Shown here piece after piece: positions 1 to 64,000 of a stretch of DNA of 64,000 nucleotides. The notes beneath the pieces were generated by a model that was not told where the DNA came from, did not search any database, and was given only the letters and a program-made list of their open reading frames with translations. The position numbers were made by a program, and so were the translations under genes. The DNA is from an uncultured Clostridia bacterium (GTDB taxonomy: Bacteria; Bacillota; Clostridia; Oscillospirales; Oscillospiraceae). Positions within the stretch are counted from its first letter, which is position 1. The number at the start of each line of letters is the position of its first letter. Location of the stretch: assembly GCA_947170435.1 (NCBI GenBank), contig CAMVTO010000002.1:1-64000 (forward strand), written 5' to 3'.

Positions 1-1
1 T

Positions 2-205
2 GTGACCTCCCCGATGCCCGGCACCATCCTTGATGTCAAGGTCAGCGCCGGTCAGGCTGTCAAGGAGGGTGACCTCCTGTTCATCCTCGAGGCGATGAAG
101 ATGGAGAACGAGATTTTCGCTCCCTCCGCCGGCACGGTTTCCTCCGTCGCAGTGCAGAAGGGCGCTTCCGTCAACCCCGGCGATACGCTGTGCGTCATCG
201 GCTGA
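2..205 (+). CDS. Biotin carboxyl carrier domain (biotin/lipoyl attachment) of a Na+-translocating decarboxylase, 5' truncated by window
   Basis: AMKMEN biotinylation motif; followed by decarboxylase beta subunit. Confidence 0.9.
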
Positions 206-254
206 GACAATACGAAAGCAACCCCTCTAAAACTGTGAAAGGAAAGCTGGAAAA

Positions 255-1670
255 ATGCAAGCTATTTTGAACTTCGCGCAGCAAACCGGCTTCTACATGT
301 TCACGCAGGGCGGCAACTGGAAGATGATCATCATGATCGCGATTTCCTTCGTCCTGCTGTACCTCGCGATCGTCAAGCAGTTCGAGCCGCTGCTCCTCCT
401 GCCGATCGCCTTCGGTATGCTGTGCACCAACCTCCCCGGCGCGGATATGTTCCACGAGATCCTTTTCGCCGGCGGACACGTCCACTGGGATATGTTCCAC
501 GGCGATCCCATTCAGGCCGCTGAGCTATACCAGCTGCTGCAAGACGGCGCGCTGGTTGAGGTGATCCAACCCTATGCCGACCAACTCCTCGCCGCGGCGA
601 ACAGCGCCTTTGGCGCGGAGCAGGTCGCGAGCGTCATCGCCCAGTTCACCGCCTCCGGCTCCACGCAGCTTGAGGCCACACTGCAGGCGGTTGCCTCCGC
701 GCAGGAAGCCGCCGCGATGTACGGCATGGAGATGGGCGCTGTCACCGTGACGGCCGGTCTCCTGGACATCCTCTATCTCGGCGTCAAGCTGGGCATTTAC
801 CCCTGCCTGATCTTCATGGGCGTCGGCGCGATGACCGACTTCGGCCCGCTGATCGCGAATCCGAAGTCCCTGCTTCTTGGCGCTGCCGCGCAGCTGGGTA
901 TCTTCATGACCTATGTGGGCACCCAGTTTATGGGCTTCACCGCGAAGCAGTCCTCCTCCATCGGTATCATCGGCGGCGCGGATGGCCCGACCGCCATCTA
1001 CGTTACCTCCCGCCTTGCACCGGAGCTGCTCGGCCCCATCGCGGTTGCCGCGTATAGCTACATGGCGCTGGTGCCGGTCATCCAGCCCCCGATCATGAAG
1101 GCGCTGACCACCAAGGAGGAGCGCAAGATCACCATGCGTCCGCTGCGTCAGGTCAGCCAGAAGGAAAAGATCGTCTTCCCGATCATGATCACCGTGTTCG
1201 TGGCGTTGCTGGTGCCCTCTGCGGCGCCGCTGGTCGCGTGCCTGATGCTTGGTAACCTTGCCAAGGAGTCCGGCGTCGCTGACCGCCTGCAAAAGACCAT
1301 GTCCAACGAGCTGATGAACATCGTTACGATCTTCCTCGGCTTCACCGTCGGCGCGACGGCGACCGCCACCACGTTCCTGTCCTTGCAGACCATCAAGATC
1401 ATGGTCATGGGCGTCGTGGCCTTCGGTTTCGGTACCGCGGGCGGCCTGCTGCTGGCCAAGCTGATGAACCTGTTCCTGAAGGAGAAGATCAACCCGCTGA
1501 TCGGCTCCGCGGGCGTCTCCGCCGTCCCGATGGCGGCGCGCGTCTCCCAGGTTGTCGGCCAGAAGGAGAACCCCTCCAACTTCCTGCTCATGCACGCCAT
1601 GGGTCCGAACGTTGCGGGCGTTATCGGCTCCGCGATCGCGGCCGGTACCCTCATGGCCCTCTTTGGCTAA
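255..1670 (+). CDS. Sodium-ion-translocating decarboxylase beta subunit (OadB/GcdB family)
   Basis: Polytopic protein with GIIGGADGPTAIYVTSRLAP and AARVSQVVGQKENPSNFLLMHAMGPNVAGVIGSAIAAG, typical of the family; adjacent biotin carrier. Confidence 0.93.
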   Translation: MQAILNFAQQTGFYMFTQGGNWKMIIMIAISFVLLYLAIVKQFEPLLLLPIAFGMLCTNLPGADMFHEILFAGGHVHWDMFHGDPIQAAELYQLLQDGALVEVIQPYADQLLAAANSAFGAEQVASVIAQFTASGSTQLEATLQAVASAQEAAAMYGMEMGAVTVTAGLLDILYLGVKLGIYPCLIFMGVGAMTDFGPLIANPKSLLLGAAAQLGIFMTYVGTQFMGFTAKQSSSIGIIGGADGPTAIYVTSRLAPELLGPIAVAAYSYMALVPVIQPPIMKALTTKEERKITMRPLRQVSQKEKIVFPIMITVFVALLVPSAAPLVACLMLGNLAKESGVADRLQKTMSNELMNIVTIFLGFTVGATATATTFLSLQTIKIMVMGVVAFGFGTAGGLLLAKLMNLFLKEKINPLIGSAGVSAVPMAARVSQVVGQKENPSNFLLMHAMGPNVAGVIGSAIAAGTLMALFG

Positions 1671-1677
1671 CGCCTCA

Positions 1678-1792
1678 AAAAAGTGCAAGCACTTTTTTGA
1701 AAAAGATTCGCTGCGCTTCCCGCACGCCGTTGGCGCACGGGCGCTCCGCGCAAAGAGAAAAATCCGACGCGCATGTCGTCGGATTTTTCAAT
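1678..1792 (+). terminator. Two successive intrinsic-terminator hairpins after the decarboxylase gene
   Basis: aaaaaagtgc-aa-gcactttttt at ~1678-1699; aaaaatccgacg...cgtcggattttt at ~1760-1791. Confidence 0.7.
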
Positions 1793-1843
1793 TAAACCCA
1801 TTTCGCGCCTGCGGGCGCGAAATCAAGCGAAAGGAGACGGTTT

Positions 1844-3115
1844 ATGAACTATAACGATCTCACCCCCGCGCAGGCGAAGGAGGAATACGCCAAGACCCTC
1901 GCCGAGTATGAAGCCATCCAGGCCAAGGGCCTCAAGCTGAACATGGCGCGCGGCAAGCCCTCGAAGCAGCAGCTCGATCTGGTCAGCGACATTCTCACCG
2001 TACTGTCCGACGGTGCGGACTGTGTAGACGACGGCATCGACGCCCGCAATTACGGCGAGCTTGCGGGACTGCCCTCGGCGCGTGCGTATTTTGCCGACGT
2101 GCTGGGCTGCAAGCCGGAGCAGGTGTTCGCCGGCGGCAACGCCAGTCTCACGCTGATGTACGACACCGTCGCCAAGGCGATGACCCACGGACTGCTCCAC
2201 AGCGAAAAGCCCTGGTCGCAGGAGACGGGGCTCAAGTGGCTCTGCCCCGCGCCGGGTTACGACCGCCACTTCAAGATCACGGAGAGCTTTGGTTTTGAAC
2301 TCATCACCATTCCCATGACCGAGACCGGACCGGACATGGACATGGTGGAAAAGTATATCAAGGACCCCAAGGTCAAGGGCATCTGGACGGTGCCGAAGTA
2401 TTCCAACCCCGACGGCGTCATCTACTCCGACGACACGATTCGCCGCCTCGCGTCCATGAAGCCTGCCGCGCCGGACTTCCTGCTGGTGTGGGACAACGCC
2501 TACGGCGTCCATGAGTTCAGCGGCGACTATGTGCCGTTCCCGGATATTCTGAGCCTCTGTGAGCAGTACGGCAATGCCGACATGGTGTTTGAGTACGCCT
2601 CCACCTCCAAGATCACGCTGCCCGGCGCGGGCATTGCGTGCTTCGCTTGCTCCGAGGCGAATATGAAGTATATGCAGAAGCTGATGGGGATTCAGCTGAT
2701 TTCCTTTGACAAGGTCAACCAGCTCCGCCACGTCAAGTACCTCAAGGATAAGGCGCACACGCTGGAACTGATGAAGAAGCATGCCGCTATCATGGGCCCG
2801 AAGTTCAAGCTGGTTGTGGACGTGCTCGACCGCGAGATCAAGCCTCGCGGCCTTGCGACCTGGCATGATCCCAAGGGCGGTTACTTTGTCTCGGTGAACG
2901 TGAAGCCCGGCTGCGCCAAGCGCACATGGGAGCTTTGCCGCGAAGCGGGCGTTGTGATGACCGATGCCGGCGCGACCTTCCCCTACGGCCGTGACCCGCA
3001 GGACAGCAACATTCGTGTCGCACCGAGCCTGCCGCCGCTGTCCGAACTGGAGGAAGCCATGGCGGTATTCTGCGTCTGCCTGCGACTGGCGGCGCTGGAA
3101 CAGCTCATGAAATAA
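1844..3115 (+). CDS. PLP-dependent aminotransferase class I/II (MocR-type aminotransferase family)
   Basis: Full-length ORF with aminotransferase fold features (WDNAYGVHEF, STSKITLPGAGIACFA). Confidence 0.85.
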   Translation: MNYNDLTPAQAKEEYAKTLAEYEAIQAKGLKLNMARGKPSKQQLDLVSDILTVLSDGADCVDDGIDARNYGELAGLPSARAYFADVLGCKPEQVFAGGNASLTLMYDTVAKAMTHGLLHSEKPWSQETGLKWLCPAPGYDRHFKITESFGFELITIPMTETGPDMDMVEKYIKDPKVKGIWTVPKYSNPDGVIYSDDTIRRLASMKPAAPDFLLVWDNAYGVHEFSGDYVPFPDILSLCEQYGNADMVFEYASTSKITLPGAGIACFACSEANMKYMQKLMGIQLISFDKVNQLRHVKYLKDKAHTLELMKKHAAIMGPKFKLVVDVLDREIKPRGLATWHDPKGGYFVSVNVKPGCAKRTWELCREAGVVMTDAGATFPYGRDPQDSNIRVAPSLPPLSELEEAMAVFCVCLRLAALEQLMK

Positions 3116-3119
3116 AGCA

Positions 3120-3151
3120 AAAGGATGACCGCGCAAGCGGTCATCCTTTTT
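3120..3151. terminator. Bidirectional terminator between convergent aminotransferase genes
   Basis: aaaggatgaccgc-gcaa-gcggtcatccttttt. Confidence 0.8.
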
Positions 3152-4340
3152 ATCGTTTGTTGTAGGCCTCAATGCCAAGCCGCAGCAGATCCAGCGCACG
3201 CTCCAGCTTCTTCTGCTCGATGACATAGGCGATGCGGATCTCGTTGCGCCCCTTGCCGGGGGTGGCGTAGAACGGCTCGCCGGGGGCAAACATCACCGTG
3301 TCGCCGTGGTCGTCAAACTCGCGCAGCAGCCACATCTGGAACTTGTCGGCATCGTCCACGGGCAGCGCCGCCATCAGGTAGAACGCGCCCTTCGGACACT
3401 CACACACCACGCCGGGGATCTCCTGGAGCTTCCGCACCACCGTGTCGCGGCGGCGCTTGTACTCCTCGCGCACGGCGGCAAAGTACTCCGGCCCTACACT
3501 GTAGAGGTGAGCGCAGGCGGTCTGGTCGAGCGTCGCCACGCACAGCCGCGCCTGCGCGTACTTCATCGCGTGGTTCATCAGCTCCCTGTTGCGGGAGATG
3601 AGGCAGCCCACGCGCGCGCCGCAGGCGGAAAATCGCTTGGAGCAGGTGTCGATGATGACGACGTTCTCCGCCGCGTCAGGAAACTCGCCGAAGGAGCGCA
3701 GCCCCTCGCCGCCATAGACGAACTCGCGGTAGGCTTCGTCGCCAATGAGGAACAAATCGTGTTCCTTGGCAACGTCCACCAGCATCCGCATTTCCTCATC
3801 CGTCAGCACCGTGCCGGTGGGGTTGCCGGGGTTGGTCAGCAGGATCGCGCGGGTGTGGTCGTTGATCTCAGCCTCAATGCGCGCGCGGTCGGCGTACCAG
3901 TAGCCCTCCTCGGGCTTCGTGGGGACGGGATGGATCTTCGCGCCGCAGGTATAGGCCATCGTGCTGTAATTGGGGTAGAACGGTTCAGGGATCAGGATCT
4001 CGTCGCCGTCGTCGAGGATGCACTGCATGGCGATTGCCAGAGCCTCGCTGCCGCCGGTGGTGATGAGGATATCGTCGGTGTCAAAGTGCATCCCCAGCTT
4101 GTCGTAATAGCCTTGAATCGCCTCGATCAGCGCGGGCAGACCGGGGGAGGCGGTGTACGCCATGACAGGGGAGGAGAACTCCCGCACCGCGTCAAAAAAC
4201 GCCTTCGGCGTCTCCACATCAGGCTGGCCGATGTTCAGATGATAGATGGTTTTGCCCCGCTTCTGCGCCTCCACCGCATAGGGGTAGAACTTGCGGATGG
4301 GGGAGAGCTGGCATTTTTCAACTTTACTGGAAAATTTCAT
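3150..4340 (-). CDS. Pyridoxal phosphate-dependent aminotransferase (AspC/AAT-I family)
   Basis: NPGNPTGTV, IGDEAYREFVYGG, IIDTCSKRFSACGARVG motifs. Confidence 0.92.
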   Translation of the reverse strand: MKFSSKVEKCQLSPIRKFYPYAVEAQKRGKTIYHLNIGQPDVETPKAFFDAVREFSSPVMAYTASPGLPALIEAIQGYYDKLGMHFDTDDILITTGGSEALAIAMQCILDDGDEILIPEPFYPNYSTMAYTCGAKIHPVPTKPEEGYWYADRARIEAEINDHTRAILLTNPGNPTGTVLTDEEMRMLVDVAKEHDLFLIGDEAYREFVYGGEGLRSFGEFPDAAENVVIIDTCSKRFSACGARVGCLISRNRELMNHAMKYAQARLCVATLDQTACAHLYSVGPEYFAAVREEYKRRRDTVVRKLQEIPGVVCECPKGAFYLMAALPVDDADKFQMWLLREFDDHGDTVMFAPGEPFYATPGKGRNEIRIAYVIEQKKLERALDLLRLGIEAYNKR

Positions 4341-4846
4341 GGAGAAGACTCCTTTTCTTTCAATAAACGCTCACCGTTGAGTTGTGCGAACACGAGCGCG
4401 TCGCCCTCGTACTTCAGCTTGAGGGAGAAGAACGGCGCGTCGGAATCCAGCAGGCGGAGGAAGATTTTGTCGCCCTCCCAGAGCTTGAGGGACAGGAGCG
4501 TTTCCTTTTTGATCCACGCAAGCTCGCCCTCGTCACATTCCTTGATCGCGCCCGCCCATTGGTCGGCGGTAAACAAGTGCATGTATTCGGTTTCGTAGAG
4601 GTCGGAGACAAACGTAACGATACCGCGGTAGCGCCAGCGCGTGAGCGTGAGGCCGGTTTCCTCCCGCGTTTCGCGCAGTGCGCAGTCCTCCGGTGCCTCG
4701 CCGGGCTCAAATTTGCCGCCCACGCCGATCCATTTGTCGTGGTTGAGATCATTCTCTTTTTTCGTGCGGTGGAGCATCAGATACTCGTCGCCGCGCTCGA
4801 TGTAAATGAGCGTCGATTGGACGGCGCGGAAGATGTTGTCACCCAT
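4337..4846 (-). CDS. NUDIX hydrolase (8-oxo-dGTP diphosphatase-like)
   Basis: GGKFEPGEAPEDCALRETREETGL Nudix box. Confidence 0.92.
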   Translation of the reverse strand: MGDNIFRAVQSTLIYIERGDEYLMLHRTKKENDLNHDKWIGVGGKFEPGEAPEDCALRETREETGLTLTRWRYRGIVTFVSDLYETEYMHLFTADQWAGAIKECDEGELAWIKKETLLSLKLWEGDKIFLRLLDSDAPFFSLKLKYEGDALVFAQLNGERLLKEKESSP

Positions 4847-4937
4847 GGCGTTGACCTCGCAATATCATTTCAGTTTATAGTATACAGAAAAACCGCACAC
4901 TTGGCAAGAGCGTTCCTGACGGCAGGATGAACAAAAA

Positions 4938-4990
4938 ATCGTCTCCCATTCGGGAGACGATTTCTCTGACGCAGTGGGAGGGATTCAAAT
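4938..4990 (-). repeat. Degenerate 3' end of tRNA-Ser (att remnant) plus adjacent terminator hairpin: outermost boundary of the tRNA-Ser element stack
   Basis: gacgcagtgggagggattcaaa (one change each from ggcgcagtgggagggattcgaa at two positions) preceded by aaatcgtctccc-attc-gggagacgattt. Confidence 0.8.
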
Positions 4991-5306
4991 TATCCTATGC
5001 TTGTGTTATGTGCTTCATAATTGTGTTAAAAGTTTCGGTTATTTGCGTAGAGCGAAGTTTTACAGCACGATTCGTGCCGCTTCATTTTACGCCGTTTTGA
5101 TCCCGTAAGGGAAAAACAAGGGAAAACTATTGGATGCCGCACAGCGGGAATCACGCTTCTATCGTCTCCTGTTTTGTAGTCCTACAACGGCAGAGTCGGC
5201 CAAGCTCATTTTCCTATGGTAATTTGTCCGGGGATATGATATATTTATTAAATCAAACGTGTTTCCTATGAAAGGGCCATCCCATTGTTGCGGAGGAGAG
5301 AATACA

Positions 5307-8300
5307 ATGAAAGAGAAGAATCATCCCATAAAAGGTGGGAATACCCTCCTTTTCGCTGCGATTGGTGGAGTGCTCATCGCGCTTGTCCTCATTTTCGGAA
5401 CGATTTGGATGGGACACAGCGCCCGCCTGAGCACTGAGGCGGCGGTGCACTCCGTCAGCGATTTCTATCTTCAGGAACTGGCGGGGCGCAGAGAGCAGGT
5501 CGTTGCCACCAATTTGAGCACGAATATTAAGAATATGTATGTTGCGCTGGAGCTGATGGATGAGACGGACCTGTCCGACGTGGCGCACCTTCAAGCCTGG
5601 CAGGCCAGAATGAAGCGGCTCTATGAGTTGGAAAAATTCGCGTTTGTGGACTCGTCCGGCCTGATCTATACCTCGCTGGGAACGCAGGACAACATCGGAG
5701 AATACCGCTTTGATTACAAAACCATCAGCGGACCTGAAATCTCCATTAAGGATCTGGAGAGCGAAGATAAGAAGGTCGTGATCGCAATCCCGGTGGACGG
5801 TCTGGCGTTCAACGGCCGGACCCTTGTTGCCTGCTTTATGGAGATCGACATGGACGTGCTCCTGGAGGGACTGTCAATCCAGGCCGACGCGAACGCGACG
5901 ACCTTCTGCAATCTCTATTATGAGGACGGCACCTCTCTGACTGGCGTGGTCCTCGGCGGTCTGTCCCCTGACCGGGGGCTGATGGACGCGCTGGCGCAGG
6001 CGGAGTTTACCGATAACCGTTCGATGGAGCAGATTCGGAAGGATTTCCGCGAAAGCCGCGAGGGCAAGATCTCCTTTGCCTATAACGGCACTTCTGAGAA
6101 TATGTACTATGTGCCCGTCAGCGGCACGAACTGGATGCTCACCTATCTGATCCGCGACAGCATCATCGGGGATCAGATCAACACAATTTCTCAGGGCATC
6201 ATCACCCGCAGCCTGATCCAAACGCTCATTACCGCCGCCGTTTTGGCCGCTGTCTTTGCGATTATCATTTCCCAGAACCGCAGGGCCGGACGTCTGAGGC
6301 TGGAGATGGAGACCGCGGATGCGGAAAACCGCGTAAAAGAGGAGGAGATGCAGGAGCGTTTGATGCTTCAGGAGCAGCTGTTGGAGCAGGAACGGCAGAA
6401 CGAAACCATGCGGACCCTTCACGATATGCTGAAATCCGGCCCCTGGTTCATGGATTTTGACGAGCAGGGACGCATGGTCAGCGTGACCTGGACAGATACC
6501 TTTCGGAAAATGGTCGGCTATGACAGCGCGGAGGACTTCCCAGACCGGCTGGAGTCCTGGTCCGATCTGCTGCACCCGGACGACAAAGAGCGTGTTTTGA
6601 ACGAATTCAATGAGACGATACAGGATTACTCCGGAAAGAAGGTCTACGACGTCACCTACCGGCTCAGGACAAAGGATCGCGGCTGGCGCTGGTTCCATTC
6701 GGTGGGCCAGCCGACCCGGCGGACGGACGGAACGCCGATCACCTATATCGGCATCTTTATGGACGTCAACGGCCAAAAGGAAATGGAGCAGACCCTGGCG
6801 GAGCAGCAGGAGTCCCTTCGGGAAGCGCTGACCGCGGCGGAACAGGCCAACGCCGCGAAGACCTCCTTCCTTTCCAGCATGAGCCATGAGATCCGCACTC
6901 CCATGAACGCCATCATCGGCCTGGACAGCATCGCCCTGAAGGACCCCGATCTGCCGGAACGTACCAGAGAGCATTTGCAGAAGATCGGCGGCAGCGCGAA
7001 GCATCTGCTATCTCTGATCAATGACATTCTGGATATGAGCCGTATCGAGAGCGGGCGCCTGACACTGAAGAACGAGGAGTTTTCGTTCCGCGAGATGCTG
7101 GAGCAGATCAACACGATGATCAACGGTCAGTGCCAGGACAAGGGCCTGACCTATGAGTGCCACATCAACGGGAAGGTCAACGATTACTATATCGGCGACA
7201 GCACGAAGCTCAAGCAGGTCATCATCAACATTCTCGGAAACTCCGTGAAGTTTACGCCCGCCCCCGGAACGGTGTCGTTTGTTGTGGAGCCGGTGTCGCA
7301 GTTTGAGGGACAGGCAACGATGCGCTTCATCATGCAGGACACAGGCATCGGAATGGACAAGGAGTACCTTCCCAAGATTTTCGACGCATTCTCTCAGGAG
7401 GACCCGAACAAGGCGAATAAGTACGGCAGCACCGGCCTGGGCATGGCGATTACGAAAAATATCGTGGACATGATGAACGGCCAGATCAGCGTTGAGAGCG
7501 AAAAGGGCGTCGGAACGACCTTCACAGTCACTGTCACGCTGAAGACGACGGATCGAAAAGGTTCAGCCTCCATTGAAGTGCGCCCTCAGGATATGCGCGT
7601 TCTGGTTATTGACGACGATCCTGTGGCCTGCGAACATGCCAAGCTGGTGCTGGAGGAGGTCGGGATCGCGTCTGATTCCTGCTTCAGTGGAAAAGAGGCC
7701 CTGGAAATGCTGGAGCTTGCCCACGCCCGCAGGCATGACTATAACCTTATCCTTGTCGATCTCAGAATGCCGGAGCAGGACGGTGTGGAGGTTACACGGC
7801 AGATCCGCAAGCTCTATAACGGAGAATCCACGATCATCATCCTGACTGCGTATAGCTGGGACGATATTATGGAGGAAGCCCTTGACGCCGGCGTGGACAG
7901 CTTCATGGCGAAGCCGCTGTTCGCCTCCGGGGTGCTTCAGGAATTCAGGCAGGTTATCCAGAGAAAGCACCTTGATACCGAGGAAGCACATAAGGCGGAC
8001 CTGACCGGGAAGCGCATTCTTCTGGCGGAGGACATGCCCATTAACGCCGAGATCATGATGGAGCTGCTGGGTATGCGGGACATGCTCGTGGATCACGCGG
8101 AAAACGGTCAGATCGTTGTGGATATGTTCTCCAGGAGTGCAGAGTATTATTACGACGCCATCCTGATGGATGTGCGGATGCCGGTAATGACAGGACTGGA
8201 AGCGACCGTTGCCATTCGCGCCTTAGATCGTCCCGACGCAAAAACGATCCCGATTATCGCCATGACCGCCAATGCGTTTGACGAGGACGTGCAGCGGTCG

Positions 8301-8387
8301 CTCCAGTCCGGGATGAACGCCCACCTGAGCAAGCCGGTGGAGCCGGACCATCTTTTTGAGACGTTGGAGCTGCTTATCAAAGAATAA
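5307..8387 (+). CDS. Hybrid sensor histidine kinase / response regulator (extracellular sensor, PAS, HisKA, HATPase_c, two REC domains)
   Basis: SSMSHEIRTPMNAIIG H-box; N/G boxes; two receiver domains (ILVDLRMPEQDGVE, ILMDVRMPVMTGLE); ATG with RBS cggaggag. Confidence 0.95.
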   Translation: MKEKNHPIKGGNTLLFAAIGGVLIALVLIFGTIWMGHSARLSTEAAVHSVSDFYLQELAGRREQVVATNLSTNIKNMYVALELMDETDLSDVAHLQAWQARMKRLYELEKFAFVDSSGLIYTSLGTQDNIGEYRFDYKTISGPEISIKDLESEDKKVVIAIPVDGLAFNGRTLVACFMEIDMDVLLEGLSIQADANATTFCNLYYEDGTSLTGVVLGGLSPDRGLMDALAQAEFTDNRSMEQIRKDFRESREGKISFAYNGTSENMYYVPVSGTNWMLTYLIRDSIIGDQINTISQGIITRSLIQTLITAAVLAAVFAIIISQNRRAGRLRLEMETADAENRVKEEEMQERLMLQEQLLEQERQNETMRTLHDMLKSGPWFMDFDEQGRMVSVTWTDTFRKMVGYDSAEDFPDRLESWSDLLHPDDKERVLNEFNETIQDYSGKKVYDVTYRLRTKDRGWRWFHSVGQPTRRTDGTPITYIGIFMDVNGQKEMEQTLAEQQESLREALTAAEQANAAKTSFLSSMSHEIRTPMNAIIGLDSIALKDPDLPERTREHLQKIGGSAKHLLSLINDILDMSRIESGRLTLKNEEFSFREMLEQINTMINGQCQDKGLTYECHINGKVNDYYIGDSTKLKQVIINILGNSVKFTPAPGTVSFVVEPVSQFEGQATMRFIMQDTGIGMDKEYLPKIFDAFSQEDPNKANKYGSTGLGMAITKNIVDMMNGQISVESEKGVGTTFTVTVTLKTTDRKGSASIEVRPQDMRVLVIDDDPVACEHAKLVLEEVGIASDSCFSGKEALEMLELAHARRHDYNLILVDLRMPEQDGVEVTRQIRKLYNGESTIIILTAYSWDDIMEEALDAGVDSFMAKPLFASGVLQEFRQVIQRKHLDTEEAHKADLTGKRILLAEDMPINAEIMMELLGMRDMLVDHAENGQIVVDMFSRSAEYYYDAILMDVRMPVMTGLEATVAIRALDRPDAKTIPIIAMTANAFDEDVQRSLQSGMNAHLSKPVEPDHLFETLELLIKE

Positions 8388-8591
8388 TTCCGTATATGGA
8401 AATAATTGATCGCCTGCTATCGGGAGACCTCGATAGCAGGCGATTATCTAATACAATGTTTTCCATCTGTACATCCTCCTTCGTTCCTTAACCGTTCAGC
8501 TCGTGCTTGTCGGAGATCATAAAGGTGGTGCGGCGGCGCTTGATGTACCACTTGCCGCCCACCTTCGCGTTGCAGAATACTCGGACACAGG

Positions 8592-8726
8592 GTGAAGGGC
8601 ATCGGCATACAGCTCGGTCTCTCAACGAATCTGGAAAGTGTTACGGAGCAGTATATCAATGTGCGTTTTGACCGCAAGAAGGCGGTTCTGAATGTCTATC
8701 ATCAGGCTGTGCTGGGAGATGGTTAA
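8592..8726 (+). pseudogene. Short gene fragment in decayed end of element E3
   Basis: Open fragment VKGIGIQLGLSTNLESVTEQYINVRFDRKKAVLNVYHQAVLGDG without an obvious complete gene context. Confidence 0.25.
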
Positions 8727-8856
8727 GAGAATGGCACATTTTGTCACCATTTCGCTCATTCTTTGGATAATAAGTTGCGTTTTTCCAAGGTTGCGAGAAA
8801 TGAGCGGTCAGGATATTTCTAACTTTTTCAGAAAAAACCATACCAGAAAAAAGCAA

Positions 8857-8915
8857 AAATCTCCGGGATGGCAATCATCTCGGAGATTTCGCTGGCGCAG
8901 TGGGAGGGATTCGAA
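8857..8915 (-). repeat. tRNA-Ser 3'-end att repeat with adjacent hairpin; junction E3/E2
   Basis: ctggcgcagtgggagggattcgaa at 8892-8915, identical to tRNA-Ser 3' end; hairpin aaatctccg...cggagattt at 8857-8889. Confidence 0.9.
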
Positions 8916-9077
8916 GAAACTTTTGAGCGTCTAATACGTCTATTACAGCTTAAATATTAAAGAAATCATAACTTTTCAGTAATAATTGCACCTGTCAATC
9001 CAATCTGTCCAAAGTGTATCAACCTGACAAGGGTCAGAAATGTGGTCAACAACACAAGCAGATTGGAGGAAAAAAGT

Positions 9078-9428
9078 ATGAAAACCAACATTACCTACCA
9101 CCGCGCGGGCGACTACCTGCTCCCCAACCTTGTTCCGCCCAAAGCTCCGAACATCGGCGTATGGGGGCTGCGCCGGAAGAACTACCTGCTGAAAAACAGG
9201 GACGGCATCTACACCGGCTTGCTGATCAGCGGCGAGCTGAACGCCCATCTGGAGGAAACCGACCGCTCGGCGAACGAAATGCTCGCCCGCATTATCGAAA
9301 GCATGGCGGAATACGAAGGCATCACCGAAACGCTCAAAGCGGAGGATCAGATGGAGTGGGTGCGCCGCATGAACGCTATCCGCTCCGCCGCCGAGGAGGT
9401 CGTGCTGCACGATCTCATCTACGCTTGA
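9078..9428 (+). CDS. tnpV: TnpV-like transposon-encoded protein
   Basis: GDYLLPNL...GIWG-like...LKAEDQMEWVRRMNAIRSAAEEVVLHDLIYA resembles the TnpV family; RBS ggaggaaaaaagt. Confidence 0.75.
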   Translation: MKTNITYHRAGDYLLPNLVPPKAPNIGVWGLRRKNYLLKNRDGIYTGLLISGELNAHLEETDRSANEMLARIIESMAEYEGITETLKAEDQMEWVRRMNAIRSAAEEVVLHDLIYA

Positions 9429-9433
9429 AGGAG

Positions 9434-10237
9434 GTGCCGACCATAAAGAAAATCACCCCGAGCTTTGCCGCAGGCGTCCTGACCGGAGCCCTGCTTTTCA
9501 GCGGAGCAGCAGCCTACGCCGCCGGCGTGATGGCCGAGCACAGCAGCAACCGCGTGTTCGTGGACGGGCACGAGGTGCAGATCGAGGCGTACAACATCGG
9601 CGGGAACAACTACTGCAAGCTCCGCGACATCGGCAAGGCGGTGGATTTCAGCGTCAGCTACGACGCCGCCGAGAATGCGGTTCGCATCAACACCGGCGAG
9701 CCATACGCCGAAGAAGCCTCGGCTCAGGCGTCACGGGTGGTACGCCTCCCGACCAACGGCAGCAAGTATGTCCCGCAGATAGGAGACCTAATCCCCTGCG
9801 ACGACGGAACACTCTACGAGGTTAAGGACACGCTGCGCTGGGAAAACAACGTATTTGCCCCCGGACCGCTGCCTGCACTGCCGACGCCGAACTACGACTG
9901 GAGCGTGTTTCCCGCCTTAGAGCTTCCCTCGGTCGATTGCCGGCGCTTCCAAAGCGAGCACGGCGATGACCTGTACGTCCGCAACCTGCATGAGACGCTC
10001 CGCATGGCGTACACGATTTACGAGGCGGTCATGGACGAGCCGGAGGCGTGGCGCGACGGCAAGCCGCTCACCAAGGTCTCGCTCACCATCGACCCTGCGG
10101 ACGAACCGTACACAAAATACTTCTGGCCCTGGAGACAGGAAGAATTGCTCAAGCACGTCAAAGCCTTCCCAAGCTTTCATTTCCACGTTGAGGCTTGGGA
10201 TTTCTACCACAACAGCACCTTTTTGCAGACGCAATAG
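9434..10237 (+). CDS. Secreted stalk-domain protein (copper-amine-oxidase-N-like domain)
   Basis: Signal-like N-terminus then VFVDGHEVQIEAYNIGGNNYCKLRDIGKAVDFSVSYDAAENAVRINT; start codon uncertain (GTG 9434 or ATA 9443 after aaggaggt). Confidence 0.65.
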   Translation: MPTIKKITPSFAAGVLTGALLFSGAAAYAAGVMAEHSSNRVFVDGHEVQIEAYNIGGNNYCKLRDIGKAVDFSVSYDAAENAVRINTGEPYAEEASAQASRVVRLPTNGSKYVPQIGDLIPCDDGTLYEVKDTLRWENNVFAPGPLPALPTPNYDWSVFPALELPSVDCRRFQSEHGDDLYVRNLHETLRMAYTIYEAVMDEPEAWRDGKPLTKVSLTIDPADEPYTKYFWPWRQEELLKHVKAFPSFHFHVEAWDFYHNSTFLQTQ

Positions 10238-10300
10238 TACGTCTTCATCGGCTGAACTGAGCGTCGCCCGTCACAAGAAAGTGGCGGGCGACGTTTTTTG

Positions 10301-10546
10301 TTATTTCATTGCCAGTTTATCCATCCCCGTCCCCAAGGCAACAGAGATTTTATAGAACGTCTCAACCGAGAAGTTATACCGAGTCTTTTCACTTTCAATC
10401 TGGCGGATAAAGTCATGCGATAAACCGACCATTTCCGCAAGCTGCGCCGAGGTTAAGCCCTTTTCTTTTCGGTACTTTTTGATATTTCGACGTATGGTAT
10501 CGTAAATCTGCGCGTCAAATTTGATTTCTTCCATTGTAGCCATCAC
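10301..10546 (-). CDS. XRE-family helix-turn-helix regulator
   Basis: YRKEKGLTSAQLAEMVGLSHDFIRQIESEKTRYNFSVETFYKIS HTH_3. Confidence 0.9.
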   Translation of the reverse strand: MMATMEEIKFDAQIYDTIRRNIKKYRKEKGLTSAQLAEMVGLSHDFIRQIESEKTRYNFSVETFYKISVALGTGMDKLAMK

Positions 10547-10606
10547 CTAACAAAAGTATAGCCAAGACGGCTCTCCTTGTATGTTAGCCATTGACTCACA
10601 TTTATA

Positions 10607-10670
10607 TTGATTCCTCACAAGAATATGCTATAATTGTGAGGCGATAGATAACAAAGCGATTATTGTGAGG
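10607..10670 (+). promoter_or_regulatory. Promoter TTGATT-16-TATAAT with three TTGTGAGG operator-like repeats
   Basis: ttgatt 10607-10612, tataat 10629-10634; cctcacaa 10613, ttgtgagg 10634 and 10663. Confidence 0.55.
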
Positions 10671-10677
10671 TGATGCT

Positions 10678-10905
10678 ATGGATACGCGCAAAGACCTGTT
10701 GCTGAAATCCGCCGCGCGGCTCTACAGCCTCGGCGTGGATCTGGAGATGGCGCGGGAGAAGCTGCGGAAGCTGGTGGAGCAGGGCGTTCCCTACGATTCC
10801 AGGGAGATGAAGGACGCCTACCGAGAGTTCTCGGAGCTGGACGCGCAGTGGAAGGAGCTGGAAAGGCAGCATCTCGAACTGCGCGGTGAGATCGAGCAGG
10901 GCTGA
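10678..10905 (+). CDS. Small coiled-coil hypothetical protein
   Basis: 75-aa ORF with RBS (gtgaggtg) and promoter upstream. Confidence 0.6.
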   Translation: MDTRKDLLLKSAARLYSLGVDLEMAREKLRKLVEQGVPYDSREMKDAYREFSELDAQWKELERQHLELRGEIEQG

Positions 10906-10997
10906 ATTTGCTCGCGTTGTGCTGAAAACTGAATAGAATATCGAGGTTTCCTCTGATTTTGGGCAATATAGAACCATCACAGATTGGAGGGAATCCT

Positions 10998-11642
10998 ATG
11001 GACAATATCACCTATGGCTATATCCGGGTGTCCTCGCGGGATCAGAACGAAGATCGGCAGCGCATCGCCATGCGCGACGCGGGCGTTTCGGAGTGCCACA
11101 TTCTCATGGACAAGCAATCGGGCAAGGACTTTGACCGCCCCGGCTGGCGGCGCGTACTGCGAAAGCTAAAGCCGGGCGACACTCTGATCGTCAAGAGCAT
11201 CGACCGGCTGGGCCGCAATTATGACGAGATTCTGGATCAATGGCGGTTTATCACAAAGGAGAAGCAGGCCAACATCGTCGTGCTGGATATGCCGCTGTTG
11301 GACACGCGGCAGGGGCGTGACCTGACCGGGACGCTGATCGCCGACATCGTATTGCAGCTTTTGAGCTATGTCGCTCAGACCGAGCGCGAGTTCATCAAGC
11401 AGCGGCAGGCGGAGGGCATCGCGGCGGCGAAGGAGCGCGGCGTCCGTTTCGGGCGCAAACCGCTGGATCGCCCGCCCGAATACGAAACGGTCAAGGATAT
11501 GTGGCAGCGCGGCACGGTCTCTGCCAGAGAAGCGGCGGCACGGCTGAGCGTTGCGCACAAGACCTTTCTCAAGTGGGTCCGCATCGACCGAATGGAAAAA
11601 AGTATACCTTTGGCACCATGCCCCGGAAACCTTGATACATAG
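10998..11642 (+). CDS. Serine recombinase / resolvase (Hin/Tn3-type small recombinase)
   Basis: YGYIRVSSRDQNEDRQ, DRLGRN, HTH tail AREAAARLSVAHKTFLKW. Confidence 0.92.
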   Translation: MDNITYGYIRVSSRDQNEDRQRIAMRDAGVSECHILMDKQSGKDFDRPGWRRVLRKLKPGDTLIVKSIDRLGRNYDEILDQWRFITKEKQANIVVLDMPLLDTRQGRDLTGTLIADIVLQLLSYVAQTEREFIKQRQAEGIAAAKERGVRFGRKPLDRPPEYETVKDMWQRGTVSAREAAARLSVAHKTFLKWVRIDRMEKSIPLAPCPGNLDT

Positions 11643-11749
11643 CAAATCTCATGCTATTCTTGTTTTTTACTATACCAAATCCGGCAAAAAAAGACAAGAC
11701 TGGCTCGGGGATTGAGGTATACACTTTTACACTCTGTTTCTGCGTGTAA

Positions 11750-11791
11750 AGGAGGCATTTGCTCCGTTTTTCGGAGAAATGCCTCCTTTTT
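11750..11791. terminator. Intrinsic terminator hairpin before R-M locus
   Basis: aaaggaggcatttgctccg-ttttt-cggagaaatgcctccttttt. Confidence 0.8.
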
Positions 11792-11824
11792 GTTTTGGGG
11801 CGTCTCCGTTTCTTGAAAAGGGGG

Positions 11825-13753
11825 ATGCCCGTGCTTATCAATATCACCGACGATATTGTCCGGCTGCACAAGGCGGGCATTCTCGACCGACTGCTTTGCG
11901 ACAAGACAACCGGCAGAAACATCCTGTGGGCGACGGACGCCTATACGGAGCTTGGCGCACGATATGAACGCAACGAGGAGATCGCGCCGGAACTCATCAC
12001 GGGTGCAAGCCTCGGCGTCATCAAAACGCGGGCGCGCAAGGCGTTTGAGCAGCAGACGGAGCGCACGCGCCACCGGGCGGAGGTTTTCACGCCGCTGTGG
12101 ATCGTGCGGAAGATGTGCGACCACGCGGACGAAATATGGTTCGGCTACCCCGACGTATTCTTCAAGGACGGCGCGCCGACCGAGCGCGTGCGCTTCTTTG
12201 AGAACAGCCACACCTGGCGGGACTATGTGGACGCCCGCCGCACGGAGATCACCTGCGGCGAGGGGCCGTTCCTCGTCTCCCGCTACGACGCCGCGACCGG
12301 CGAAATCATCCCCGTCGCGGAGCGCGTCGGCGTTCTTGACCGCAAGCTGCGCGTCGTGAGCGAGAACGCCACAGATGAAACGGAATGGCTGGAATGGGCG
12401 ATTCGCGCGTTTCAGGCGTCGTATGGCTACGAGTGGGCGGGCGACAATCTTCTGATCGCGCGCGTCAACCTGCTCGCATCCTTCCGGGAGCACTTCGAGG
12501 CCCGCTTCGGGCATTCACCGGAAACGCGGACGGAGAAGAAGCTCGCCAACATCATCGCGTGGAATATCCTGCAAATGGACGGTCTGACTTATACCGTCCC
12601 ATATTCTCATGCGCCCGAGGATCAGATCAGCCTTTTTGAATCCGAATACCGTCCCCCGCCCTTATGCCGCACGTTCAACTGGAGAGCAAGAAGGAACGTG
12701 GAGCTGAAAGGGGTCGAGGCAGAAATGAAGTTTGATTTTATCATCGGGAATCCGCCTTATCAGGACGAAACTTTGGGCGAAAACAAAGGCTTTGCACCGC
12801 CTATTTACGATAAATTCATGGAGGAAGCATATAAGGTCGCAGATAAGGTGGAGCTAATTCATCCTGCGAGATTCTTGTTCAATGCTGGGAGTACGCCGAA
12901 AGCATGGAATCAGAAGATGTTAGCTGATCCGCATTTGAAAGTGCTGTATTATGAGCAAGACGGAAGCAAAGTATTTGCAAATACGGAGATTAAGGGCGGT
13001 GTTGCCATAACCTATCACGATAATACCTCGGACTTTGGAGCAATGCACATTTTTACCCCTTATCCAGAATTAAACGCTATTCTCCGAAAGGCTGCGCCAA
13101 AAGATGACGCGCACAGCATTGCATCTATCATGTATAACCAAATGCGTTTCAACTTAGATGCCTTATATGCTAAACATCCCGAATACAAAGCAATAATTGG
13201 AAGTGACGGTCGAGATAAGCGTTTTAGAAATAACATTTTCGAGAAGGTCTCTCTTTTTACAGAAGGAAAGCAGCAGGAAAGCGATATAAGAGTTATCGGT
13301 GTAATTAAAAACAAACGCCAATGGAGATATTTTCCTCTTACATTTGTTGACACTTCCCACGAAAACATTTTTTCTTGGAAAGTGCTCGTTGCTCGTGTAA
13401 ATGGCGCAGGAACACTTGGTGATATTCTGAGTAGCCCGGTTGTTTCTGCGCCGAATGAGGGGTATACACAAACATTCATCGGTATTGGAAGTTTTGATAC
13501 AAATTCCGAAGCGGAGAATGCACTGAAATATGTGAAAACAAAGGTTTTGAGATTGCTTCTTGGTGCATTGAAAATTACGCAAGATAACAGCATTGAAACT
13601 TGGAAAATGATCCCCCTCCAAGATTTCACCTCCGCCTCCGACATCGACTGGTCGAAATCCATCCCTGAGATCGACCAACAGCTCTACCGCAAATACAGCC
13701 TCGACCAGAACGAGATCGACTTCATCGAATCCCATGTAAAGGAGATGACCTGA
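11825..13753 (+). CDS. Eco57I-like N6-adenine DNA methyltransferase of an R-M-like system
   Basis: FTPLWIVRKM, ITCGEGPFLVSRYD (motif I-like), FIIGNPPYQ (motif IV). Confidence 0.85.
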   Translation: MPVLINITDDIVRLHKAGILDRLLCDKTTGRNILWATDAYTELGARYERNEEIAPELITGASLGVIKTRARKAFEQQTERTRHRAEVFTPLWIVRKMCDHADEIWFGYPDVFFKDGAPTERVRFFENSHTWRDYVDARRTEITCGEGPFLVSRYDAATGEIIPVAERVGVLDRKLRVVSENATDETEWLEWAIRAFQASYGYEWAGDNLLIARVNLLASFREHFEARFGHSPETRTEKKLANIIAWNILQMDGLTYTVPYSHAPEDQISLFESEYRPPPLCRTFNWRARRNVELKGVEAEMKFDFIIGNPPYQDETLGENKGFAPPIYDKFMEEAYKVADKVELIHPARFLFNAGSTPKAWNQKMLADPHLKVLYYEQDGSKVFANTEIKGGVAITYHDNTSDFGAMHIFTPYPELNAILRKAAPKDDAHSIASIMYNQMRFNLDALYAKHPEYKAIIGSDGRDKRFRNNIFEKVSLFTEGKQQESDIRVIGVIKNKRQWRYFPLTFVDTSHENIFSWKVLVARVNGAGTLGDILSSPVVSAPNEGYTQTFIGIGSFDTNSEAENALKYVKTKVLRLLLGALKITQDNSIETWKMIPLQDFTSASDIDWSKSIPEIDQQLYRKYSLDQNEIDFIESHVKEMT

Positions 13754-13754
13754 C

Positions 13755-16700
13755 ATGAGCCTCGCGCCGAATATCAGCTCTTTTGAGCGGGTCATCCCGA
13801 TGATCTACGCCTATACGCACCCGGATGTGCCGAGCCATGCGGGTTGGACGAAGATCGGCTATACGGAAAAACAGTCGGTGAACGACCGCATCCGTCAGCA
13901 GAATCAGACCGCCGACATCGCGTGGGAGCTGCTGTGGCAGGACAATGCCATGTATAAGGACGGCTCCGGGCAGTATTTCACCGACCACGACTTCCACCGC
14001 TATCTGGAACGCCGCAAGAGTGTGGAGCGCCAGCCGAATACCGAGTGGTTCCACATTGACGGCACGCTCTCCCGCGCCTATTTCGACAGCTTCGCCTCCC
14101 GGCAGCCCGACGCCGACAAGAGCGGCTTTTCCTATAACCTGCGCGAGGAGCAGGCGCGTGCCGTGAGCATGACAAAGGCGTACTTCGAGCGCGGCGGCAC
14201 GGAATTTCTCTGGAACGCCAAGCCGCGCTTCGGCAAGACGCTGACCGCCTACGATCTCGTGCAGAGCATGGGCTTCAAGCGCGTGCTGATCGTCACGAAC
14301 CGCCCCAGCATCGCCAACTCCTGGGCGGACGATTTCAACGAGTTCATCGGCTGGCACGGCGAGCTGTGCTTTGTCTCCGAGACCGACGCGCTCAAGGATC
14401 ACGAGGGCGTACTGTCCCGCGAGGAATATCTGGCCGCCGTGCGCGGCAAGGGTGCGGACGCGCCGGGCATGGTGGCGTTTATCTCGCTGCAAGACTTGAA
14501 GGGCTCCGTCTACTTCGGCGGACAGTATCGCAAGCTCGACTGGATGGCGAAGGAGTACACCGACGCCTACGGGCAAAAACAGCACGGCATGGCGTTCGAC
14601 CTCCTCATCATCGACGAATCGCAGGAGGGTGTGGACACCATGCGGACGGAGCGCGCCTTCCGCAACATTGACCGCAAGCATACGCTGTACCTCTCTGGCA
14701 CGCCGTTCAAGCAGCTGGCCAGCGACCAGTTTTCCGCCGAGCAGATCTTCAACTGGTCGTATGCGGACGAGCAGGAGGCAAAAGCGAAATGGAACGGCGA
14801 GGACTATAACCCTTACGAATCGCTCCCAACGCTCAATATGTTCACCTATCAGCTCTCCAACATGATCTACGATCAGATCCAGCGCGGCGTTGATCTGTCG
14901 GACGACGGCGATACGGTGGATTACGCCTTTGACCTCAATGAGTTCTTTGCCACCAACGAAAGCGGGAAATTTCTCCACGAGGACGAGATCAAAAAATTCC
15001 TGCGGGCGCTGACCACGCAGGAGAAGTATCCCTTTTCCACGCCGGACCTGCGGCGCGAGCTGGCGCATACGATGTGGTATCTGAACCGCGTCGCGTCCGC
15101 CAGAGCGCTCAAAAAGCTGCTGAACGAGGACGAGGTGTTCAAGGAATACGAAGTCGTGCTCGCCGTCGGCGACGGGCGCGCGGAGGACGACGAGCGGGCT
15201 GCGGAGGCGGCGTTCGACCGCGTGAGAAAAGCAATCGCCGAGCATGAAAAGACGATCACGCTGACCGTCGGGCAGCTGACCGTCGGCGTGACCGTTCCCG
15301 AGTGGAGCGGCGTGCTGATGCTCTGCAATATGCAAAGCCCGTCGTCGTATATGCAGGCGGCGTTCCGCGCGCAGAATCCGTGTATGCTCACGGTCGGCGG
15401 GCAGCGGTTCCGCAAGGAAAACGCCTACGTCTTCGACTTCGACCCCGCCCGCACGCTTATTATCTTCGACGAGTTCGCCAACAACCTCTCGCCGGATACG
15501 GTCGCCGGACGCGGCACGGGCGAGCAGCGGGAAAAGAATATCAAACGTCTGCTGAACTTCTTCCCTGTGCTGGGCGAGGACGACGAGGGCAGGATGGTCG
15601 AGCTGGACGCCAAGGCGGTGCTCTCCATCCCGCGCAAGCTCAAGAGCCAGGAGGTCGTTCGCCACGGATTCATGAGCAATTTCCTGTTCCAGAACATCGG
15701 CGTCGTATTCGGCGCGCCGGGCGTCGTGAAGGATATCCTCGGCAAGCTGACCCCCGCGCAGGAAGACCCGAAGCGCAACAAGCGCGACGGCGTGGAGCGG
15801 ATCGATGAGGTCCCGGTGGACGAGGGCGGGAACGTGGAAATCCCGAACGAGATCGTCATCGGCAGAACGCAGGACCTGTTCGGCGAAAAGGTCTACGAGA
15901 CCATGCGCGCCGACGTGCTCTCGGCGGTGGACGCCATCGGCGGCGGCACGCAGGACGCGGTGGCGGAACAGCTCAAAAGCGTGGTCGATTCCGTCAAGGA
16001 AACGGTGAAGGCGCATGTCGTCGAGCCGGTGACGGGTGCATACGAGGTCAAAAAAGCCACGCAGAACCGTGTGGAGCGGCAGGTGGAGCGCGAAATCGAG
16101 AACACCTTTGAAAAGCTGCACGATGATTACGTCCAGCAGGCGAACATCGCCAAGGCGGAGTTTTCCCGCGCGCAGGAGGAAGCGGAAACCGAGGCGGAGG
16201 TCAAGCAGGCCGAGGCCGCTTACCATGAGAGCCTGCAAAACGCTCTGCAAACCTTCACCGAGACCGTGAAAACCGAGGTGCAGCGCACCATTGAGGAAAA
16301 GCCAAAGGAGCTGGTGGAGCAGCTGGAACGCCACAAGGCCGAGGAGGAAAAGCGCGGCATCGAGGACGATATCCGCGCGCACCTGCGCGGCTTCGCCCGC
16401 ACGATCCCCAGCTTCATTATGGCCTACGGCGACGACGGCCTGACGCTTGCCAACTTCGACGAGTACACCGAGGACGATGTTTTCCTCGAAGTGACAGGCA
16501 TCACGCACGACAACTTCCGCTTCCTGCGCGACGGCGGCGACTATCCCGATCCCGACACCGGCGAAACGGAGCATTTCGACGGGCATTTGTTCGACGAGGT
16601 GGTCTTCAACGACTCCATCCGTGAGTTTTTGCGGAAAAAGCAGGAGCTCGCCGATTATTTCGACGAGTCCCATGATGAGGATATTTTTGATTACATCCCG

Positions 16701-17102
16701 CCGCAGAAAACCAATCAGATCTTCACGCCGAAGTGGGTCGTGCAGAAGATGGTGGACGAGCTGGGGGCGAACAACCCCGGTTGCTTCGACGATCCGGACA
16801 AGACCTTCGCCGACCTGTATATGAAATCCGGCTTGTACATCACAGAGATCGTCAAGCGGCTGTACCGCAGCGAGAAGATGAAGATGCTGATCCCGGACGA
16901 CAAGGCGCGCATCCGGCACATTCTGGACAAACAGGTGTACGGCATGGCCCCGACGCGGATCATCTATCTGATTGCGACGAACTACATCCTCGGCTTCGAC
17001 GAGGCGCTAAAGGGCACGGCGGCGCACTTCGTCCAGGCCGACGCGGCGGAGGCGTCAAAGAACGGCACGCTGGCGGCAGTCGTGGAGCGGGCGTTTGGAT
17101 AA
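13755..17102 (+). CDS. GIY-YIG-like / SF2 helicase-translocase restriction protein with a C-terminal methylase-like segment
   Basis: N-term YAYTHPDV..GWTKIGYTEKQ (GIY-YIG-like); NAKPRFGKT (Walker A), IIDESQEG (DExx); C-term NQIFTPKWVVQKMVDEL...DLYMKSGLYITEIV. Confidence 0.8.
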   Translation: MSLAPNISSFERVIPMIYAYTHPDVPSHAGWTKIGYTEKQSVNDRIRQQNQTADIAWELLWQDNAMYKDGSGQYFTDHDFHRYLERRKSVERQPNTEWFHIDGTLSRAYFDSFASRQPDADKSGFSYNLREEQARAVSMTKAYFERGGTEFLWNAKPRFGKTLTAYDLVQSMGFKRVLIVTNRPSIANSWADDFNEFIGWHGELCFVSETDALKDHEGVLSREEYLAAVRGKGADAPGMVAFISLQDLKGSVYFGGQYRKLDWMAKEYTDAYGQKQHGMAFDLLIIDESQEGVDTMRTERAFRNIDRKHTLYLSGTPFKQLASDQFSAEQIFNWSYADEQEAKAKWNGEDYNPYESLPTLNMFTYQLSNMIYDQIQRGVDLSDDGDTVDYAFDLNEFFATNESGKFLHEDEIKKFLRALTTQEKYPFSTPDLRRELAHTMWYLNRVASARALKKLLNEDEVFKEYEVVLAVGDGRAEDDERAAEAAFDRVRKAIAEHEKTITLTVGQLTVGVTVPEWSGVLMLCNMQSPSSYMQAAFRAQNPCMLTVGGQRFRKENAYVFDFDPARTLIIFDEFANNLSPDTVAGRGTGEQREKNIKRLLNFFPVLGEDDEGRMVELDAKAVLSIPRKLKSQEVVRHGFMSNFLFQNIGVVFGAPGVVKDILGKLTPAQEDPKRNKRDGVERIDEVPVDEGGNVEIPNEIVIGRTQDLFGEKVYETMRADVLSAVDAIGGGTQDAVAEQLKSVVDSVKETVKAHVVEPVTGAYEVKKATQNRVERQVEREIENTFEKLHDDYVQQANIAKAEFSRAQEEAETEAEVKQAEAAYHESLQNALQTFTETVKTEVQRTIEEKPKELVEQLERHKAEEEKRGIEDDIRAHLRGFARTIPSFIMAYGDDGLTLANFDEYTEDDVFLEVTGITHDNFRFLRDGGDYPDPDTGETEHFDGHLFDEVVFNDSIREFLRKKQELADYFDESHDEDIFDYIPPQKTNQIFTPKWVVQKMVDELGANNPGCFDDPDKTFADLYMKSGLYITEIVKRLYRSEKMKMLIPDDKARIRHILDKQVYGMAPTRIIYLIATNYILGFDEALKGTAAHFVQADAAEASKNGTLAAVVERAFG

Positions 17103-17189
17103 ACAATCTGCACAACGCCAGATAGGGTTCCGTTACTGATTAGTGACAAAAGCAATATGGGCACAGTCATCTTGGCTGTGCCCATATTG

Positions 17190-18386
17190 TTATAAAGTAT
17201 CCCACTCGCGCGACAAAGAAAACTGATATGTCATGTTATGCACAGATAATGCAGCCTCATTGATGCTGATTATGTCTAAGAAATCCCGATCTTGTCCCCT
17301 TATGCGTTTTTCATGAAGCGCTGTAAGGATTTGCTCCGCCGTTTCTAACATTGCCATTTGCGCATCATAGGTTTCCTTATATGTTGAACGAGCAGAGGAG
17401 CGACATTGCTCTTTTAAGCACCATAAATAGTGCATGAAAGAATCTCTTTCACTATATCCCGTTGAGGACGGGAGTGCGCCGCTAAAGAGCATATCACTAT
17501 AGGAGTTTTCCATCTTTCCTTCAGTTTTTAATGCTGAAAGCAGGGATATCCTTCGCGCAATATCAAGAAAGGTAATCTTGATTTCTGTCAAGGCTTGCGG
17601 GCAATAATACCACTTTGCGCGACGACTCTGTTCATCACTATCTATCGTTTCAAAATGCTCGGGCTGGAACCATCTAACATTTCTGAAATTCCCTGATGCT
17701 ATCGCATCGCATTTTGCGGCGGCAAGACATAATTGCTGATGATTACTGTATCCCACAATCACCTTTTTCCCAGTTCTTTTTATGCCAGCGACAAGCGAAA
17801 GCTGATTTGAAACCCAAATTGCATCGTCAACAAGATACTTGTTGGAGGGATGCTCACATACTATATATATGCCGCTGACATCCCATTCTTCGATATAATT
17901 GACGATTTCTTCAATTTGTTCTTCATCCAGCATGGCTTTTTCACCTAATGCAATGGTGTGATATACGTCGAAGCCATGCTTTACTTTGCTGGCGCTTGTA
18001 ATAATGCTCTTCTGCAATCCGTTCCAGCGTGCATCAATGTGATTTGCCGATAGTGAAGGCAACAAAAGTATTGATGATCCAACGCTTTGATTTAGTTGGA
18101 CTAGGTGCGCTATTATCGTGTCAAAGTTTCCGCTTTCCAGCAATGTGATGTTATCATGGGGCCAATACTCGTATTTAGAAAGATTCTTTTGGAATTTGCG
18201 TGGATAATATAGTTGTGAGTCGAGCAAAATATTGCCATTCACTTTTCTGACATCCGCAGAAAACTTCTCTATTTGCTTTGGTTCAATATTCATGGGACTT
18301 AGAATTATCGTGCCACCGCCCCACTGCTTGAAAAGCTCAAGGCATATTTTTTGCACTCCATGCCCCATCTGAATGTATAAATCCAC
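17190..18386 (-). CDS. Uncharacterised protein, possibly TIM-barrel (tRNA-guanine-transglycosylase-like); third gene of kinase operon
   Basis: 398-aa ORF 3 bp downstream of kinase gene; fold guess only. Confidence 0.5.
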   Translation of the reverse strand: MDLYIQMGHGVQKICLELFKQWGGGTIILSPMNIEPKQIEKFSADVRKVNGNILLDSQLYYPRKFQKNLSKYEYWPHDNITLLESGNFDTIIAHLVQLNQSVGSSILLLPSLSANHIDARWNGLQKSIITSASKVKHGFDVYHTIALGEKAMLDEEQIEEIVNYIEEWDVSGIYIVCEHPSNKYLVDDAIWVSNQLSLVAGIKRTGKKVIVGYSNHQQLCLAAAKCDAIASGNFRNVRWFQPEHFETIDSDEQSRRAKWYYCPQALTEIKITFLDIARRISLLSALKTEGKMENSYSDMLFSGALPSSTGYSERDSFMHYLWCLKEQCRSSARSTYKETYDAQMAMLETAEQILTALHEKRIRGQDRDFLDIISINEAALSVHNMTYQFSLSREWDTL

Positions 18387-18389
18387 TTA

Positions 18390-19238
18390 TTACTCACCTT
18401 CTTTCAAATCAAATGTTGCTTTTGCTGCATTCAACCAGTCTAGCGCCTGTGTTGCGTTTTTTGGGCGACGAGACGGATATTTTCCCATCATAGAACTCAA
18501 TAATGCCATAAAATGCTTTTGTGAATCTCCCGCAATTTGATAACTAACTGGCGTTATCGTTTCAGTTCTACGCAAAATATCGAGGACATTATTTGCCTCA
18601 GTTCGGAATGGATTCACTCCCGTTATGCATTCATATGTAACTACACCAACTGAAAAAATATCCGCACGAGAGTCAATTTGCTTTTTTACATTGTTAAACT
18701 GTTCTGGCGCTGCGTATCCCGGAGTGTGTGGCCCCATGAACGCTTCTGTTTGCGTCAAAGACGGCATTGAAAGTACACGTGCAATCCCAAAATCAAGAAA
18801 AAACACTTTCCCATTTGGTGCCAAAATGATGTTTTCAGGTTTAATGTCACGATGTACAATGCTGAGCGACTCAAGCTGCTGGACAAAATGGAGGCTCTGT
18901 TCCAAAAAGTCCGTTGCCTCACTTAAGGTAAATTTGTGCCCACTCGAAATAATATCTCGAAGCGCTCTACCGCTCACTCGTTGCTCTACTAGATACAGTG
19001 TAGTAGAGCCTTCATAATTAATTTGCCCTGCATCAAAAATTATCGGAACCGCATCTATTTTGTATTGGCGTCCGATTTCAATTTCTCTCACCGAGCGGGG
19101 ATCATCTAGGCGGAAGAATAGTTTGATAACAACATCTCCATATTCTGGGTGAGTTGCCTTAAAAACATTTTTCTGTCCACCTCTTGCAAGTAATTCTACA
19201 TTGGAAAACTCTCTGCAAAACTCTTCAAAAGTGTCCAT
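18390..19238 (-). CDS. Serine/threonine protein kinase (Hanks type)
   Basis: VHRDIKPENI, FFLDFGIARV, GYAAPEQ, DIFSVGVVTYECITG. Confidence 0.95.
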   Translation of the reverse strand: MDTFEEFCREFSNVELLARGGQKNVFKATHPEYGDVVIKLFFRLDDPRSVREIEIGRQYKIDAVPIIFDAGQINYEGSTTLYLVEQRVSGRALRDIISSGHKFTLSEATDFLEQSLHFVQQLESLSIVHRDIKPENIILAPNGKVFFLDFGIARVLSMPSLTQTEAFMGPHTPGYAAPEQFNNVKKQIDSRADIFSVGVVTYECITGVNPFRTEANNVLDILRRTETITPVSYQIAGDSQKHFMALLSSMMGKYPSRRPKNATQALDWLNAAKATFDLKEGE

Positions 19239-19260
19239 ATAGTGTTTTAGCGCCCCTTCC

Positions 19261-19983
19261 TTATGAGCTTAAAGCGTTACCAATCCATTCGTTGAACTGC
19301 AAAGAAACATAGCTTGATGGTAATGGATTTTCTTTCGCCTCCACAATCTTTTTAAAATTCTTGGATTTGCAATACAATCCAACTCCGCTATTTTCAAATT
19401 TTCTTATTGTTTCACCATGAGGAGACGAAATGCTTGTTAATGCATATGAATGCGAAGCAAACCATGTGTTAATAAAAGATTGCTCTGCGACCTTCGCCAT
19501 ATTGGTCGTTTTAGCTTCTACACAAACCAGTTTTGTTATGCTATAGATGTCGCGCTTTTTACCTGGATACCACGCATCGTTCCGCCGAACAATCATATGG
19601 GAATCCATAAGTTTTTCCAGCGAGCAGAGAACCTGCTTGGCCGGAATTTTTAATGTTTCGGAAATCTCGGTACCATTTATTCCAGCGTGCGTCAACAAAA
19701 ATGACAATATCTTAAGTTCTGTTGTATCCAGTTTTTTCCTTGAGCTTGACCAATTATCTAGTATCGTGGGTATGTACGATGCAAACACGATATCCGGAAA
19801 CCCGGAGACAATATGCGGTTCAATAAAAACGGCAAGATTATTTACCTTGTTATCGCGTAAGAATTTTGCGCAATAATACTTGATAAACTCTTCAACCAAG
19901 TCGAATTCTGCGCCTTGCGTATTTGTCCGAGTGTGTAATCCGATAGCGGGCATGTCCTCATCAAAAATAGTAATACGTTCCAA
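19261..19983 (-). CDS. Putative PD-(D/E)XK nuclease containing a winged-helix segment
   Basis: GFPDIVFAS ... wHTH-like TELKILSFLLTHAGINGTEISETLKIPAKQVLCSLEKLMDSHMI ... KLVCVEAKTTN. Confidence 0.6.
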   Translation of the reverse strand: MERITIFDEDMPAIGLHTRTNTQGAEFDLVEEFIKYYCAKFLRDNKVNNLAVFIEPHIVSGFPDIVFASYIPTILDNWSSSRKKLDTTELKILSFLLTHAGINGTEISETLKIPAKQVLCSLEKLMDSHMIVRRNDAWYPGKKRDIYSITKLVCVEAKTTNMAKVAEQSFINTWFASHSYALTSISSPHGETIRKFENSGVGLYCKSKNFKKIVEAKENPLPSSYVSLQFNEWIGNALSS

Positions 19984-20276
19984 AAGACATACCTCCCCAA
20001 AATAATCTAATTAAGTATATCACAGATGATGTTACAATGGAAGTCTTTTATGCAAACTTTCGCGGTTTTTGGATGGCATTTCTTAATTCTGCCAAGGAGT
20101 CTCCGGGGCATTTGCTCCTAACAAGTGTCGAGCGATATTAGCGATATTACAAGATATTGCTTGCCAAGGATTATTCAGTTCTCGTATGCTTCTTTACGAT
20201 TAGTCTTGCCTGCGCATCAGATGTGCTAGAAAGTATCATCTTGAGCTGCGTGATGAAATTGAGCAGCGCGCTCCCC

Positions 20277-21341
20277 TCACCTTTGCCGGCTGGTTCTGTT
20301 GATCCAGTCGGCAAAGTCTTCATACGGCAGCTCGCCGCGAAGACAGCGTCCGCGCTTCTCCGTCGCCTCGCGATTCCAGTCCGTGAAGGCGCTCTCCTCC
20401 ATATAGCCCAGCTCCACGCGCTTGTTCAATCGCTGATATGCCTGACGGTAGACCTTCCACGCGGGAACGGTCGCCGTCTTTTCTTTTTCCGCCCGGTACG
20501 CGCCGATCTGCTTGCAGGTCTTTTCCTCGCCGTCCGCAACGCGGTCGCAGTAGACCGCATCCGAGCGCCCGCGCGGGATGAACGGCTTGCCGCAGTTCTT
20601 GCAAAACTTGTAGCTCTTGCCTTCCGTCAGAAAATGCAGCATCTCAAAGCGCAGCATATCGTCTATCGTTTCCAGCACCGTAAGCTGCACAACTTCCGCG
20701 CTCCTGGCGTTTCGTGTACCAAGCTCGCTCGTAAACCGCGAGCCCCAGTGCTTGCGGAACGCCTCGTCCTCCTGTTCGAGACGGTAATAGCGTTCCAGCG
20801 GCGTGCGCCCGTCGTCCGCATTTTCCTCCCACATCACCTTCAGAACCTTCTCCGTCCGTGCGCGTTTGTCTTCATAGCAACGACTGAAAACGTCGATCAG
20901 GCCGGATTTCGTCGTTTCCGGCACATCGTCCGTGCGCTCGCCGGCGGCCTCCCTGATCCGCAGATTGTCCGCGCGGCTCGTCCCCCGGAACACGCGGGGG
21001 TCGATCTCGCCGTCCAGCAGAAACTCGATATAGCTGAGCAGAAAAAGGAAAACATAGGTATTCCGCTTGACGATCCCCTCCACATGCTGCACCAGCGCAT
21101 CCGCGATAAAGTCGTCGCTCTTTCCTCTCGCCTTTGCGATAGACCAGATCGTGAACAGCTCCGTCAGGCATCGGGAGAACAACTCGGCGTCGAGAAAGGC
21201 AAAGTTCACCAGATCCGCGCCGGTCACGCTTTCCAGCGCGAGGCTGTCGAAGAGCTTTCCCTCCATGCGAAAGCAAAACCAGCCCTTCTCGGTAAAGGCG
21301 TAGGCATACGGCTGCTTGAAGAAATCCTTTTGCTGTCCCAT
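20277..21341 (-). CDS. DUF6076-like protein with C-terminal zinc finger
   Basis: KFCKNCGKPFIPRGRSDAVYCDR zinc-binding segment; RBS ggaggcagaaag before ATG at 21341. Confidence 0.7.
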   Translation of the reverse strand: MGQQKDFFKQPYAYAFTEKGWFCFRMEGKLFDSLALESVTGADLVNFAFLDAELFSRCLTELFTIWSIAKARGKSDDFIADALVQHVEGIVKRNTYVFLFLLSYIEFLLDGEIDPRVFRGTSRADNLRIREAAGERTDDVPETTKSGLIDVFSRCYEDKRARTEKVLKVMWEENADDGRTPLERYYRLEQEDEAFRKHWGSRFTSELGTRNARSAEVVQLTVLETIDDMLRFEMLHFLTEGKSYKFCKNCGKPFIPRGRSDAVYCDRVADGEEKTCKQIGAYRAEKEKTATVPAWKVYRQAYQRLNKRVELGYMEESAFTDWNREATEKRGRCLRGELPYEDFADWINRTSRQR

Positions 21342-21772
21342 CTTTCTGCCTCCATATCGACAATCATTATCACGAAATATAATTTTATATATCGTCCATA
21401 CACAAAGAATCCCGTTCGGGATATGATTGTATTGCGACAATTAAGTTACAAAACTTCGTTGTCGATATTCTAGCACGGCTCACGGGCGCTTGTAAAGACC
21501 GCAGCGCAGCAAACAACTGAATGACCGCCGATACGTCAAAACCGTCACGACCCTCTAAACGGGAGGCGAGCGCCCGCATCCGCAGCGATGCCGGGACGGA
21601 CACAGCGCCGAGCAGGGTTGCCTGTCCGAGCGTATCGGGGAAGCGGCAAGCAAAACGCATAGGTATTTATCTATATAACTAGTTTTACCTGGCTGAGAAA
21701 CTATCTATGTAAGGTAGAGGAACACGCGCACGGTTTCCTTTCAGCCAGGTATTCAACGAGGAGGTGCACACG

Positions 21773-22081
21773 ATGGAGGATAAAGTTTATTCCTGCGCAG
21801 AGCTGCGCGAGATGCAGCTTGACACGAACGACTACCGTTTTCTGGACGAGCCCGGCAGTTTTTACGCCAGACTGGTTCTCAAGGCCGAGGGGCGGAACGG
21901 GATGCTCCGCGCGTTCTTCGACTTTGAGGACGGGCGAAAGATCATCACGCCCGTCTTCTGGTGGCAGCGCGGCAAGGGCCTTTGGAACATACCGCTCGGA
22001 AAGCGGCTGCTGCTCCGCTACGAGCCCAGCTCCAAGGGCGGCGTTTATCTGACGCGCGCGGAAGAGAACGGCGCTGATTGA
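21773..22081 (+). CDS. DUF5348-like small protein of mobilizable elements
   Basis: ORF with RBS gaggaggtgcacacg upstream of mob genes. Confidence 0.6.
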   Translation: MEDKVYSCAELREMQLDTNDYRFLDEPGSFYARLVLKAEGRNGMLRAFFDFEDGRKIITPVFWWQRGKGLWNIPLGKRLLLRYEPSSKGGVYLTRAEENGAD

Positions 22082-22084
22082 GTT

Positions 22085-22109
22085 GGTGCTGGTCAAATTG
22101 ACCAGCACC
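22085..22109. promoter_or_regulatory. Perfect 12-bp dyad (operator-like)
   Basis: ggtgctggtcaa-a-ttgaccagcacc. Confidence 0.6.
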
Positions 22110-22122
22110 TAAAAAGGTCAGG

Positions 22123-22350
22123 AGGACCCTCGTTCTGCCAAAGGAGGGCCCTCGTTTTATGAAAGTGGGCCCTCGTTTGACCGAAAGTGGGCCCACCATT
22201 CTGGCGAGAACGCCGAAAAAGGCGCAGGTGGGCCTACTTTTTGAAGAAGTGGGCCCACTTTTAGCCGAATGTGACCCCACTTTTTCGGCGGTATCGGTCC
22301 GGAAACCCGAAGAGGGGTCAGTTTTTGCGAATGTGACCCCACTTTTCCGG
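22123..22350 (+). repeat. Iteron-like array with GGGCCC/GACCCC cores at ~21-22 bp spacing
   Basis: cores at ~22127, 22149, 22170, 22192, 22233, 22254, 22276, 22338 with flanking ...ctttt/cgttt and gaaagt/gaatgt. Confidence 0.7.
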
Positions 22351-22591
22351 GGAAGGCACCGCCACGGTGCCTTTCTCCGGCTCCGCTCCCGCTGATGGCA
22401 CCGTGCCGGTGCCATCAGAAGGAAGAACGCTCAGAGCAATCCTACTGCACAGGAATCGCCCAGACCGACGCTATACGACCCATCCCTTACCCAGATACAG
22501 TCGTGTCTTAGGGGATAACGAGCATCGGAGCGCGACGGCGCTCCATTACCCAGGGGACACCCCTGAATACCCCGTTTTGAAGGAGGATCAA

Positions 22592-22894
22592 ATGAAAACC
22601 GACTATGTAAAAACCACCGTTCGACTTACCGGTACACAAGCGGACCGGCTGAAAAAGAGAGCGGCAAAAAGCGGCGTGTCCATGTCCGAGTATATCCGCA
22701 GCCTGCTGACGAAGAAGGCACTCGCGGTGGAGCCGCCCGACGAGCTTTGGGCGCTGCTGGATACGCTCTATAGCCTCCATGCCATGCTTCTGCGCGTCAA
22801 CAGGCCGGAGTTCACCGAAGCCGCGCACCGACTGGAGCAGAACATTGTAGACCTGCAAGCCGCATTTACCGCTCCTCGAAAGGCGGCGTCCTGA
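22592..22894 (+). CDS. MobC-like relaxosome / ribbon-helix-helix protein
   Basis: VRLTGTQADRLKKRAAKSGVSMSEYIRSLL; overlaps relaxase start. Confidence 0.85.
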   Translation: MKTDYVKTTVRLTGTQADRLKKRAAKSGVSMSEYIRSLLTKKALAVEPPDELWALLDTLYSLHAMLLRVNRPEFTEAAHRLEQNIVDLQAAFTAPRKAAS

Positions 22895-24246
22895 TGGCAA
22901 CCACGAGCCTGTGGCATATCGCCGGCAGTCTCAAGGACCTCGTGGACTATGTTGAGAACCCGGAAAAAACTATAGAGAAGTTTCCCGAGCTTGACGATCT
23001 CTGGAATGCCGCGCGATACGTCCAGAGACCGGAGGCCACGGCGCACGGGCAGTTCGTCACGGCGATCAACTGCCTGAAGGAGACCGCCATCGAGCAGATG
23101 ATCCTGACCAAGCAGCAGTATCACAAGGGCGACGGATATATCGCTTACCACGGGTATCAGAGCTTCAAGCCCGGAGAGGTCACGCCGGAGCAGTGCCATG
23201 AGATCGGCGTCCAGTTTGCCAAAGAGATGTGGGGCAATGATTTTCAGATCCTCGTCACCACACATCTTGACCGGGAGCACCTGCACAACCATTTCTGCTT
23301 TAATTCGGTCAGCTTTCGGGACGGACACAAGTACAACTACTCCAAGGGCGAGCAGGTTCGGCTGCGTGAAGTATCCGACCGCATCTGCCTGGAGCACGGT
23401 CTCAGCGTCATCAAAAATCCGCACAAGGCTCCGTCCCGAACCGTGTACTTCGACGAGCGGGACGGCAAGCCGACCCGATACAACGTTTACCGGGATGACC
23501 TCTGGGACGCCATCGACGGCAGCCGCAACGTGCGGATGGTGGAACGCTATCTGAACGCGCTCGGCTATATCACGGACTTTACGGGAGCACATTGGAAAAT
23601 GCGCCTTCCGCAGTATCGGCACTTCACCCGCCTGGATACGCTGGATGACCGGCTGACGCCTGAATTCATCCGGCAAAATTGCGGCTACCGAGCCCGATAC
23701 GGCAATGTACGCGCCGTGATTTCCTATCCGCCCGATGTGCCGGAAGAGTTGAGCCATGTCAAAGAGTATCAGCGGCGAACCTCGCACATTTATCGGCTGT
23801 ATCTTTACTGGTGCTATGAGCTGGGCATTCTTCCCAAAGGAACATCCTATCGACCCACCAGCCCGTTCATTAGGGAAGAACTGCGGAAGCTGGATATGTA
23901 TGACAGGGAGACCCGCTTCATGGCGCAAAACCACATCGAGACGCTGGACGAGTTGCAGGAGAAGATGACCGAAACCAAGAGCAGGATGGACGAGCTGATC
24001 GACCGGCGAACCCACATCACCTACGCCATGCGGCGCGCTTCGCCCGAACGGAAGAAACAGCTTCAGGACGAGAAAAAGGCGTTGACCGATCAGATCGCTC
24101 CGCTGCGGGAGCAGCTCCGCTTGATGCAGGACATTGAACAGCGCTCTCTGCACATTGACAAAACGCTTGATCGTGTGATCGAAAGCGAAGAAAAGGCGTA
24201 TCAAACGCCGACCAAATCACCCCAGGAAAGGAGTTGCGAACGATGA
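22894..24246 (+). CDS. Relaxase / mobilization nuclease (MobA, VirD2-like)
   Basis: YHGYQSFKPGEVTPEQCHEIGVQFAKEMWGNDFQILVTTHLDREHLHNHFCFNSVSF: histidine triad of the relaxase. Confidence 0.95.
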   Translation: MATTSLWHIAGSLKDLVDYVENPEKTIEKFPELDDLWNAARYVQRPEATAHGQFVTAINCLKETAIEQMILTKQQYHKGDGYIAYHGYQSFKPGEVTPEQCHEIGVQFAKEMWGNDFQILVTTHLDREHLHNHFCFNSVSFRDGHKYNYSKGEQVRLREVSDRICLEHGLSVIKNPHKAPSRTVYFDERDGKPTRYNVYRDDLWDAIDGSRNVRMVERYLNALGYITDFTGAHWKMRLPQYRHFTRLDTLDDRLTPEFIRQNCGYRARYGNVRAVISYPPDVPEELSHVKEYQRRTSHIYRLYLYWCYELGILPKGTSYRPTSPFIREELRKLDMYDRETRFMAQNHIETLDELQEKMTETKSRMDELIDRRTHITYAMRRASPERKKQLQDEKKALTDQIAPLREQLRLMQDIEQRSLHIDKTLDRVIESEEKAYQTPTKSPQERSCER

Positions 24247-24521
24247 AGAGCATGCAGGATTTTACTGTGTATTGCAATTACAACTACAAGAAGCGGGACC
24301 CTTATCCCGCAAGTGCGGCGAGCGGAAAGGCGGTTACGTCGTATGACGACCTTCCCGTGGCGCTGAACGCCAAACAGGTGGCCGCCGTGCTCGGCATCTC
24401 GCGCGCCGGAGCATACAACCTCATGCGCAGCGAGGGCTTCCCGACGCTGTTTATCGGAAAGCGGATGGTCGTGCCGAGAGACCGTCTGCTGGATTGGATG
24501 AACCGGCAGGTCAGCGCATAA
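24243..24521 (+). CDS. Helix-turn-helix / excisionase-like DNA-binding protein of E2
   Basis: LPVALNAKQVAAVLGISRAGAYNLMRSEGFPTLFIGKRMVVPRDRLLDWM. Confidence 0.88.
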   Translation: MKSMQDFTVYCNYNYKKRDPYPASAASGKAVTSYDDLPVALNAKQVAAVLGISRAGAYNLMRSEGFPTLFIGKRMVVPRDRLLDWMNRQVSA

Positions 24522-24694
24522 GGCAAGCCCGGAACGCAGAGGGTGCGCTTCCCCTCACGATGCGGGAAAGCGCGCCCTCATGCAAGCTCAAAAACATTCA
24601 AATAGTCTCTTGCTTTAATGTGTTGAAGTGATATAATCAGAGTGGAATCTGGATTGACAGGTGCAGATTCGACACTGAGGAAAGAGAGGAAAAA

Positions 24695-25864
24695 TTGGCT
24701 GCTAGAAAGACAGAACGAAAAGCAAACGGCACAGGAACCATCCGAAAACGCGCTGACGGCCGATGGGAAGGACGTTACACGGTCGGTTTCGATCCAAAGA
24801 CCGGAAAGCAGCGCCAGAAGTCGGTTTACGGCAGTACGCAGAAGGAAGTCCGCCAGAAGCTGAGCGCGGTTGCCTCGGAGATCGACGCGGGAACCTATGT
24901 GGAACCGCGAAAAGAAACGGTCGCGGAATGGCTTGACGTATGGCTTGAAACCTATGTCGCAGTCTCTGTGAAGCCGTACACCTATGATTCGTATATGCGG
25001 CACTGCAAAAACCACATCAAGCCGGCGCTCGGGCGAATCAAGCTCACGGAGCTGTCCTCCATTCAAATCCAACAGTTTTACAACAGTCTGCTGATGGAAA
25101 AGAAGTTGTCGCCCAAGACGGTCAAGAACATCAACGGCGTTCTGCACAGTGCGTTGGAGCAGGCAAGGAAGCTGCGGATGATCGCGCTGAACCCGACAGA
25201 GCTGTGCACCCTCCCGCGTGCTCCGCGCAAGAAGATCCAGCCGATGGAGCGAGAAGAGGTCGCGGAGTTCCTCAAGCGCATCGAGGGCAACCGCTATGAG
25301 CTGATCTATCGTGTGACGCTCTTTACGGGTATGCGCGAGGGCGAGGTGCTTGGACTGACCTGGGACTGCATCGACTATGAAAAGAACACGATTGCCATTA
25401 CGCAGCAGCTCCAGAAAACGAAGAAGGTCGGCGGCAAATATGCCCTCGTCCCCACGAAGAACAGCCGCAATCGTACCATTACCGTCGCTCCGAGCGTGAT
25501 GACGCTGCTCCGGGAGAGAAAGCGCCAGCAGCTGCAGGATCAGCTTATGGCGGGCGAAGCGTGGGATAACCCGTGGAACCTCGTGTTTACGCGCGAAGAC
25601 GGCAAGAATCTCTGCCACTTTACCGTTTACCGCTTTTTCAAGGACGTCGTCAGGGAAATGGGACTCGGCAATCAGCGTTTCCATGACCTTCGCCACGAAT
25701 TTGCGGTGGCGTCGCTCGAGAGCGGCGACGACATCAAGACGGTACAGGAGAACCTCGGACACGCGACCGCCAGCTTCACGCTCGACGTCTATGGCCATGT
25801 GTCGCAGCAAATGCGGAAGGAATCGGCGGCGCGGATGGAGGGCTTCATTCAAGCGGTTTCCTGA
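24695..25864 (+). CDS. Tyrosine site-specific integrase of E2 (TTG start)
   Basis: N-terminal arm-binding GTGTIRKRADGRWEGRYTVGFDPKTGKQ; catalytic TGMREGE...HDLRHEFA...LGHATASFTLDVYGH. Confidence 0.95.
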   Translation: MAARKTERKANGTGTIRKRADGRWEGRYTVGFDPKTGKQRQKSVYGSTQKEVRQKLSAVASEIDAGTYVEPRKETVAEWLDVWLETYVAVSVKPYTYDSYMRHCKNHIKPALGRIKLTELSSIQIQQFYNSLLMEKKLSPKTVKNINGVLHSALEQARKLRMIALNPTELCTLPRAPRKKIQPMEREEVAEFLKRIEGNRYELIYRVTLFTGMREGEVLGLTWDCIDYEKNTIAITQQLQKTKKVGGKYALVPTKNSRNRTITVAPSVMTLLRERKRQQLQDQLMAGEAWDNPWNLVFTREDGKNLCHFTVYRFFKDVVREMGLGNQRFHDLRHEFAVASLESGDDIKTVQENLGHATASFTLDVYGHVSQQMRKESAARMEGFIQAVS

Positions 25865-25918
25865 AAGTGCCGAAAAAGTTGCATTTTTACACTCCTGCGT
25901 TTTGCCTCAAAACTCCAA

Positions 25919-26008
25919 TAAGGGTCAAAATAAGGGTCAAAGGCATGCAAAAACGCCCGAAACCCTCTGGTTTCGGGCGTTTTGCTGGCGCAGTGGGAGG
26001 GATTCGAA
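25919..26008 (-). repeat. E2 right end / E1 left junction: arm-type repeats, terminator hairpin and tRNA-Ser 3' att repeat
   Basis: taagggtcaaaataagggtcaaa 25919-25941; hairpin aaaacgcccgaaacc-ctct-ggtttcgggcgtttt 25950-25983; ctggcgcagtgggagggattcgaa 25985-26008. Confidence 0.9.
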
Positions 26009-26193
26009 TTGCGTTGAGCCCGTCTCTCCGTGTGCCATAGCTTGCCAAAATATATCATCTCGTTTAATAATTGCAATTAAATTTACCATATTGTGTTGAG
26101 ACATTTTATGCCATACCGAGCTGGTAAGGGAAAAAATAAGGGAAAACTTTTATGCGCCGCACAGCAGGAATCGCTCATGTGTAACCCTACCGG

Positions 26194-26544
26194 CTATGTT
26201 TCCGGCTTAAAGGCCAACCTTCTCAACGATGCTTTCAGCGCAACGACCATATCAGCGATCAGCTTCAACTCCTGTTGGGAGCAGTCGGCAAGTTGATCGT
26301 TGAGCCAAGTTTCGTAAATCGGTCGAGCCTGACCGACTTCAATGCAGAGCAATTCGTCAGCGGAGCAGTTCAACGCATTCACAATGTCAAGAAAGGTCTG
26401 GAGACTCGGTATGCCGTTGCCGGTCTCCACATGGCTGATGTGGGTCACGCCTACGCCTGCCGCCTCTGCAAGCTGAGCCTGTGTCATGCCCTTTTCCATG
26501 CGTACGGCGCGTATCCGCCTACCAATATCCGTATAGTCGACCAA
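26194..26544 (-). CDS. XRE-family helix-turn-helix regulator of E1
   Basis: IGRRIRAVRMEKGMTQAQLAEAAGVGVTHISHVETGNGIPSLQTFLDI. Confidence 0.9.
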   Translation of the reverse strand: MVDYTDIGRRIRAVRMEKGMTQAQLAEAAGVGVTHISHVETGNGIPSLQTFLDIVNALNCSADELLCIEVGQARPIYETWLNDQLADCSQQELKLIADMVVALKASLRRLAFKPET

Positions 26545-26755
26545 AATGATGCCCCCTCACCAAATTGATACTTGAATTATAAGTGCAATTTGGCTATAAT
26601 GAAACGGCGGGAAAGTGCATCAGACTTTTTAGGCATACTTCTGACTGAATCTTTGCCTGCGCGATGGTTGCTGAGGATTGATGACTGGCGCAAGACTGGA
26701 TAACAGCTTGACGAACAGCGTACAATAACGCCATTATCCGAACAGGAGGTATGGC

Positions 26756-27592
26756 ATGACGATAACAACCGAACAACTGACCACCTATCGCGCCCACCTG
26801 CGCGCCGAGGAACGCGGCGCCGCGACCGTCGCGAAGTACCTGCACGACGCGACGGCGTTCGCCGCATGGCTGCATGGCGCGGAACTGACGAAAGAACGCG
26901 CCGCAGAGTGGAAGCATGAGCTGCTGCGACGCGGACAAGCCCCAGCCTCCGTCAACGCCGCGCTGGCGGCGCTCAACGGGCTGTTCCGCTTTCTCGGACG
27001 GGAGGACTGCCGCGTCAAGTTTTTGAAGGTGCAGCGGCGTGCGTTTCGGGACGAATCAAAAGAACTGACGCAGGGCGAATATAACGCGCTGGTCGAAACG
27101 GCGAGGGCAAGGGGCAAGACGCGGCTTGCGCTGCTCATTGAGACCATCGGCGGCACGGGCGTCCGCGTCAGCGAAGTCGCGTTTATCACGGTCGAGGCGG
27201 CGCAGCGCGGCCGCGCGGAAATCGCGCTCAAGGGCAAAATTCGGACGATACTCCTGCCCGCCAAGCTCCGCCGCAAGCTGCTCAAGTACGCCAAGGCGCA
27301 AGGCATCACAAGCGGCGCGATCTTCCGCACCGCCACCGGCAAGCCGCTCTCACGCCGCCAGATTTGGGGCGAGATGAAAGCCATCTGCAAAGCCGCGGGC
27401 GTCGAGCCGAGCAAGGTGTTCCCACACAACCTGCGACACCTGTTCGCGGTCGCGTTCTACAAGGTGAGCCGCGATCTCGTGAAGCTGGCGGACGTGCTGG
27501 GGCACAGCAGCATCGAAACCACCCGTATTTACCTGATGACGACAGAAAAAGAACACCAACGGCAGCTTGACCGGCTGCGGCTGGTGTCGTAG
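26756..27592 (+). CDS. Tyrosine recombinase (candidate promoter invertase, cassette 1)
   Basis: XerC/D-like: GGTGVRVSEV, HNLRHLFA, LGHSSIETTRIY; ends 5 bp before inverted repeat. Confidence 0.93.
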   Translation: MTITTEQLTTYRAHLRAEERGAATVAKYLHDATAFAAWLHGAELTKERAAEWKHELLRRGQAPASVNAALAALNGLFRFLGREDCRVKFLKVQRRAFRDESKELTQGEYNALVETARARGKTRLALLIETIGGTGVRVSEVAFITVEAAQRGRAEIALKGKIRTILLPAKLRRKLLKYAKAQGITSGAIFRTATGKPLSRRQIWGEMKAICKAAGVEPSKVFPHNLRHLFAVAFYKVSRDLVKLADVLGHSSIETTRIYLMTTEKEHQRQLDRLRLVS

Positions 27593-27597
27593 GAACG

Positions 27598-27853
27598 GAA
27601 TTCGTATTCCGATGATTGTTTCAGATGGTCACATAGAGACAATACTACCGATACATACTTTCTTATACCATATAATCCCGGTTGATGCAACATATTTTTT
27701 GAATTTGAGTACAAAAAACTGAGCCTCGCAGTTGGAATGCTGCTAAGGCTTGACTGAACACACCCTTTTGTTCCTGTCTCAGGAGCAAGAGGGCGCTTTT
27801 TTATGTTTTAAGGGGCTCCTCGGTGACCTGCGCTGTAATCGGAATACGAATTC
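27598..27853. promoter_or_regulatory. Candidate invertible promoter segment, cassette 1 (apparently OFF)
   Basis: gaattcgtattccgat 27598-27613 / atcggaatacgaattc 27838-27853 (16-bp IR); minus-strand promoter TTGCAT-17-TATAAG (27690-27662); plus-strand terminator ~27760-27806. Confidence 0.8.
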
Positions 27854-27875
27854 TGATTACAAGGGAGGCATGGCG

Positions 27876-28079
27876 ATGAACCTGCAATTCAAGCTTGCGA
27901 GCGCGGAGCGCATGGAGCGCTGCGTGCTGTGCGGCCGCATGACCGACGTGCCCGTCAGCCGTCCGGTGACGGAGCGGACGCATTACGTCGACGGCGCGGG
28001 AGAGCTCTGCCCCGCGTGCTTCGCGGAGGTCTACGGCGTGAGCGAGCTGCGGTGGATCACGGAGCCGGCGGCGCTATGA
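27876..28079 (+). CDS. Small zinc-ribbon-like protein
   Basis: CVLCGRM...CPACFAE Cys pairs; overlaps next gene. Confidence 0.6.
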   Translation: MNLQFKLASAERMERCVLCGRMTDVPVSRPVTERTHYVDGAGELCPACFAEVYGVSELRWITEPAAL

Positions 28080-28570
28080 GAACACCGCACAGCACCAAAC
28101 GCCTCGACCTCACCGGACAGCGCTTCGGCCTGCTGACGGTCGTCAGGCGCGTCGAGAGCATCGGCAATCGCACCGCGTGGCTGTGCCGCTGCGACTGCGG
28201 CAATGAGCGCGTGGTCAAGACCATCCACCTGCGCGAGGGCAAGGTGAAAAGCTGCGGCTGCGTGAAAGCCTTGCACAGTGAGAGCGCACTGGGCCTGCAC
28301 TACATCGACGGCACCTGCGTCGAGATGCTGCGGGCGAACACCAAGCGGAGCAACAACAAAAGCGGCGTGGTCGGCGTAATGTGGCGCGCAAGTTGCCACA
28401 AGTGGCAGGCAAGCATCATGTTCAAGGGCACGCGCCACAATCTCGGTGTGTACGACCTCTTTGACGACGCGGTCGCGGCGCGCCGGGAGGCAGAGGCGCT
28501 CTATTACGATTCGTTCCTCGCGGACTATGACGCACAGCAGGCCGCCGAAACGCAGGGAGCGCCGGCGTGA
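28076..28570 (+). CDS. AP2-domain-type DNA-binding protein with N-terminal zinc-ribbon module (cassette 1, copy 1)
   Basis: LDLTGQRFGLLTV...CRCDCGNE...KSCGC plus NNKSGVVGVMWRASCHKWQASIMFKGTRHNLGVYDLFDDAVAARREAE. Confidence 0.8.
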   Translation: MRTPHSTKRLDLTGQRFGLLTVVRRVESIGNRTAWLCRCDCGNERVVKTIHLREGKVKSCGCVKALHSESALGLHYIDGTCVEMLRANTKRSNNKSGVVGVMWRASCHKWQASIMFKGTRHNLGVYDLFDDAVAARREAEALYYDSFLADYDAQQAAETQGAPA

Positions 28571-29256
28571 TGAAACGGACATACACCACCAGGCGCCTCG
28601 ACCTGACCGGACAGCGATTCGGCAAGCTCACCGTCCTCTCCCGCGCCGAGAACATCGGGCGAGATACCGCGTGGCACTGCCGCTGCGACTGCGGAAACGA
28701 GCTCACCGTCCGCACCTGTTACCTCCGCAAGGGCGAGAAGCGCGACTGCGGCTGCGATACACCGGTTCCGCTGCTGGCGGGCACCCGCCAATACGACCTC
28801 ACAGGCCAACGCTTCGGAAAGCTGACGGCGCTAAAGCCCATAGGCGCGCCGGACGGCAAAAACTACCGCTGGCTGTGCCGTTGTGATTGCGGCAGTGAGG
28901 TGACGGCGCAAATCGGAAACCTGCGGAACGGCAAGACGACCAGCTGCGGCTGCGACCGGGTGCCGCTTGCCAAATATCTGCACTACGTCGACGGCACGAG
29001 CGTCGATCTGCTCCGCAGCCAGACGGTCCACTCCAACAACTCCAGCGGTGTGAGCGGTGTGTACTGGGTAAAACGGCAGCAGCGCTGGGCGGCTTCGATC
29101 GGCTTCAAGGGCGAGCGTTACCATCTCGGCTTGTTTGACCGCTTTGCCGACGCCGTCGCGGCGCGCAAGGAGGCGGAGCAGAAGTATTTCGGCGCGTTCC
29201 TTGCGGACTATGACGCCAAACAGGCTATGACCGAACCGGCGGGAGCCGGGTCGTGA
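28570..29256 (+). CDS. AP2-domain-type protein with duplicated N-terminal zinc-ribbon module (cassette 1, copy 2)
   Basis: Two copies of DLTGQRFGKLT...CRCDCG...CGC then SSGVSGVYWVKRQQRWAASIGFKGERYHLG. Confidence 0.8.
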   Translation: MKRTYTTRRLDLTGQRFGKLTVLSRAENIGRDTAWHCRCDCGNELTVRTCYLRKGEKRDCGCDTPVPLLAGTRQYDLTGQRFGKLTALKPIGAPDGKNYRWLCRCDCGSEVTAQIGNLRNGKTTSCGCDRVPLAKYLHYVDGTSVDLLRSQTVHSNNSSGVSGVYWVKRQQRWAASIGFKGERYHLGLFDRFADAVAARKEAEQKYFGAFLADYDAKQAMTEPAGAGS

Positions 29257-29274
29257 CCATAGAATTTGAATCGA

Positions 29275-29440
29275 AAGGATGTGATACTCAGGCAAAAGCG
29301 TGGCAGGATTGCGGGGCGCACCCGCTTGTCGCCGGGTTTGGTTGCGCAGACCGGCGACGGCGGGAGGATGCGCCGGAGTTTCATCGGGGGACTACGTAGA
29401 CTGATGATGCACGCCGTTCGCGCGCGAGATACTTTATTGT
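29275..29440 (+). ncRNA. Conserved structured leader element of unknown class (cassette 1)
   Basis: Near-identical block in cassette 2 with a compensatory change in hairpin gtcgccgg-gtttggttgcgcaga-ccggcgac. Confidence 0.55.
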
Positions 29441-29442
29441 AC

Positions 29443-29524
29443 AACCGCAAAACCGTTGGGAAACCCGGTGACGCAAAGTCGTGCGGCTAAGTCGCTGAAA
29501 GGCGATACGCTAGGCAGACCGCCA
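29443..29524 (+). promoter_or_regulatory. c-di-GMP-I (GEMM)-like aptamer 1 of 3, cassette 1
   Basis: gcaaaaccgttgGGAAAcccggtgACGCAAAGtcgtgcggCTAAG...TACGctaggcagaccgcc. Confidence 0.6.
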
Positions 29525-29539
29525 GATATGGCATCTTCA

Positions 29540-29669
29540 TTGGCAAGGATATCGAAAGATATCTCACGCAAAGCCGCGTGTTGGGAAACCGCACGCTTAG
29601 GAGGCTAAAGCCGATGCGAAGTCCAGATAATGGATGCGCGCGGAGGCCAAGTCCGTCCGGCTGCCGAGG
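29540..29669 (+). promoter_or_regulatory. c-di-GMP-I (GEMM)-like aptamer 2 of 3, cassette 1
   Basis: ggcaaggatatcGAAAgatatctcACGCAAAGCC...ggaggCTAAag...ccgtccggctgccgagg. Confidence 0.65.
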
Positions 29670-29685
29670 ATATAATATCTGCTTT

Positions 29686-29764
29686 GGCACGGCGGTGGGA
29701 AACCCCGCTTCGCAAAGCCAGAGGCTACGGCGCAGACGCGCTACGCCCGTTCGGCCGCCGGGGA
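29686..29764 (+). promoter_or_regulatory. c-di-GMP-I (GEMM)-like aptamer 3 of 3, cassette 1
   Basis: ggcacggcggtgGGAAAccccgcttCGCAAAGCCagaggCTACg...TACGcccgttcggccgccgggg. Confidence 0.6.
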
Positions 29765-29916
29765 TCTTTGCCTCCGCAAGAAGGAAAGGAAACCCGTTTG
29801 CATCCGCCGCCCGGAGACGCGGGCGTGATGCTTTGGCATGACGCCGCCGCCGGATGGGCGGTGCGGCGATCGGTTTTCTAAAACTGATTGAAATTGCAAA
29901 GAAAGGAAGTATCAAA

Positions 29917-32900
29917 ATGAAAACTTTGAAAAAGAGTCTCGCGATGCTGCTGGCGCTGGTCATGAGCCTTGGCTGCATGAGCGTCGGCGTGTGGGCAACG
30001 GACGACGATACGCTAGATAAAGAGACTGTTGAGGCTGACAGCAGTGGTTACACAAAACTTTCCGAAGGTCTCTATCAAGATAATGAAAGTTATAGCTCCG
30101 CCCAAAACTTCTATATCACCAGCAAAGACGGACTGTTTTACTTTCAGAAAATTGTTAATGGAGATAAAGAAACCACGGAAACTGTCTTTGGAAATGTTAT
30201 AAATGCCTACCAAGGTAACATTTTCACGGGAAAAACAGTTCATTTGCTTACGGATATTGACCTAGAAAATATTTCTTGGACCCCAATCGGGTATGTTCAC
30301 GGACAGAACGATGAAAGCACTTATAACGAGGACAAAATGCTGTTTTATGGCAACTTTGATGGTCATAACCATACGATCTCTAACATAACTGTAGCGACTA
30401 GTTCGAATAATAATAAGGGCGAGTATGGATTCTTTGGAAGAATTGGCGCGCCTGGTGGTAAAAATCAGACCTTTAAAGATCTGACTTTGAACAACGTTAC
30501 AGTGAGTGGCGAGTCGTACGTCGGCGCATTTGTCGGAAACGGCCAGAGCAACCCGGTAACCTTTGATAACTGCCGAGTGACAGGAAGCATCAATCTCAGC
30601 GGTAGTTATACTGGCGCAATCTACGGTATTGGCAACGGGAACGTCAAGAATTGCTCAGTCTCCGGTGATACTGACAGCGAAATCTACAGCGAAATCTTCG
30701 GTTATAACTATGCCGGTGGACTTGTCGGAGCAGAGCGCAACGGAGGTCAGGATCTCGCCATCACCGGCAATAAAGTCAGTGGCGTTAAGATCACTTCCTC
30801 CCAATATGCGGGCGGTCTGGTCGGTGCTATGTCGAGTGGTGCGGCAGGTACGCTGACGATTGGCGGCAACGACGTTGCTGGCGACGTCGTGGTTTCCGGC
30901 AAATATTCTGATAAGCTTATCGTCGAATTCGACGATGCCGGCAAAGCTACCCTGAGCGAAGGTTGGTACTCTACGGTTATCAAATATCCTGTCGCGCAGA
31001 TCGGCAACGAGTATTATACCACCCTCGCGGAGGCAATCGCGGCGGTTCCGACTGACGGTACCGAGACCACCATCACGATGGTGGGGGATATCGACGAGGA
31101 GTTGACCGAAGATGTCGGCAGTACAGGTGCATACTGGAAGATTGCTGCTGGGCAGAATATTGTTCTTGATCTGAACGGACATACGATCAAGCTCAAAGAA
31201 GGTGTCTGTCAGCCAGATCCCAAAACGGCAAAGAGCTATGCGATGTTCGAGAACAAAGGTACTTTTACTGTGGATGATACAAGCGCTGCTGGTACGGGAA
31301 GCATTCTGTTCAACCACCCGTATTACAAGATGTATAACTCGTCCTTCACGGCAATAAAGTACAACATTGCTCGAAACGATATCTCAAACCACGGAACGCT
31401 TGTTTTGAACAACGGCTTAATTAAGCAGGAAGCTTTTGAAGTTGAGGGTTATACAGATGGTGCGGGTACTGCAATGTATACCGTTGATAACTATGTCGGC
31501 TCTAGCTTTACGATGAACGGCGGGCATCTGTACAATTACTTCTCTAACGCGGTTCGTGTATTCGACAATGGTCCCGCTGCGGGCAGTATTACATTCAACG
31601 GCGGCTTAGTCGAAGGTTACAATTCTGTTTGGCTGCAATATACCAACAATACCACTCTTACGATCAATGGTGGTACGTTTAAAACCACCGCGAAAAACTA
31701 TCCCGATTCCAATACGCAATTATATAGTTCGTCTAAATCTTCTACAAGTCTGAACGTTGTGATCACGGGAGGCACATTCTACGAGAGTGTCAGTTTTTAT
31801 GCGAAAAACATTGATCTAAGTGTGACAGGCGGTACCTTCAAGGAGTGGCTTGAAGCCTATGATTACAGCGGCAACGGCTTTAAGCACGCGCAAGTTAGCG
31901 GCGGCAATTTCATGGATGTCTGCTTACAATACCAGCAGGGTGATTCTTGGTATTGGAAGGATTCGATAACTGGCGGTCTTTTCAGCACTGCGCCGGAATC
32001 GACCTACGAAACGAGCAGTGGAACCAGCACTCGTGATTATCCGAACTGCATCGCCCCCGACCACGCCGCGGTGCAAGTGACCGAGGGCGACTACGAAGGC
32101 TGGTATCTCGTCGGTCCGATTCAGTACGCTTCCCGCGAGATCATCACCGTCGATGAGGACACCTACCTCGTGAAGTCGTACGTGGAAGACGATGCCCAGA
32201 ACGAGCTTGAGGTTGCGAGCACCTCCGTCTCCGTGGCGTCCATCACCGAGGAGAGCATTGCGGCTGAGGAAGTCAAGACCACCGAGACCGTGTCCCTCGC
32301 CAACGTGAAGACCAAGAACGTTGCCGAGACCGCCGCAGCGATGGCTGTTGCCGCCGGTGCGACGGATGCTACGGACATCAACGTCACCATCAAGCTGGAA
32401 AAGCAGGATGACACTGAGGCGCAGAGCGATAACTTGGTGGAGACCTTCGGCGGCGCGCAGGAGGTCTTCGAGGTTCACCCCGTGGCGACCTACACGGCAA
32501 CCAAGACGGTTGGCGATGAGGTGCAGACGATCGCGACCGAGACGTTCACCATTGCCAACGATGACCTCGAGGGCAGCTTCACCTTCAACCTGTATCTGGA
32601 CAGCACGAAGTACAGCGGTCTTGAGGCTGGCAATCTCGTCACCGTCACCCACTATAAGGATGACAACACCACCGAAACTTGGAACAAGAAGGTGCAGCAG
32701 GACGAGGATGGGAACCTCTACGTCGAACTGACGCTCAGCAGCTTCTCCCACGTCGCGGTCAAGGCGAACAGTGATCCCACCGCGACCGTCGACTACACGG
32801 TCAAGATCGCGGACGCCACCTCCGGCACGGCGGTCATCTACCCGGGCGATTCCGTCACCATGAACGTCACCGTTTCCGGCGACGACTTCTACGGCGGCGA

Positions 32901-34125
32901 CTTCACCATCGAGTATGACAAGACCGCGTTCGATCTGGGCGAAGTCAGCCTGCCCGCAGGCATTGAGGTGCAGGCATCCGTCACGGATGTTGACACGACT
33001 GATGATACCAAGTATCAGCTCAACTACAACCTCGTCAACGGCGGTGCGCGTCTTGCCGACGGCTCCAAGATTCTCTCTCTCACCTTCACGGCGAAGAGCA
33101 ATCTGACCGAGACCAAGGAGTATGACTTCAAGGTTGTCAGCGCGAGCGTCAACTACAACAACGAGGAAAACGCGGATGATGCCGAGATCATCTCCAACGA
33201 CAAGGTCAAGGTCAACGCGACGCAGTACACCGTGAAGTTTGACGGCGAGTCCCACGATTGGGAGTATTCGGTCTATCAGGGCAAGGGCGTGGACACGATC
33301 CCGACCGACGTTAAGACCGGCTACACCTTCAAGGGCTGGGCGCTGACGGACACCGCGACCACCGCGCTGACGAACGAGGAAATCCGCAACGCTGCCGTGA
33401 CCGCGGACGTCATCTATTACCCCGTCTTTGAGGCGGAGCAGTATGATGTAACGCTGTCCGGCGCGACCGGCGACGCCAAGGCGACCTTCGGTCAGGACTA
33501 CACCGCGACCATCAGCGACTATGACGCGAACAACTATGACTACACCGTGACCTACAAGTCCGGCACCGACGCGAGCAAGACGCTTGAATTGACCGAGGAT
33601 AGCTTCGATGCGGAGACCGGAAAGTTCATCATCCCCGCGGCGGATATCACCGGAGCGCTGACCGTCACGGTCGAGAAGACCCTCAAGGGCTTCGAGGTCG
33701 AGCTGCACGCCGACTACGTCACCGGCTACACGCTGGTGCTGGTCAAGGCTGCCGAGGGCAACAACAGCAACCCGACCTACACCTATGACGACGGCGCGAT
33801 GTTCTTCGTGAATGAACTGAACAAGGCTGATAACTCGAAGGCTTACGGCGCATACGCCATCCTCGTCGAGGGCGCGATCACCGAGAGCGCGGCGCGTGCC
33901 AAGGTTGGCATCACCACCGCGACGGCCACTGAGCTGGACATCCAGACGGATGTCAACGCGACCGGTCTCATTGACTCCTCCGACCTGCAGGCGGCGTTCT
34001 CCGGCTACAAGGTTCAGCTGACGCTCCCGACGCAGATGGCGATCTATCTGCGCGCGGACGTCAACGGCGACTACAAGCTGGATACTGCCGACGTCGGTCT
34101 GGTCAACAACGCGAGAGCACAGTAA
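29917..34125 (+). CDS. Large secreted surface protein with beta-helix-like N-terminal region, cohesin-like domain, InlB-type repeat and C-terminal dockerin-like segment
   Basis: Signal peptide MKTLKKSLAMLLALVMSLGCMSVGVWA; TVKIADATSGTAVIYPGDSVTMNVTVSGDDFYGGDFTIEYD (cohesin-like); C-term DVNATGLIDSSDLQAA...LRADVNGDYKLDTADVGLV (dockerin-like pair). Confidence 0.85.
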   Translation: MKTLKKSLAMLLALVMSLGCMSVGVWATDDDTLDKETVEADSSGYTKLSEGLYQDNESYSSAQNFYITSKDGLFYFQKIVNGDKETTETVFGNVINAYQGNIFTGKTVHLLTDIDLENISWTPIGYVHGQNDESTYNEDKMLFYGNFDGHNHTISNITVATSSNNNKGEYGFFGRIGAPGGKNQTFKDLTLNNVTVSGESYVGAFVGNGQSNPVTFDNCRVTGSINLSGSYTGAIYGIGNGNVKNCSVSGDTDSEIYSEIFGYNYAGGLVGAERNGGQDLAITGNKVSGVKITSSQYAGGLVGAMSSGAAGTLTIGGNDVAGDVVVSGKYSDKLIVEFDDAGKATLSEGWYSTVIKYPVAQIGNEYYTTLAEAIAAVPTDGTETTITMVGDIDEELTEDVGSTGAYWKIAAGQNIVLDLNGHTIKLKEGVCQPDPKTAKSYAMFENKGTFTVDDTSAAGTGSILFNHPYYKMYNSSFTAIKYNIARNDISNHGTLVLNNGLIKQEAFEVEGYTDGAGTAMYTVDNYVGSSFTMNGGHLYNYFSNAVRVFDNGPAAGSITFNGGLVEGYNSVWLQYTNNTTLTINGGTFKTTAKNYPDSNTQLYSSSKSSTSLNVVITGGTFYESVSFYAKNIDLSVTGGTFKEWLEAYDYSGNGFKHAQVSGGNFMDVCLQYQQGDSWYWKDSITGGLFSTAPESTYETSSGTSTRDYPNCIAPDHAAVQVTEGDYEGWYLVGPIQYASREIITVDEDTYLVKSYVEDDAQNELEVASTSVSVASITEESIAAEEVKTTETVSLANVKTKNVAETAAAMAVAAGATDATDINVTIKLEKQDDTEAQSDNLVETFGGAQEVFEVHPVATYTATKTVGDEVQTIATETFTIANDDLEGSFTFNLYLDSTKYSGLEAGNLVTVTHYKDDNTTETWNKKVQQDEDGNLYVELTLSSFSHVAVKANSDPTATVDYTVKIADATSGTAVIYPGDSVTMNVTVSGDDFYGGDFTIEYDKTAFDLGEVSLPAGIEVQASVTDVDTTDDTKYQLNYNLVNGGARLADGSKILSLTFTAKSNLTETKEYDFKVVSASVNYNNEENADDAEIISNDKVKVNATQYTVKFDGESHDWEYSVYQGKGVDTIPTDVKTGYTFKGWALTDTATTALTNEEIRNAAVTADVIYYPVFEAEQYDVTLSGATGDAKATFGQDYTATISDYDANNYDYTVTYKSGTDASKTLELTEDSFDAETGKFIIPAADITGALTVTVEKTLKGFEVELHADYVTGYTLVLVKAAEGNNSNPTYTYDDGAMFFVNELNKADNSKAYGAYAILVEGAITESAARAKVGITTATATELDIQTDVNATGLIDSSDLQAAFSGYKVQLTLPTQMAIYLRADVNGDYKLDTADVGLVNNARAQ

Positions 34126-34165
34126 GCAAATTCCCTGAACCCAAGGCAAACGCATAAAACCTAAC

Positions 34166-34212
34166 AATCCGGCCCCGTCGTCCGCTTCGGGCGCCGGGGC
34201 CGGATTCTTTAT
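34166..34212 (+). terminator. GC-rich hairpin downstream of surface protein gene
   Basis: aatccggccccg...cggggccggattctttat. Confidence 0.6.
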
Positions 34213-34241
34213 GCAATCATATGAAGAAAGGGATAGATACC

Positions 34242-36542
34242 ATGAAAACAATTAAAAAATGTGTATCGCTTGCTCTGCCTCTGGCGCTGTTGGTCTCCCT
34301 GTGCGCGGGGTTTTCCGTGCCGGCGCTCGCCGCAAGCGACATCGCGCTGACCTATGACCTGAGCGCTGGAGGCGACCATGTCGTCTCCGTCGAAAACCCG
34401 GGCGACACCGTCGCTGTGACCTTTGCCATGCGGCGTACCGACGCCACCGAGAACTACTCGCTCTTCTCCATGCAGAACGAGATCGAGTACGACATGAGCT
34501 TCTTCGAGTTTGTCAGCGCCGCGGCGGTGCACAGCGCCAATTATAACGGCATCACGACACGGCCGACAATCCTGCATCAGACGCGCACCACCGGTCAGAG
34601 CATCGTCAAGACGACGATCATGACGGCGAACGACGTCTATCAGGCGGAGGAGACGTTCTGCACCGTGACGCTGCGTGTGCGGACAGACGCCGGATTGCAA
34701 ACAGGCGACAGCGGCTGGGTCCGCTCCAGCGAAGCCAAGGCAAACGAGCGTGACGTGGACGCCTGCGCCGTCACCGCGCAGGACCTGACCGTGTTCCTCG
34801 GCGCAATTCCCACAACGAGCTATCAGGTCAGCTTTGACGCCAACGGCGGCACATGGAGCACCGCCGCCGACGATCCGAGCGGAACCTATGCCGCCAACGC
34901 GTCCATCACCCTTCCCACGCCCGTGCGCGAGGGCTACGTCTTCGACGGCTGGTACGTCGGCACGACAGCGGTGGACGGCACGGCATATACGGTGACCGCG
35001 GACGCCACGCTGACCGCGCACTGGCGCGGCAGCTACACCGTTACGTATGTACTGGCCGGTGGAAACAATCTTTCCGGCGGCAACACCGTGGGCGCCAACG
35101 AGGGCGACATGATCACGCTGCCGAAGCCGGTTCGCGTCGGTTATGTGTTCAACGGTTGGTCTGACGGCACAGCGACATATGTCGCCGGTGCGAGCTATAC
35201 CGTGAAAGGCAATGCAACGCTGACCGCCACATGGACTGCATGCGCGCACCCCGAAGCGAGCCGTCAGGTGACCGGAAGCCGCACTGCTTATCTGCACAGC
35301 GGCCTATCCGTCCATGACGTGCAGGTGAGCACTGACTATCGCTGCGGCGACTGCGGCGCGGTGCTAGACAGCGTGACCGCGACGACCGCTTCCGGCGTGG
35401 CGTGTACAGGGACACACATAGGCGAAAACTGGCTCAGCAACGCCACCCAGCACTGGCATCACTGCGATGTGGAGAACGCCGATGTTGATATTGCCGACCA
35501 CGTTTACGACAACGACGCCGATACGACCTGCAACGTCTGCGGCTATACCCGCACGGTCGAAACCGGCGGCGGAACCGGAGGCGCAGGCGGCGGTGGCGGC
35601 GGCACAGGCGGAGGCGGTGGCGCCGGCGGCGGAAGCATCGTGAATCCCGGTGGAGGTACCACCACCATCGTGGATAACGAGGTCCCGTTGGCGGACGTGG
35701 ACAGCATCATCGTCACCAGCCTCGTCGATCCCACCACGGGCGCCAGCGTCAGCGGCGAGCGCGACGAGAACGGCCACGTGGTCGTCACCGTAAAGGACGC
35801 CGGCGGCAACGTGCTCGACACCGTCCCCGGCGGCGTGCGGGTCTCCTTCACCATCCGCGAGGGCGAGGTCGCGATCCTGCTGGACAAGGACGGCAACGAG
35901 ATCGATCTGCTGGAGAAGTCCATCGTCGAGGACCAGACCGCCTATGTGCTCGTGGACGGAAGCTGCACCATCGACATCAAGTACAACGCCAAGCCGTTCG
36001 ACGACGTGATGCCCTACGACTGGTTCAACAGCGCGGTCGTGTTCGCATCCAGCCACGAGCTGTTCCAAGGTGTCGCCGAGGGCGTGTTCGCGCCGAATAT
36101 GCCCATGACCCGCGGCATGCTGGTCACTGTGCTCTGGCGCCTGGAGAACAAGCCCGAGGACTTTGCGACGAATCAGTTCCCCGACGTGGCGGACGGCACA
36201 TGGTATACCGAAGCGGTGGGATGGGCGGCAAAGAACGGGCTTGTCAAGGGCTATGATAACGGAACATTTATGCCGGACCGCAACATCAGCCGTCAGGAGA
36301 TGGCGGCGATCCTGCACCGCTACATGAGCTATCTGGGCTACGATATGTCCGCACAGGACAACCTGTCGACCTTCGCAGATGGCGACAGCGTCGGCGCATG
36401 GGCTCTGCCGAGCGTGCAATGGGCTGTCGGCACCGGTATTATCACCGGCAAGGACGGCAGTCGCATCGACCCGCTCGGGAACGCTACCCGCGCGGAGGTT
36501 GCAACCATGTTTATGCGCATCGTGACCGAGATGGTCATGTAA
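34242..36542 (+). CDS. Secreted SLH-anchored surface protein with cohesin-like N-terminal domain and InlB-type repeats
   Basis: Signal peptide; DTVAVTFAMRRTD...SMQNEIEYDMSFFEFVSA...EETFCTVTLRVRTDA; Gly-rich linker; three C-terminal SLH repeats. Confidence 0.88.
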   Translation: MKTIKKCVSLALPLALLVSLCAGFSVPALAASDIALTYDLSAGGDHVVSVENPGDTVAVTFAMRRTDATENYSLFSMQNEIEYDMSFFEFVSAAAVHSANYNGITTRPTILHQTRTTGQSIVKTTIMTANDVYQAEETFCTVTLRVRTDAGLQTGDSGWVRSSEAKANERDVDACAVTAQDLTVFLGAIPTTSYQVSFDANGGTWSTAADDPSGTYAANASITLPTPVREGYVFDGWYVGTTAVDGTAYTVTADATLTAHWRGSYTVTYVLAGGNNLSGGNTVGANEGDMITLPKPVRVGYVFNGWSDGTATYVAGASYTVKGNATLTATWTACAHPEASRQVTGSRTAYLHSGLSVHDVQVSTDYRCGDCGAVLDSVTATTASGVACTGTHIGENWLSNATQHWHHCDVENADVDIADHVYDNDADTTCNVCGYTRTVETGGGTGGAGGGGGGTGGGGGAGGGSIVNPGGGTTTIVDNEVPLADVDSIIVTSLVDPTTGASVSGERDENGHVVVTVKDAGGNVLDTVPGGVRVSFTIREGEVAILLDKDGNEIDLLEKSIVEDQTAYVLVDGSCTIDIKYNAKPFDDVMPYDWFNSAVVFASSHELFQGVAEGVFAPNMPMTRGMLVTVLWRLENKPEDFATNQFPDVADGTWYTEAVGWAAKNGLVKGYDNGTFMPDRNISRQEMAAILHRYMSYLGYDMSAQDNLSTFADGDSVGAWALPSVQWAVGTGIITGKDGSRIDPLGNATRAEVATMFMRIVTEMVM

Positions 36543-36560
36543 GCGCAGACGAGATGCCAT

Positions 36561-36600
36561 TGTATCAAAGGAAGGCGAGGCTTCGACCTCGCCTTCCTTT
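36561..36600. terminator. Terminator hairpin after SLH protein
   Basis: aaaggaaggcgagg-cttcga-cctcgccttccttt. Confidence 0.75.
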
Positions 36601-37036
36601 GCGTGCCTATTTGGCGCATAACCGATGGAAACGCTTACTTTTATAATTATCGACATAGATATTGCGATTTTTAGCTTGACAAACACAACATATTGTGTTA
36701 TATGTACCAATGTAATTGATTGTATGTGCGTCCCAGTACGGGAGTTGGCCATGTGCCTCCTATTGCGGAAGCCCTGTGCTTCCGCCTTGCACACGTTATG
36801 TTGGATTGTACGCAAAGGATGCAGTAGGTGTACTGCGTCCTTTTTAATGTTTCTCCGCCGAAAGGCATAATCAGAAACGGCGTTTTCTTTGTGCGCTCGT
36901 CCATTCGCTGTCGTTGTGCAAAGCACAGGCTTTAGCTTTTTGCGAGCTCTACAGGAATCGCGCAGGACGCAGTAACACGAGATAACACGACGTAACACAA
37001 TCACCAAAAAAATTGCAAAATATCGATATTTTCTGC

Positions 37037-37064
37037 TTGACAGGCAGAATTTACTCGATATAAT
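37037..37064 (+). promoter_or_regulatory. Strong sigma-A-like promoter
   Basis: TTGACA 37037-37042, 16-bp spacer, TATAAT 37059-37064. Confidence 0.7.
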
Positions 37065-37618
37065 GAGAATGTATTTGATCGACGATGCTGCCGCGCATGA
37101 TGAGCGGACGGAAATCGTCGGATTTAGGGCGGATCATTTTTTAGGGCGGATCTTTCTTAGGGCGGAGCATGGAGACAAGGGGGTACTATGCCCTTTTGCC
37201 TTTCCGCAAATCGACCGGGAAGAGTATTACGACCGAGAAAATAAAATAACCGAGAGCTTTTAAAAGACACGAGAAGACTTGAAGAGTCCCTTCATGGGAC
37301 AGAGACAGTCTTACCGTGTCTTTTTATATATCTGCGCAAATGTACCGGTTCGCCACTCCGGTACAGCAGGAACGATGACATGACACCCCAAATTGATGAT
37401 GGACCAAGAATGCCGTTTGGACGGTACGGCAGAGAACCGTCCGGAGAGCCCGGCAAGCTCTCGCCTCCTGCGCCGATGCAGTCAGAGTGCATCGCCGGCG
37501 ACGCAGGCCTCCCTCGCAACCGATCCGCAGCCGGAGCGGATCAAAGGACACACGCGGCGATTGGTCAGAGCAATCGCGCACCCGAGTTCAGCGGGCGTGT
37601 CCGCCGCCTCGTCGAAGC

Positions 37619-37667
37619 AAACTGCGCTCGCTTCGTTTCCGCCTGACGGCGAAAACTGCGTATCGCT
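37619..37667 (-). repeat. Interspersed repeat, copy in E1 intergenic region
   Basis: aaactgcgctcgcttcgtttccgcctgacggcgaaaactgcgtatcgct. Confidence 0.75.
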
Positions 37668-37953
37668 GCGTTGCTTCTCCTCTCCGAACCGCAAACGCTT
37701 CGCTGGTTTGCGCTTCGGTAGGGGAACGGCGAAGAGAACGCATCAGTTCTCCCTGCGGCGTTTGTACTGACCATGTTCAAACCTCAATCAGAGACAGACG
37801 ACGCCTCGTTGCACCGAATTCCTCTGTTACAAAGGCTTCTCCGTCTCTGAGCTGCGCCGATTCCGCGGAAATCAAACGGAAACGGCGGCGGATGCCAACG
37901 GGTGGACTATGCCCATTCGCCTGAACGACTATCATCAATTTGGAGGTTCATTC

Positions 37954-38868
37954 ATGTCTACATACAACATCTATCTCGCCCTCGTCGCCCAGCTGGACAA
38001 GTTGGCGCGGCACAACCGGCAAGGGAGCTTTCAAACGAAACGGCGCTACTACGAGGCGATGCAGCGTTTTTGTCGCTACCTCGCCGAGGAATATCACCTG
38101 CAAAAGCTCTCGAACATCAGCGGCAAGCACTTCGCCGCCTACGCAGAGTATCTGCAGGAAAGCGGCAAGTCGGCGAGCACCATCAAGACCGATCTCGCGG
38201 CGATCCGATTCTTCCACGACAAGATGGAGCACGCCAAATATCGCCTGCCTGACAACGACGCCCTCGGCGTGGAGCTGGAGCGCCGGCGCTTCGGCGGCGT
38301 GGATCGCACATGGAGCGCGGTCGAGTTCAACCGCATGATCGGCAAGGCGGTGGAGGCGGGGCGTGACGATATTGCCTGCGCGCTGTATCTCGGACGCTTC
38401 GCCGGACTGCGTATCCACGAGGTCATGCGGATCGACACCGCCATTGCAGAGCAGGCGCTGCGCGAGGGCGCCATCACCATCAAGGGCAAGGGTGGAAAAA
38501 TCCGTACCGTCCCCATTGAGGATGAGCGCGTCCGCGTTGCCCTTGAGACCATGCTTAAACGCACCGAGCGCGGACACAAGCTGTTTGTGCCGGACGGCGC
38601 GCCAACCGACCGCGCCATCAACGGCGTGCAGTTGTTCATTCTCAAGCACCGAGACGCCGTTGCCGACGAGGGCCGCGAGGCAAACCTGACCTTCCATGGG
38701 CTGCGCCACAGCTATGCCGCGGACAAGCACCGTACGCTGACTGAAAAGGGCGTGAGTGCCCTCGACGCGCATTTCACCGTGTCGCGTCTGCTTGGCCACG
38801 AACGTCCCGATGTGACGAACATCTATCTTGCATCGGTCAAGAAAAAGGAGGCGCACGATGGAGAATAA
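37954..38868 (+). CDS. Tyrosine recombinase (XerC/D-like)
   Basis: FAGLRIHEVMRID...TFHGLRHSYA...LLGHERPDVTNIYL; RBS ttggagg before ATG 37954. Confidence 0.92.
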   Translation: MSTYNIYLALVAQLDKLARHNRQGSFQTKRRYYEAMQRFCRYLAEEYHLQKLSNISGKHFAAYAEYLQESGKSASTIKTDLAAIRFFHDKMEHAKYRLPDNDALGVELERRRFGGVDRTWSAVEFNRMIGKAVEAGRDDIACALYLGRFAGLRIHEVMRIDTAIAEQALREGAITIKGKGGKIRTVPIEDERVRVALETMLKRTERGHKLFVPDGAPTDRAINGVQLFILKHRDAVADEGREANLTFHGLRHSYAADKHRTLTEKGVSALDAHFTVSRLLGHERPDVTNIYLASVKKKEAHDGE

Positions 38869-39049
38869 GTATCGCTCCCTCGATGAACTGCCGCTGGCGC
38901 TCCGTGTGGAGGACTTGATGCCGATTCTCGGCATTGGGCGCAACACCGCCTATGAGTTGGTGCGCAGCGGACAGATTCGCAGCATCAAAATCGGGCGTCA
39001 AATCCGCGTGCCGCGCGACGCGGTGGCGGAGTTCCTCGGTAGGAATTGA
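38858..39049 (+). CDS. Excisionase-like helix-turn-helix protein of E1
   Basis: LALRVEDLMPILGIGRNTAYELVRSGQIRSIKIGRQIRVPRDAVAEFLG. Confidence 0.9.
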   Translation: MENKYRSLDELPLALRVEDLMPILGIGRNTAYELVRSGQIRSIKIGRQIRVPRDAVAEFLGRN

Positions 39050-39135
39050 CGCCACAACGACGCCAACGCTGCTCTCAAAGCTATGAATGACGCCGCGTTG
39101 ACGTCAAAGTATCTCAAACAAACGATTGCAAAAAA

Positions 39136-39179
39136 GCCGCACAGCGGGTATCATGGAGACATGATTCCTGCTGTGCGGC
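39136..39179. repeat. Near-palindrome upstream of E1 integrase, containing the motif also found at E3 and E1 left ends
   Basis: gccgcacagcgggtatcatg-gaga-catgattcctgctgtgcggc. Confidence 0.7.
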
Positions 39180-39194
39180 GGGAAGGAGGTTATT

Positions 39195-40430
39195 ATGCCG
39201 CGCGGCAATAATAATACGAAGAATACAAAAGGCGCTTCCGGTGCCGGAACCATCCGGAAGAAGACCGTGGAGCGCAACGGAAAAGAATACACCTATTGGG
39301 AAGCTCGGTTCACCACCGGCTTCGATCCCGGCACGGGCAAGCAGATTCAGAAGTCCGTCACGGGCAAGACGCAGAAGGAAGTCGCGGAAAAGCTGCGTCA
39401 GATCACAAATGAGATTGACACAGGGACCTATATCGAACCGAGCAAGATGAAGCTGGGCGAGTGGCTGGATATTTGGGCGGAGAACTACCTGGGCGACGTG
39501 AAACCGTACACGGTGGCGTCCTACAATGGCGTGATTCGGAATCACATTAAGCCCGCGCTCGGCAATCTGCCGCTCGAAGAGATTCCGCCGCACGTCATCC
39601 AGATGTTCTACAATTCGCTGACGAAAGAGTCCAAAGGCAAAAAGCCGCTCTGCGCCAAAACGGTCAAGAACGTTCACGGCGTTCTTCATCGGGCGCTCCA
39701 GCAGGCGGTGCAGAACGGTTACATTCGCAGCAATCCGACCGACGCCTGCAAGCTGCCCCGCATCGTCAAAAAGGAGTTCTATCCGCTGGATAAGACGCAG
39801 ATGAGGCGGTTTTTGGATGCTGTTGCCGGTCATCGCTATGAAATCCTATATACGGTGACGCTCTTTACGGGGATGCGCGAGGGCGAGGCCATTGGCCTTA
39901 CTTGGGACTGCGTAGACTTTGAGCACGGCAAGCTGACTGTCAACAAGCAGCTTCAGCGAGAGAAGAAGACCGGTGCAAAGTACGTTTTCTCGACAGTGAA
40001 GAACGGCAAGACGCGCGTGATCGTGCCGGCTCCGTGGGTGATGCAGCTCCTTAAAAAACAGAAAGCGCAGCAGGCGGAGTGGCGGCTGCGCGCAGGAAGC
40101 GCGTGGCAACAGGGGAGCTTTGCCAATCTTGTTTTCACAGACGAACTGGGCCACTTTCTCTGGCTCCACAACATCTATCGTGACTTCAAGGAGATCGTGG
40201 CCTCCATCGGGCTCCCGCAGGTGCGCTTCCACGATTTGCGCCACAGCTATGCGATTGCCTCAATCCAAGCAGGCGACGACATCAAGACCGTCCAGAGCAA
40301 CCTTGGACACGCGACAGCGGCTTTCACGCTTGATGTTTACGGACACGTCACCGACCAGATGAAGGAAGCGAGCGCCGAGCGCATGGAGAGCTTTATCGGC
40401 GAGGTCCTTGCGCAGCAAAAAAGCTCATAA
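39195..40430 (+). CDS. Tyrosine site-specific integrase of E1
   Basis: GAGTIRKKTVERNGKEYTYWEARFTTG arm-binding domain; TGMREGE, HDLRHSYA, LGHATAAFTLDVYGH. Confidence 0.96.
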   Translation: MPRGNNNTKNTKGASGAGTIRKKTVERNGKEYTYWEARFTTGFDPGTGKQIQKSVTGKTQKEVAEKLRQITNEIDTGTYIEPSKMKLGEWLDIWAENYLGDVKPYTVASYNGVIRNHIKPALGNLPLEEIPPHVIQMFYNSLTKESKGKKPLCAKTVKNVHGVLHRALQQAVQNGYIRSNPTDACKLPRIVKKEFYPLDKTQMRRFLDAVAGHRYEILYTVTLFTGMREGEAIGLTWDCVDFEHGKLTVNKQLQREKKTGAKYVFSTVKNGKTRVIVPAPWVMQLLKKQKAQQAEWRLRAGSAWQQGSFANLVFTDELGHFLWLHNIYRDFKEIVASIGLPQVRFHDLRHSYAIASIQAGDDIKTVQSNLGHATAAFTLDVYGHVTDQMKEASAERMESFIGEVLAQQKSS

Positions 40431-40549
40431 GGGAAAACATAAGGGAAAACTTTTTGGGCGATTTTGAAAATCGAACTATTTTGGGTGATATTCTGGCAAC
40501 AAAAAGGAAAATCGCTTGAAACCATAATGATTTCAAGCGATTCCTCTGG

Positions 40550-40638
40550 CGCAGTGGGAGGGATTCGAACCCTCGGGCCGCTTTTGGCGACCACACGATT
40601 TCCAGTCGTGCTCGTTATGACCACTTCGATACCACTGC
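40550..40638 (-). tRNA. tRNA-Ser (anticodon GGA)
   Basis: GCAGTGGTATCGAAGTGGTCATAACGAGCACGACTGGAAATCGTGTGGTCGCCAAAAGCGGCCCGAGGGTTCGAATCCCTCCCACTGCG; acceptor, anticodon, variable arm and T-loop all pair. Confidence 0.95.
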
Positions 40639-40740
40639 ATATCGTTGCGCTCAACAGCGAATGCTATTATATGCGATGCCTGAATGGAAGTCAAGCCCAA
40701 ATTTACAAAAAAGGGGCGCTTTTGCGCCCCTTTTTCTGCG

Positions 40741-40914
40741 TTACATGCCGTGCGTCAGGTCATACCAGGCGGAGTCCATGGCGTTACCCATCCGCTGCAG
40801 TGCCTTGCCCACATCGGTTTTCATGGTACCCTGCCGGGACATGACGATGGCGCCGACTGCCGCGCCGGCCACCATACCGGCGCCCATGCCGCGTAAAAAC
40901 GTCGCGGTTTTCAT
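40741..40914 (-). CDS. Small YtxH-like membrane-associated protein (57 aa)
   Basis: MKTATFLRGMGAGMVAGAAVGAIVMSRQGTMKTDVGKALQRMGNAMDSAWYDLTHGM; RBS-like ggagtg; below ORF-track cutoff. Confidence 0.6.
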   Translation of the reverse strand: MKTATFLRGMGAGMVAGAAVGAIVMSRQGTMKTDVGKALQRMGNAMDSAWYDLTHGM

Positions 40915-41034
40915 GTTCGATCACACTCCTTTGTCCACGCAGGCAGTATGCCCGATTTGCGGTAAAACATACGCCGGTTGCCAAATCGCGACGCTTCCAG
41001 TATAATGTAGAAAAACGACAGAGAGGATCGCGCC

Positions 41035-42078
41035 ATGACTACCGTTTATCTTATTCGCCACGCGGAGGCGGAGGGGAATCTATATCGCCGCTGCCACGGT
41101 CACTACGACAGCACCATCACCGACAACGGCTATCGCCAGATCGCCGCGCTCGCGAAGCGCTTCGCAAACGAGCATATCGACGCGGCATACGCCAGCGACC
41201 TCACGCGCACGCAGACCACGGCACTGGCGATCACCCGCCCGCACGGCTTAACACTGCGTCTGGAGCCGAGGTTGCGGGAGGTGGGCGTCGGCGTATGGGA
41301 GGATCGGACATGGACGTACCTCACGAAGTTTGACCGCGCGCAGATGGTGAATTTCAATACCGACTCCGGCAACTGGCGCGCCTTCGGCGCGGAGACCATG
41401 GAGCGTGTGCGCGACCGGATGCTGGCAGCGCTGCATGAGATCATCGCGGCACATCCTTATGATACCGTCGCGCTGTTCAGCCACGGTATGGCACTGCGGC
41501 TGCTGGTGGGTGCGCTGAACGGCCTCACGATCGCGGAGATCGACAAGACGGGGCACGGAGAGAACACCTCCGTCACGAAGCTGGAGGCGGATGAGAATGG
41601 TATCCGTGTGGTCTACGCCAACGATGCCTCGCATCTCCCTGAGGAGCTGACCACGCTGCACAAGCAGTTGTGGACGAAGACGCCGGGCGGATTGGAGCCG
41701 GGCATCTGGTTCAAGCCGGACGCAGAAACACAGGGGCGCTTCCATGTGATGCAAGACGATGAGAGCGTCGGCGCGGTGGCGGTGGGCACGCCGGAGGCCG
41801 GCACGGCGGCGATCGAGGAGTTCTGGCTGGATGAGGTCGCACAGCACCGCAATCTGGGGATTCGGCTGGTGGGGCAGGCGATCGCCTACGCTCGCACGCA
41901 GGGCTGTGATACGCTGCTCTCGGCGCTGCCGCGCAGCGACAGCCGCGCCATCGACCGCGCCATGCGCTACGGTTTCACCGCGGTGCGCGGTATGCCGCAG
42001 GCAGTGGTGCTGGAAAAGTATTTCGGCAAGGACGCGGGCTACCGCATCGCGCGGTTCGATGAGGCGATGAGAGCATAA
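41035..42078 (+). CDS. Histidine phosphatase family protein fused to GNAT acetyltransferase
   Basis: YLIRHAEAEGN RHG motif; C-term GNAT IEEFWLDEVAQHRNLGIRLVGQAIAYAR. Confidence 0.9.
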   Translation: MTTVYLIRHAEAEGNLYRRCHGHYDSTITDNGYRQIAALAKRFANEHIDAAYASDLTRTQTTALAITRPHGLTLRLEPRLREVGVGVWEDRTWTYLTKFDRAQMVNFNTDSGNWRAFGAETMERVRDRMLAALHEIIAAHPYDTVALFSHGMALRLLVGALNGLTIAEIDKTGHGENTSVTKLEADENGIRVVYANDASHLPEELTTLHKQLWTKTPGGLEPGIWFKPDAETQGRFHVMQDDESVGAVAVGTPEAGTAAIEEFWLDEVAQHRNLGIRLVGQAIAYARTQGCDTLLSALPRSDSRAIDRAMRYGFTAVRGMPQAVVLEKYFGKDAGYRIARFDEAMRA

Positions 42079-42080
42079 AA

Positions 42081-42112
42081 AAGTGACGGCGTAAGCCGTC
42101 ACTTTTTTATCA
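42081..42112. terminator. Bidirectional terminator
   Basis: aaaaaagtgacggcgtaagccgtcactttttt. Confidence 0.8.
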
Positions 42113-43033
42113 GAACGAAACCAGTTCCTCCTGAGGCTTCTCACAGGGCTTGACGTCCTCTACATAGAGGATCGGGCCGTCGCCCTGATAGGCCTCGAAG
42201 TATTCTTTTTTACACACGGCGGTCACGTCGATCCAGTCGCGGTTCTTGTACTGCGCCAGCGTGTCGCCGCGGGCGACCACACCGAGGAACTGGGTGTCGT
42301 TGGCGCAGCAGACCATGGCGAAGCGGCCGGGAACATAGGTGCCGGGGTACTTCTTCGAGTGGCACATGATCATCTTCATGCGCACGCGCTTGCCGTCGTA
42401 GTGCTCGGGGTGATCCATTGCGTCCACATACCAGACGCCGAAGTCCTCGTCGGGAATTTCGATCAGCTCCTGTGTCACGTCAAAGGGGCACTCGTCGCCG
42501 GTGAGGTAGTTCTCAGTGTTGCCATCCTCGAAGTCGATGAACATATCCGCGCGGCGGTTGACCATGCGCAGGTTGCGCTTGCGCAGCTGCTCCGCCACAT
42601 CGGGCGTGCAGCGGTTGAATACCAGCATGTCGGCGTTCTTGATCTTCTCCATCATCAGCTGGCCCATGTTGCGGGACATGACGTCGAAACTGGGGCCGTA
42701 GACGAAGGTCATGATCTGGTACAGGATCCAGTTCGCGGGCAGCTCGTTGAACTGCTCAAAAGGCCACATGCCGTTGTACTCGATCAGCACCTGCCGGGGA
42801 TGGTGCTTCTTTTCCAACTTTTTGAGGTTCTCTTTGGTGAACTGCTCCAAATCGTCGAGCATCTCGACGGTGACGTTCTGCATGGCGTCGATGTCGTACT
42901 CCTCGTCGCCCTCCTCGCAGCAGATCAAAAGCGTCTTATCCTGCTTGGCAAAGCCGTCCCGCAAAATACCGTTGATGAAATTCGTCTTGCCGCCATCCAG
43001 AAAGCCGGTGACGGCGTAAACAGGGATATCCAT
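42110..43033 (-). CDS. CobW/COG0523-like GTPase
   Basis: VTGFLDGGKTNFINGIL P-loop. Confidence 0.85.
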   Translation of the reverse strand: MDIPVYAVTGFLDGGKTNFINGILRDGFAKQDKTLLICCEEGDEEYDIDAMQNVTVEMLDDLEQFTKENLKKLEKKHHPRQVLIEYNGMWPFEQFNELPANWILYQIMTFVYGPSFDVMSRNMGQLMMEKIKNADMLVFNRCTPDVAEQLRKRNLRMVNRRADMFIDFEDGNTENYLTGDECPFDVTQELIEIPDEDFGVWYVDAMDHPEHYDGKRVRMKMIMCHSKKYPGTYVPGRFAMVCCANDTQFLGVVARGDTLAQYKNRDWIDVTAVCKKEYFEAYQGDGPILYVEDVKPCEKPQEELVSF

Positions 43034-43039
43034 AGTTGA

Positions 43040-44272
43040 TTACACTCCAAACAGCTCTTTGAGCTTGTCTTCCTTCAGCTCCGCGCCGATGACGCACAGA
43101 CGGCCGGTGACGTCCGCCGTGCCCTCGCGCACCTCGTGCTCCTCGGGAACGTAGTCGAAGTGCAGCCACTTGCCGTCGCCGCCGCTGACAATGCCCTTGC
43201 AGCGCACGATCTTGCCGTAGTCGCCGGAATCCAGCGCGGTGAGGATGCGCTCCAGCTCAGCGGCGGGGAAGCTCTTCGGCGTCTCCACACCCCAGTCGGT
43301 AAATACTTCGTCGGCATCGTGGCCGTGGTGATGGTGATGATGGTGGTGACCATGCTCGTCATGCTCATCGTGGTCATGATGGTGTTCGTGCTCGTCATGG
43401 TCGTGATGATGGTGTTCGTGCTCGTCATCCTCATCGTGATGGTGGCAGCAATGCTCGGACGGGTCAAAGGCGCGCAGCATCGCGGCGGCCTCGGCAGGGG
43501 TCTTGGCCTCGGCCTCGATCTTCGCCGCCAACTCCTCCAGCGCCGCCTTCATCTTGCCATGATGATGCTCATGGTCGTGGTGATGATGGCAGGAGCAATC
43601 GGGATCGTCGCACTCGTCATCGTCAAACTCCTCGTGCTCCATGATCTCCTTGAGCTCATGGATGAAGTCGGCGCTGGTGCGCTCCATGGACGCGAGGATC
43701 TGCTTGCCGTCCACCTGCTCCCACGGGGTGGTGATGATGGTGGCGGTGGCGTTGTGCTCGCGCAGCAGCGTAACCGCGGCGTTGATCTTCTCCTCGCTCA
43801 GCTTGCCCGTGCGGGAGAGGATGATGCAGCCCGCGTGCTCCACCTGATTGTTGAAGAACTCGCCGAAATTCTTCATGTAGACCTTGCACTTGCTGGCGTC
43901 GGCGACGGTGATGAAGCTGTTGAGAACGATCTCCTTGTCCTCTTTCGCGACGTCCTCCACCGCGCGGATCACGTCGGAGAGCTTGCCGACGCCGCTCGGC
44001 TCGATGACGATGCGATCGGGATTATACTTGGCCTGTACGTCCTTGAGCGCCTCGCCGAAGTCGCCCACCAGCGAGCAGCAGATGCAGCCGCTGGACATTT
44101 CGGAAATCTGCACGCCGGTGCCCTGCAAAAAGCCGCCGTCGATGCTGATCTCGCCGAACTCGTTTTCGATCAGGACGATCTTCTCGCCCTGGTAGGCCTC
44201 CTCCAGCAGCTTCTTGATCAGCGTGGTCTTGCCTGCGCCCAGAAAGCCGGAGATAATATCAATTTTTGCCAT
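43040..44272 (-). CDS. CobW/COG0523 metallochaperone GTPase with extended His-rich region
   Basis: ISGFLGAGKTTLIKKLL; SGCICCSL metal motif; long HHHHDHEHHH tract. Confidence 0.95.
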   Translation of the reverse strand: MAKIDIISGFLGAGKTTLIKKLLEEAYQGEKIVLIENEFGEISIDGGFLQGTGVQISEMSSGCICCSLVGDFGEALKDVQAKYNPDRIVIEPSGVGKLSDVIRAVEDVAKEDKEIVLNSFITVADASKCKVYMKNFGEFFNNQVEHAGCIILSRTGKLSEEKINAAVTLLREHNATATIITTPWEQVDGKQILASMERTSADFIHELKEIMEHEEFDDDECDDPDCSCHHHHDHEHHHGKMKAALEELAAKIEAEAKTPAEAAAMLRAFDPSEHCCHHHDEDDEHEHHHHDHDEHEHHHDHDEHDEHGHHHHHHHHGHDADEVFTDWGVETPKSFPAAELERILTALDSGDYGKIVRCKGIVSGGDGKWLHFDYVPEEHEVREGTADVTGRLCVIGAELKEDKLKELFGV

Positions 44273-44314
44273 GTTGTTCGCTTCCTTTGTCCTTAATTTT
44301 GAAACAGCAAACGT

Positions 44315-44343
44315 ATTGTACTCTGCCGAATTTGATTTTGCAA
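44315..44343 (-). promoter_or_regulatory. Candidate promoter of the CobW pair
   Basis: TTGCAA-17-TACAAT on minus strand. Confidence 0.5.
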
Positions 44344-44359
44344 GTGGTTCGCAAATTGT

Positions 44360-45655
44360 TTACAAATTTTCTTTTTTCCCGCGCCTGGCTCGCAGCAGCC
44401 TGTAAAGCTCCTCTGTGGCGAGCCGCGCCTTGGCGACGGGAACGCTGCCCTTCGGGAAGCAGTAATACTGCGTCTCGGTGTCGCCGATGCAGATCATGTC
44501 GCCCAATTCGTACCAGTAGTAGTCGGCGTAGAGGCTGTAGCACTGCTTGGCGGGACGCGCAAAGTGCAGCTTGCCATCGCAACCGTCCAGCGTGAAGCCG
44601 GTTAAGTCGTGAACCAGCCGTCCGGAGCCGACCTTGTAGATCGCCTTGAAGTCCACCAGCATACCGATCTCCACCTCGGCGTCGAGGCGGTACGTCCCTG
44701 CTTCGATCTCGCGACGCACCTGCTCCCGCTCCCAGGCGTACCAGTCGGGGATATGAGGAAACTCGGTCTCGCCGTTGAGGGCGCGCAGCCGCCCCAGCGT
44801 GTCCAGCTCATACTCCTTGCCGCAGCGGTGGCAGACAAAGCGCGTGCCCTTGCCCTCGGTCTCGCTCTCGGCACCGCAGTGAGCGCACTTGTAGAGAATG
44901 CGGTGCAGTCCGTCGGCGCGAAACGGCTCGTTGATTTCGATATGGTTTTTCTCCTGCCAGGCGAAGCTGTCGAAGGAGAACATCTCGTCGAGGATCGCGT
45001 CCAACTCCGCGACGGACTTCTGCTGCACCTCCTCCCGCGTCAGCAGGCCGCGCACGGTGGCAGACACGGCAACGTCCCGCTTTTGCAGGCAGTTGTAGAG
45101 CGGGTCACGGGCGAACGCGCCCTCGGTCAGCACGCCGACCACCGGTACGTCCAGCCGCTTGAGCATGACGCCGAGCCTGCGCGGCAGCGGCGTGGCGCGT
45201 CCGTCAAAGCTGTAGCTTGCTTCGGGGTAGAGCAGCACGCTGCACTGTTCCTCCCGCAGCGCGTGGCGCATGTCCGCAATCAGCGACACGTCGGTGACGA
45301 ACTTGTTCGTCGGGATGCATCCGATCCCCCGCATGACGCCCTCCTTGCCCACAAAACCGTCGGAGGTGCAGACGATGCAGTAGGGCGTTTTGCGGAAGAT
45401 TTCCGCTGCGATCTCCAGGTCGATGAAGCTGGAGTGGTTCATCAGAATGAGGTACGGCCCGTCGCCCACGGCGTCCATGCGTTCGGTTTTGCAGGTGAAG
45501 TGCGCGTTTTTCAGGTCGCCCGCCGTGGCAAGGCGGAACGCGGTGCGCAGCAGGGGGTTGGGCCGGCGCGGCGGCTTGTGCGCCGGATGGGGCAGGCGCA
45601 CCACCTCTTCGTAGGGCAGCACTTTGGTCTTGATTTTCATGGAAAGCATCCTCAC
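44360..45655 (-). CDS. 1-acyl-sn-glycerol-3-phosphate acyltransferase-like protein with C-terminal zinc ribbon
   Basis: LMNHSSFIDLEI (HX4D), YPEASYSFDGRATPLP; CAHCGAES...CHRCGKEY. Confidence 0.85.
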   Translation of the reverse strand: MRMLSMKIKTKVLPYEEVVRLPHPAHKPPRRPNPLLRTAFRLATAGDLKNAHFTCKTERMDAVGDGPYLILMNHSSFIDLEIAAEIFRKTPYCIVCTSDGFVGKEGVMRGIGCIPTNKFVTDVSLIADMRHALREEQCSVLLYPEASYSFDGRATPLPRRLGVMLKRLDVPVVGVLTEGAFARDPLYNCLQKRDVAVSATVRGLLTREEVQQKSVAELDAILDEMFSFDSFAWQEKNHIEINEPFRADGLHRILYKCAHCGAESETEGKGTRFVCHRCGKEYELDTLGRLRALNGETEFPHIPDWYAWEREQVRREIEAGTYRLDAEVEIGMLVDFKAIYKVGSGRLVHDLTGFTLDGCDGKLHFARPAKQCYSLYADYYWYELGDMICIGDTETQYYCFPKGSVPVAKARLATEELYRLLRARRGKKENL

Positions 45656-45777
45656 AGGCTCAAATTTGCGTTCATCATACTACAGTGCGGAACAGCGGAC
45701 AAGCGGAAAGATAAAAAATGCAAAAATTTTCTTGACAAAGCGCACAGTATCTGCTAGACTAAATGAGCTGTGGAAAT

Positions 45778-45853
45778 GCTGGTATAGCTCAGTTGGTAGA
45801 GCAGCTGATTTGTAATCAGCAGGTCGGGGGTTCGAGTCCGTCTACCAGCTCCA
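45778..45853 (+). tRNA. tRNA-Thr (anticodon TGT)
   Basis: GCTGGTATAGCTCAGTTGGTAGAGCAGCTGATTTGTAATCAGCAGGTCGGGGGTTCGAGTCCGTCTACCAGCTCCA. Confidence 0.97.
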
Positions 45854-45882
45854 TAAACCTCTCAAAGCAGCGAATTGAATAT

Positions 45883-45967
45883 GGGGGAATTCCCGAGTGG
45901 CCAAAGGGGGCAGACTGTAAATCTGTTGTCAGTGACTTCGGTGGTTCGAATCCACCTTCCCCCACCA
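45883..45967 (+). tRNA. tRNA-Tyr (anticodon GTA)
   Basis: GGGGGAATTCCCGAGTGGCC...CAGACTGTAAATCTG...GGTTCGAATCCACCTTCCCCCACCA. Confidence 0.97.
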
Positions 45968-46046
45968 AACTGGAATCATCCGAACATCGTGTCAATCGGC
46001 GCGGCGTTCGGATTTTCCGTTTCTCGAAGCAGTATTGCGCTATAAC

Positions 46047-46080
46047 AAAAACGGCACCCGTCTGGCAAGGACGGGTGCCG
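46047..46080. terminator. Intrinsic terminator
   Basis: aaaaacggcacccgtc-tggcaag-gacgggtgccgttttt. Confidence 0.8.
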
Positions 46081-46582
46081 TTTTTGCGTTTAAGCCTTGG
46101 ACTGCTGAGCCTTCCAAGACGCAAACTCCGTGCGCCGTGTGGTGGTTGGAGGGACAGGAGGAAGCTAAGTTGTTTTATGGCGCGCTTGCGGGCGGCAAAA
46201 AAGCAGACGCCGAAGATTCTTCAGCGTCTGCTTTTTATAGAGCAGTAATATAGAAAACAATCAAAACACGGACACACGGCCTAACTCGCATTAGGATGAC
46301 AACGAGAAAACACGACATATAGAGGCGCGTAACAGACCCCTATGCGATAAAAGTTGACGACAGTATTATCCAAAATACTGAAATAAGTTAACGATTGCAG
46401 TTCTTATTGTATGGGGATTAGGACACACCTAATCCCGTGCTTTTCACCGTCGGCAATATAATCGTTGCTCGTAGCTTATGGTTTCTCTACACCTACCATG
46501 CTACGCTAATTCCGGGCAACATTGGATAACCCCTTGACAATCCGCGTACAATAACGCCATTCTCAACCAAGGGAGGTATGGC

Positions 46583-47419
46583 ATGACGATAACAAAAGAA
46601 GACCTGACCGCGTATCGCGCCCACTTGCGGTCCGAAGAACGCAGCGCCGCGACCGTCGCGAAGTACCTGCACGATGTAGCCGCATTTGCGCTATGGCTGA
46701 ACGATACGCCGCTGACCAAGGAAGCTGCCGCGGACTGGAAGCAAGAGCTATTGCGCCGCGGACAAGCTCCTGCGACTGTCAACGCCGCTTTGGCGGCGCT
46801 CAACGGGCTGTTCCGGTTTCTCGGACGCGATGACTGTCGCGTGCGGTTCCTCAAGGTCCAGAGGCGCGCATTCCGGGACGAATCCAAAGAGCTGTCACAG
46901 GGCGAATACACCGCGCTCGTCAATACCGCAAGGGCGCAAGGCAAAGCACGCCTCGCGCTGCTCATCGAGACCATCGGCGGCACGGGCATCCGCGTCAGCG
47001 AGGTCGCGTATATCACGGTCGAGGCGGCACAGAGAGGGCGCGCGGAAATCGCACTCAAGGGCAAAATCCGCACGATTCTCCTGCCCGCGAAGCTCTGCCG
47101 AAAGCTGCTCAAGTACGCCAAGACGCAGGGTATCACAAGCGGCGCCATCTTCCGCACCGCAACCGGCAAGCCGCTCTCGCGGCGCCAGATTTGGGGCGAG
47201 ATGAAGGCCATCTGCAAGGCGGCGGGTGTGGAACCGAGCAAGGTATTCCCGCACAACCTGCGACACCTGTTCGCGGTGGCGTTTTATCGCGTGAGCCGTG
47301 ACATTGTGAAGCTCGCGGACGTACTGGGGCACAGCTCCATTGAAACGACGCGCATCTACCTCATGACGACAGAAAAAGAACACCAACGGCAGCTTGACCG
47401 GCTGCGATTGGTGTCGTAG
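46583..47419 (+). CDS. Tyrosine recombinase (candidate promoter invertase, cassette 2; ~90% identical by eye to 26756-27592)
   Basis: Gap-free 278-aa match to cassette 1 recombinase; HNLRHLFA, LGHSSIETTRIY. Confidence 0.93.
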   Translation: MTITKEDLTAYRAHLRSEERSAATVAKYLHDVAAFALWLNDTPLTKEAAADWKQELLRRGQAPATVNAALAALNGLFRFLGRDDCRVRFLKVQRRAFRDESKELSQGEYTALVNTARAQGKARLALLIETIGGTGIRVSEVAYITVEAAQRGRAEIALKGKIRTILLPAKLCRKLLKYAKTQGITSGAIFRTATGKPLSRRQIWGEMKAICKAAGVEPSKVFPHNLRHLFAVAFYRVSRDIVKLADVLGHSSIETTRIYLMTTEKEHQRQLDRLRLVS

Positions 47420-47420
47420 G

Positions 47421-47682
47421 ACGGAATACACATTCCGTTATATGCTCCAAGCGGAAAAATAGTGACATAGACACTATTACATAATCTTTATACCACATAA
47501 TCCCCAGCTATGCAATACTTTTTTATCAATATGAGCGCAAAAATCTAAGCCCCGCGGCTTAAAAAACCGCCAGGCTTACTTCAGTGCACCCTTTTGTTCC
47601 CATTCGCGGAACAAGAGGGTGCTTTTTTGTGTTTTGAGGGGGCTTTGGGTGCTTCGCCCTGTCAACGGAATGTGTATTCCGT
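47421..47682. promoter_or_regulatory. Candidate invertible promoter segment, cassette 2 (apparently OFF)
   Basis: Perfect 18-bp IR acggaatacacattccgt 47421-47438 / acggaatgtgtattccgt 47665-47682; minus-strand promoter TTGCAT-17-TATAAA (47515-47487); plus-strand terminator gcacccttttgttcc...ggaacaagagggtgctttttt 47586-47628. Confidence 0.85.
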
Positions 47683-47701
47683 GACAAGGAGATGCTGACC
47701 C

Positions 47702-48193
47702 ATGGCTCACACCACCGCCCGCCTTGACCTGACCGGACAGCGCTTCGGAAAGCTCACCGTCGTCGCGCCCGCCGAGAATATCGGACGGCGCACCGCTTGG
47801 CTGTGCCGGTGCGACTGCGGCGGCGAGCGCATCGTCAAGACCGTACACCTCCGCGAGGGCAAGGTCACGAGCTGCGGCTGTGCCAAAGAAAAGCACAGCG
47901 CAAGCGCACTGGGCCTGCACTATGTCGACGGCACCTGCGTCGAGATGCTGCGCGCGAACACCAAGCGCCGCAATAACAAGAGCGGCGTGGTCGGCGTGGT
48001 GTGGAGACCGGCGCGCCGCAGATGGCAGGCGAGCATCATGTTCAAGGGCACGCGCCACAACCTCGGCATGTACGCCCAATTCGACGACGCGGCAAAGGCG
48101 CGGCGGGAGGCCGAAGCGCTGTACTACGGCTCGTTTCTCGCGGACTTCGACGCGAAGCGGGCTATGACCGAACCGGCGGGAGCCGGGTCGTAA
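47702..48193 (+). CDS. AP2-domain-type zinc-ribbon protein (cassette 2)
   Basis: LDLTGQRFGKLTV...CRCDCGGE...SCGC; NNKSGVVGVVWRPARRRWQASIMFKGTRHNLGMY; tail MTEPAGAGS as in cassette 1 copy 2. Confidence 0.82.
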   Translation: MAHTTARLDLTGQRFGKLTVVAPAENIGRRTAWLCRCDCGGERIVKTVHLREGKVTSCGCAKEKHSASALGLHYVDGTCVEMLRANTKRRNNKSGVVGVVWRPARRRWQASIMFKGTRHNLGMYAQFDDAAKARREAEALYYGSFLADFDAKRAMTEPAGAGS

Positions 48194-48212
48194 CCATAGA
48201 ATTATAATAGGA

Positions 48213-48380
48213 AGGATGTGATACTCAGGCAAAAGCGTGGCAGTTCAGCGGGGCGCACCCGCTTGTCGTCGGGTTTGGTTGCGCAGACCGACGACGGCGG
48301 GAGAATGTGCCGGAGCTTCATCGGGGGGACTACGTAGACCGATAAGGTACGCCGTTCGCGCGCGAGACAACAAAATGTAC
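48213..48380 (+). ncRNA. Conserved structured leader element of unknown class (cassette 2)
   Basis: Homologous to 29275-29440; hairpin gtcgtcgg-gtttggttgcgcaga-ccgacgac 48265-48295. Confidence 0.55.
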
Positions 48381-48458
48381 ACCGCAAAACCGGGGAAATC
48401 CGGCGACGCAAAGGCAGGAGGCTAAGGGGCGCAAGCTCTATGCTCGTCCGCCCGCCAG
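48381..48458 (+). promoter_or_regulatory. c-di-GMP-I (GEMM)-like aptamer 1 of 3, cassette 2
   Basis: gcaaaaccggGGAAAtccggcgACGCAAAGgcaggaggCTAAGgggcgcaagctcTATGctcgtccgcccgcc. Confidence 0.65.
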
Positions 48459-48474
48459 ATATGGCGTCTTCACT

Positions 48475-48600
48475 CAGCAAAGCCGTCGAAAGGCGGCGAC
48501 GCAAAGCCGCGTGTTGGGAAACCGCACGCTTAGGAGGCTAAGACCTTATGCCTATTACTGTGCAAGGGAGGCAAAGGTTATGCTCGTCCGGCTGCCGAAG
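48475..48600 (+). promoter_or_regulatory. c-di-GMP-I (GEMM)-like aptamer 2 of 3, cassette 2
   Basis: agcaaagccgtcGAAAggcggcgACGCAAAGCC...CTAAG...TATGctcgtccggctgccgaag. Confidence 0.7.
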
Positions 48601-48615
48601 ATATGATATCTTCTT

Positions 48616-48815
48616 TAGCAAACCCGCTGAAAAGCGGCGACGCAAAGCCAGAGCCCCTGTCGGAACAAACCGTATCCCCGTCTTTATCCGAGCAGAACCC
48701 AACGAAGTGGTTCTGCGAGGAAGAGGAGGGGCAACGAAGCGATACGCAGTTTTCGCCGCAAGGCGGAAACGGAGCGAGCGCAGTTTGACCCGACGAGGCC
48801 GTTCGGCCGCCGGGG
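48616..48815 (+). promoter_or_regulatory. c-di-GMP-I (GEMM)-like aptamer 3 of 3, cassette 2, interrupted by a repeat insertion
   Basis: agcaaacccgctGAAAagcggcgACGCAAAGCCagagcccctgtcgg ... cgacgaggccgttcggccgccgggg. Confidence 0.5.
48738..48786 (+). repeat. Interspersed repeat, copy inside third aptamer of cassette 2
   Basis: 46/49 identical to reverse complement of 37619-37667. Confidence 0.75.
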
Positions 48816-48961
48816 ATCTTTGCCTCCGCAAGAAGGAAGGGGACCCGTTTTGCATCCGCCGCCCATCGGGCGTGATGCGTTTCGCATGACACCGCCGGGA
48901 GGCGGCGGCAAGCCGGAAAACCGGAAATTTTGAAATTGCAAAGAAAGGAAGTACAAACAAG

Positions 48962-51697
48962 ATGAAGAAACTGAAAAAATCATTATCTCTCCTCTTAGCG
49001 CTCGTCATGGTACTCAGCTGCATGAGCGTCGGCGTGTTCGCGGACGGCTCTTCTGTCACTTTCAACAATGTGGTCTATGATTCGCTGGAAGCAGCAGTAA
49101 ATGTTGCAAACGGTGAACAGATTACTTTGGGTGAAGGAACATACACGCTTAATATTGCACATAATAACCAAATTACAAAGACAATCAATATTAAGGGTGC
49201 CGGCAAAGACAAAACAGTTATCAATGCACCCACTGCAGAAAACTGTTATGGCGGATTTACAAATATCGTGCTTGAGGACTTAACCATCGCATGTGATAAC
49301 TATAATTATCACAACTGGGCATATGTTGCTAACGCGACGTATAAAAACTGCAAGATTACCGGCCTCTTTACCAACTATGCTCCCACGGTAAAGTTTGAAA
49401 TGTGCGAGTTTGTACAGACGACAGACGATCAGTATAGCATCTGGACATATGCAGGTACGAATGTGACCTTCGATACCTGCACTTTTACGGCAAGCAAGAA
49501 CAGCAAAAGTGTCCTCTGCTATACTGAACAGGATCTTGGCAGTGTTGCAAAGATACAGTTTACGAACTGCTCGTTTTCCTGTAACAAGGAAGTGGAGAAG
49601 TCCGCTGTGATGATCAACCCGACTGCGTATGATAATGTGAACACCTATGTGGTTTCCTTCACAAACTGCAACGCTACGGGCTATGGCACGAACCAGATTG
49701 AGGATGTTGACGGTCTTGTCGGATTGAAGAAAACAGTCAAGGACAACATCACCATCACCATTGACGACACACAGGTCTATCCCGAGGTTGCCGCTCCCGC
49801 GGTTGCCACGATCGGCACCACCGAGTACCCGACGCTGGCTGCGGCTGTCGCGGCTGTCAATGCTGGCGAGACAAAAACCATCAAACTGCTGTCTGATGCT
49901 TCGGGTGCTGGTATTTTTGTCGAGGCTAACGGCAACAGAAACATTACCGTTGATTTCAATGGATACACCTACACCTGCACTGGCCCGGCTGTTGGTTCTA
50001 CTGGTACGGAGTCCCAAGCGTGGCATCTTGAAGAGGGTAACACCATTACCTTGAAAAACGGTACTGTAACAACCAGCACTCTTGAAGACTATTATACGAG
50101 TGGAAACGTGCATGGTGTTTTGATGATTATCCAGAACTACTGTGACCTTACTCTGGACCATATGACGGTTGACGGACAGCACATGTATTATAATGGCACA
50201 TATGCTTTGTCCAACAACAACGGGACAGTAAAGATCAAGGACACAACCATTACTCGCAGCAGGTACGGTAATGGTCCAATCGCTTTTGACGTCTGCCGTT
50301 ACAGCAGCTATCCCTCCGTCAATGTTACAGTTGAAGGCAACAGCGTGATCAATGGTAATATCGAATTTGACGTGGGTTCAGCTAATCCGAAAGATGGTGC
50401 GCATCTGTTCATTACCAGCGGTACGATCAATGGCCAGATTAAGCCGACCGAAAAGGGTGCAACGGCGTTGGCGGCTGACAATAGTAAAGCCTCCATCTCC
50501 ATCACCGGCGGCACGTTCAGCAGCGATCCCAGCGCGTATGTCGCCGCAGGCTACCTTGCCGTTGAGACGGTGCCGAACACCACTTGGGTCGTAAAGCATG
50601 CCACAACGACGTCCAGCACACCGGAGTCAACGGATAAGGGCAGCAGTGTTGTGGTCAATACCGCCACCGCAACCGAAGCAGCGGCTACTGCAACAGAGTA
50701 TTCCGTCACGGTTACGGCTAACCAGCAGGACCCCACCACCATCAGTCTGATTGACTCTGCTGAGGCCAGCGTGAGCAATATTGCCACAAGCTCCCTTGCG
50801 AGCGTTGTCAAGTCTCTGGTTGAACAGGTTGAGAGTCAGAATACGACGCTTTCAAATGATGGCTACTTCCAGATTGAGCTGAAGAAGAACGACAATGCTG
50901 ACATTGCTAGTGATAGCACGGCGACTGATGAAGTAATAACAGCCATTGGCGCCGCCGACGTTGTGTTTGACGTCTATCCTGAACTGGTTGCCTACGATGC
51001 CGATGACAACGTTGTCGCTTCCGCGAAGGTTAACAATGACCAGCTTGCGAGTGGCGCGTCATTTACGTTCTCGCTTGATCTCGGCGTCGAGTACGCCAGC
51101 AAAATCGTCACGCTGACGCACTATCACTATGACGAGACGTCTGGGACGTGGACGACGACCGTTCTCGGCGACTTCGCGACGGACAGTACCGGCAAGGTTT
51201 CCGGCATCACAATGAGCGAGTTCAGCTATATCGCGGCGAATGCCGGCGCATCGGTGGATTCTACCGAGTATGGCTATATTGATGAAGCGCAGATGAACCT
51301 GTACTCCTATCTGGACTTCCATGTAAAAATCCAGCTGACCCAGGCGGGCGTTGCTGCGGTTGGTAATGGCCTCTTGCTCTCCGTGATTTATGACAGCGAC
51401 CCTGATCAGAACGAAACCTACACGCTGAGTGATCTGACCGGAACAGATGGATTGTATGATATCGCGGTTCAGGTTCGGCCGAGACATTTGTATAAGGATG
51501 TTGCGTTCCAACTCATGAGCGCGGATCGTAATACAGTGTATCAGATGTGGAGTCCTGAAAGCGGAGAGGGGACAACCGCCTCTATTTCCCCCGACTATTA
51601 TCTGGATACAGTCCAGGGGTACGATGCTGTCATTTCGGCCTTGCATAGTTATGCTGATGCGGCGATTGATGTGTGGGGAGATGGCGTAACATATTGA
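48962..51697 (+). CDS. Large secreted surface protein with beta-helix-like repeats (cassette 2 cargo)
   Basis: Signal peptide MKKLKKSLSLLLALVMVLSCMSVGVFA, nearly the same as cassette 1 cargo; different mature region. Confidence 0.8.
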   Translation: MKKLKKSLSLLLALVMVLSCMSVGVFADGSSVTFNNVVYDSLEAAVNVANGEQITLGEGTYTLNIAHNNQITKTINIKGAGKDKTVINAPTAENCYGGFTNIVLEDLTIACDNYNYHNWAYVANATYKNCKITGLFTNYAPTVKFEMCEFVQTTDDQYSIWTYAGTNVTFDTCTFTASKNSKSVLCYTEQDLGSVAKIQFTNCSFSCNKEVEKSAVMINPTAYDNVNTYVVSFTNCNATGYGTNQIEDVDGLVGLKKTVKDNITITIDDTQVYPEVAAPAVATIGTTEYPTLAAAVAAVNAGETKTIKLLSDASGAGIFVEANGNRNITVDFNGYTYTCTGPAVGSTGTESQAWHLEEGNTITLKNGTVTTSTLEDYYTSGNVHGVLMIIQNYCDLTLDHMTVDGQHMYYNGTYALSNNNGTVKIKDTTITRSRYGNGPIAFDVCRYSSYPSVNVTVEGNSVINGNIEFDVGSANPKDGAHLFITSGTINGQIKPTEKGATALAADNSKASISITGGTFSSDPSAYVAAGYLAVETVPNTTWVVKHATTTSSTPESTDKGSSVVVNTATATEAAATATEYSVTVTANQQDPTTISLIDSAEASVSNIATSSLASVVKSLVEQVESQNTTLSNDGYFQIELKKNDNADIASDSTATDEVITAIGAADVVFDVYPELVAYDADDNVVASAKVNNDQLASGASFTFSLDLGVEYASKIVTLTHYHYDETSGTWTTTVLGDFATDSTGKVSGITMSEFSYIAANAGASVDSTEYGYIDEAQMNLYSYLDFHVKIQLTQAGVAAVGNGLLLSVIYDSDPDQNETYTLSDLTGTDGLYDIAVQVRPRHLYKDVAFQLMSADRNTVYQMWSPESGEGTTASISPDYYLDTVQGYDAVISALHSYADAAIDVWGDGVTY

Positions 51698-51732
51698 TTT
51701 GCCCCTTTCGCTCAAAAAGAGGAGGAGATATA

Positions 51733-51858
51733 ATGAAAAAAAACTATGAAGATCCTAAGTTGGCAGTGGTGCAGTTTTCTGACGTGATTGTTACAAGCGA
51801 TTTGGACATCCAGCCGGAAGGTGACAGCCAACTTCCCTCTACTAAGTTTACACGCTGA
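51733..51858 (+). CDS. 41-aa peptide of unknown function
   Basis: RBS ggaggagata then MKKNYEDPKLAVVQFSDVIVTSDLDIQPEGDSQLPSTKFTR. Confidence 0.65.
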   Translation: MKKNYEDPKLAVVQFSDVIVTSDLDIQPEGDSQLPSTKFTR

Positions 51859-51891
51859 GATTAATGACGTGAAGGAGGAGCGGGCATTACC

Positions 51892-52707
51892 GTGTCCGCT
51901 CCTCAATTTATGAGGATGATAAACAATATGCGGAATGTTTTTCGATGCTGTCTTATGTTGATGGCATGCTTTGCGTTATTATTACCTGTTCGGGCAGATG
52001 ACAGTTCACTACCAACTGTGAGTTTTAAGCGGGAGGAATCGACAAGTCAGGAACAGTCTTTGCCTGTAGAAGTTCCCTCCCCTATCCCCGCGCCCTCTGG
52101 CGGCTCCGGCTTCGCGTCCCCCATCGTGAACAGCAAGGCCATCGAGATCCTGCTGGCCGACGGCACGTCCATCGTCCTGCCGTTCCTCGACGTGCCGCAG
52201 GACGCCTATTACACTGCGGCTGTCGCGTGGGCGTACAGCCATGACCCGCAGATCACCGGCGGCGTCAGCGCCGAGCGCTTTGACCCGCTGGGGACCTGCA
52301 CCCGCGGTCAGATGGTGACCTTCCTCTGGCGCGCGGCGGGCTGCCCCGAGCCGACCGGAACGGCGTCCGCGTTCTCTGACGTAGCGGCGGGGAGCTGGTA
52401 CGAAAAGGCGGTCGCGTGGGCGGTTGCGAACGGCATCACCGACGGCGTAGGCGGAGGCAGATTCGACCCGAACGGCATTGTGAACCGCGCGCAGGCGGTC
52501 ACGTTCCTGTACCGCGCCAAGGGCAAGCCCGCGGCAACGGCTGCGGAGAGCTTCACCGACGTTGGAAGCGGCGCGTACTACGCCGACGCGGTGGCGTGGG
52601 CGGTTGCGAACGGCGTCACGGACGGCGTGGGCAACAACAGCTTCGCGCCGAACGCGAACTGCGTCCGCGGCCAGACGGTCACGTTCCTGTACCGCGCGTA
52701 CAAGTAA
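51892..52707 (+). CDS. Secreted protein with three SLH domains
   Basis: Signal peptide and three SLH repeats (e.g. FSDVAAGSWYEKAVAWAVANGITDGVGGGRFDPNGIVNRAQAVTFLYR). Confidence 0.9.
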   Translation: MSAPQFMRMINNMRNVFRCCLMLMACFALLLPVRADDSSLPTVSFKREESTSQEQSLPVEVPSPIPAPSGGSGFASPIVNSKAIEILLADGTSIVLPFLDVPQDAYYTAAVAWAYSHDPQITGGVSAERFDPLGTCTRGQMVTFLWRAAGCPEPTGTASAFSDVAAGSWYEKAVAWAVANGITDGVGGGRFDPNGIVNRAQAVTFLYRAKGKPAATAAESFTDVGSGAYYADAVAWAVANGVTDGVGNNSFAPNANCVRGQTVTFLYRAYK

Positions 52708-52770
52708 GGCGTACATGGCGGGGAGCTTCGGCTCCTCGCCTGTTTTTTGCGTTGTTTGAGAGGCGTACTA

Positions 52771-52890
52771 CTTCGGCGGCAGCACGAAATAACCCGCTAC
52801 GCAGACGGAGACGATACGAAGCGTATCGCAGAGGATTTGAATGCGAGAGGCGTTACAACGAATTACGGCGGAAAGTTCCGCTCCACCAAG
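52771..52890 (+). pseudogene. Fragment of a large serine recombinase
   Basis: EITRYADGDDTKRIAEDLNARGVTTNYGGKFRST resembles the internal recombinase domain; no catalytic domain present. Confidence 0.6.
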
Positions 52891-52928
52891 AAAAGAGACA
52901 CGCTTTTGCGTGTCTCTTTTCTTGGTGG
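52883..52928. repeat. Perfect 21-bp inverted repeat with 4-nt loop, followed by a second hairpin
   Basis: ccaccaagaaaagagacacgc-tttt-gcgtgtctcttttcttggtgg; then gccgccgct-ttc-agcggcggg. Confidence 0.85.
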
Positions 52929-53098
52929 GGGCCGCCGCTTTCAGCGGCGGGGTTGATCAAATCCATCGAGAGGGGGACTACCATCCCATCTCGAGCTTGC
53001 CCAGATAGGCTTTCGCCACAGCGAAAGCGAATCCACCTTGACATTCCCCGCAACCGTGATAGAATACTCACACTATTTTCCAATAAAGGAGCGCAGTT

Positions 53099-53980
53099 AT
53101 GCTTCATAAAGCCCTGCAAAACAGATGGACGCGCCTTGCCATCGGCATCCTAGGCACGTTCATCAACGCCTTTGGCGTCAACTATTTCATCGTTCCGATG
53201 GGCCTTTTCAGCGGCGGTATCCTTGGCGTCAGCCAGCTGCTGCGCACGCTGATCACGCAGCGTGTTGCCGTGCCTGCAGGGGTGGATCTCGCCGGTATCC
53301 TGTATCTGGCGCTGAACCTGCCGCTCATATTGCTGGCGTGGAACGCGCTGGGCAGGATATTCGTGGTCCGAACGCTGATCTGTACGCTCAGCTCCTCGTT
53401 TTTCTACTCGATCCTGACCGCGCCCGCGACGCCGATTCTGGAAGAGCGTATCGCGTGCTGCCTTGTTGGCGGCATCATCGGCGGCTTTGGCTTGGGCCTG
53501 ACGCTGACCTGCGGCTGCTCCAGCGGAGGTCTGGACATTCTGGGCCTCTGGCTCACCAAGCGGGGCAGCCACTTTACGGTGGGGAGGTTCTCCGTCAGCT
53601 TCAACGTGGTGCTGTACTCGATCTGCGCGATTCTCTTTGACCTGCCCACCGCGCTCTACTCCGTGATCTATAACGTGATTTCGTCCTTTATGGTGGATCG
53701 CGCGCACCAGCAGGGCATCACTGTGCAGCTGATGATCTTTACCCGCGATGAGGACCCCGAGCTGCCCCAGCACATCATGCGCGAGCTCAACCGCGGCGTG
53801 ACCTATTGGGAGGGCATGGGCGCCTACACCGGCAAGCCGATCCGCGTCATGTGCGTCGCCGTCTCCAAGTTCGAGGTGGAGGACCTGCGCCGTATCGTCA
53901 CCGAGCTCGATCCGCACGCGTTCTTCATCGTGCAGGAGGGCGTGCGCATTGAGGGCAATTTCATACGGAAAATCGGATAA
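53099..53980 (+). CDS. YitT family membrane protein (DUF161/DUF2179)
   Basis: FINAFGVNYFIVPMGLFSGGILGVSQL; C-terminal DUF2179. Confidence 0.9.
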   Translation: MLHKALQNRWTRLAIGILGTFINAFGVNYFIVPMGLFSGGILGVSQLLRTLITQRVAVPAGVDLAGILYLALNLPLILLAWNALGRIFVVRTLICTLSSSFFYSILTAPATPILEERIACCLVGGIIGGFGLGLTLTCGCSSGGLDILGLWLTKRGSHFTVGRFSVSFNVVLYSICAILFDLPTALYSVIYNVISSFMVDRAHQQGITVQLMIFTRDEDPELPQHIMRELNRGVTYWEGMGAYTGKPIRVMCVAVSKFEVEDLRRIVTELDPHAFFIVQEGVRIEGNFIRKIG

Positions 53981-54011
53981 CATCCGGCACTTGTCTCGGC
54001 ATAAACCGACA

Positions 54012-54050
54012 CCCCGCTTGTTGGCAGTTCTGCCCAACAAGCGGGGTGTT
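54012..54050. terminator. Terminator hairpin
   Basis: accccgcttgttgg-cagttctg-cccaacaagcggggtgtt. Confidence 0.65.
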
Positions 54051-54101
54051 GTTCGCTTTTTGCGATCAGCTCTTTTCGATTGCCGCGGTGTGTTTACCAG
54101 C

Positions 54102-55403
54102 TTACGCCTTGGGCTGAATCTTGCCGCCCTCCCACTTGGTCACGCAGAGGGAGCAGGAGATGTCGCCGGTAACGTTGAGGCAGGTACGGCCCATGTCGAA
54201 GAGACGGTCGACGCCGTAGATGATCATGATCATGTTGACGTCGATGCCCATCGCGGTCAGCACCATGGCGAGCATGATCATGCCGGCGCCCGGCGTGCCC
54301 GCCGTGCCGATGGAGGCGAGCGTCGCGGTGACGACGATGATGACCATTTGCCCGATCGTGAGGTGGATGCCGGAGCAAGTAGCGAGGAAGATCGTGGCAA
54401 CGCATTGATAGATCGCGGTGCCGTCCATGTTGACCGTTGCGCCCAGCGGCAGGACGAAGGAGGAGATGTCCTCTTCCGCGCCCAGCTTATCCGCGCACTC
54501 CTTGGAAACCGGCAGCGTCGCGGCGGAGGAGGTGGAGGTGAACGCGAAGATCATCGCAGGGCCGGCGCCCTTGAAGAAGGTCAGCGGGCTGACGCCGGCG
54601 AACGCCTTGGCGGAGAACGAGTACACCACAACGGCGTGGATGATGTAGCCGATGTAGGCGCACAGCAGCACCAGCGCGAGCGAGCCGAGGATGTTCGGTC
54701 CCTGCGTGGCGACGACCCAGGTCATCATGGCGAACACGCCGATGGGGCTGAGGCTGATGATGAAGGTCATCACCTTGTCGATGACGGCGTAAGCGCTGGA
54801 GACGAAGCTCTTGACGACGTTCGCCTTCTCGCCCGCGGCGAGGATGCCGCCGCCGAGCAGCAGGGAGATGATGATGACCTGCAGCATATCGGCGTTGACG
54901 AAGGCGGACCACATATTGCTCGGGAACATGGCGACGAGGGTATCCATGAAGTTCTGGCTGGTCTTACCCGTCCACTCGGCGTCCGCTGCCTTTTGCAGGA
55001 CGGGGAACAGACCGGCACCGTTGAAAATGTTTGCGAGCACCAGGCCAATGATGCAGGCGATGGCCGTGGTGACGAGGAAGTAGGCCACCGTTTTCCAGCC
55101 GACGGATCCGACCTTCTTCATGTCGCCCATGGAGATGATGCCGTCGATCATCGAGAGCAGCACCACCGGGACGACCAGGAACTTAAGCAGGTTGACAAAG
55201 ATTGTACCAAAGGGCTTCAGGTAACTGGCTGTGAAGTCTGCGAGCCCCGCGAAGTAGCAGATCAGACCGAGTATGATACCGGCAATCAGGGCGATCACGA
55301 TCTGCGTCGGCAGGCTCATTTTTTTCTTTTCCATTTTCCCACACGCTCCTATCTTAATATTCTGACGGCACACGTCCGTCAGGTTGGATACAGCATAGCA
55401 CAT
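54102..55403 (-). CDS. Dicarboxylate/amino acid:cation symporter (DAACS family)
   Basis: TSTSSAATLPVSKECADKLG, LPLGATVNMDGTAIYQ, GTPGAGMIM. Confidence 0.95.
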   Translation of the reverse strand: MCYAVSNLTDVCRQNIKIGACGKMEKKKMSLPTQIVIALIAGIILGLICYFAGLADFTASYLKPFGTIFVNLLKFLVVPVVLLSMIDGIISMGDMKKVGSVGWKTVAYFLVTTAIACIIGLVLANIFNGAGLFPVLQKAADAEWTGKTSQNFMDTLVAMFPSNMWSAFVNADMLQVIIISLLLGGGILAAGEKANVVKSFVSSAYAVIDKVMTFIISLSPIGVFAMMTWVVATQGPNILGSLALVLLCAYIGYIIHAVVVYSFSAKAFAGVSPLTFFKGAGPAMIFAFTSTSSAATLPVSKECADKLGAEEDISSFVLPLGATVNMDGTAIYQCVATIFLATCSGIHLTIGQMVIIVVTATLASIGTAGTPGAGMIMLAMVLTAMGIDVNMIMIIYGVDRLFDMGRTCLNVTGDISCSLCVTKWEGGKIQPKA

Positions 55404-55731
55404 TTATCCAAAATGTACAATGCTTATTGAAAAAATATATGATGAATTGGTGAACTTTATGAATGTTTTTCCTTCTTTGGCTGTTCCGCCCATGATATGT
55501 GCTGATTTTCCCCTGTTTCTTGGGTAAAATCCCATCTTGCATTTTCGCGCGTCATCCTTTATCCTTAGAAAAAATCCGGCAAGGAGGTACACACATGACC
55601 CGTCTGCACGCTATGTCGCTGTTCCATGCCCTTGCTGTTTCCATTGGTAACGATATCGTTTTTATTCGTCGGTAGTTTCTACCGGCGTTCTTTTTTACCC
55701 ATCCACCCACTGACAGAGAAGGAGAGAAGAC

Positions 55732-57069
55732 ATGAAGAAACAACTCGGACAGGAAGCTATCTACGACGCGCGGGAGCTGGGCATGCCCCGCATGCTGGTG
55801 CTCGGTCTCCAGCACCTCTTCGCCATGTTCGGCGCAACCGTTCTGGTGCCCATCCTCGTGCAGGGCTACGGTCTGCCGCTGAGCATCCAGACCACGCTGC
55901 TCTTCGCCGGCCTCGGCACGCTGCTGTTCCACGTCTGCACCAAGTTCAAGGTGCCCGCGTTCCTCGGCTCGTCCTTTGCCTACCTCGGCGGCTTCGCGGC
56001 GGTGGCAAATCTCGACGCCGGCAAGTACGCCACCATGTCCCCCGACGACAAGCTGGCCTACGCCCTCGGCGGCATCGTGGTTGCCGGCCTTCTGTACCTC
56101 GTCCTCGCCCTGCTCTTTAAGGTGCTTGGCGCGTGGAAGGTCATGCGCTACTTCCCGCCCATCGTCACCGGACCCATGATCATCATGATCGGTCTCAACC
56201 TCGCGGGCAGCGCCATCGGCAACGCCAGCACCAACTGGGCGCTCGCGCTGGTCGCCATCGCAGTCATCATCGTCGCCAACATCTGGGGCAAGGGCATGGT
56301 CAAGATCATCCCGATCCTCCTCGGCGTTGTCGTGAGCTACATTGTCGCGCTGGTCTTCGGCCAGGTGGACTTCTCCGCCGTGCATGACGCGAGCCTGATC
56401 GGTCTCCAGAAAATCACCATTGCGAAGTTTGACATCACCTCCATCCTCGTCATGGCGCCCATCGCCATCGCCGCCATGATGGAGCACATCGGCGACGTGT
56501 CCGCCATTTCCTCCACCACCGGCAACAACTTCATCTCCGATCCGGGTCTGCACCGCACCCTCGTGGGCGACGGCCTTGCTACCGCGCTCGCCGGCTTCTT
56601 CGGCGGCCCGGCGAACACCACCTACGGCGAGAACACCGGCGTGCTGGCGCTCTCCCGCGTGTACGACCCCCGCGTGATCCGTCTCGCGGCGATCTACGCC
56701 ATCATCCTCTCCTTCTCTCCCAAGTTTGACGCGCTGGTCAACTCCATTCCCGCGGCGATCGTCGGCGGCGTCAGCTTCATCCTCTACGGCATGATCTCCG
56801 CGGTCGGCGTGCGCAACATCGTCGAGAATCGCGTCGACCTCACCAAGTCCCGCAACCTCATCATCGCGGCGGTGATGTTCGTCAGCGGCCTGGGCTTCAG
56901 CTCCACCGGCGGCCTGACCTTCATGGTCGGCGACGCGGCGGTGACCCTGACCGGCCTCGCCATCGCGGCGCTCGCCGGCGTGCTGCTCAACGCGCTGCTT
57001 CCCGGCAACGACTACGAGTTCGGCGCCACCGAGAACGCCGACAAGGCGGCGGATCTGGGGTCTTATTAA
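55732..57069 (+). CDS. Uracil/xanthine permease (NCS2 family)
   Basis: LGLQHLFAMFGATVLVPIL; GGPANTTYGENTGVLALSRVYDPRVIR. Confidence 0.95.
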   Translation: MKKQLGQEAIYDARELGMPRMLVLGLQHLFAMFGATVLVPILVQGYGLPLSIQTTLLFAGLGTLLFHVCTKFKVPAFLGSSFAYLGGFAAVANLDAGKYATMSPDDKLAYALGGIVVAGLLYLVLALLFKVLGAWKVMRYFPPIVTGPMIIMIGLNLAGSAIGNASTNWALALVAIAVIIVANIWGKGMVKIIPILLGVVVSYIVALVFGQVDFSAVHDASLIGLQKITIAKFDITSILVMAPIAIAAMMEHIGDVSAISSTTGNNFISDPGLHRTLVGDGLATALAGFFGGPANTTYGENTGVLALSRVYDPRVIRLAAIYAIILSFSPKFDALVNSIPAAIVGGVSFILYGMISAVGVRNIVENRVDLTKSRNLIIAAVMFVSGLGFSSTGGLTFMVGDAAVTLTGLAIAALAGVLLNALLPGNDYEFGATENADKAADLGSY

Positions 57070-57103
57070 GCCCTTTCAGGGCTTGCGGGAAATGCGCCCC
57101 CCA

Positions 57104-57324
57104 TTTTCTTTCTAAGAAAGAAAACGGGCCGCGCCCGGTCCAAAAGAAAGTCGTGGGAGGGATTTCGATTTCCCTCCCACACCCTCCTTGAAACGACAAA
57201 AGGGAGAGGCTTGCGAGCCTCTCCCTTTTGTCGTTTTAGGGGAGTCCAGAGGGGGAATCGAAACCCCCTCTGGTGTTCTCTCTTTTGGCGGGTACCACCG
57301 TTTTCTCTCTCCAAAGAGAGAAAA
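57104..57324. repeat. Cluster of five consecutive perfect or near-perfect hairpins
   Basis: 57104-57124, 57153-57180, 57191-57236 (20-bp stem), 57246-57273, 57301-57324. Confidence 0.8.
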
Positions 57325-57383
57325 TGGGGGTCAATCCCCGCAGAGGGGTCGCAACTCTCCGCGCCGCGTGAAAGGCGGCAAAA

Positions 57384-58316
57384 TCAATCCGCAAACATCG
57401 GCGTGGAAAGATACCGGTCGCCGGTATCGGGCAGCAGCACCACGATGGTCTTGCCCTTGTTCGCTGGACGCTTTGCCAGCTCCACGGCCGCCCAGACTGC
57501 CGCGCCGGAACTGATGCCCACCAGCACGCCTTCCGTGCGGCCGATACGTTTGCCGGTGGCAAAGGCGTTCTCATTCGTGACCGTCACGACTTCGCTGTAG
57601 AGCTTGGTGTCCAGAACCTCCGGCACAAAGCCCGCGCCGATCCCCTGGATTTTGTGGGAACCCGCCTTACCCTGGCTCAGCACAGGGGAGTCCGCCGGCT
57701 CGACGGCGACAAGCTGCACATCGGGATTCTGCTCGCGCAGGTACTTGCCTGTACCGGTCAGCGTGCCGCCGGTGCCGACGCCGGAAACAAAGATGTCCAC
57801 CTTGCCGTCGGTGTCGCGCCAGATCTCGGGGCCGGTGGTCTCATAGTGCGCCTGCGGGTTCGCGGGATTGACAAACTGTCCCGCCACGAAGCTGTTGGGG
57901 ATCTCCTTCGCCAGCTGCTCCGCTTTCTCGATGGCACCCTTCATGCCCTTTGCGCCCTCGGTGAGTTCCAGCTCCGCGCCATAGGCACGCATGAGCTGAC
58001 GGCGCTCCACGGACATCGTTTCAGGCATGACGATGATGGTGCGATAGCCCCGCGCGGCGGCGACGGCGGCAAGACCGATGCCGGTGTTGCCGGAGGTCGG
58101 CTCGATGATGGTGGAGCCGGGTTTGAGCTTGCCGCTCTTCTCGGCATCGTCGATCATCGCCTTGGCGATGCGATCCTTGACCGAGCCGGCGGGGTTCAAA
58201 TATTCGAGCTTGGCGAGGATCTTGGCCTGCAAGCCCTCCTCCCGCTCAATGTGGGTAAGCTCCAACAGCGGAGTATTGCCAATCAGCTGATCGGCGGAGG
58301 TGTAGATGTTCGTCAT
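57384..58316 (-). CDS. cysK: Cysteine synthase A (O-acetylserine sulfhydrylase)
   Basis: [50 protein letters not shown]. Confidence 0.97.
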
Positions 58317-58438
58317 AACGACTGCTCCCTTTCCAAATGATGGCGTCAGTATAACCTATAAATCCTACAATGTCAATAGGTTTTATAAGATTTTTTAAAC
58401 GTGTGAAAAACGCGCCGCCCGCGGGCGACGCGTTTCGA

Positions 58439-59053
58439 TCACAGGTTCACAGGGATTCCGGCGGCGTTCAGGTCGCGGCGCAGGACGCTCACATCGTCGT
58501 GAAACACCGCGCCGGGGATGCCGCAGCAGTAGGCGGCCTCAATATTGCCGGGAAAGTCGTCGATGAAGAAGCACTCCGCCGGGTTGAGGGAGAACTTCTC
58601 GCACAGCAGCCGATAGATAGCATAGTCCGGCTTGAGCAGCTGCACATCGGCGGAGATCAGCTTGCCGTCAAAATACTGATTTCCCGGGACGCGGGGCCAG
58701 TACTCGTGCTGGCGCAGTCCCGCGTTGGAGAGCAGGTAGATGCCGTAGCCCATACCCTTGAGCTCGCCTGCCAGCTCCGCCATACCCTCCACCGGCAGAA
58801 TCGGGCGATCCCACTCGACGACGAGCTTGCGCACGGTGTCGCGCAGGCGCTCCGGCACGCGCGCCGCGATCAGCTCCGCCGCGTCGGCTTCGAGCAGCGT
58901 GCCGTGGTCCATCTGCACCCACTCGCGGGAGTGGTAGATCTCGCGCCACAAAAGCGCCCGATCCTCCCGCGCGACGCCGATGCGCTCCATAAAGACTTCC
59001 GGCTCAAAGCGCAGCAGCACGTTGCCCATGTCAAAAATGATATTGCGGATCAT
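58439..59053 (-). CDS. HAD-superfamily hydrolase (subfamily IA)
   Basis: IIFDMGNVLLRF; LISADVQLLKPDYAIY; FIDDFPGNIEAA. Confidence 0.92.
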   Translation of the reverse strand: MIRNIIFDMGNVLLRFEPEVFMERIGVAREDRALLWREIYHSREWVQMDHGTLLEADAAELIAARVPERLRDTVRKLVVEWDRPILPVEGMAELAGELKGMGYGIYLLSNAGLRQHEYWPRVPGNQYFDGKLISADVQLLKPDYAIYRLLCEKFSLNPAECFFIDDFPGNIEAAYCCGIPGAVFHDDVSVLRRDLNAAGIPVNL

Positions 59054-59057
59054 TGGC

Positions 59058-60491
59058 CTAATTCTCCTTGTGCAGCAGCTTGACCTTGGCGGCGATTTCC
59101 TCCACCTTTTCGTCGGTGAGGATGTACTTGTTCTTAAACCAGAAGAAGGAGAATGCGATCAGCGCGATGGGGACAATCGTCATCGTCATGCGCAGGCCCA
59201 GCTTCGCGCTGGCGGAAACCGCGGCGGAGAAGTCCACCGCCTTGTCTGCCTCGCTGACCGCGGCGTTGGAGAGCTGATTGACCTGAAGACAGATGGAGGC
59301 AATGAACGCCGCTACGCCGGAGGCGAGCTTCACCACAAAGGTCTGCATGGAGAAGATGACGGACTCGTCCCGGCGGTTGTTCTTCAATTCGCCGTAGTCG
59401 ACCGTATTCGCGAGGAACACGGTGGTGAGAATGGCGTTGATGCCGTTGGTAGCGAAGATGAAGAAGCCGGGGATGAACAGCAGCCACACGCTGGTCATGC
59501 TTGTGAACGTCAGCGCCAGCAGTACCGCGTAGCCCGCGGCGCACATGCCCATGCTGATAAAGAAAATCCTGCGATTGTCAAACCAGCGGCGCAGCAGCGG
59601 GTAGAGAATCATCATGGAGAGGATCTGGATGCCGCCGCCAAAGGTGGAGAACAGCGTATAGTCGTTGTACCACGCCGTGCCGCCGAAGTCATACTTGAAG
59701 AAATACAGCACGAGGTTGGAGGTGATGTACAGCGCGCCGTTGGTGCAGACGATGGAGAGCACGATCGTCATCGCCTGATCGTTTTGCACCAGCGCCTTGA
59801 ACATCTGCCCCACGGAGACGGTCTGCATCTCCACGGTGGATTTCTCCTTGACGCTGAAGCACATGATGAGGGTGAACACCACAAACAGCACCGCAACGAT
59901 GAGCGAGAAATACCGGAAGCCGAGGATCTCAATCTCGCGGGCATTGGCACCGCCAAACGCGTTGCCGAGCGCCTGCACGGAGAGCACCGTGATGACCGTG
60001 ATGAGCGCCGAGCCGACGCCGGCCGCGCTTCTCGCCAGAGTGGTGAGGCCCTCGCGCTCCTTGCCGCCCTCGGTGAAGGCGGGGATCATCGACCAATACG
60101 GAATGTCCATCATCGTGTAGGTCACGCCCCAGAGGATGTAGGTCACGGCGGCGTAGGCGGTGAGTCCCGCGGCGTCCAGCGTGGGCGGCGCGGCGAACAT
60201 CAGGTACAGTACGACAGCGTTGGTCAGCGTACCGATGAGCAGCCACGGGCGGAATTTGCCCCACCTTGTCTTGGTCTTGGCGACAATAACGCCCATGATG
60301 GGGTCGTTGAATGCGTCAAACACGCGCGCGACAAGCAGGATCGTGCCCATGGCGATGGCGCTGACGCCCATGATGTCCTGGAAATAGTAGAGGACGTAGC
60401 TCGCTGAGAGCATATAGACCATGTCCTTGCCCACCGCGCCAAGCGCATAGGAAAACTTTGCCCAGCCGGTCAGTTTCTGTTTCTGTTCCAT
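59058..60491 (-). CDS. GPH (glycoside-pentoside-hexuronide):cation symporter, MFS
   Basis: FSYALGAVGKDMVYMLSASYVLYYFQD; DPIMGVIVAKTKTRWGKFRPWLL. Confidence 0.94.
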   Translation of the reverse strand: MEQKQKLTGWAKFSYALGAVGKDMVYMLSASYVLYYFQDIMGVSAIAMGTILLVARVFDAFNDPIMGVIVAKTKTRWGKFRPWLLIGTLTNAVVLYLMFAAPPTLDAAGLTAYAAVTYILWGVTYTMMDIPYWSMIPAFTEGGKEREGLTTLARSAAGVGSALITVITVLSVQALGNAFGGANAREIEILGFRYFSLIVAVLFVVFTLIMCFSVKEKSTVEMQTVSVGQMFKALVQNDQAMTIVLSIVCTNGALYITSNLVLYFFKYDFGGTAWYNDYTLFSTFGGGIQILSMMILYPLLRRWFDNRRIFFISMGMCAAGYAVLLALTFTSMTSVWLLFIPGFFIFATNGINAILTTVFLANTVDYGELKNNRRDESVIFSMQTFVVKLASGVAAFIASICLQVNQLSNAAVSEADKAVDFSAAVSASAKLGLRMTMTIVPIALIAFSFFWFKNKYILTDEKVEEIAAKVKLLHKEN

Positions 60492-60497
60492 GATGGC

Positions 60498-61970
60498 CTA
60501 CTCCTTTTCTTTCAGGCTCATTGCGAGCTTGACTACGTTGTACGCACCGTCGTAGACGCCGATGGTTTTGTTGACCAGAATCGCGCGGATCATTTCCGCG
60601 AAGAGTGTTTCCTCGTCCAGCAGCAGGTCGAGCATTTGCAGTGTGTGCGGGATGTCCTCGCACTCCAGCGTGCCGTCGCCCAGCTCGGCGGAGTGGATCG
60701 CGCCCCACTTTTCATGCCCGCCGATGCGCTTTAAGAACAGCTTTGGCACCGGGTAGAACGCCAGCTCGCTGGGCTTGGTCGCCAATACGTCGCAGGAGCG
60801 CATCAGAAGATTGGTGCAGTACACTGCCTCAAAGATGTTTTGGTGATAGAACGCATGCACGCCCGTCACCTCGCCCTCCAGCGCGTCCTCCGCAAAGCGC
60901 AGCGTCTCGGGCCAGTTGTCGAAGTGCTCCGTGGAAAGCTCGCTGAGGCCGTCCACACGCTTGATGAGCTGATCCCACACCTTGCGATAATCGCCCACGT
61001 TGACATAGAGTGCCGCGCGGCCTGCGCGGACGGCGGGGAGCAGGTGTGCGATCACCGCGGCGAACAGCTCCCGCTGCGCGCCCGCGCCGCCGATGGTCAG
61101 CAGGAAGCGCATGGGCTTGCCGTCCTTCTTGCGGTTCATGCGCGATGCGCAGTCGCGCTCCAGATTCGCCACCAGCTCGTGGTCGATGTAGTGTCCGGTG
61201 TAAACGAGGCTGTCCGCGGGCATGGGCTTCAAAACGTCCTTGCCCCGCATTCCGTTCAGAATGCGGTAGCCCATGTACGCCTGATGCGTCTGCACCGTGT
61301 GCACGCTGCCCTCGGCGAGATGCAGCGCCATCGGCCAGTTGTCGGGGATGGCGTTGACGACGTACTTCATGCCCGCGTGCAGTGCCGCCTGCGCGGGCCA
61401 GACGTGGGTGCCGATGAGTGGCAGCTCCTTGGGGACGTTGGCAAATACCGGCGCCATCAGCTCCGCGTTCTTCTGGTCGGAGGAGTTGTAGGTCAGCTTG
61501 CGGAAGCCCTCGTAGTTCATCGGCTCCCAGACCGCCTTGTTGAACGCCTTGGACTTCTGCGAAATGCGCGAACCCATGGAATAGAGGTCGTTCTGTGCGC
61601 CGATGACCTTGGTGCAGGTGGTCTCAGGATAGCTGTTGAGATCCATCCAGTAGGGCGTATAGCCCAGCGCGTGCGCCGCGCTCGCCATGGCAATGGAGAT
61701 GCGGTAGTGGCCGAAGCCCATGCGGATGTTTCCGACGATAATACCCTTCTCCGTGTCGAACGCGCCGTCGCCCGTGCCCTCCGCCACGCGGATGTCCCGC
61801 ACGCCCAGCGGGACGTAGAGACAGCGGTTGTTTACCAGCTTCACAGGGTAATCGGCGGCGGAATCGTCGCCGTACTTTTTGGCGAATTTCGCCTTGGAGG
61901 CAAGCGCCTTCTCATAGTCCTTTGGAGCAATGGCGTTGCCGAAAATGGATCTCGATCTGTCCTGCATCAT
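60498..61970 (-). CDS. GT-B glycosyltransferase-like protein of unknown specificity
   Basis: IIVGNIRMGFGHYRIS; FLLTIGGAGAQRELFAAVI. Confidence 0.6.
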   Translation of the reverse strand: MMQDRSRSIFGNAIAPKDYEKALASKAKFAKKYGDDSAADYPVKLVNNRCLYVPLGVRDIRVAEGTGDGAFDTEKGIIVGNIRMGFGHYRISIAMASAAHALGYTPYWMDLNSYPETTCTKVIGAQNDLYSMGSRISQKSKAFNKAVWEPMNYEGFRKLTYNSSDQKNAELMAPVFANVPKELPLIGTHVWPAQAALHAGMKYVVNAIPDNWPMALHLAEGSVHTVQTHQAYMGYRILNGMRGKDVLKPMPADSLVYTGHYIDHELVANLERDCASRMNRKKDGKPMRFLLTIGGAGAQRELFAAVIAHLLPAVRAGRAALYVNVGDYRKVWDQLIKRVDGLSELSTEHFDNWPETLRFAEDALEGEVTGVHAFYHQNIFEAVYCTNLLMRSCDVLATKPSELAFYPVPKLFLKRIGGHEKWGAIHSAELGDGTLECEDIPHTLQMLDLLLDEETLFAEMIRAILVNKTIGVYDGAYNVVKLAMSLKEKE

Positions 61971-64000
61971 GCTTCCCCTCCGATGGTAAATTCAATTCTA
62001 ATTGGCTCCGCACCCTCCAGCGAGAGCGTCAGCGCCGCAGTGCCCGTTTTGCCGGTCGTCTTAACGTACGTTCCGCCGAGTCCGCCGCGCAGCATGGCAA
62101 TCTTCGGCCCGATGATCTCAATGGGGCCTTCGGCGGAGAGCGTCACCGGCTCCTGCGCGAAGTGCAGCACGTTGCCGTGCTGATCCACCGCCGCGAGGCG
62201 GATCGCCGCCACGTCGTAGGTTGCACCATCGGCAAGCGCGGTGTGGCTGACGGTTGTCCGCAGATGCCGCTCGGTCGCCGCCGCACGGATCACGGTGTCC
62301 GCCAGTTCGCCGTTCTTGTAGGCTTCAAAGCGAAACTCCATCGCCTGTGCGCCCCAGTTGCTCACATATTTGCCGTAGAGCTGATAGGCGTCGTCGAAGC
62401 TCATGTGATACCGCGCCATCAGCAGTCCGGCCTTCGCCATGATCTGCGGCGGCAGACGGTTCATGCCGAAGCGGGCGGCGTAGTTGAGAATATCCGTCAC
62501 CAACCGCGCCTGCTGCGGCGCGAAGCCTTCACCCTCCGCAATCTGATCACCGATGAAATCGTCGATCTCAATGGGCGGGTTGGGCATATTCTTGTACGGG
62601 CTGTCCGCGTGGGTGTAGGTGCGGATGTAGCGTCCGTCCTTGTACAGCTTCACCTCGTCGGCGTTGGTGAACGCCAGCACGCGGCCGCGGTTGCTGGCGG
62701 GCTGCTCGCCGATGTCAAAGGCGGAGCTGACCTCCAGAAACGGGGTTTCCCGCTGCGCGGCGTAGACGCTCGCGGCGAGCTTGGGGTTGCGGTACATATC
62801 CAGCACGCCGTGATAGCAGATGCGGTCGCCGCTGCCGAAGTCGCGGTGGGTATTGTAATCGAACATGCACCAGCCAAAGCTGCCCGCGATGTCCTGCTGC
62901 GCCGCGACTGCGTCCAGCACGTTGGCGTGGCGCAGGGCGTGCTCGAGGCGATGCGCCTCACTGTCATAGGTCTTCGTCGGGAACATGTGCCCGTTGTACT
63001 CGCTGACGAGATACGCGCGGTTCACGTCCGGCGTGATGTCCTTCTTCTCATTGCAGCCCTTCTCTACGCCATCGTGGATAAAGTCATTGAAGGTATAAAC
63101 GTCCTCCAAAAAGCTGCTCTTTTTGAGGTAGCGCACGCCGCCGGTGGGCCGCGTCGGATCGAGGGCGTGCGCCGCGGCGTTGGTGCGCTCATAGAGCGCG
63201 TCGTCATCCTGCGACTCGTTGACGCGCACGCCCCAGAGAATGATCGACGGATGGTTGCGGTACTGGCGCACCATGTCCTCCGTGTTGCGCACGACCTGCT
63301 CCTTCCACTCTTCGTCGCCCAAATGCTGCCAGCCCGGAATCTCGGTGAACACCAGCAAGCCCAGCTCGTCGCAGCGGTCGATGAAATGCTGCGACTGCGG
63401 ATAGTGCGACGTGCGCACGGCGTTGCAGCCCAGCTCGTCTTTGAGGATCTCCGCGTCGAGGCGCTGCATGGAGCGCGGCATGGCGTAGCCCACATAGGGG
63501 TAGCTCTGGTGGCGGTTGAGACCGCGCAGCTTGACCTTGCGGCCGTTGAGATAGAATCCGTCGGCGCGAAATTCCGCCTCGCGGAAGCCAAAGCGCGTCT
63601 CCACGCAATCCAGCAGCGTTTCGCCATCCCACAGCTCGGAAACCAGTGTATAAAGATTTGGCGCGTCAATGTCCCAGCGCTTCGCGTCGGGGACGTAGAG
63701 GGAAAACGCGGCCTCCACGCCGGTGACCGCCGTGGTTTTAGCGCTCTCCTCCACCCGCTGACGCAGGGTGAGGCCGTCGCGTGCCGCTCCGCCCAATGTC
63801 ACCGTGCCGTGAAGAACGCCGCTGGCCGCGGGGCGGACGAACACGTCGTCGATAAAGGTTGGCTCCACAACTTCCAGCCATACCTCGCGATATAAGCCGC
63901 CGTAGGTCATGTAGTCGATGACGTAGCCAAACGGCGGAATATTCTGGCTCTCGCGGGAATCCACCTTGATGGCAAGCTCCGTCTCCCCGCCGATTTTCAG
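61967..64000 (-). CDS. Glycoside hydrolase family 2 (beta-galactosidase/beta-glucuronidase-like), 5' end beyond window
   Basis: GLYREVWLEVV; LRGLNRHQSYPYVGYAMPRSMQRLDAEILKDELGCNAVRTSHYPQS; FTEIPGW; YLVSEYNGHMFPT. Confidence 0.93.
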   Translation of the reverse strand: MKIGGETELAIKVDSRESQNIPPFGYVIDYMTYGGLYREVWLEVVEPTFIDDVFVRPAASGVLHGTVTLGGAARDGLTLRQRVEESAKTTAVTGVEAAFSLYVPDAKRWDIDAPNLYTLVSELWDGETLLDCVETRFGFREAEFRADGFYLNGRKVKLRGLNRHQSYPYVGYAMPRSMQRLDAEILKDELGCNAVRTSHYPQSQHFIDRCDELGLLVFTEIPGWQHLGDEEWKEQVVRNTEDMVRQYRNHPSIILWGVRVNESQDDDALYERTNAAAHALDPTRPTGGVRYLKKSSFLEDVYTFNDFIHDGVEKGCNEKKDITPDVNRAYLVSEYNGHMFPTKTYDSEAHRLEHALRHANVLDAVAAQQDIAGSFGWCMFDYNTHRDFGSGDRICYHGVLDMYRNPKLAASVYAAQRETPFLEVSSAFDIGEQPASNRGRVLAFTNADEVKLYKDGRYIRTYTHADSPYKNMPNPPIEIDDFIGDQIAEGEGFAPQQARLVTDILNYAARFGMNRLPPQIMAKAGLLMARYHMSFDDAYQLYGKYVSNWGAQAMEFRFEAYKNGELADTVIRAAATERHLRTTVSHTALADGATYDVAAIRLAAVDQHGNVLHFAQEPVTLSAEGPIEIIGPKIAMLRGGLGGTYVKTTGKTGTAALTLSLEGAEPIRIEFTIGGEA

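Follow-up and report, generated by a model that had tools for sequence, protein, structure and literature searches.

The segment lying between the recombinase gene at 26756–27592 and the genes downstream from it raises the question as to whether this locus is a phase-variation switch, in which the recombinase flips a promoter segment controlling an operon encoding AP2-like and surface proteins. The data obtained on the window (i.e., the whole 64,000-nucleotide stretch of DNA analyzed) and on related loci make this reading highly probable, the switch being now in the OFF position. The recombinase gene, located on the plus strand, encodes a tyrosine recombinase of 278 amino acids (Phage_integrase, 1.3e-23), which is the proposed invertase of the locus, called here cassette A. 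The gene is intact and the R, K, HxxR, H, Y catalytic pattern was found to be kept in the alignment. The exact 16-nt inverted repeats reported in the earlier note, GAATTCGTATTCCGAT at 27598–27613 and its reverse complement at 27838–27853, are present with 224 nt between them, and the left one does begin 5 nt past the stop of the recombinase ORF. The window contains two perfect 16-nt inverted pairs with a spacing of 100–400 nt, each of which is at most 20 nt from a recombinase stop, whereas 30 simulations with a first-order Markov model of the window yielded none. For the recombinase, a site of 18 bp is to be preferred to the 16-bp repeat: the left site, ACGGAAT-TCGT-ATTCCGA, is located at 27595–27612 (plus strand) and the right one, which is inverted and also has the centre TCGT, at 27839–27856 (minus strand), with 226 bp between the two. 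Short inverted repeats therefore flank an intergenic segment with an intact tyrosine recombinase gene nearby, as in known invertons. Pairs of CGGAAT-type sites are confined, in the source genome (2.8 Mb, 81 contigs), to cassette A and its two close paralogues (called B and C); elsewhere in this genome, there are a few single matches.

The segment contains the minus-strand promoter TTGCAT-17-TATAAG described previously, at 27662–27690 (ATGCAA at 27685–27690 and CTTATA at 27662–27667), which is aimed at the recombinase gene. Because its second hexamer ends in G, this promoter falls just under the cut-off of the generic tool; the element is conserved in all six of the six close homologues. Judging from the sequence, this internal promoter would face the operon in one of the two orientations of the segment. 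The plus-strand terminator was also confirmed, with a 14-bp stem at 27763–27793 and a T run, the whole element occupying 27763–27802 on the recombinase strand (terminator scan and homologue fold). The consensus fold of five homologues places a first hairpin, possibly an insulator, upstream of the promoter at 27720–27752 (plus strand). The close homologues have two hairpins, the second of which is the terminator, and at five base pairs both sides have changed while the pairing has been kept. These compensatory changes lend modest support to the hairpins, the covariation term being small and slightly unfavourable.

Recombinases related to that of cassette A (E at most 1e-60) were identified in 112 of the 401 genomes of the family. 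Most of the relatives bearing a name are metagenome assemblies from the ruminant gut with the label Oscillospiraceae, and RGIG6629 from sheep rumen is the nearest of them. Of the three close cassettes in the source genome, the window contains A and B, while C is located on contig C44; this genome also has three more distant cassettes, with a recombinase identity of about 46%. Cassettes A, B, and C each consist of a recombinase gene, a repeat, the segment, a second repeat, one or more AP2-like genes, a c-di-GMP-I riboswitch, and a gene encoding a large secreted protein. In cassette B, the recombinase gene (46583–47419, plus strand; 90% identity with A) is followed by the left repeat with centre ACAC (47421–47439, plus strand), a promoter TTGCAT-17-TATAAA in the OFF orientation (47487–47515, minus strand), a terminator (47586–47629, plus strand), and the right repeat (47664–47682, minus strand), and then on the plus strand by the genes encoding an AP2/HNH-type protein of 163 amino acids (47702–48193) and a large secreted protein of 911 amino acids (48962–51697). 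Its repeats have the same spacing as those of cassette A, i.e., 224 nt. This layout, with similar spacing and the same promoter position, is common to the paralogues and the cassettes of other genera.

The position of the promoter is near-constant: a score of at least 9.5 was obtained there in 87% of the callable segments (the ON copies being flipped) vs. 7% of dinucleotide shuffles, which were scored on both strands, while the orientation calls used the same promoter score, somewhat favouring the observed set. On the recombinase strand, i.e., opposite the promoter, a hairpin resembling a terminator occurs in 38% of the segments vs. 2% of the shuffles. The strong plus-strand terminator in the segment, the stem of which is kept in the homologues, the frequency of such hairpins, and the promoter-like sites upstream of the recombinase gene would also suit a switch of the cwpV type, in which the segment inverts but the terminator is the main control, the OFF orientation blocking read-through from the recombinase promoter and inversion removing the block. 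The promoter is commoner than the terminator, however, and if cassette B was flipped, a weaker terminator-like hairpin (47563–47544) would still meet the recombinase transcript; we therefore regard control by the terminator as unlikely, and retain the invertible promoter as the main control.

Alignment of the site pairs gave the consensus ACRRAAT-NNNN-ATTYYGT, i.e., two 7-bp arms surrounding four variable bases. In the 65 pairs, no mismatches between partner sites were observed at the six central positions, as against 78 at the other twelve. When sites were re-found by their arms alone, so that the identity of the centre was not selected for (59 cassettes), the centre was identical in both sites as an inverted repeat in 57 cassettes and as a direct repeat in none, whereas permutation of the partners gave a mean of 2.7 matches and a maximum of 10. 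There exist 41 types of centre among the 65 cassettes, none of which is self-complementary. Since tyrosine recombinases need identity in the strand-exchange region, the plain reading is that the 4-nt centre would be this region, drifting freely while both copies agree. Six different centres occur in genome G366 and five in G164. Whether distinct centres within a genome prove selection for separate addresses was also considered, and this argument was rejected: chance alone would give mostly different centres, and centres are shared by cassettes B and C (ACAC), by L080 and L082, and by L102 and L103.

Orientation was judged between homologous segments in the assembled sequences. Among the 65 cassettes with paired sites, 45 are OFF, 10 are ON, and 10 are unclear, which leaves 55 callable. 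Four pairs of segments show opposite orientations: L102/L103 in G381, a single-contig genome (100% identity over 212 bp), L080/L082 in G284 (97%), L051/L052 in G007, the sheep-rumen species (82%), and L010/L012 in the source genome (81%). L051 and L052 were too close for the automatic promoter call, and aligned cleanly once L052 had been flipped. Since near-identical segments are opposed within single genomes, the cassette family inverts. Both orientations are thus found among homologous loci, cassette A itself being OFF. Contig ends were also considered as proof of mixed orientations and were discarded, five starts being located at most 30 nt from the recombinase 3' end vs. one at the 5' end, which is not a significant difference (p = 0.22); breaks in the assemblies could also arise at recombinase genes present in several copies.

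The claim that the segment is an invertible promoter now aimed away from the AP2-like/surface operon is therefore supported by the conservation of promoter, terminator, and sites in paralogues and relatives, and by the flipped state of the homologous segment in other cassettes. The family might nevertheless have inverted only in the past, the copy in cassette A being now locked OFF. All three close cassettes of the source genome (A, B, and C) are OFF, the nearest ON copy being L052 in a related species, and the outer arm bases of the two cassette A sites are starting to differ. These observations would suit a fossil, but the recombinase is undamaged and has kept its catalytic pattern, the centres of the two sites are identical, and equally diverged cassettes occur in both orientations; a locked copy is accordingly quite improbable. 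Cassette A is most likely a real invertible-promoter cassette which is active and in the OFF orientation, and we infer from these sequence comparisons that this copy still flips.

The surroundings of cassette A include a relaxase-like gene and two Tn916-type integrases, one beside a tRNA gene (22894–25864 and 39195–40638); these stretches on either side of the cassette are probable integrated mobile elements. A further recombinase of a different type is encoded at 37909–38868, the start of which is overlapped by an imperfect inverted repeat (37380–37400/37931–37951). With integrase and relaxase genes nearby, and AP2-like proteins resembling mobile homing-endonuclease proteins, the repeats might have been taken not for a switch but for an attachment site or the two ends of a small mobile element. 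That the sites are inverted and not direct, that their spacing is near-constant, that flipped copies exist, and that a conserved promoter, but no gene, is present in the segment makes this explanation extremely improbable, and the segment is better accounted for by an invertible promoter. The viral contigs searched contained no relatives of the cassette A recombinase.

Directly past the right repeat, a ribosome-binding sequence precedes a small ORF encoding 67 amino acids with two CxxC motifs (27876–28079; no Pfam match above the cut-off), which has an ATGA overlap with the next gene. The latter encodes a first AP2/HNH-type protein of 164 amino acids (28076–28570; PHROG 374, 7.9e-34; no Pfam match), and the following gene a second one of 228 amino acids (28570–29256; PHROG 374, 2.1e-52). 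The ribosome-binding sequence and the ATGA junctions fit what would be expected of a single operon. The naming of these genes as AP2 stood only in part: the strong PHROG matches are with HNH/AP2-type homing-endonuclease-like proteins, whereas the Pfam AP2 model (PF00847) gave scores of 19.9 bits (the second protein) and 17.6 bits, below the gathering score of 33.3. They are best called predicted AP2/HNH-type DNA-binding proteins. Further along the plus strand are a gene encoding a large secreted protein with a signal-peptide-like start (29917–34125; weak Listeria-Bacteroides repeat match), which is the proposed target of the switch, and one encoding an SLH-domain surface protein (34242–36542; SLH, 6.4e-31). 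The first gene downstream from the switch in other genera is often that of a DUF4379 treble-clef (zinc-finger) protein (L087, 1.6e-77), that of a second tyrosine recombinase, or at once that of a large secreted protein; AP2-type genes located past the switch were identified in these genera only in L040, L054, and L077. The second tyrosine recombinase is the first gene behind the promoter in L042, L047, L074, L083–L085, L091, L102, L103, L105, L107, L110, L112, and L115; in these relatives, a further recombinase may be under the control of the switch.

Between the AP2-like genes and the surface gene of cassette A, in the leader of the latter, two tandem c-di-GMP-I aptamers (RF01051) were identified on the plus strand at 29436–29526 (55.4 bits) and 29676–29762 (40.2 bits). 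Cassette B also carries tandem aptamers on the plus strand at 48373–48599 (48373–48459 and 48466–48599; 62.3 and 36.9 bits), and all four aptamers in the window, with scores of 36.9–62.3 bits, exceed the gathering cut-off of 35 bits. On the plus strand, the consensus scan detected nothing resembling a promoter from the right repeat up to the surface gene, and the riboswitch leader is therefore likely to derive from the switched transcript. An inverton followed by tandem riboswitches suggests two controls in series. The conserved G directly 5' of the first helix, which we take to be the ligand-contact G20, is replaced by C in the upstream aptamer of each of the four A-type cassettes, namely A, B, C, and L052 (29436–29526 and 48373–48459 in the window, L009 3964–4052, and L052 6987–7075), while the second aptamers have G or A at this position. 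If this is the ligand-contact position, the upstream aptamers may respond to a ligand other than c-di-GMP; they resemble a riboswitch leader, the ligand of which is uncertain. L052 and L077 share the link between inverton and riboswitch. A strict link was rejected, since the leaders in G001, G011, one G007 locus, and contig C49 of the source genome had no paired site in the upstream stretch examined.

According to the mechanism proposed, the recombinase would bind the two 18-bp sites (7-bp arms and 4-nt centre) and invert the 226 bp between them. In the OFF orientation, the sigma-70-type promoter would aim back at the recombinase gene and the terminator on the opposite strand would halt read-through of the recombinase transcript, the operon having no promoter in the region scanned. 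In the ON orientation, transcription from the promoter would pass through the right site, the small ORF, and the pair of AP2/HNH-type genes before continuing in the direction of the surface gene. The surface protein would then require both this orientation and the right second-messenger state, in view of the two c-di-GMP-I aptamers in the leader. That this particular recombinase inverts cassette A, that transcription extends as far as the surface gene, and that a response to the ligand occurs are steps we infer. It is possible, though doubtful, that the cassettes make up a self-contained switch family in which the 4-nt centre between near-constant 7-bp arms serves each cassette as an address against cross-recombination, the transcript being also gated in the source genus by a cyclic-dinucleotide riboswitch.

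Clostridial invertons with adjacent tyrosine invertases are an already published class. Inverton group 139, the segments of which were found from read orientation, is statistically linked to tyrosine invertase group 35; 32 of the 33 group 139 segments belong to Clostridia, and almost all of the segments have a tyrosine recombinase in their vicinity (PMC11892184). These groups resemble cassette A in having invertible segments with an adjoining tyrosine recombinase in Clostridia, whereas the variable 4-nt centre, the AP2/HNH genes, and the riboswitch do not figure in the parts of the source considered here, the comparison being one of descriptions (PMC11892184). The RecV switches of Clostridioides difficile, cwpV and flagellar, likewise involve a tyrosine recombinase, short inverted repeats round about 200 bp, and a surface protein; however, recV is not beside cwpV and serves several switches, whereas here each segment has its own adjoining recombinase, and the cwpV promoter is outside the invertible segment while that of cassette A is inside (PMC2784873; PMC5903667). 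The invertible promoter of C. difficile pdcB is also tied to c-di-GMP biology, but it governs a c-di-GMP phosphodiesterase, whereas here the switched transcript would itself carry c-di-GMP-I aptamers (PMC9286219). In the fim system of E. coli, an adjoining recombinase flips the promoter of a surface structure, but fim is one switch, unlike the several cassettes per genome found here, each with its own recombinase and centre (as described in PMC2784873). In a limited literature search, no description was found of a variable centre in constant arms across a cassette family or of a riboswitch leader behind a flipped promoter, nor any papers joining invertons with AP2 domains. The combination of features in cassette A looks like a novel variation on the published class of switches.

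Phase variation of this kind would mean that part of the gut population displays the surface protein while the rest does not. The cassette is compact and present in several copies per genome across a poorly studied gut family, and since recombinase, sites, promoter, and target occur together in it, switches can be paired with their enzymes without guesswork. The constant arms and variable 4-nt centre provide a direct test of how a recombinase family separates many switches, and riboswitches behind a flipped promoter would link random switching and a sensed signal in one transcript.

Three odd copies were also observed. L118 (1440–1950, contig C49) is a fourth riboswitch leader, preceded by what is apparently left of the 3' part of an AP2-like gene; no invertible segment is present upstream, and this cassette seems to have lost its switch. 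L057 (5001–5776) is an orphan cassette in which a 3' remnant of the recombinase gene (95% identical) is present; its paired sites have the centre CCAT, and a riboswitch is located 251 nt past the right site, no AP2-type gene being found between the two. In L013 (minus strand of contig C18, 8500–8930), the 3' fragment of a recombinase gene adjoins a flagellin-like sequence which is unrelated to it; after this fragment comes a complete invertible segment, the promoter of which faces downstream (ON).

Follow-up and report, generated by a model that had tools for sequence, protein, structure and literature searches.

A narrowly distributed structured RNA between predicted invertible promoters and tandem c-di-GMP-I aptamers in surface-gene leaders of two Clostridia species

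Two surface-gene cassettes in a 64,000-nucleotide stretch of an uncultured Clostridia bacterium (contig CAMVTO010000002.1, positions 1 to 64,000; hereafter the window) share a block of non-coding DNA in front of their c-di-GMP riboswitches, raising the question of what this block is and what it may do for the genes downstream. The earlier note had proposed a new structured RNA at 29275-29440, with a counterpart in the second cassette. The conserved block is present in both cassettes, the two window copies (w1 and w2) align at about 91% identity, and the element is ~155 bases long; the interval proposed for cassette 1 contains it, but its last few bases are the start of the first c-di-GMP-I aptamer (29436). 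The hairpin that had suggested an RNA was recovered letter for letter, with the arms GTCGCCGG/CCGGCGAC at 29328-29335/29351-29358 in cassette 1 and GTCGTCGG/CCGACGAC at 48265-48272/48288-48295 in cassette 2, and the two differ by exactly the C-G to T-A change described. The 15-nt loop, said to be fully conserved, is identical in both window copies, whereas the corresponding P4 loop of other copies has 8-15 nt and two sequence types. The features of the locus are listed in table 1.

Protein coding of the element was ruled out by stops and frame-breaking indels; its core is non-coding, as claimed, and the indels between copies are not multiples of three. A scan against Rfam 15 gave no family for 29276-29431 at the gathering or a relaxed threshold, returning chance matches only (mir-1247, 17.9 of 70 bits), and the element matched neither the c-di-GMP-I family RF01051 nor its variants. 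Based on DNA and covariance-model searches, eight homologous copies were identified, four in the host genome (G000, with the window on contig C2) and four in a sister species of the same genus (G003). The host copies are w1, w2, C44 (locus L022) and C49 (L023), and the sister species contains three full copies (G3a, L024; G3b, L025; G3c, L026) and a degenerate one (L075). The element is carried by these two species only: no further genome with it was found among 300 genomes of the family and 394 of the order at the thresholds used, the sister species was the sole additional source among the GTDB contigs, and a search of IMG/VR with exact motifs found no element. Sub-threshold matches within the genus (E 0.08-0.35) were taken as chance, and neither inspection by eye nor the model revealed the element in L076-L080, which are c-di-GMP-I leaders from further species of this genus.

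Table 1. Coordinates of the element and of the features around it (window positions unless a locus or contig is named)
Feature	Position	Strand	Remarks
Tyrosine recombinase/integrase, candidate invertase, cassette 1	26756-27592	+	PF00589 1.3e-23
Left inverted repeat, cassette 1	27596-27611	+	CGGAATTCGTATTCCG
Predicted promoter in putative invertible segment, cassette 1	27662-27690	-	TTGCAT-N17-TATAAG; points away from surface gene (OFF)
Intrinsic-terminator-like hairpin with T run, cassette 1	27763-27803	+	faces surface gene when OFF
Right inverted repeat, cassette 1	27838-27855	+	ATCGGAATACGAATTCTG
First AP2-like ORF, cassette 1	27929-28570	+	no own Pfam match
Second AP2-like ORF, cassette 1	28567-29256	+	weak PF00847, below gathering score; end overlaps upstream hairpin
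Upstream hairpin, cassette 1	29224-29253	+	GCTATGACCGAACCGGCGGGAGCCGGGTCG; GNRA-type tetraloop
Extended Shine-Dalgarno-like strand	29273-29286	+	GAAAGGATGTGATA; complementary to 16S rRNA tail
Structured RNA element, copy 1	29276-29431	+	model R1 (P2/P3/P3b/P4/P5); 157.9 bits, covariation
P2 helix			CAGCG/CGCUG
P3 helix			GGCGCA/UGCGCC
P3b helix			CCCGC/GCGGG or CGCUC/GAGCG
P4 hairpin, copy 1	29328-29358	+	hairpin of the earlier note
P4 arm versions			GUCGCCGG/CCGGCGAC, GUCGUCGG/CCGACGAC, CGUCGCGGGCG/CGCCCGUGACG, others
P5 hairpin, copy 1	29381-29410	+	TCATCGG..CTGATGA; loop palindrome CTACGTAG
P5 helix versions			UCAUCAG/CUGAUGA or UCGUCGG/CUGACGA
Tandem c-di-GMP-I aptamers, cassette 1	29436-29762	+	RF01051: 29436-29526; 29532-29668 (weak); 29676-29762
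Large secreted surface protein	29854-34125 (ORF as listed)	+	weak PF09479, below gathering score
SLH-domain surface protein	34221-36542	+	PF00395 6.4e-31, PF09479
Tyrosine recombinase, cassette 2	46583-47419	+	PF00589 2.7e-24
Putative invertible segment, cassette 2, OFF	47422-47681	+	repeats CGGAATACACATTCCG (47422-47437)/CGGAATGTGTATTCCG (47666-47681)
Predicted promoter in cassette 2 segment	47515-47487	-
AP2-like ORF, cassette 2	47702-48193	+	no own Pfam match at E 0.001
Upstream GNRA hairpin, cassette 2	48164-48193	+
Structured RNA element, copy 2	48213-48369	+	157.2 bits
Tandem c-di-GMP-I aptamers, cassette 2	48373-48664	+	RF01051: 48373-48459; 48466-48599; 48607-48664 (weak)
Secreted surface protein, cassette 2	48962-51697	+	no Pfam match
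SLH protein, cassette 2, after 48962-51697	51892-52707		PF00395 3.2e-29
Element copy C44	C44:3802-3959		host genome
Element copy C49	C49:1486-1640		host genome
Degenerate element copy	L075 12678-12792		between SLH-type gene and next surface gene

A structure alignment of the seven full copies shows that a multi-helix fold (P2, P3, P3b, P4, and P5) is conserved on the gene strand. The copies have the 5′ strand AGGANGUGRUANNNARGCAAAAGCGWGGC in common, and the stretches GUGRUANNNARGCAAAAGCGUGGC, GCGGGGCGCA, and GRAUGYGCCGG are conserved and unpaired. Covariation was compared with a home-made, R-scape-like null (2000 replicates) in which the tree and the substitutions per branch were kept and the substitutions were moved to other columns. 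In the hand alignment, which leans toward the structure, 95% of the cells are paired and there are 56 covarying cell-pairs where the null averages 8.4. When P4 is excluded, the MAFFT alignment as produced, which leans much less (although the structure was itself drawn from these sequences), has 37 covarying cell-pairs, the null expectation being 5.0 for all columns and 3.1 for variable columns. The observed covariation was reached by none of the 2000 nulls (0/2000) in either case, and 88% of the cells of the MAFFT alignment pair compared with 25-53% in controls with shifted 3′ partners. The helices contain 19 G-U cells versus four A-C cells (the cells are not independent), a bias that points to an RNA read on the gene strand rather than a DNA dyad. 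Support for the fold comes from covariation and not from stability, as individual copies have folding energies that do not stand out from those of shuffles (z about -1.2), so that the two window copies alone prove little, and the consensus fold of w2 and C49 is not reached in all helices by energy alone. A hammerhead was considered, given the resemblance of CUGAUGA in P5 to its core, and was rejected: no GAAA partner was seen, and the motif, which is part of a stem that covaries, is altered in w2 and G3a. Two of the checks proposed in the earlier note, the Rfam scan and the alignment of more homologues, came out in its favor: with no Rfam 15 family, eight homologous copies, and covariation among seven sequences well above the tree-aware null, the element, which is undescribed in Rfam, is a genuine structured RNA with a very narrow range.

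Aptamers of the c-di-GMP-I class lie directly 3′ of the element in seven of the eight copies, and RF01051 matches over the gathering score in the leaders reach 55.4, 40.2, 62.3, and 36.9 bits. The middle aptamers (29532-29668 and 48466-48599) carry long insertions inside a conserved arm (hairpin around CCGCGTGTTGGGAAACCGCACGC). Further downstream, the leader stretch 48722-48799 is repeated in inverted orientation at 37606-37683 (88% over 78 bp), near a second recombinase region, and may represent a small mobile repeat that entered the leader downstream of the aptamers. The element could be an orphan riboswitch with its own small ligand, forming a two-input leader together with the c-di-GMP aptamers; its size of about 155 nt, its conserved unpaired stretches, and its place directly before another riboswitch are aptamer-like. 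Known aptamers are usually widespread, however, whereas the element occurs in two of the 394 order-level genomes and has no Rfam relation, and the L075 copy persists after the loss of P5 and the aptamers, making this explanation unlikely, although it deserves serious consideration. The L075 copy has kept the 5′ strand, P3, and P4, and its location between two surface genes without aptamers or P5 indicates that the element can exist apart from the riboswitch and independently of the promoter.

The position of the element in the other copies is defined by the promoters upstream. In cassette 1, a segment of ~250 bp between the recombinase and the AP2-like ORFs carries an extended -10 promoter (TTGCAT-N17-TATAAG/A) flanked by inverted repeats, an arrangement predicted to be of the invertible promoter (inverton) type, which the earlier note had overlooked. 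Based on its family and position, the neighboring tyrosine recombinase probably does the flipping; the cassette 1 enzyme matches Xer/integron-type NCBIfam models below the cut-off, and copies 88-91% identical are found beside cassettes w2, C44, G3c, and L075. The repeats of the cassettes differ in their center (G3a has a third version), which should keep some cassettes from recombining together. The predicted state is OFF in w1, w2, C44, G3a, and L075, with the promoter directed away from and the terminator toward the surface gene (a terminator consensus scan found 4 compared with 2.8 expected in shuffles, and the one at 27763-27803 has 14 pairs). The same segment is inverted in G3c (L026 10696-10955), with the promoter reading into the leader (ON), and both orientations are therefore observed, between homologous loci of two species. 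G3b retains a remnant that lacks the repeats and is fixed as ON, and C49 has an unrelated fixed promoter (TTGCGC-N17-TAAAAT) pointing into the element. Since the promoters of the ON or fixed copies point into the element, it belongs to the predicted 5′ leader of every full copy, downstream of the predicted promoter and directly upstream of the tandem c-di-GMP-I aptamers. The genes that follow encode proteins with signal-peptide-like starts and then SLH-domain proteins (within the ORF at 29854-34125, an ATG near 29918 has a signal peptide and a Shine-Dalgarno sequence), and these surface genes appear to be phase-variable through promoter flipping.

Two further observations concern the recombination machinery. 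Positions 47438-47666 of the cassette 2 segment are 100% identical to C44 (L022) over 229 bp while other parts of the cassettes differ, suggesting a recent exchange or a duplication. Elsewhere in the window, a recombinase-like ORF (37909-38868) is followed by a short helix-turn-helix-like ORF (37909-39050 in total), possibly an integrase/excisionase pair. With a recombinase and inverted repeats nearby, the strong hairpins of the element look like single-strand recombination sites, and the element might be an accessory or attC-like site of the tyrosine recombinase. The inverted repeats sit elsewhere and not at the element, however, the element is kept in C49 and G3b at loci without recombinase and repeats, and the G-U bias favors RNA; hardly any weight is given to this explanation.

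A second hairpin, upstream of the element, is identical at all seven full loci except for the N base of its tetraloop (GGGA, as in cassette 1, or GTGA in four copies) and is better conserved than the element. It overlaps the end of an AP2-like ORF at some loci, including 29224-29253, and is found at other loci without such an ORF. The hairpin is also present in L075 (about 3677-3706), where a SARP/BTAD-type regulator-like ORF (identified by eye) follows instead of the element (3676-5017). The first AP2-like ORF of cassette 1 is 77% identical over 28085-28552 to the AP2-like ORF at 47702. The earlier note had offered the AP2 protein as a possible binding partner, and the element might indeed be the RNA or DNA target of this protein or of another regulator, for example with the loop palindromes CTACGTAG/CTGCGCAG as the point of contact. 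The two species with the element are also exactly those with close AP2 relatives, and the P4 and P5 loops share a URCGYA motif, of which there are two interchangeable versions. No AP2 ORF lies next to C49, G3a, or G3b among the seven full copies, however, the AP2 ORF of L075 has the upstream hairpin next to it and not the element, and the G-U bias argues for RNA rather than DNA dyads. A role as regulator target is therefore considered rather improbable.

The loop palindromes themselves follow a swapping pattern. Four copies (w1, w2, G3a, and G3b) contain UGCGCA in the P4 loop and UACGUA in the P5 loop, C44 and G3c contain the reverse (UACGUA in P4, UGCGCA in P5), and the motifs of C49 are AGCGCA and UGCGCA; only two or three independent lineages stand behind this pattern. 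A kissing loop or pseudoknot between L4 and L5, suspected from the swap, was rejected: cognate L4-L5 pairs reach -4.0 to -5.8 kcal/mol (C49, the exception, -9.2), weaker than the -8.7 to -13.8 of non-cognate pairs between types, which speaks against a simple intramolecular kiss. Each palindrome pairs with itself, and in six of the seven copies the two loops pair poorly with each other, as would be expected if leader RNAs dimerized through the self-complementary hexamers UGCGCA and UACGUA, each pairing with the same loop of another copy. Dimerization is regarded as very doubtful; if it were true, an inversion event could be followed by the linkage and joint regulation of two surface-gene transcripts.

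The 5′ end of the element offers a different indication of function. The Shine-Dalgarno-like strand was compared with the 16S rRNA tail, the sequence of which we took to be that generally known for Firmicutes. It is the strongest site of complementarity in the leader in seven of the eight copies and pairs with the tail more strongly than the Shine-Dalgarno sequence of the actual gene, and the match is strongest in the divergent L075 copy (GGAGGUGAUC). For a single leader the pairing is within chance (observed about -16.5, shuffled median best -14.6), and because the copies are related, their agreement is not independent. The invariant strand GAAAGGAUGUGAUA is not followed by a normal start codon, and a GUG downstream, from which a short conserved peptide (MI-x-R/K-Q-K/R-R-G) could be read, is too close in several copies. 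Small upstream ORFs, this GTG frame (MI-x-[RK]-Q-[KR]-R-G...) and an ATG ACC GAA CCG GCG mini-ORF, might encode leader peptides, with the structure acting as a translational attenuator. The purine-rich Shine-Dalgarno before the GTG frame would fit, as would its first eight codons, which change almost only silently or conservatively, but the spacing to the GTG is too short in several copies, the frame varies from 18 to 109 codons with frame-breaking indels, and the conservation carries on beyond it, paired and non-coding. Translational attenuation is accordingly a very improbable role.

EAR and put antiterminator RNAs are compact leader RNAs ahead of long operons. The element resembles them in this respect and could, with these precedents, act on polymerase as a processive antiterminator or anti-Rho RNA, carrying it through the long untranslated leader and the long operon. 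Such a function would suit a long leader followed by surface genes of 4.3 and 2.3 kb, as well as the intercistronic copy in L075, and Rho is active in the flg switch of Clostridioides difficile (PMC7446863). The Rfam scans matched no antiterminator RNA family, however, and the terminator scan found none clearly downstream within the leader, leaving antitermination unlikely, if still worth weighing.

A strong Shine-Dalgarno sequence stabilizes long Bacillus mRNAs even without an initiation codon (PMC3997798), and this favors a module that captures ribosomes and protects the leader. The preferred reading is that the element acts in cis as RNA and stabilizes the ~650-nt leader, a joint claim to which we assign a probability of roughly 0.4. 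The STAB-SD and ermC-type 5′ stabilizers of Bacilli have a strong Shine-Dalgarno in a leader without a proper start codon (PMC3997798), and the Shine-Dalgarno-like strand of the element may be of this kind, although a GTG follows closely. In contrast to these stabilizers, the strand is combined with a large conserved fold, some 650 nt ahead of the gene. In the proposed mechanism, the neighboring tyrosine recombinase would flip the segment ON, and polymerase would then transcribe the upstream GNRA hairpin, the element, the aptamers, and the surface gene, so that promoter orientation and c-di-GMP would combine as an AND gate. More tentatively, the element would act on its own transcript, protecting and holding the roughly 650-nt untranslated leader: the strand GAAAGGAUGUGAUA would bind 30S subunits in the manner of STAB-SD, being an extended Shine-Dalgarno that lacks a proper start codon, and the P2-P5 fold would block nucleases and prevent the leader from mispairing with the aptamers. 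Transcription, inversion of the segment, and function of the element are all deduced from the sequences.

Inversion combined with a c-di-GMP riboswitch is already known from the cmr and flg switches of C. difficile, where recombinase-driven inversion and the riboswitch jointly control one operon, with the riboswitch upstream of the switch (PMC8844915). A literature search, largely of papers available without subscription, found only this C. difficile work on such an architecture. Both systems would couple the same two devices, but the order seen here is reversed, with the riboswitch after the predicted invertible promoter, and the present cassettes differ further in their two to three class-I aptamers, in the recombinase that accompanies every complete cassette, and in the additional structured RNA. 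For the leaders of surface-layer genes, the finding contributes an RNA that is supported by covariation and had not been described, and three layers of control, a promoter probably flipped by a recombinase, a structured RNA, and tandem c-di-GMP sensors, would be stacked in one leader. The reversed order would limit the action of c-di-GMP to ON cells, a prediction for how gut bacteria may combine bet-hedging with signaling.

Follow-up and report, generated by a model that had tools for sequence, protein, structure and literature searches.

In Clostridioides difficile, invertible elements and c-di-GMP riboswitches are combined at cmrRST and flgB (PMC8844915). At the cmr switch (Cdi6, with a c-di-GMP-II riboswitch) and the flagellar switch (Cdi4) a phase gate and a signal gate act on one operon; the invertible element comes after the riboswitch, and the products of the operons are regulators or flagella (PMC8844915). 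CwpV (Cdi1) of the same species is a large phase-variable cell-wall protein; its N-terminal part is conserved, and it varies antigenically from strain to strain. The abstracts of the two reports present a single locus, with alternative types of repeat and a switch that works through a terminator, and report no riboswitch and no multi-copy cassette per genome (PMC3080850, PMC2784873). Recombinase-linked invertons are common in gut Clostridia, and the orientation of inverton group 139, paired with invertase group 35, shifts with surface attachment in Intestinimonas butyriciproducens; riboswitches are not mentioned in that paper (0 occurrences) (PMC11892184). Three c-di-GMP-I aptamers in one leader are known from Bacillus thuringiensis Bc3-5, where every aptamer is a complete unit that has a terminator platform of its own (PMC4759541).

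The locus described here, cassette 2, occupies positions 46583-52707 of a 64,000-nucleotide stretch of DNA from an uncultured Clostridia bacterium, the whole of which is called the window; the source genome is a 2.8 Mb draft of 81 contigs, 88% complete. Like Cdi6 and Cdi4, cassette 2 would place a phase gate and a signal gate on one operon. Unlike them, the present cassettes carry tandem class I aptamers downstream of the switch with an AP2 gene between, keep a recombinase gene beside the switch, and occur in repeated copies with different surface proteins. The likeness to CwpV lies in a large, putatively phase-variable and variant surface protein behind a conserved N-terminal part, and that to group 139, likewise from Clostridia, in a tyrosine recombinase no more than 5 kb from an inverton, a likeness that may or may not extend to group identity. 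Bc3-5 is matched in the number of aptamers in one leader, but no terminator platform was detected in cassette 2, whose aptamers 2 and 3 are divergent. No report of the same composite (switch, AP2, c-di-GMP-I, surface protein) was found in the open-access literature; new are the placing of the switch ahead of tandem aptamers, the presence of an AP2 gene, the repeated use of the unit for different surface proteins, and heads that are mosaics. In the reading that we consider probable, a phase-variable promoter and a c-di-GMP leader control surface proteins that diversify, and inter-cassette recombination keeps the heads alike. The features of cassette 2 and its left edge are the following.

45883..45967, plus strand: tRNA-Tyr(GTA), left edge of the cassette 2 insertion (synteny with G003 is broken from 45969 to 53069)
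46583..47419, plus strand: Xer-like tyrosine recombinase, 278 aa, proposed invertase of the adjacent switch (PF00589 2.7e-24, PF02899)
47421..47439, plus strand: left inverted repeat ACGGAATACACATTCCGTT, arms CGGAAT/ATTCCG, 4-nt asymmetric core ACAC
47440..47663, no strand: candidate invertible segment, in the proposed OFF orientation here
47487..47515, minus strand: promoter-like TTGCAT-17-TATAAA, facing the recombinase in this orientation
47586..47622, plus strand: terminator-like hairpin, 15 bp stem, T6 tail (fold -26.7 kcal/mol for 47580-47640)
47664..47682, minus strand: right inverted repeat AACGGAATGTGTATTCCGT
47702..48193, plus strand: AP2-domain protein with Zn-ribbon-like N-terminus, first gene of the proposed ON transcript (PF00847 E 0.0047, PHROG 374 3.5e-33)
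48194..48372, plus strand: conserved 5' leader upstream of the aptamers (by alignment; 71-87% identity among six leaders)
48373..48459, plus strand: c-di-GMP-I riboswitch aptamer 1 (RF01051 62.3 bits)
48466..48599, plus strand: c-di-GMP-I aptamer 2, with enlarged second arm (RF01051 36.9 bits)
48607..48664, plus strand: c-di-GMP-I-like aptamer 3, first arm alone recognisable (RF01051 29.0 bits, sub-threshold)
48798..48961, plus strand: 3' leader ('platform') with RBS AAAGAAAGGAAG
48962..49042, plus strand: shared signal peptide, the last conserved stretch of the head
49043..51697, plus strand: mature variable surface protein (cargo 2)
51733..51858, plus strand: 41-aa peptide MKKNYEDPKLAVVQFSDVIVTSD..., member of the tail-peptide family, with RBS AGGAGGAG upstream
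51892..52707, plus strand: SLH-domain protein, 271 aa, conserved tail (PF00395 3.2e-29)

A first-pass annotation of this DNA had proposed that the head of another cassette in the window, cassette 1, is repeated in cassette 2, and this was borne out: recombinase, ~245-bp invertible segment, AP2, tandem c-di-GMP-I aptamers and signal peptide all recur at the positions above. The gene order of cassette 1 is that of cassette 2, except that it has two AP2 genes.

26756..36542, plus strand: cassette 1
26756-27592: recombinase
27598-27613 and 27838-27853: inverted repeats, core TCGT
28077-28570 and 28567-29256: two AP2 genes
29436-29526 and 29676-29762: c-di-GMP-I aptamers
29917-34125: cargo
34221-36542: SLH protein

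Further copies were located by searches of the source genome and its relatives. These added a third full head (C44) and a leader (C49) in the same genome and four loci in a sister species, so that the lineage, far from holding only the two copies of the window, has at least four loci in the source genome and another four in the sister species, with a complete copy outside the genus. C44 (cassette 3) comprises a recombinase (92%), AP2, an aptamer, a 1728-aa exported protein, the peptide and the SLH protein. C49 comprises leader, exported protein, peptide and SLH protein, and recombinase and AP2 are absent upstream; an apparent tRNA 3' end, GGTTCGAGTCCGGCAGTCTCCACCA, precedes its leader (L022 about 1290), which suggests that this copy is also at a tRNA site. 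In the sister species G003 (MAG RGIG6629, from sheep rumen), G003C18 is a full copy, G003C46 has recombinase, switch and AP2 with no aptamer detected, and G003C35a is a leader without recombinase. The fourth locus, G003C35b (L091, reverse strand, around 14.0-15.0 kb), is decayed to a recombinase remnant, an intact inverted repeat and switch, one aptamer and a truncated SLH gene; its signal peptide is fused straight to a DVITTSG-like tail followed by the SLH remnant, and it is, judged by this layout, a copy that lost its cargo. Beyond these, G428 (genus g114) has the full order (recombinase 63%, 23-bp inverted repeat, AP2 60%, c-di-GMP-I 45.7 bits) with a surface protein of 1654 aa that has an SLH-like end, G237 has recombinase, 18-bp inverted repeat and AP2, and G126 and G047 have AP2, c-di-GMP-I and surface protein with no close recombinase. 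The description of the heads as copies of one module therefore stands as to their conservation and needs amending on two points: they are mosaics with signs of ongoing exchange, and some copies are without head parts (recombinase or aptamers are missing from C49, G003C35a, G003C46, G126 and G047). The source genome also contains three more recombinases, 46-47% identical, at C13 (L023), C48 (L024) and C28 (L025), with genes for large exported proteins (up to 2670 aa) behind every one of them and 16-19 bp inverted repeats after the recombinase at C13 and C48; these form a second switch class without aptamers.

The R..HxxR..H..Y residues are visible in the cassette 2 recombinase, which is 90% identical in amino acid sequence to that of cassette 1; the recombinases of five heads (cassettes 1, 2, C44, G003C18 and G003C46) are 88-94% identical, with intact frames. 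The inverted repeats of cassette 2 are 19 bp long and about 243-244 bp apart, and the first begins 2 bp past the recombinase stop. A scan of the window (300 bp, steps of 50) gave no further inverted repeat that was >=14 bp long with a spacing of 150-300 bp, and in 5000 shuffles of the segment the longest inverted repeat was <=11 bp. Most of the relatives examined also have inverted repeats directly past the recombinase stop, with ~240 bp between them, and the two copies within each switch are perfect in most heads. This similar layout in more distant relatives points to a real switch. The sites of the cassettes resemble CGGAAT-NNNN-ATTCCG. Cassette 1 has TCGT as its 4-nt core, cassette 2 and C44 have ACAC and G003C35b has CCAT, and the core is identical between both sites of one switch; by analogy with other tyrosine recombinases, shared cores would favour inversion inside a cassette and allow cross-talk between cassettes 2 and 3.

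Segment orientations were compared between homologous loci of two species. The cassette 2 segment aligned to the reference in the forward direction (score 444), and the homologous G003C18 segment is reversed (157 reverse vs 22 forward): cassettes 1, 2, C44 and G003C46 have the orientation called OFF, and G003C18 the reversed orientation called ON. Opposite orientation in the sister species indicates a working inversion switch. The promoter-like element moves with the segment, with the same hexamers on the minus strand in cassette 1, C44, G003C46 and G003C35b and on the plus strand, facing the operon, in G003C18; its form across cassettes 1, 2, C44 and G003C46 is TTGCAT-17/18-TATAAA/G, and the cassette 2 match has 8 of 12 consensus bases, under the scan threshold of 9/12. 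A terminator-like plus-strand hairpin is found in the segments of cassettes 1, 2 and C44.

The AP2 protein of cassette 2 is 77% identical to the first AP2 protein of cassette 1, and copies 58-63% identical occur in four other genera. Its PF00847 match (E 0.0047) is below the Pfam cut-off. The protein is related to accessory parts of phage HNH homing endonucleases, which are the parts covered by the PHROG matches, and Pfam gave the weak AP2 match alone, with no HNH nuclease domain. The head was considered as a plain phage module; in viral contigs no close relative of the recombinase was found and the AP2 relatives are distant ones, and the head is thus not simply a phage module. The AP2 protein may bind DNA. 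The place of AP2 directly behind the switch is taken in other genera by a gene for a DUF4379 multi-zinc-finger protein, in four cases, or for an HU-like protein, in one (L067, L068, L070, L075, L074), and with such proteins in this slot a feedback of AP2 on inversion is a guess.

The gathering score of RF01051 (35 bits) is reached by two of the three cassette 2 aptamers, and RF01051 is above gathering in all four leaders of the source genome and in G003, G126, G047 and G428. The Rfam consensus is not fully matched by aptamers 2 and 3, and the second arm of aptamer 3 is broken by a structured insert of ~130 bp. Within this insert (48666-48797) a 78-bp stretch (88%) is shared with an inverted copy at 37606-37683, and only these two copies were found in the genome. 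The 5' leader of cassette 2 matched no Rfam family, and no clear expression platform and no terminator platform was found in the leader. GGDEF proteins are encoded in the source genome, and the leader presumably senses c-di-GMP. In C44 (L021 about 3850-4105) and G003C18 (L063) a reading frame spans the 5' leader through aptamer 1; it is frame-shifted in cassettes 1 and 2 and may be coding or due to chance.

The heads are mosaics. Between cassette 2 and C44 the recombinase is ~85% identical, followed by exactly 741 identical bp (47360-48100; recombinase end, whole switch and most of AP2), then divergence, and again by 154 exact bp at the leader end (48800-48953). The 741-bp identity could be an assembly artefact, given the draft state of the genome (81 contigs). 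The nearest relative of cassette 2 is cassette 1 in the 5' leader (87%), C44 in aptamer 1 (91%), G003C18 in aptamer 2 (90%; cassette 1 vs C44 there 95%) and C44 at the leader 3' end (99%). In G003 the leader 3' ends of C18 and C35a are 98% identical to each other and 93-94% identical to those of the other species, i.e., leader ends are more alike within genomes (99%, 98%) than between them (93-94%). By this pattern the sister genome shows concerted evolution of heads, a result independent of the 741-bp identity. Max-chi2 mosaic tests gave p<=0.0075 in all nine trios and 0.0005 in at least six of the nine leader and switch trios (2000 permutations, floor 0.0005), values that are approximate because alignment columns were treated as independent. 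Recombination among cassettes that keeps heads alike in patches is the best reading of these alignments.

In the DNA alignment, similarity stops at the signal-peptide cleavage site (aligned signal peptides MKTLKKSLAMLLALVMSLGCMSVGVWA and MKKLKKSLSLLLALVMVLSCMSVGVFA). The cassette 2 exported protein is 911 aa long and SLH domains are absent from it. As the first-pass annotation had claimed, the mature surface proteins of cassettes 2 and 1 differ: one patch of 27% over ~200 aa aligns and the rest does not, and instead of homology along their length the cargos have only short patches of 25-37% identity. Residues ~603-820 of cargo 2 are similar to parts of the cassette 1 and C44 cargos. Against the C44 cargo, cargo 2 aligns at 35% over ~120 aa, and no alignable patch was found against the C49 cargo. 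A search of 59 relatives gave no hit to cargo 2 at E<=1e-8, and no Pfam, NCBIfam or PHROG family was found for it. Structure prediction of the full cargo gave no usable fold (mean pLDDT 40). Residues 28-280 modelled alone gave pTM 0.62 and pLDDT 52, with weak PDB matches, mostly to beta-helix proteins (best E 0.025); the N-terminal part is probably, at low confidence, a beta-helix, and with such matches and pLDDT this stays a suggestion.

The 41-aa peptide and SLH protein had been taken as part of the swapped cargo. Other cassettes have both in the equivalent position, so these are a conserved tail and not specific cargo. The peptide, with no Pfam, NCBIfam or PHROG match, belongs to a small family of the form MKKxYxxPxLxxxxFxDVIxTSG between surface protein and SLH gene (window 51733-51858, L021:9749, L022:6906, L063, L090:8836). 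The cassette 2 SLH protein has three SLH stretches and is 61-85% identical in amino acid sequence to those of C44, C49, G003C18 and G003C46; across cassettes the SLH tails are 52-85% identical, the exception being cassette 1, which has a 773-aa SLH protein instead. In C44 and G003C18 the SLH gene and the Phd-like gene downstream are 88.6% identical in DNA with different cargo; as their upstream flanks differ, these loci are possibly, but not certainly, true orthologues. Signal peptides and SLH domains suggest that the exported protein and the SLH protein act at the cell surface. The interpretation as antigen diversification behind a common control module thus holds for diversified surface proteins behind a shared module; 'antigen' is unproven, as a repertoire of surface-protein variants read from sequence could also comprise adhesins, biofilm factors or phage receptors.

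The window is collinear with G003 except at 4912-40531 (cassette 1, ending at tRNA-Ser) and 45969-53069 (cassette 2), and both cassettes sit in tRNA-flanked insertions missing from G003. The cassette 2 insertion starts 2 bp past tRNA-Tyr; a right-hand tRNA-Tyr att repeat was searched for at its right edge and not found. Beside that edge, at about 52800-52950, is a remnant like the C-terminal part of a serine recombinase. The 24-bp 3' end of tRNA-Ser is repeated exactly at 8892-8915, 25985-26008 and 40546-40569, and with two mismatches at 4966-4989 (none expected by chance), which divides the 35.6-kb insertion absent from G003. Integrases at 24695-25864 and 39195-40430 end just before two of these sites, and repeats and adjacent integrases together place cassette 1 on an apparent integrated element in a stack. 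A relaxase-like gene (22894-24246) also lies inside this insertion.

In the preferred reading, the tyrosine recombinase would flip the ~245-bp segment between the 19-bp inverted repeats, as its anatomy and the opposite orientation in the relative suggest. In the OFF state seen here, the segment's promoter would face the recombinase and the terminator the operon, where it would block recombinase read-through. After inversion (ON), the promoter would drive one transcript of AP2, leader, surface protein, peptide and SLH protein, and c-di-GMP, with an effect of either sign, would tune expression among ON cells via the leader; a stochastic gate and a signal gate would act in series. Each of several head copies would drive a different surface protein; what lies between signal peptide and tail, the secreted protein, would diverge fast or be exchanged. 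That the conserved heads and tails (DVIxTSG peptide, SLH) are recombination handles for replacing the secreted middle while keeping control, with an ON-only AP2 feeding back on inversion, is an extension of which we are distinctly doubtful.

Other explanations share parts of this evidence. The cassettes could be plain paralogs of an old duplication whose secreted proteins evolved faster than their regulators, with no cargo exchange or special mechanism. Fast evolution is common among surface proteins, and the 25-37% patches between cargos (e.g. C49 vs G003C18, 30% over 915 aa) mean that some domains are homologous. Paralogy nevertheless seems unlikely to us, since similarity drops sharply at the signal-peptide end with DNA just upstream 84-99% similar, the nearest relative of the mosaic heads changes by segment, and C44 and G003C18 share SLH and Phd-like genes at 88.6% DNA identity with different cargo. 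Somewhat more credible, though still less likely than not, is that mobile elements carry head and surface protein as one unit and that the repertoire grows by whole-cassette gain: cassette 1 has an integrase of its own (39195-40430) and is bounded by exact 24-bp tRNA-Ser repeats (25985-26008 and 40546-40569), cassette 2 starts beside tRNA-Tyr, and both regions are absent from the sister species. Such gain alone does not explain the mosaic leaders and the 741-bp identity, and no right-hand att repeat was found for cassette 2; it may well act together with the preferred explanation.

We regard it as highly improbable that the switch is a relic and the recombinase an unrelated integrase, leaving the leader as the sole working control. 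The leaders of C49 and G003C35a do occur without recombinase behind fixed promoter-like sequence, and G003C35b has lost most of its recombinase, but five recombinase frames are intact at 88-94%, the inverted repeats are perfect in most heads, and the orientation varies between copies.

What sets these loci apart is that both controls, a recombinase and a DNA-binding protein are joined in one compact unit recurring within a genome and across genera. The signature of recombinase, inverted repeats, AP2 and c-di-GMP-I offers a simple way to find such loci in uncultured Oscillospirales. The cassettes are a natural series on how a bacterium keeps one regulatory program while its coat changes; by this means a gut bacterium could change its coat under unchanged controls.

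Follow-up and report, generated by a model that had tools for sequence, protein, structure and literature searches.

Positions 47421-47682 of the window (the whole 64,000-nucleotide stretch of DNA from an uncultured Oscillospiraceae bacterium analyzed here) very probably form, together with the neighboring recombinase, an invertible-promoter (inverton) phase switch, judging from the sequence. The features by which an inverton is recognized are found together: perfect 19-bp inverted repeats around a short segment of 262 bp, an intact site-specific recombinase, a predicted promoter that would face the target in just one of the two orientations and, in relatives (L034; L085/L086), both orientations of the segment. 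The upstream tyrosine recombinase would act on two sites of 18 bp. Their asymmetric 4-bp spacers run in opposite directions, and recombination would therefore invert the DNA between them (262 bp including the sites). In the OFF state the promoter would fire toward the recombinase and a terminator would keep read-through out of the operon; once inverted, the promoter would point at the operon, which would no longer be shielded by the strong plus-strand terminator. The ON transcript would cover an AP2-like gene, tandem c-di-GMP-I aptamers and then the gene for a secreted surface protein, and this protein would need both the ON orientation and a permissive c-di-GMP level. We infer that this recombinase recognizes the two sites, that the segment inverts at this locus and that its orientation governs transcription, as well as the direction in which c-di-GMP acts and the part played by the AP2-like protein.

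Recombinase and Recombination Sites

The recombinase gene (46583..47419, plus strand) encodes a 278-aa tyrosine recombinase, the presumed cognate invertase, with Pfam matches to Phage_integrase (2.7e-24) and a SAM-like N-terminal domain (2.2e-8). Alignment with homologs reveals conservation of the R / HxxR / H / Y catalytic motifs. The upstream region (46496..46582, plus strand) contains a promoter-like site, TGGATA-18-TACAAT (46523-46552, plus strand), and a ribosome-binding site. No relatives of the recombinase were found in a search of viral contigs.

The repeats begin 1 bp past the recombinase stop codon (TAG, 47417-47419), exactly where the sequence-only reading had placed them. The same reading described perfect 18-bp inverted repeats; they are indeed perfect, but 19 bp long. 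The arms (47421-47439 and 47664-47682) are 100% complementary with 224 nt between them, and each is itself a dyad of the form ACGGAAT-N4-ATTCCGT. The left site (47421..47439, plus strand) reads ACGGAAT-ACAC-ATTCCGT plus T, and the right site (47664..47682, minus strand) is its reverse complement, with GTGT as the plus-strand spacer. In this the two arms resemble a pair of tyrosine-recombinase sites with asymmetric spacers pointing toward each other. Together they bound the invertible segment (47421..47682, assigned no strand; 262 bp, assembled OFF), which was delimited from the repeats, the layout and comparison with relatives. When up to three mismatches are allowed, the 18-bp site pattern matches three times in the 64-kb window against 0.12 matches expected, and these are both arms here and one arm of cassette 1, described below. 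Adjacency, and a site sequence that shifts with recombinase clade, suggest that the adjacent recombinase acts on these two sites.

Sister Cassettes in the Same Genome

Three close recombinase copies are present in the assembly, at C2:26756 (cassette 1), C2:46583 (the studied locus) and C44:1463. They share 90-92% protein identity, and a 262-bp segment follows each. Cassette 1 (27595-27856) repeats the layout of the studied segment, as had been claimed for it, with equal length and 67% internal identity. All three cassettes are assembled OFF. The segment on contig C44 (L025) is identical to the studied one and lies in a 741-bp identical tract (window 47360-48100, C44 2240-2980), while the rest of the recombinase genes and flanks differ; the tract may stem from a recent gene conversion or from an error in the draft assembly.

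Three further recombinases in the genome are more distant (46-47%), and two of these have repeats that differ in sequence. Loci L027, L028, and L030 (contigs C13, C48, and C18) make up a second switch-like set of 250-270 bp with other repeats, e.g., TACAACAGACTGTGCA, and adjoin the 46-47% recombinases or a fragment. At L026 (contig C49, ~1300-2170) the same leader family and c-di-GMP-I aptamers precede another secreted protein, and a fixed promoter-like sequence, read by eye, replaces the invertible segment.

Promoter and Terminators within the Segment

The minus-strand promoter TTGCAT-17-TATAAA that the sequence-only reading had proposed at 47515-47487 is present, and carries an extended -10 TG in addition; as assembled, this promoter (47487..47515, minus strand) points away from the operon. 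Its -35 matches the consensus at 3 of 6 positions and a generic promoter scan did not report it; it is credited because it is conserved, not because of a consensus match. Among five distinct same-genus segments the -35 is invariant at 6/6 positions, the -10 at 5/6 and the three positions around the TG element at 3/3, giving 14/15 invariant promoter positions vs. 73/169 in the remaining segment, and the hexamers are among the best-conserved parts of the segment. The comparison with relatives that had been proposed as a check was extended across Clostridia, where the position of the promoter is stereotyped: of 48 distinct segments, 45 have their best promoter at a distance of 70-110 bp from one end, in both orientations, compared with 18% in shuffles. 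Strong promoters among these 48 segments are ON in 14 cases and OFF in 20.

The plus-strand terminator was likewise confirmed (47586..47628), with a 15-pair stem at 47586-47622, a T-run and a folding energy of -25.5 kcal/mol. It faces the operon and, as assembled, should stop transcripts arriving from the recombinase gene. All OFF-oriented copies inspected in the genus have such a plus-strand terminator, although it is conserved more weakly than the promoter, with 20 of 43 columns invariant. The retention of promoter spacing and terminator had been taken as a sign of selection on the switch, a view that the promoter bears out and that the terminator alone supports more weakly. The assembled orientation had rightly been called OFF, with the promoter pointing back at the recombinase and the terminator facing the operon. 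A weaker terminator-like hairpin (47544..47563, minus strand) lies upstream of the minus-strand promoter, and where the ON transcript is predicted to begin there is another hairpin (AATAGTGTCTATGTCACTATT), which is poorly conserved among paralogs.

Could the element instead be mainly a terminator switch, in which transcripts starting at the recombinase promoter run on into the operon and inversion puts a terminator in their way or takes it out? The C. difficile cwpV switch works in this way, via its terminator (PMC8844915). Here too a strong terminator faces the operon as assembled and is lost on inversion, and a promoter-like site precedes the recombinase gene. Such a mechanism is nevertheless unlikely given promoter hexamers that are so highly conserved and stereotyped in position, next to a terminator that is less conserved. 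Within an invertible-promoter switch, promoter and terminator may act together.

Opposite Orientation in Relatives

By its own terms the sequence-only reading would fall if the inverted orientation were never observed and the promoter were not conserved in relatives. Neither holds: the promoter is conserved, and the opposite orientation was found in L034 and, independently, in L085 compared with L086. L034 belongs to a same-genus relative, the sheep-rumen MAG RGIG6629, and is a paralog or an ortholog in another species. In this comparison between species and paralogs, its segment shares 71-79% identity with the other complete same-genus copies when reversed, compared with 45% forward, and 67%, again reversed, with the recombinase-truncated copy L039. 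The L034 segment carries TTGCAT-17-TATAAA on the plus strand, facing its own operon. A second flipped pair, independent of this comparison, consists of L085 and L086 from other families (77% reversed vs. 49% forward). In L039 (~6000-6450) the segment is retained beside a recombinase of which just the C-terminal part is left; it could invert only if a recombinase were supplied in trans, and would otherwise be frozen.

At 60 loci, ends of the metagenome contig within 300 nt were counted on either side of the recombinase: 12 contigs stop after it and 3 before it (p = 0.025). This is as expected of populations of mixed orientation, although repeats can also break assemblies.

These observations bear on whether the recombinase and its sites could be remnants of a mobile integrase, flanking a segment that no longer inverts. 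All copies in the organism's own genome are OFF, L039 keeps its segment beside a truncated recombinase and some modules lie near tRNA genes, each of which would suit a frozen switch. However, the recombinase is intact with all its catalytic motifs, the repeats show no mismatch, relatives have the segment in either orientation and contigs tend to end at the switch, which makes loss of inversion quite improbable here.

Survey across Clostridia

Many homologs were found when 401 genomes of the family and 392 of the class were searched. The 59 loci that extend 350 bp or more past the recombinase were surveyed for repeat pairs (L036 and L063 being one locus). A pair was counted when it started -5 to +85 nt from the recombinase stop. 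By this measure, 52 of the 59 loci (51/58 without the duplicate) have one just past the stop, compared with one in the upstream control and none in shuffled sequence; no pair was found at the threshold used in the remaining 7/59. The segments span 249-325 bp in nearly all loci.

A set of 59 sites was selected for an AAT-N4-ATT core, so that conservation of AAT and ATT is by selection; the flanking C and the flanking G are each found in 58 of them. The 59 sites have 36 spacers, and none is self-complementary. The sequence of the repeat varies with recombinase clade, and the dyad with its central asymmetric spacer persists. That the repeats are a transcription-factor operator or a terminator pair with no relation to recombination can hardly be credited, for although each arm is a dyad, as many operators are, the repeat changes with recombinase clade while dyad and spacer stay, it adjoins a recombinase in 52/59 loci, and the reversed segments in relatives already speak against it.

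Active avoidance of shared spacers within a genome finds no support, with identical pairs making up 4/36 within genomes vs. 48/1675 between genomes. The identical within-genome pairs include cas2/C44 and other close paralogs.

Downstream Operon and c-di-GMP Aptamers

The sequence-only reading made no mention of a controlled target, which is predicted to be an operon with tandem c-di-GMP riboswitches. The first gene (47702..48193, plus strand) encodes a 163-aa protein with a cysteine-rich N-terminus (CRCDCG...CGC) and an AP2-like C-terminus. It scores 17.6 bits against AP2 family PF00847, where the cut-off is 33.3, and is hence called AP2-like only; the best matches in a fold search were AP2 domains, at a weak E of 0.1. 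Two c-di-GMP-I riboswitch aptamers on the plus strand, at 48373..48459 (62.3 bits) and 48466..48599 (36.9 bits), exceed the RF01051 gathering score of 35, and a third, c-di-GMP-I-like aptamer at 48607..48664 on the same strand falls below the Rfam threshold (29.0 bits, E 0.0015). No terminator-like expression platform was found in the leader, and RNA folding of the leader from the aptamers to the start codon was unremarkable (z -0.92). The presumed regulated product is a 911-aa secreted protein (48962..51697, plus strand) with a signal-peptide-like N-terminus and without a Pfam domain, and an S-layer homology (SLH) protein (51910..52707, plus strand; Pfam SLH 3.2e-29) is possibly co-expressed. 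Between the secreted and SLH genes lies a small ORF (window 51733-51858, ~41 aa, MKKNYEDPKLAVVQFSDVIVTS...), which might encode a short peptide precursor.

Promoter scans found no plus-strand promoter between the segment and the gene for the secreted protein, so inversion and c-di-GMP should act in series. GGDEF domain proteins are present in the genome. Aptamers for c-di-GMP are also found at cassette 1, C44, L034, and L039, and among the relatives' loci compared L035 is without them. In a different genus, L164 (the L061 locus) again combines recombinase, inverted repeats, c-di-GMP-I aptamer and secreted protein.

Other cargo is seen in Angelakisella, where an AP2-like gene and the gene for a bacterial sugar transferase lie behind the switch (L037, 1404-3727), which hints at exopolysaccharide cargo. 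Genes for tRNAs or a tRNA-like end lie just upstream of several surface modules (window 45778-45967; L061 1156-1361; L026 ~1200), and these sites are perhaps insertion hot spots.

Relation to Known Systems

In E. coli fimS and the invertible promoters of Bacteroides, a tyrosine recombinase inverts a promoter controlling surface structures; recombinases, sites and cargo all differ from those of the locus here. The relatives' sites, ACATAAT-N4-ATTATGT, resemble the dif core. The Xer system employs a XerC/XerD pair at one dif site with FtsK, unlike the single recombinase gene beside paired inverted sites described here, and the likeness is one of site sequence alone.

The use of an invertible promoter is shared with fimS of E. 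coli (PMC8844915). In the cmr and flagellar switches of C. difficile, DNA inversion and a c-di-GMP riboswitch converge on one operon (PMC8844915; PMC7446863), and for cmr the two inputs act independently (PMC8844915). The cmr element has a promoter in its ON orientation, as predicted here. The C. difficile riboswitches, however, lie upstream of the invertible element, whereas the aptamers here are downstream of the inverting promoter, in series with it, and RecV serves several switches where the recombinase here is adjacent (PMC8844915; PMC7446863).

Clostridial invertons linked to a tyrosine recombinase are already known. Group 139, linked to "invertase group 35", is described in the available part of its source with segments of 257 bp in Clostridium sp. 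D5 and 255 bp in Intestinimonas butyriciproducens, and with inversion measured by read mapping in human-gut strains (PMC11892184). The locus here shares with that group its occurrence in Clostridia, the nearby tyrosine recombinase and a length of ~255 bp, and is likely of the same kind, a likeness of class, recombinase and length as given in that part of the source. The same part of the source describes neither coupling to a c-di-GMP riboswitch nor an AP2-like gene, unlike the situation here (PMC11892184). Tandem c-di-GMP-I riboswitches have been catalogued as 347 doublets and 12 triplets, to be compared with two clear aptamers and one weak one in a row here; as far as the available portions of the catalogues go, they describe no invertible promoter (PMC4759541; PMC9481103). 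No report of series coupling of inversion and c-di-GMP in rumen Clostridia was found in the open-access literature searched. The new part therefore appears to be the placement of aptamers downstream of an inverting promoter with its own adjacent recombinase, in series.

Implications

A wider and doubtful proposal is that these are self-contained modules across Clostridia, each insulated from most copies in the same genome by its own asymmetric 4-bp spacer. Some lineages would place a strict series AND gate (inversion plus tandem c-di-GMP) on surface proteins, and the AP2-like gene would feed back on inversion or transcription.

The compact module recurs across many Clostridia, with secreted and SLH proteins as cargo and a sugar transferase in one relative. 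The catalogue now made of its sites, orientations and recombinase clades can be tested by read mapping. The arrangement suggests that surface proteins of a gut or rumen bacterium other than C. difficile are governed in series by DNA inversion, a heritable random switch, and by c-di-GMP, a graded signal.
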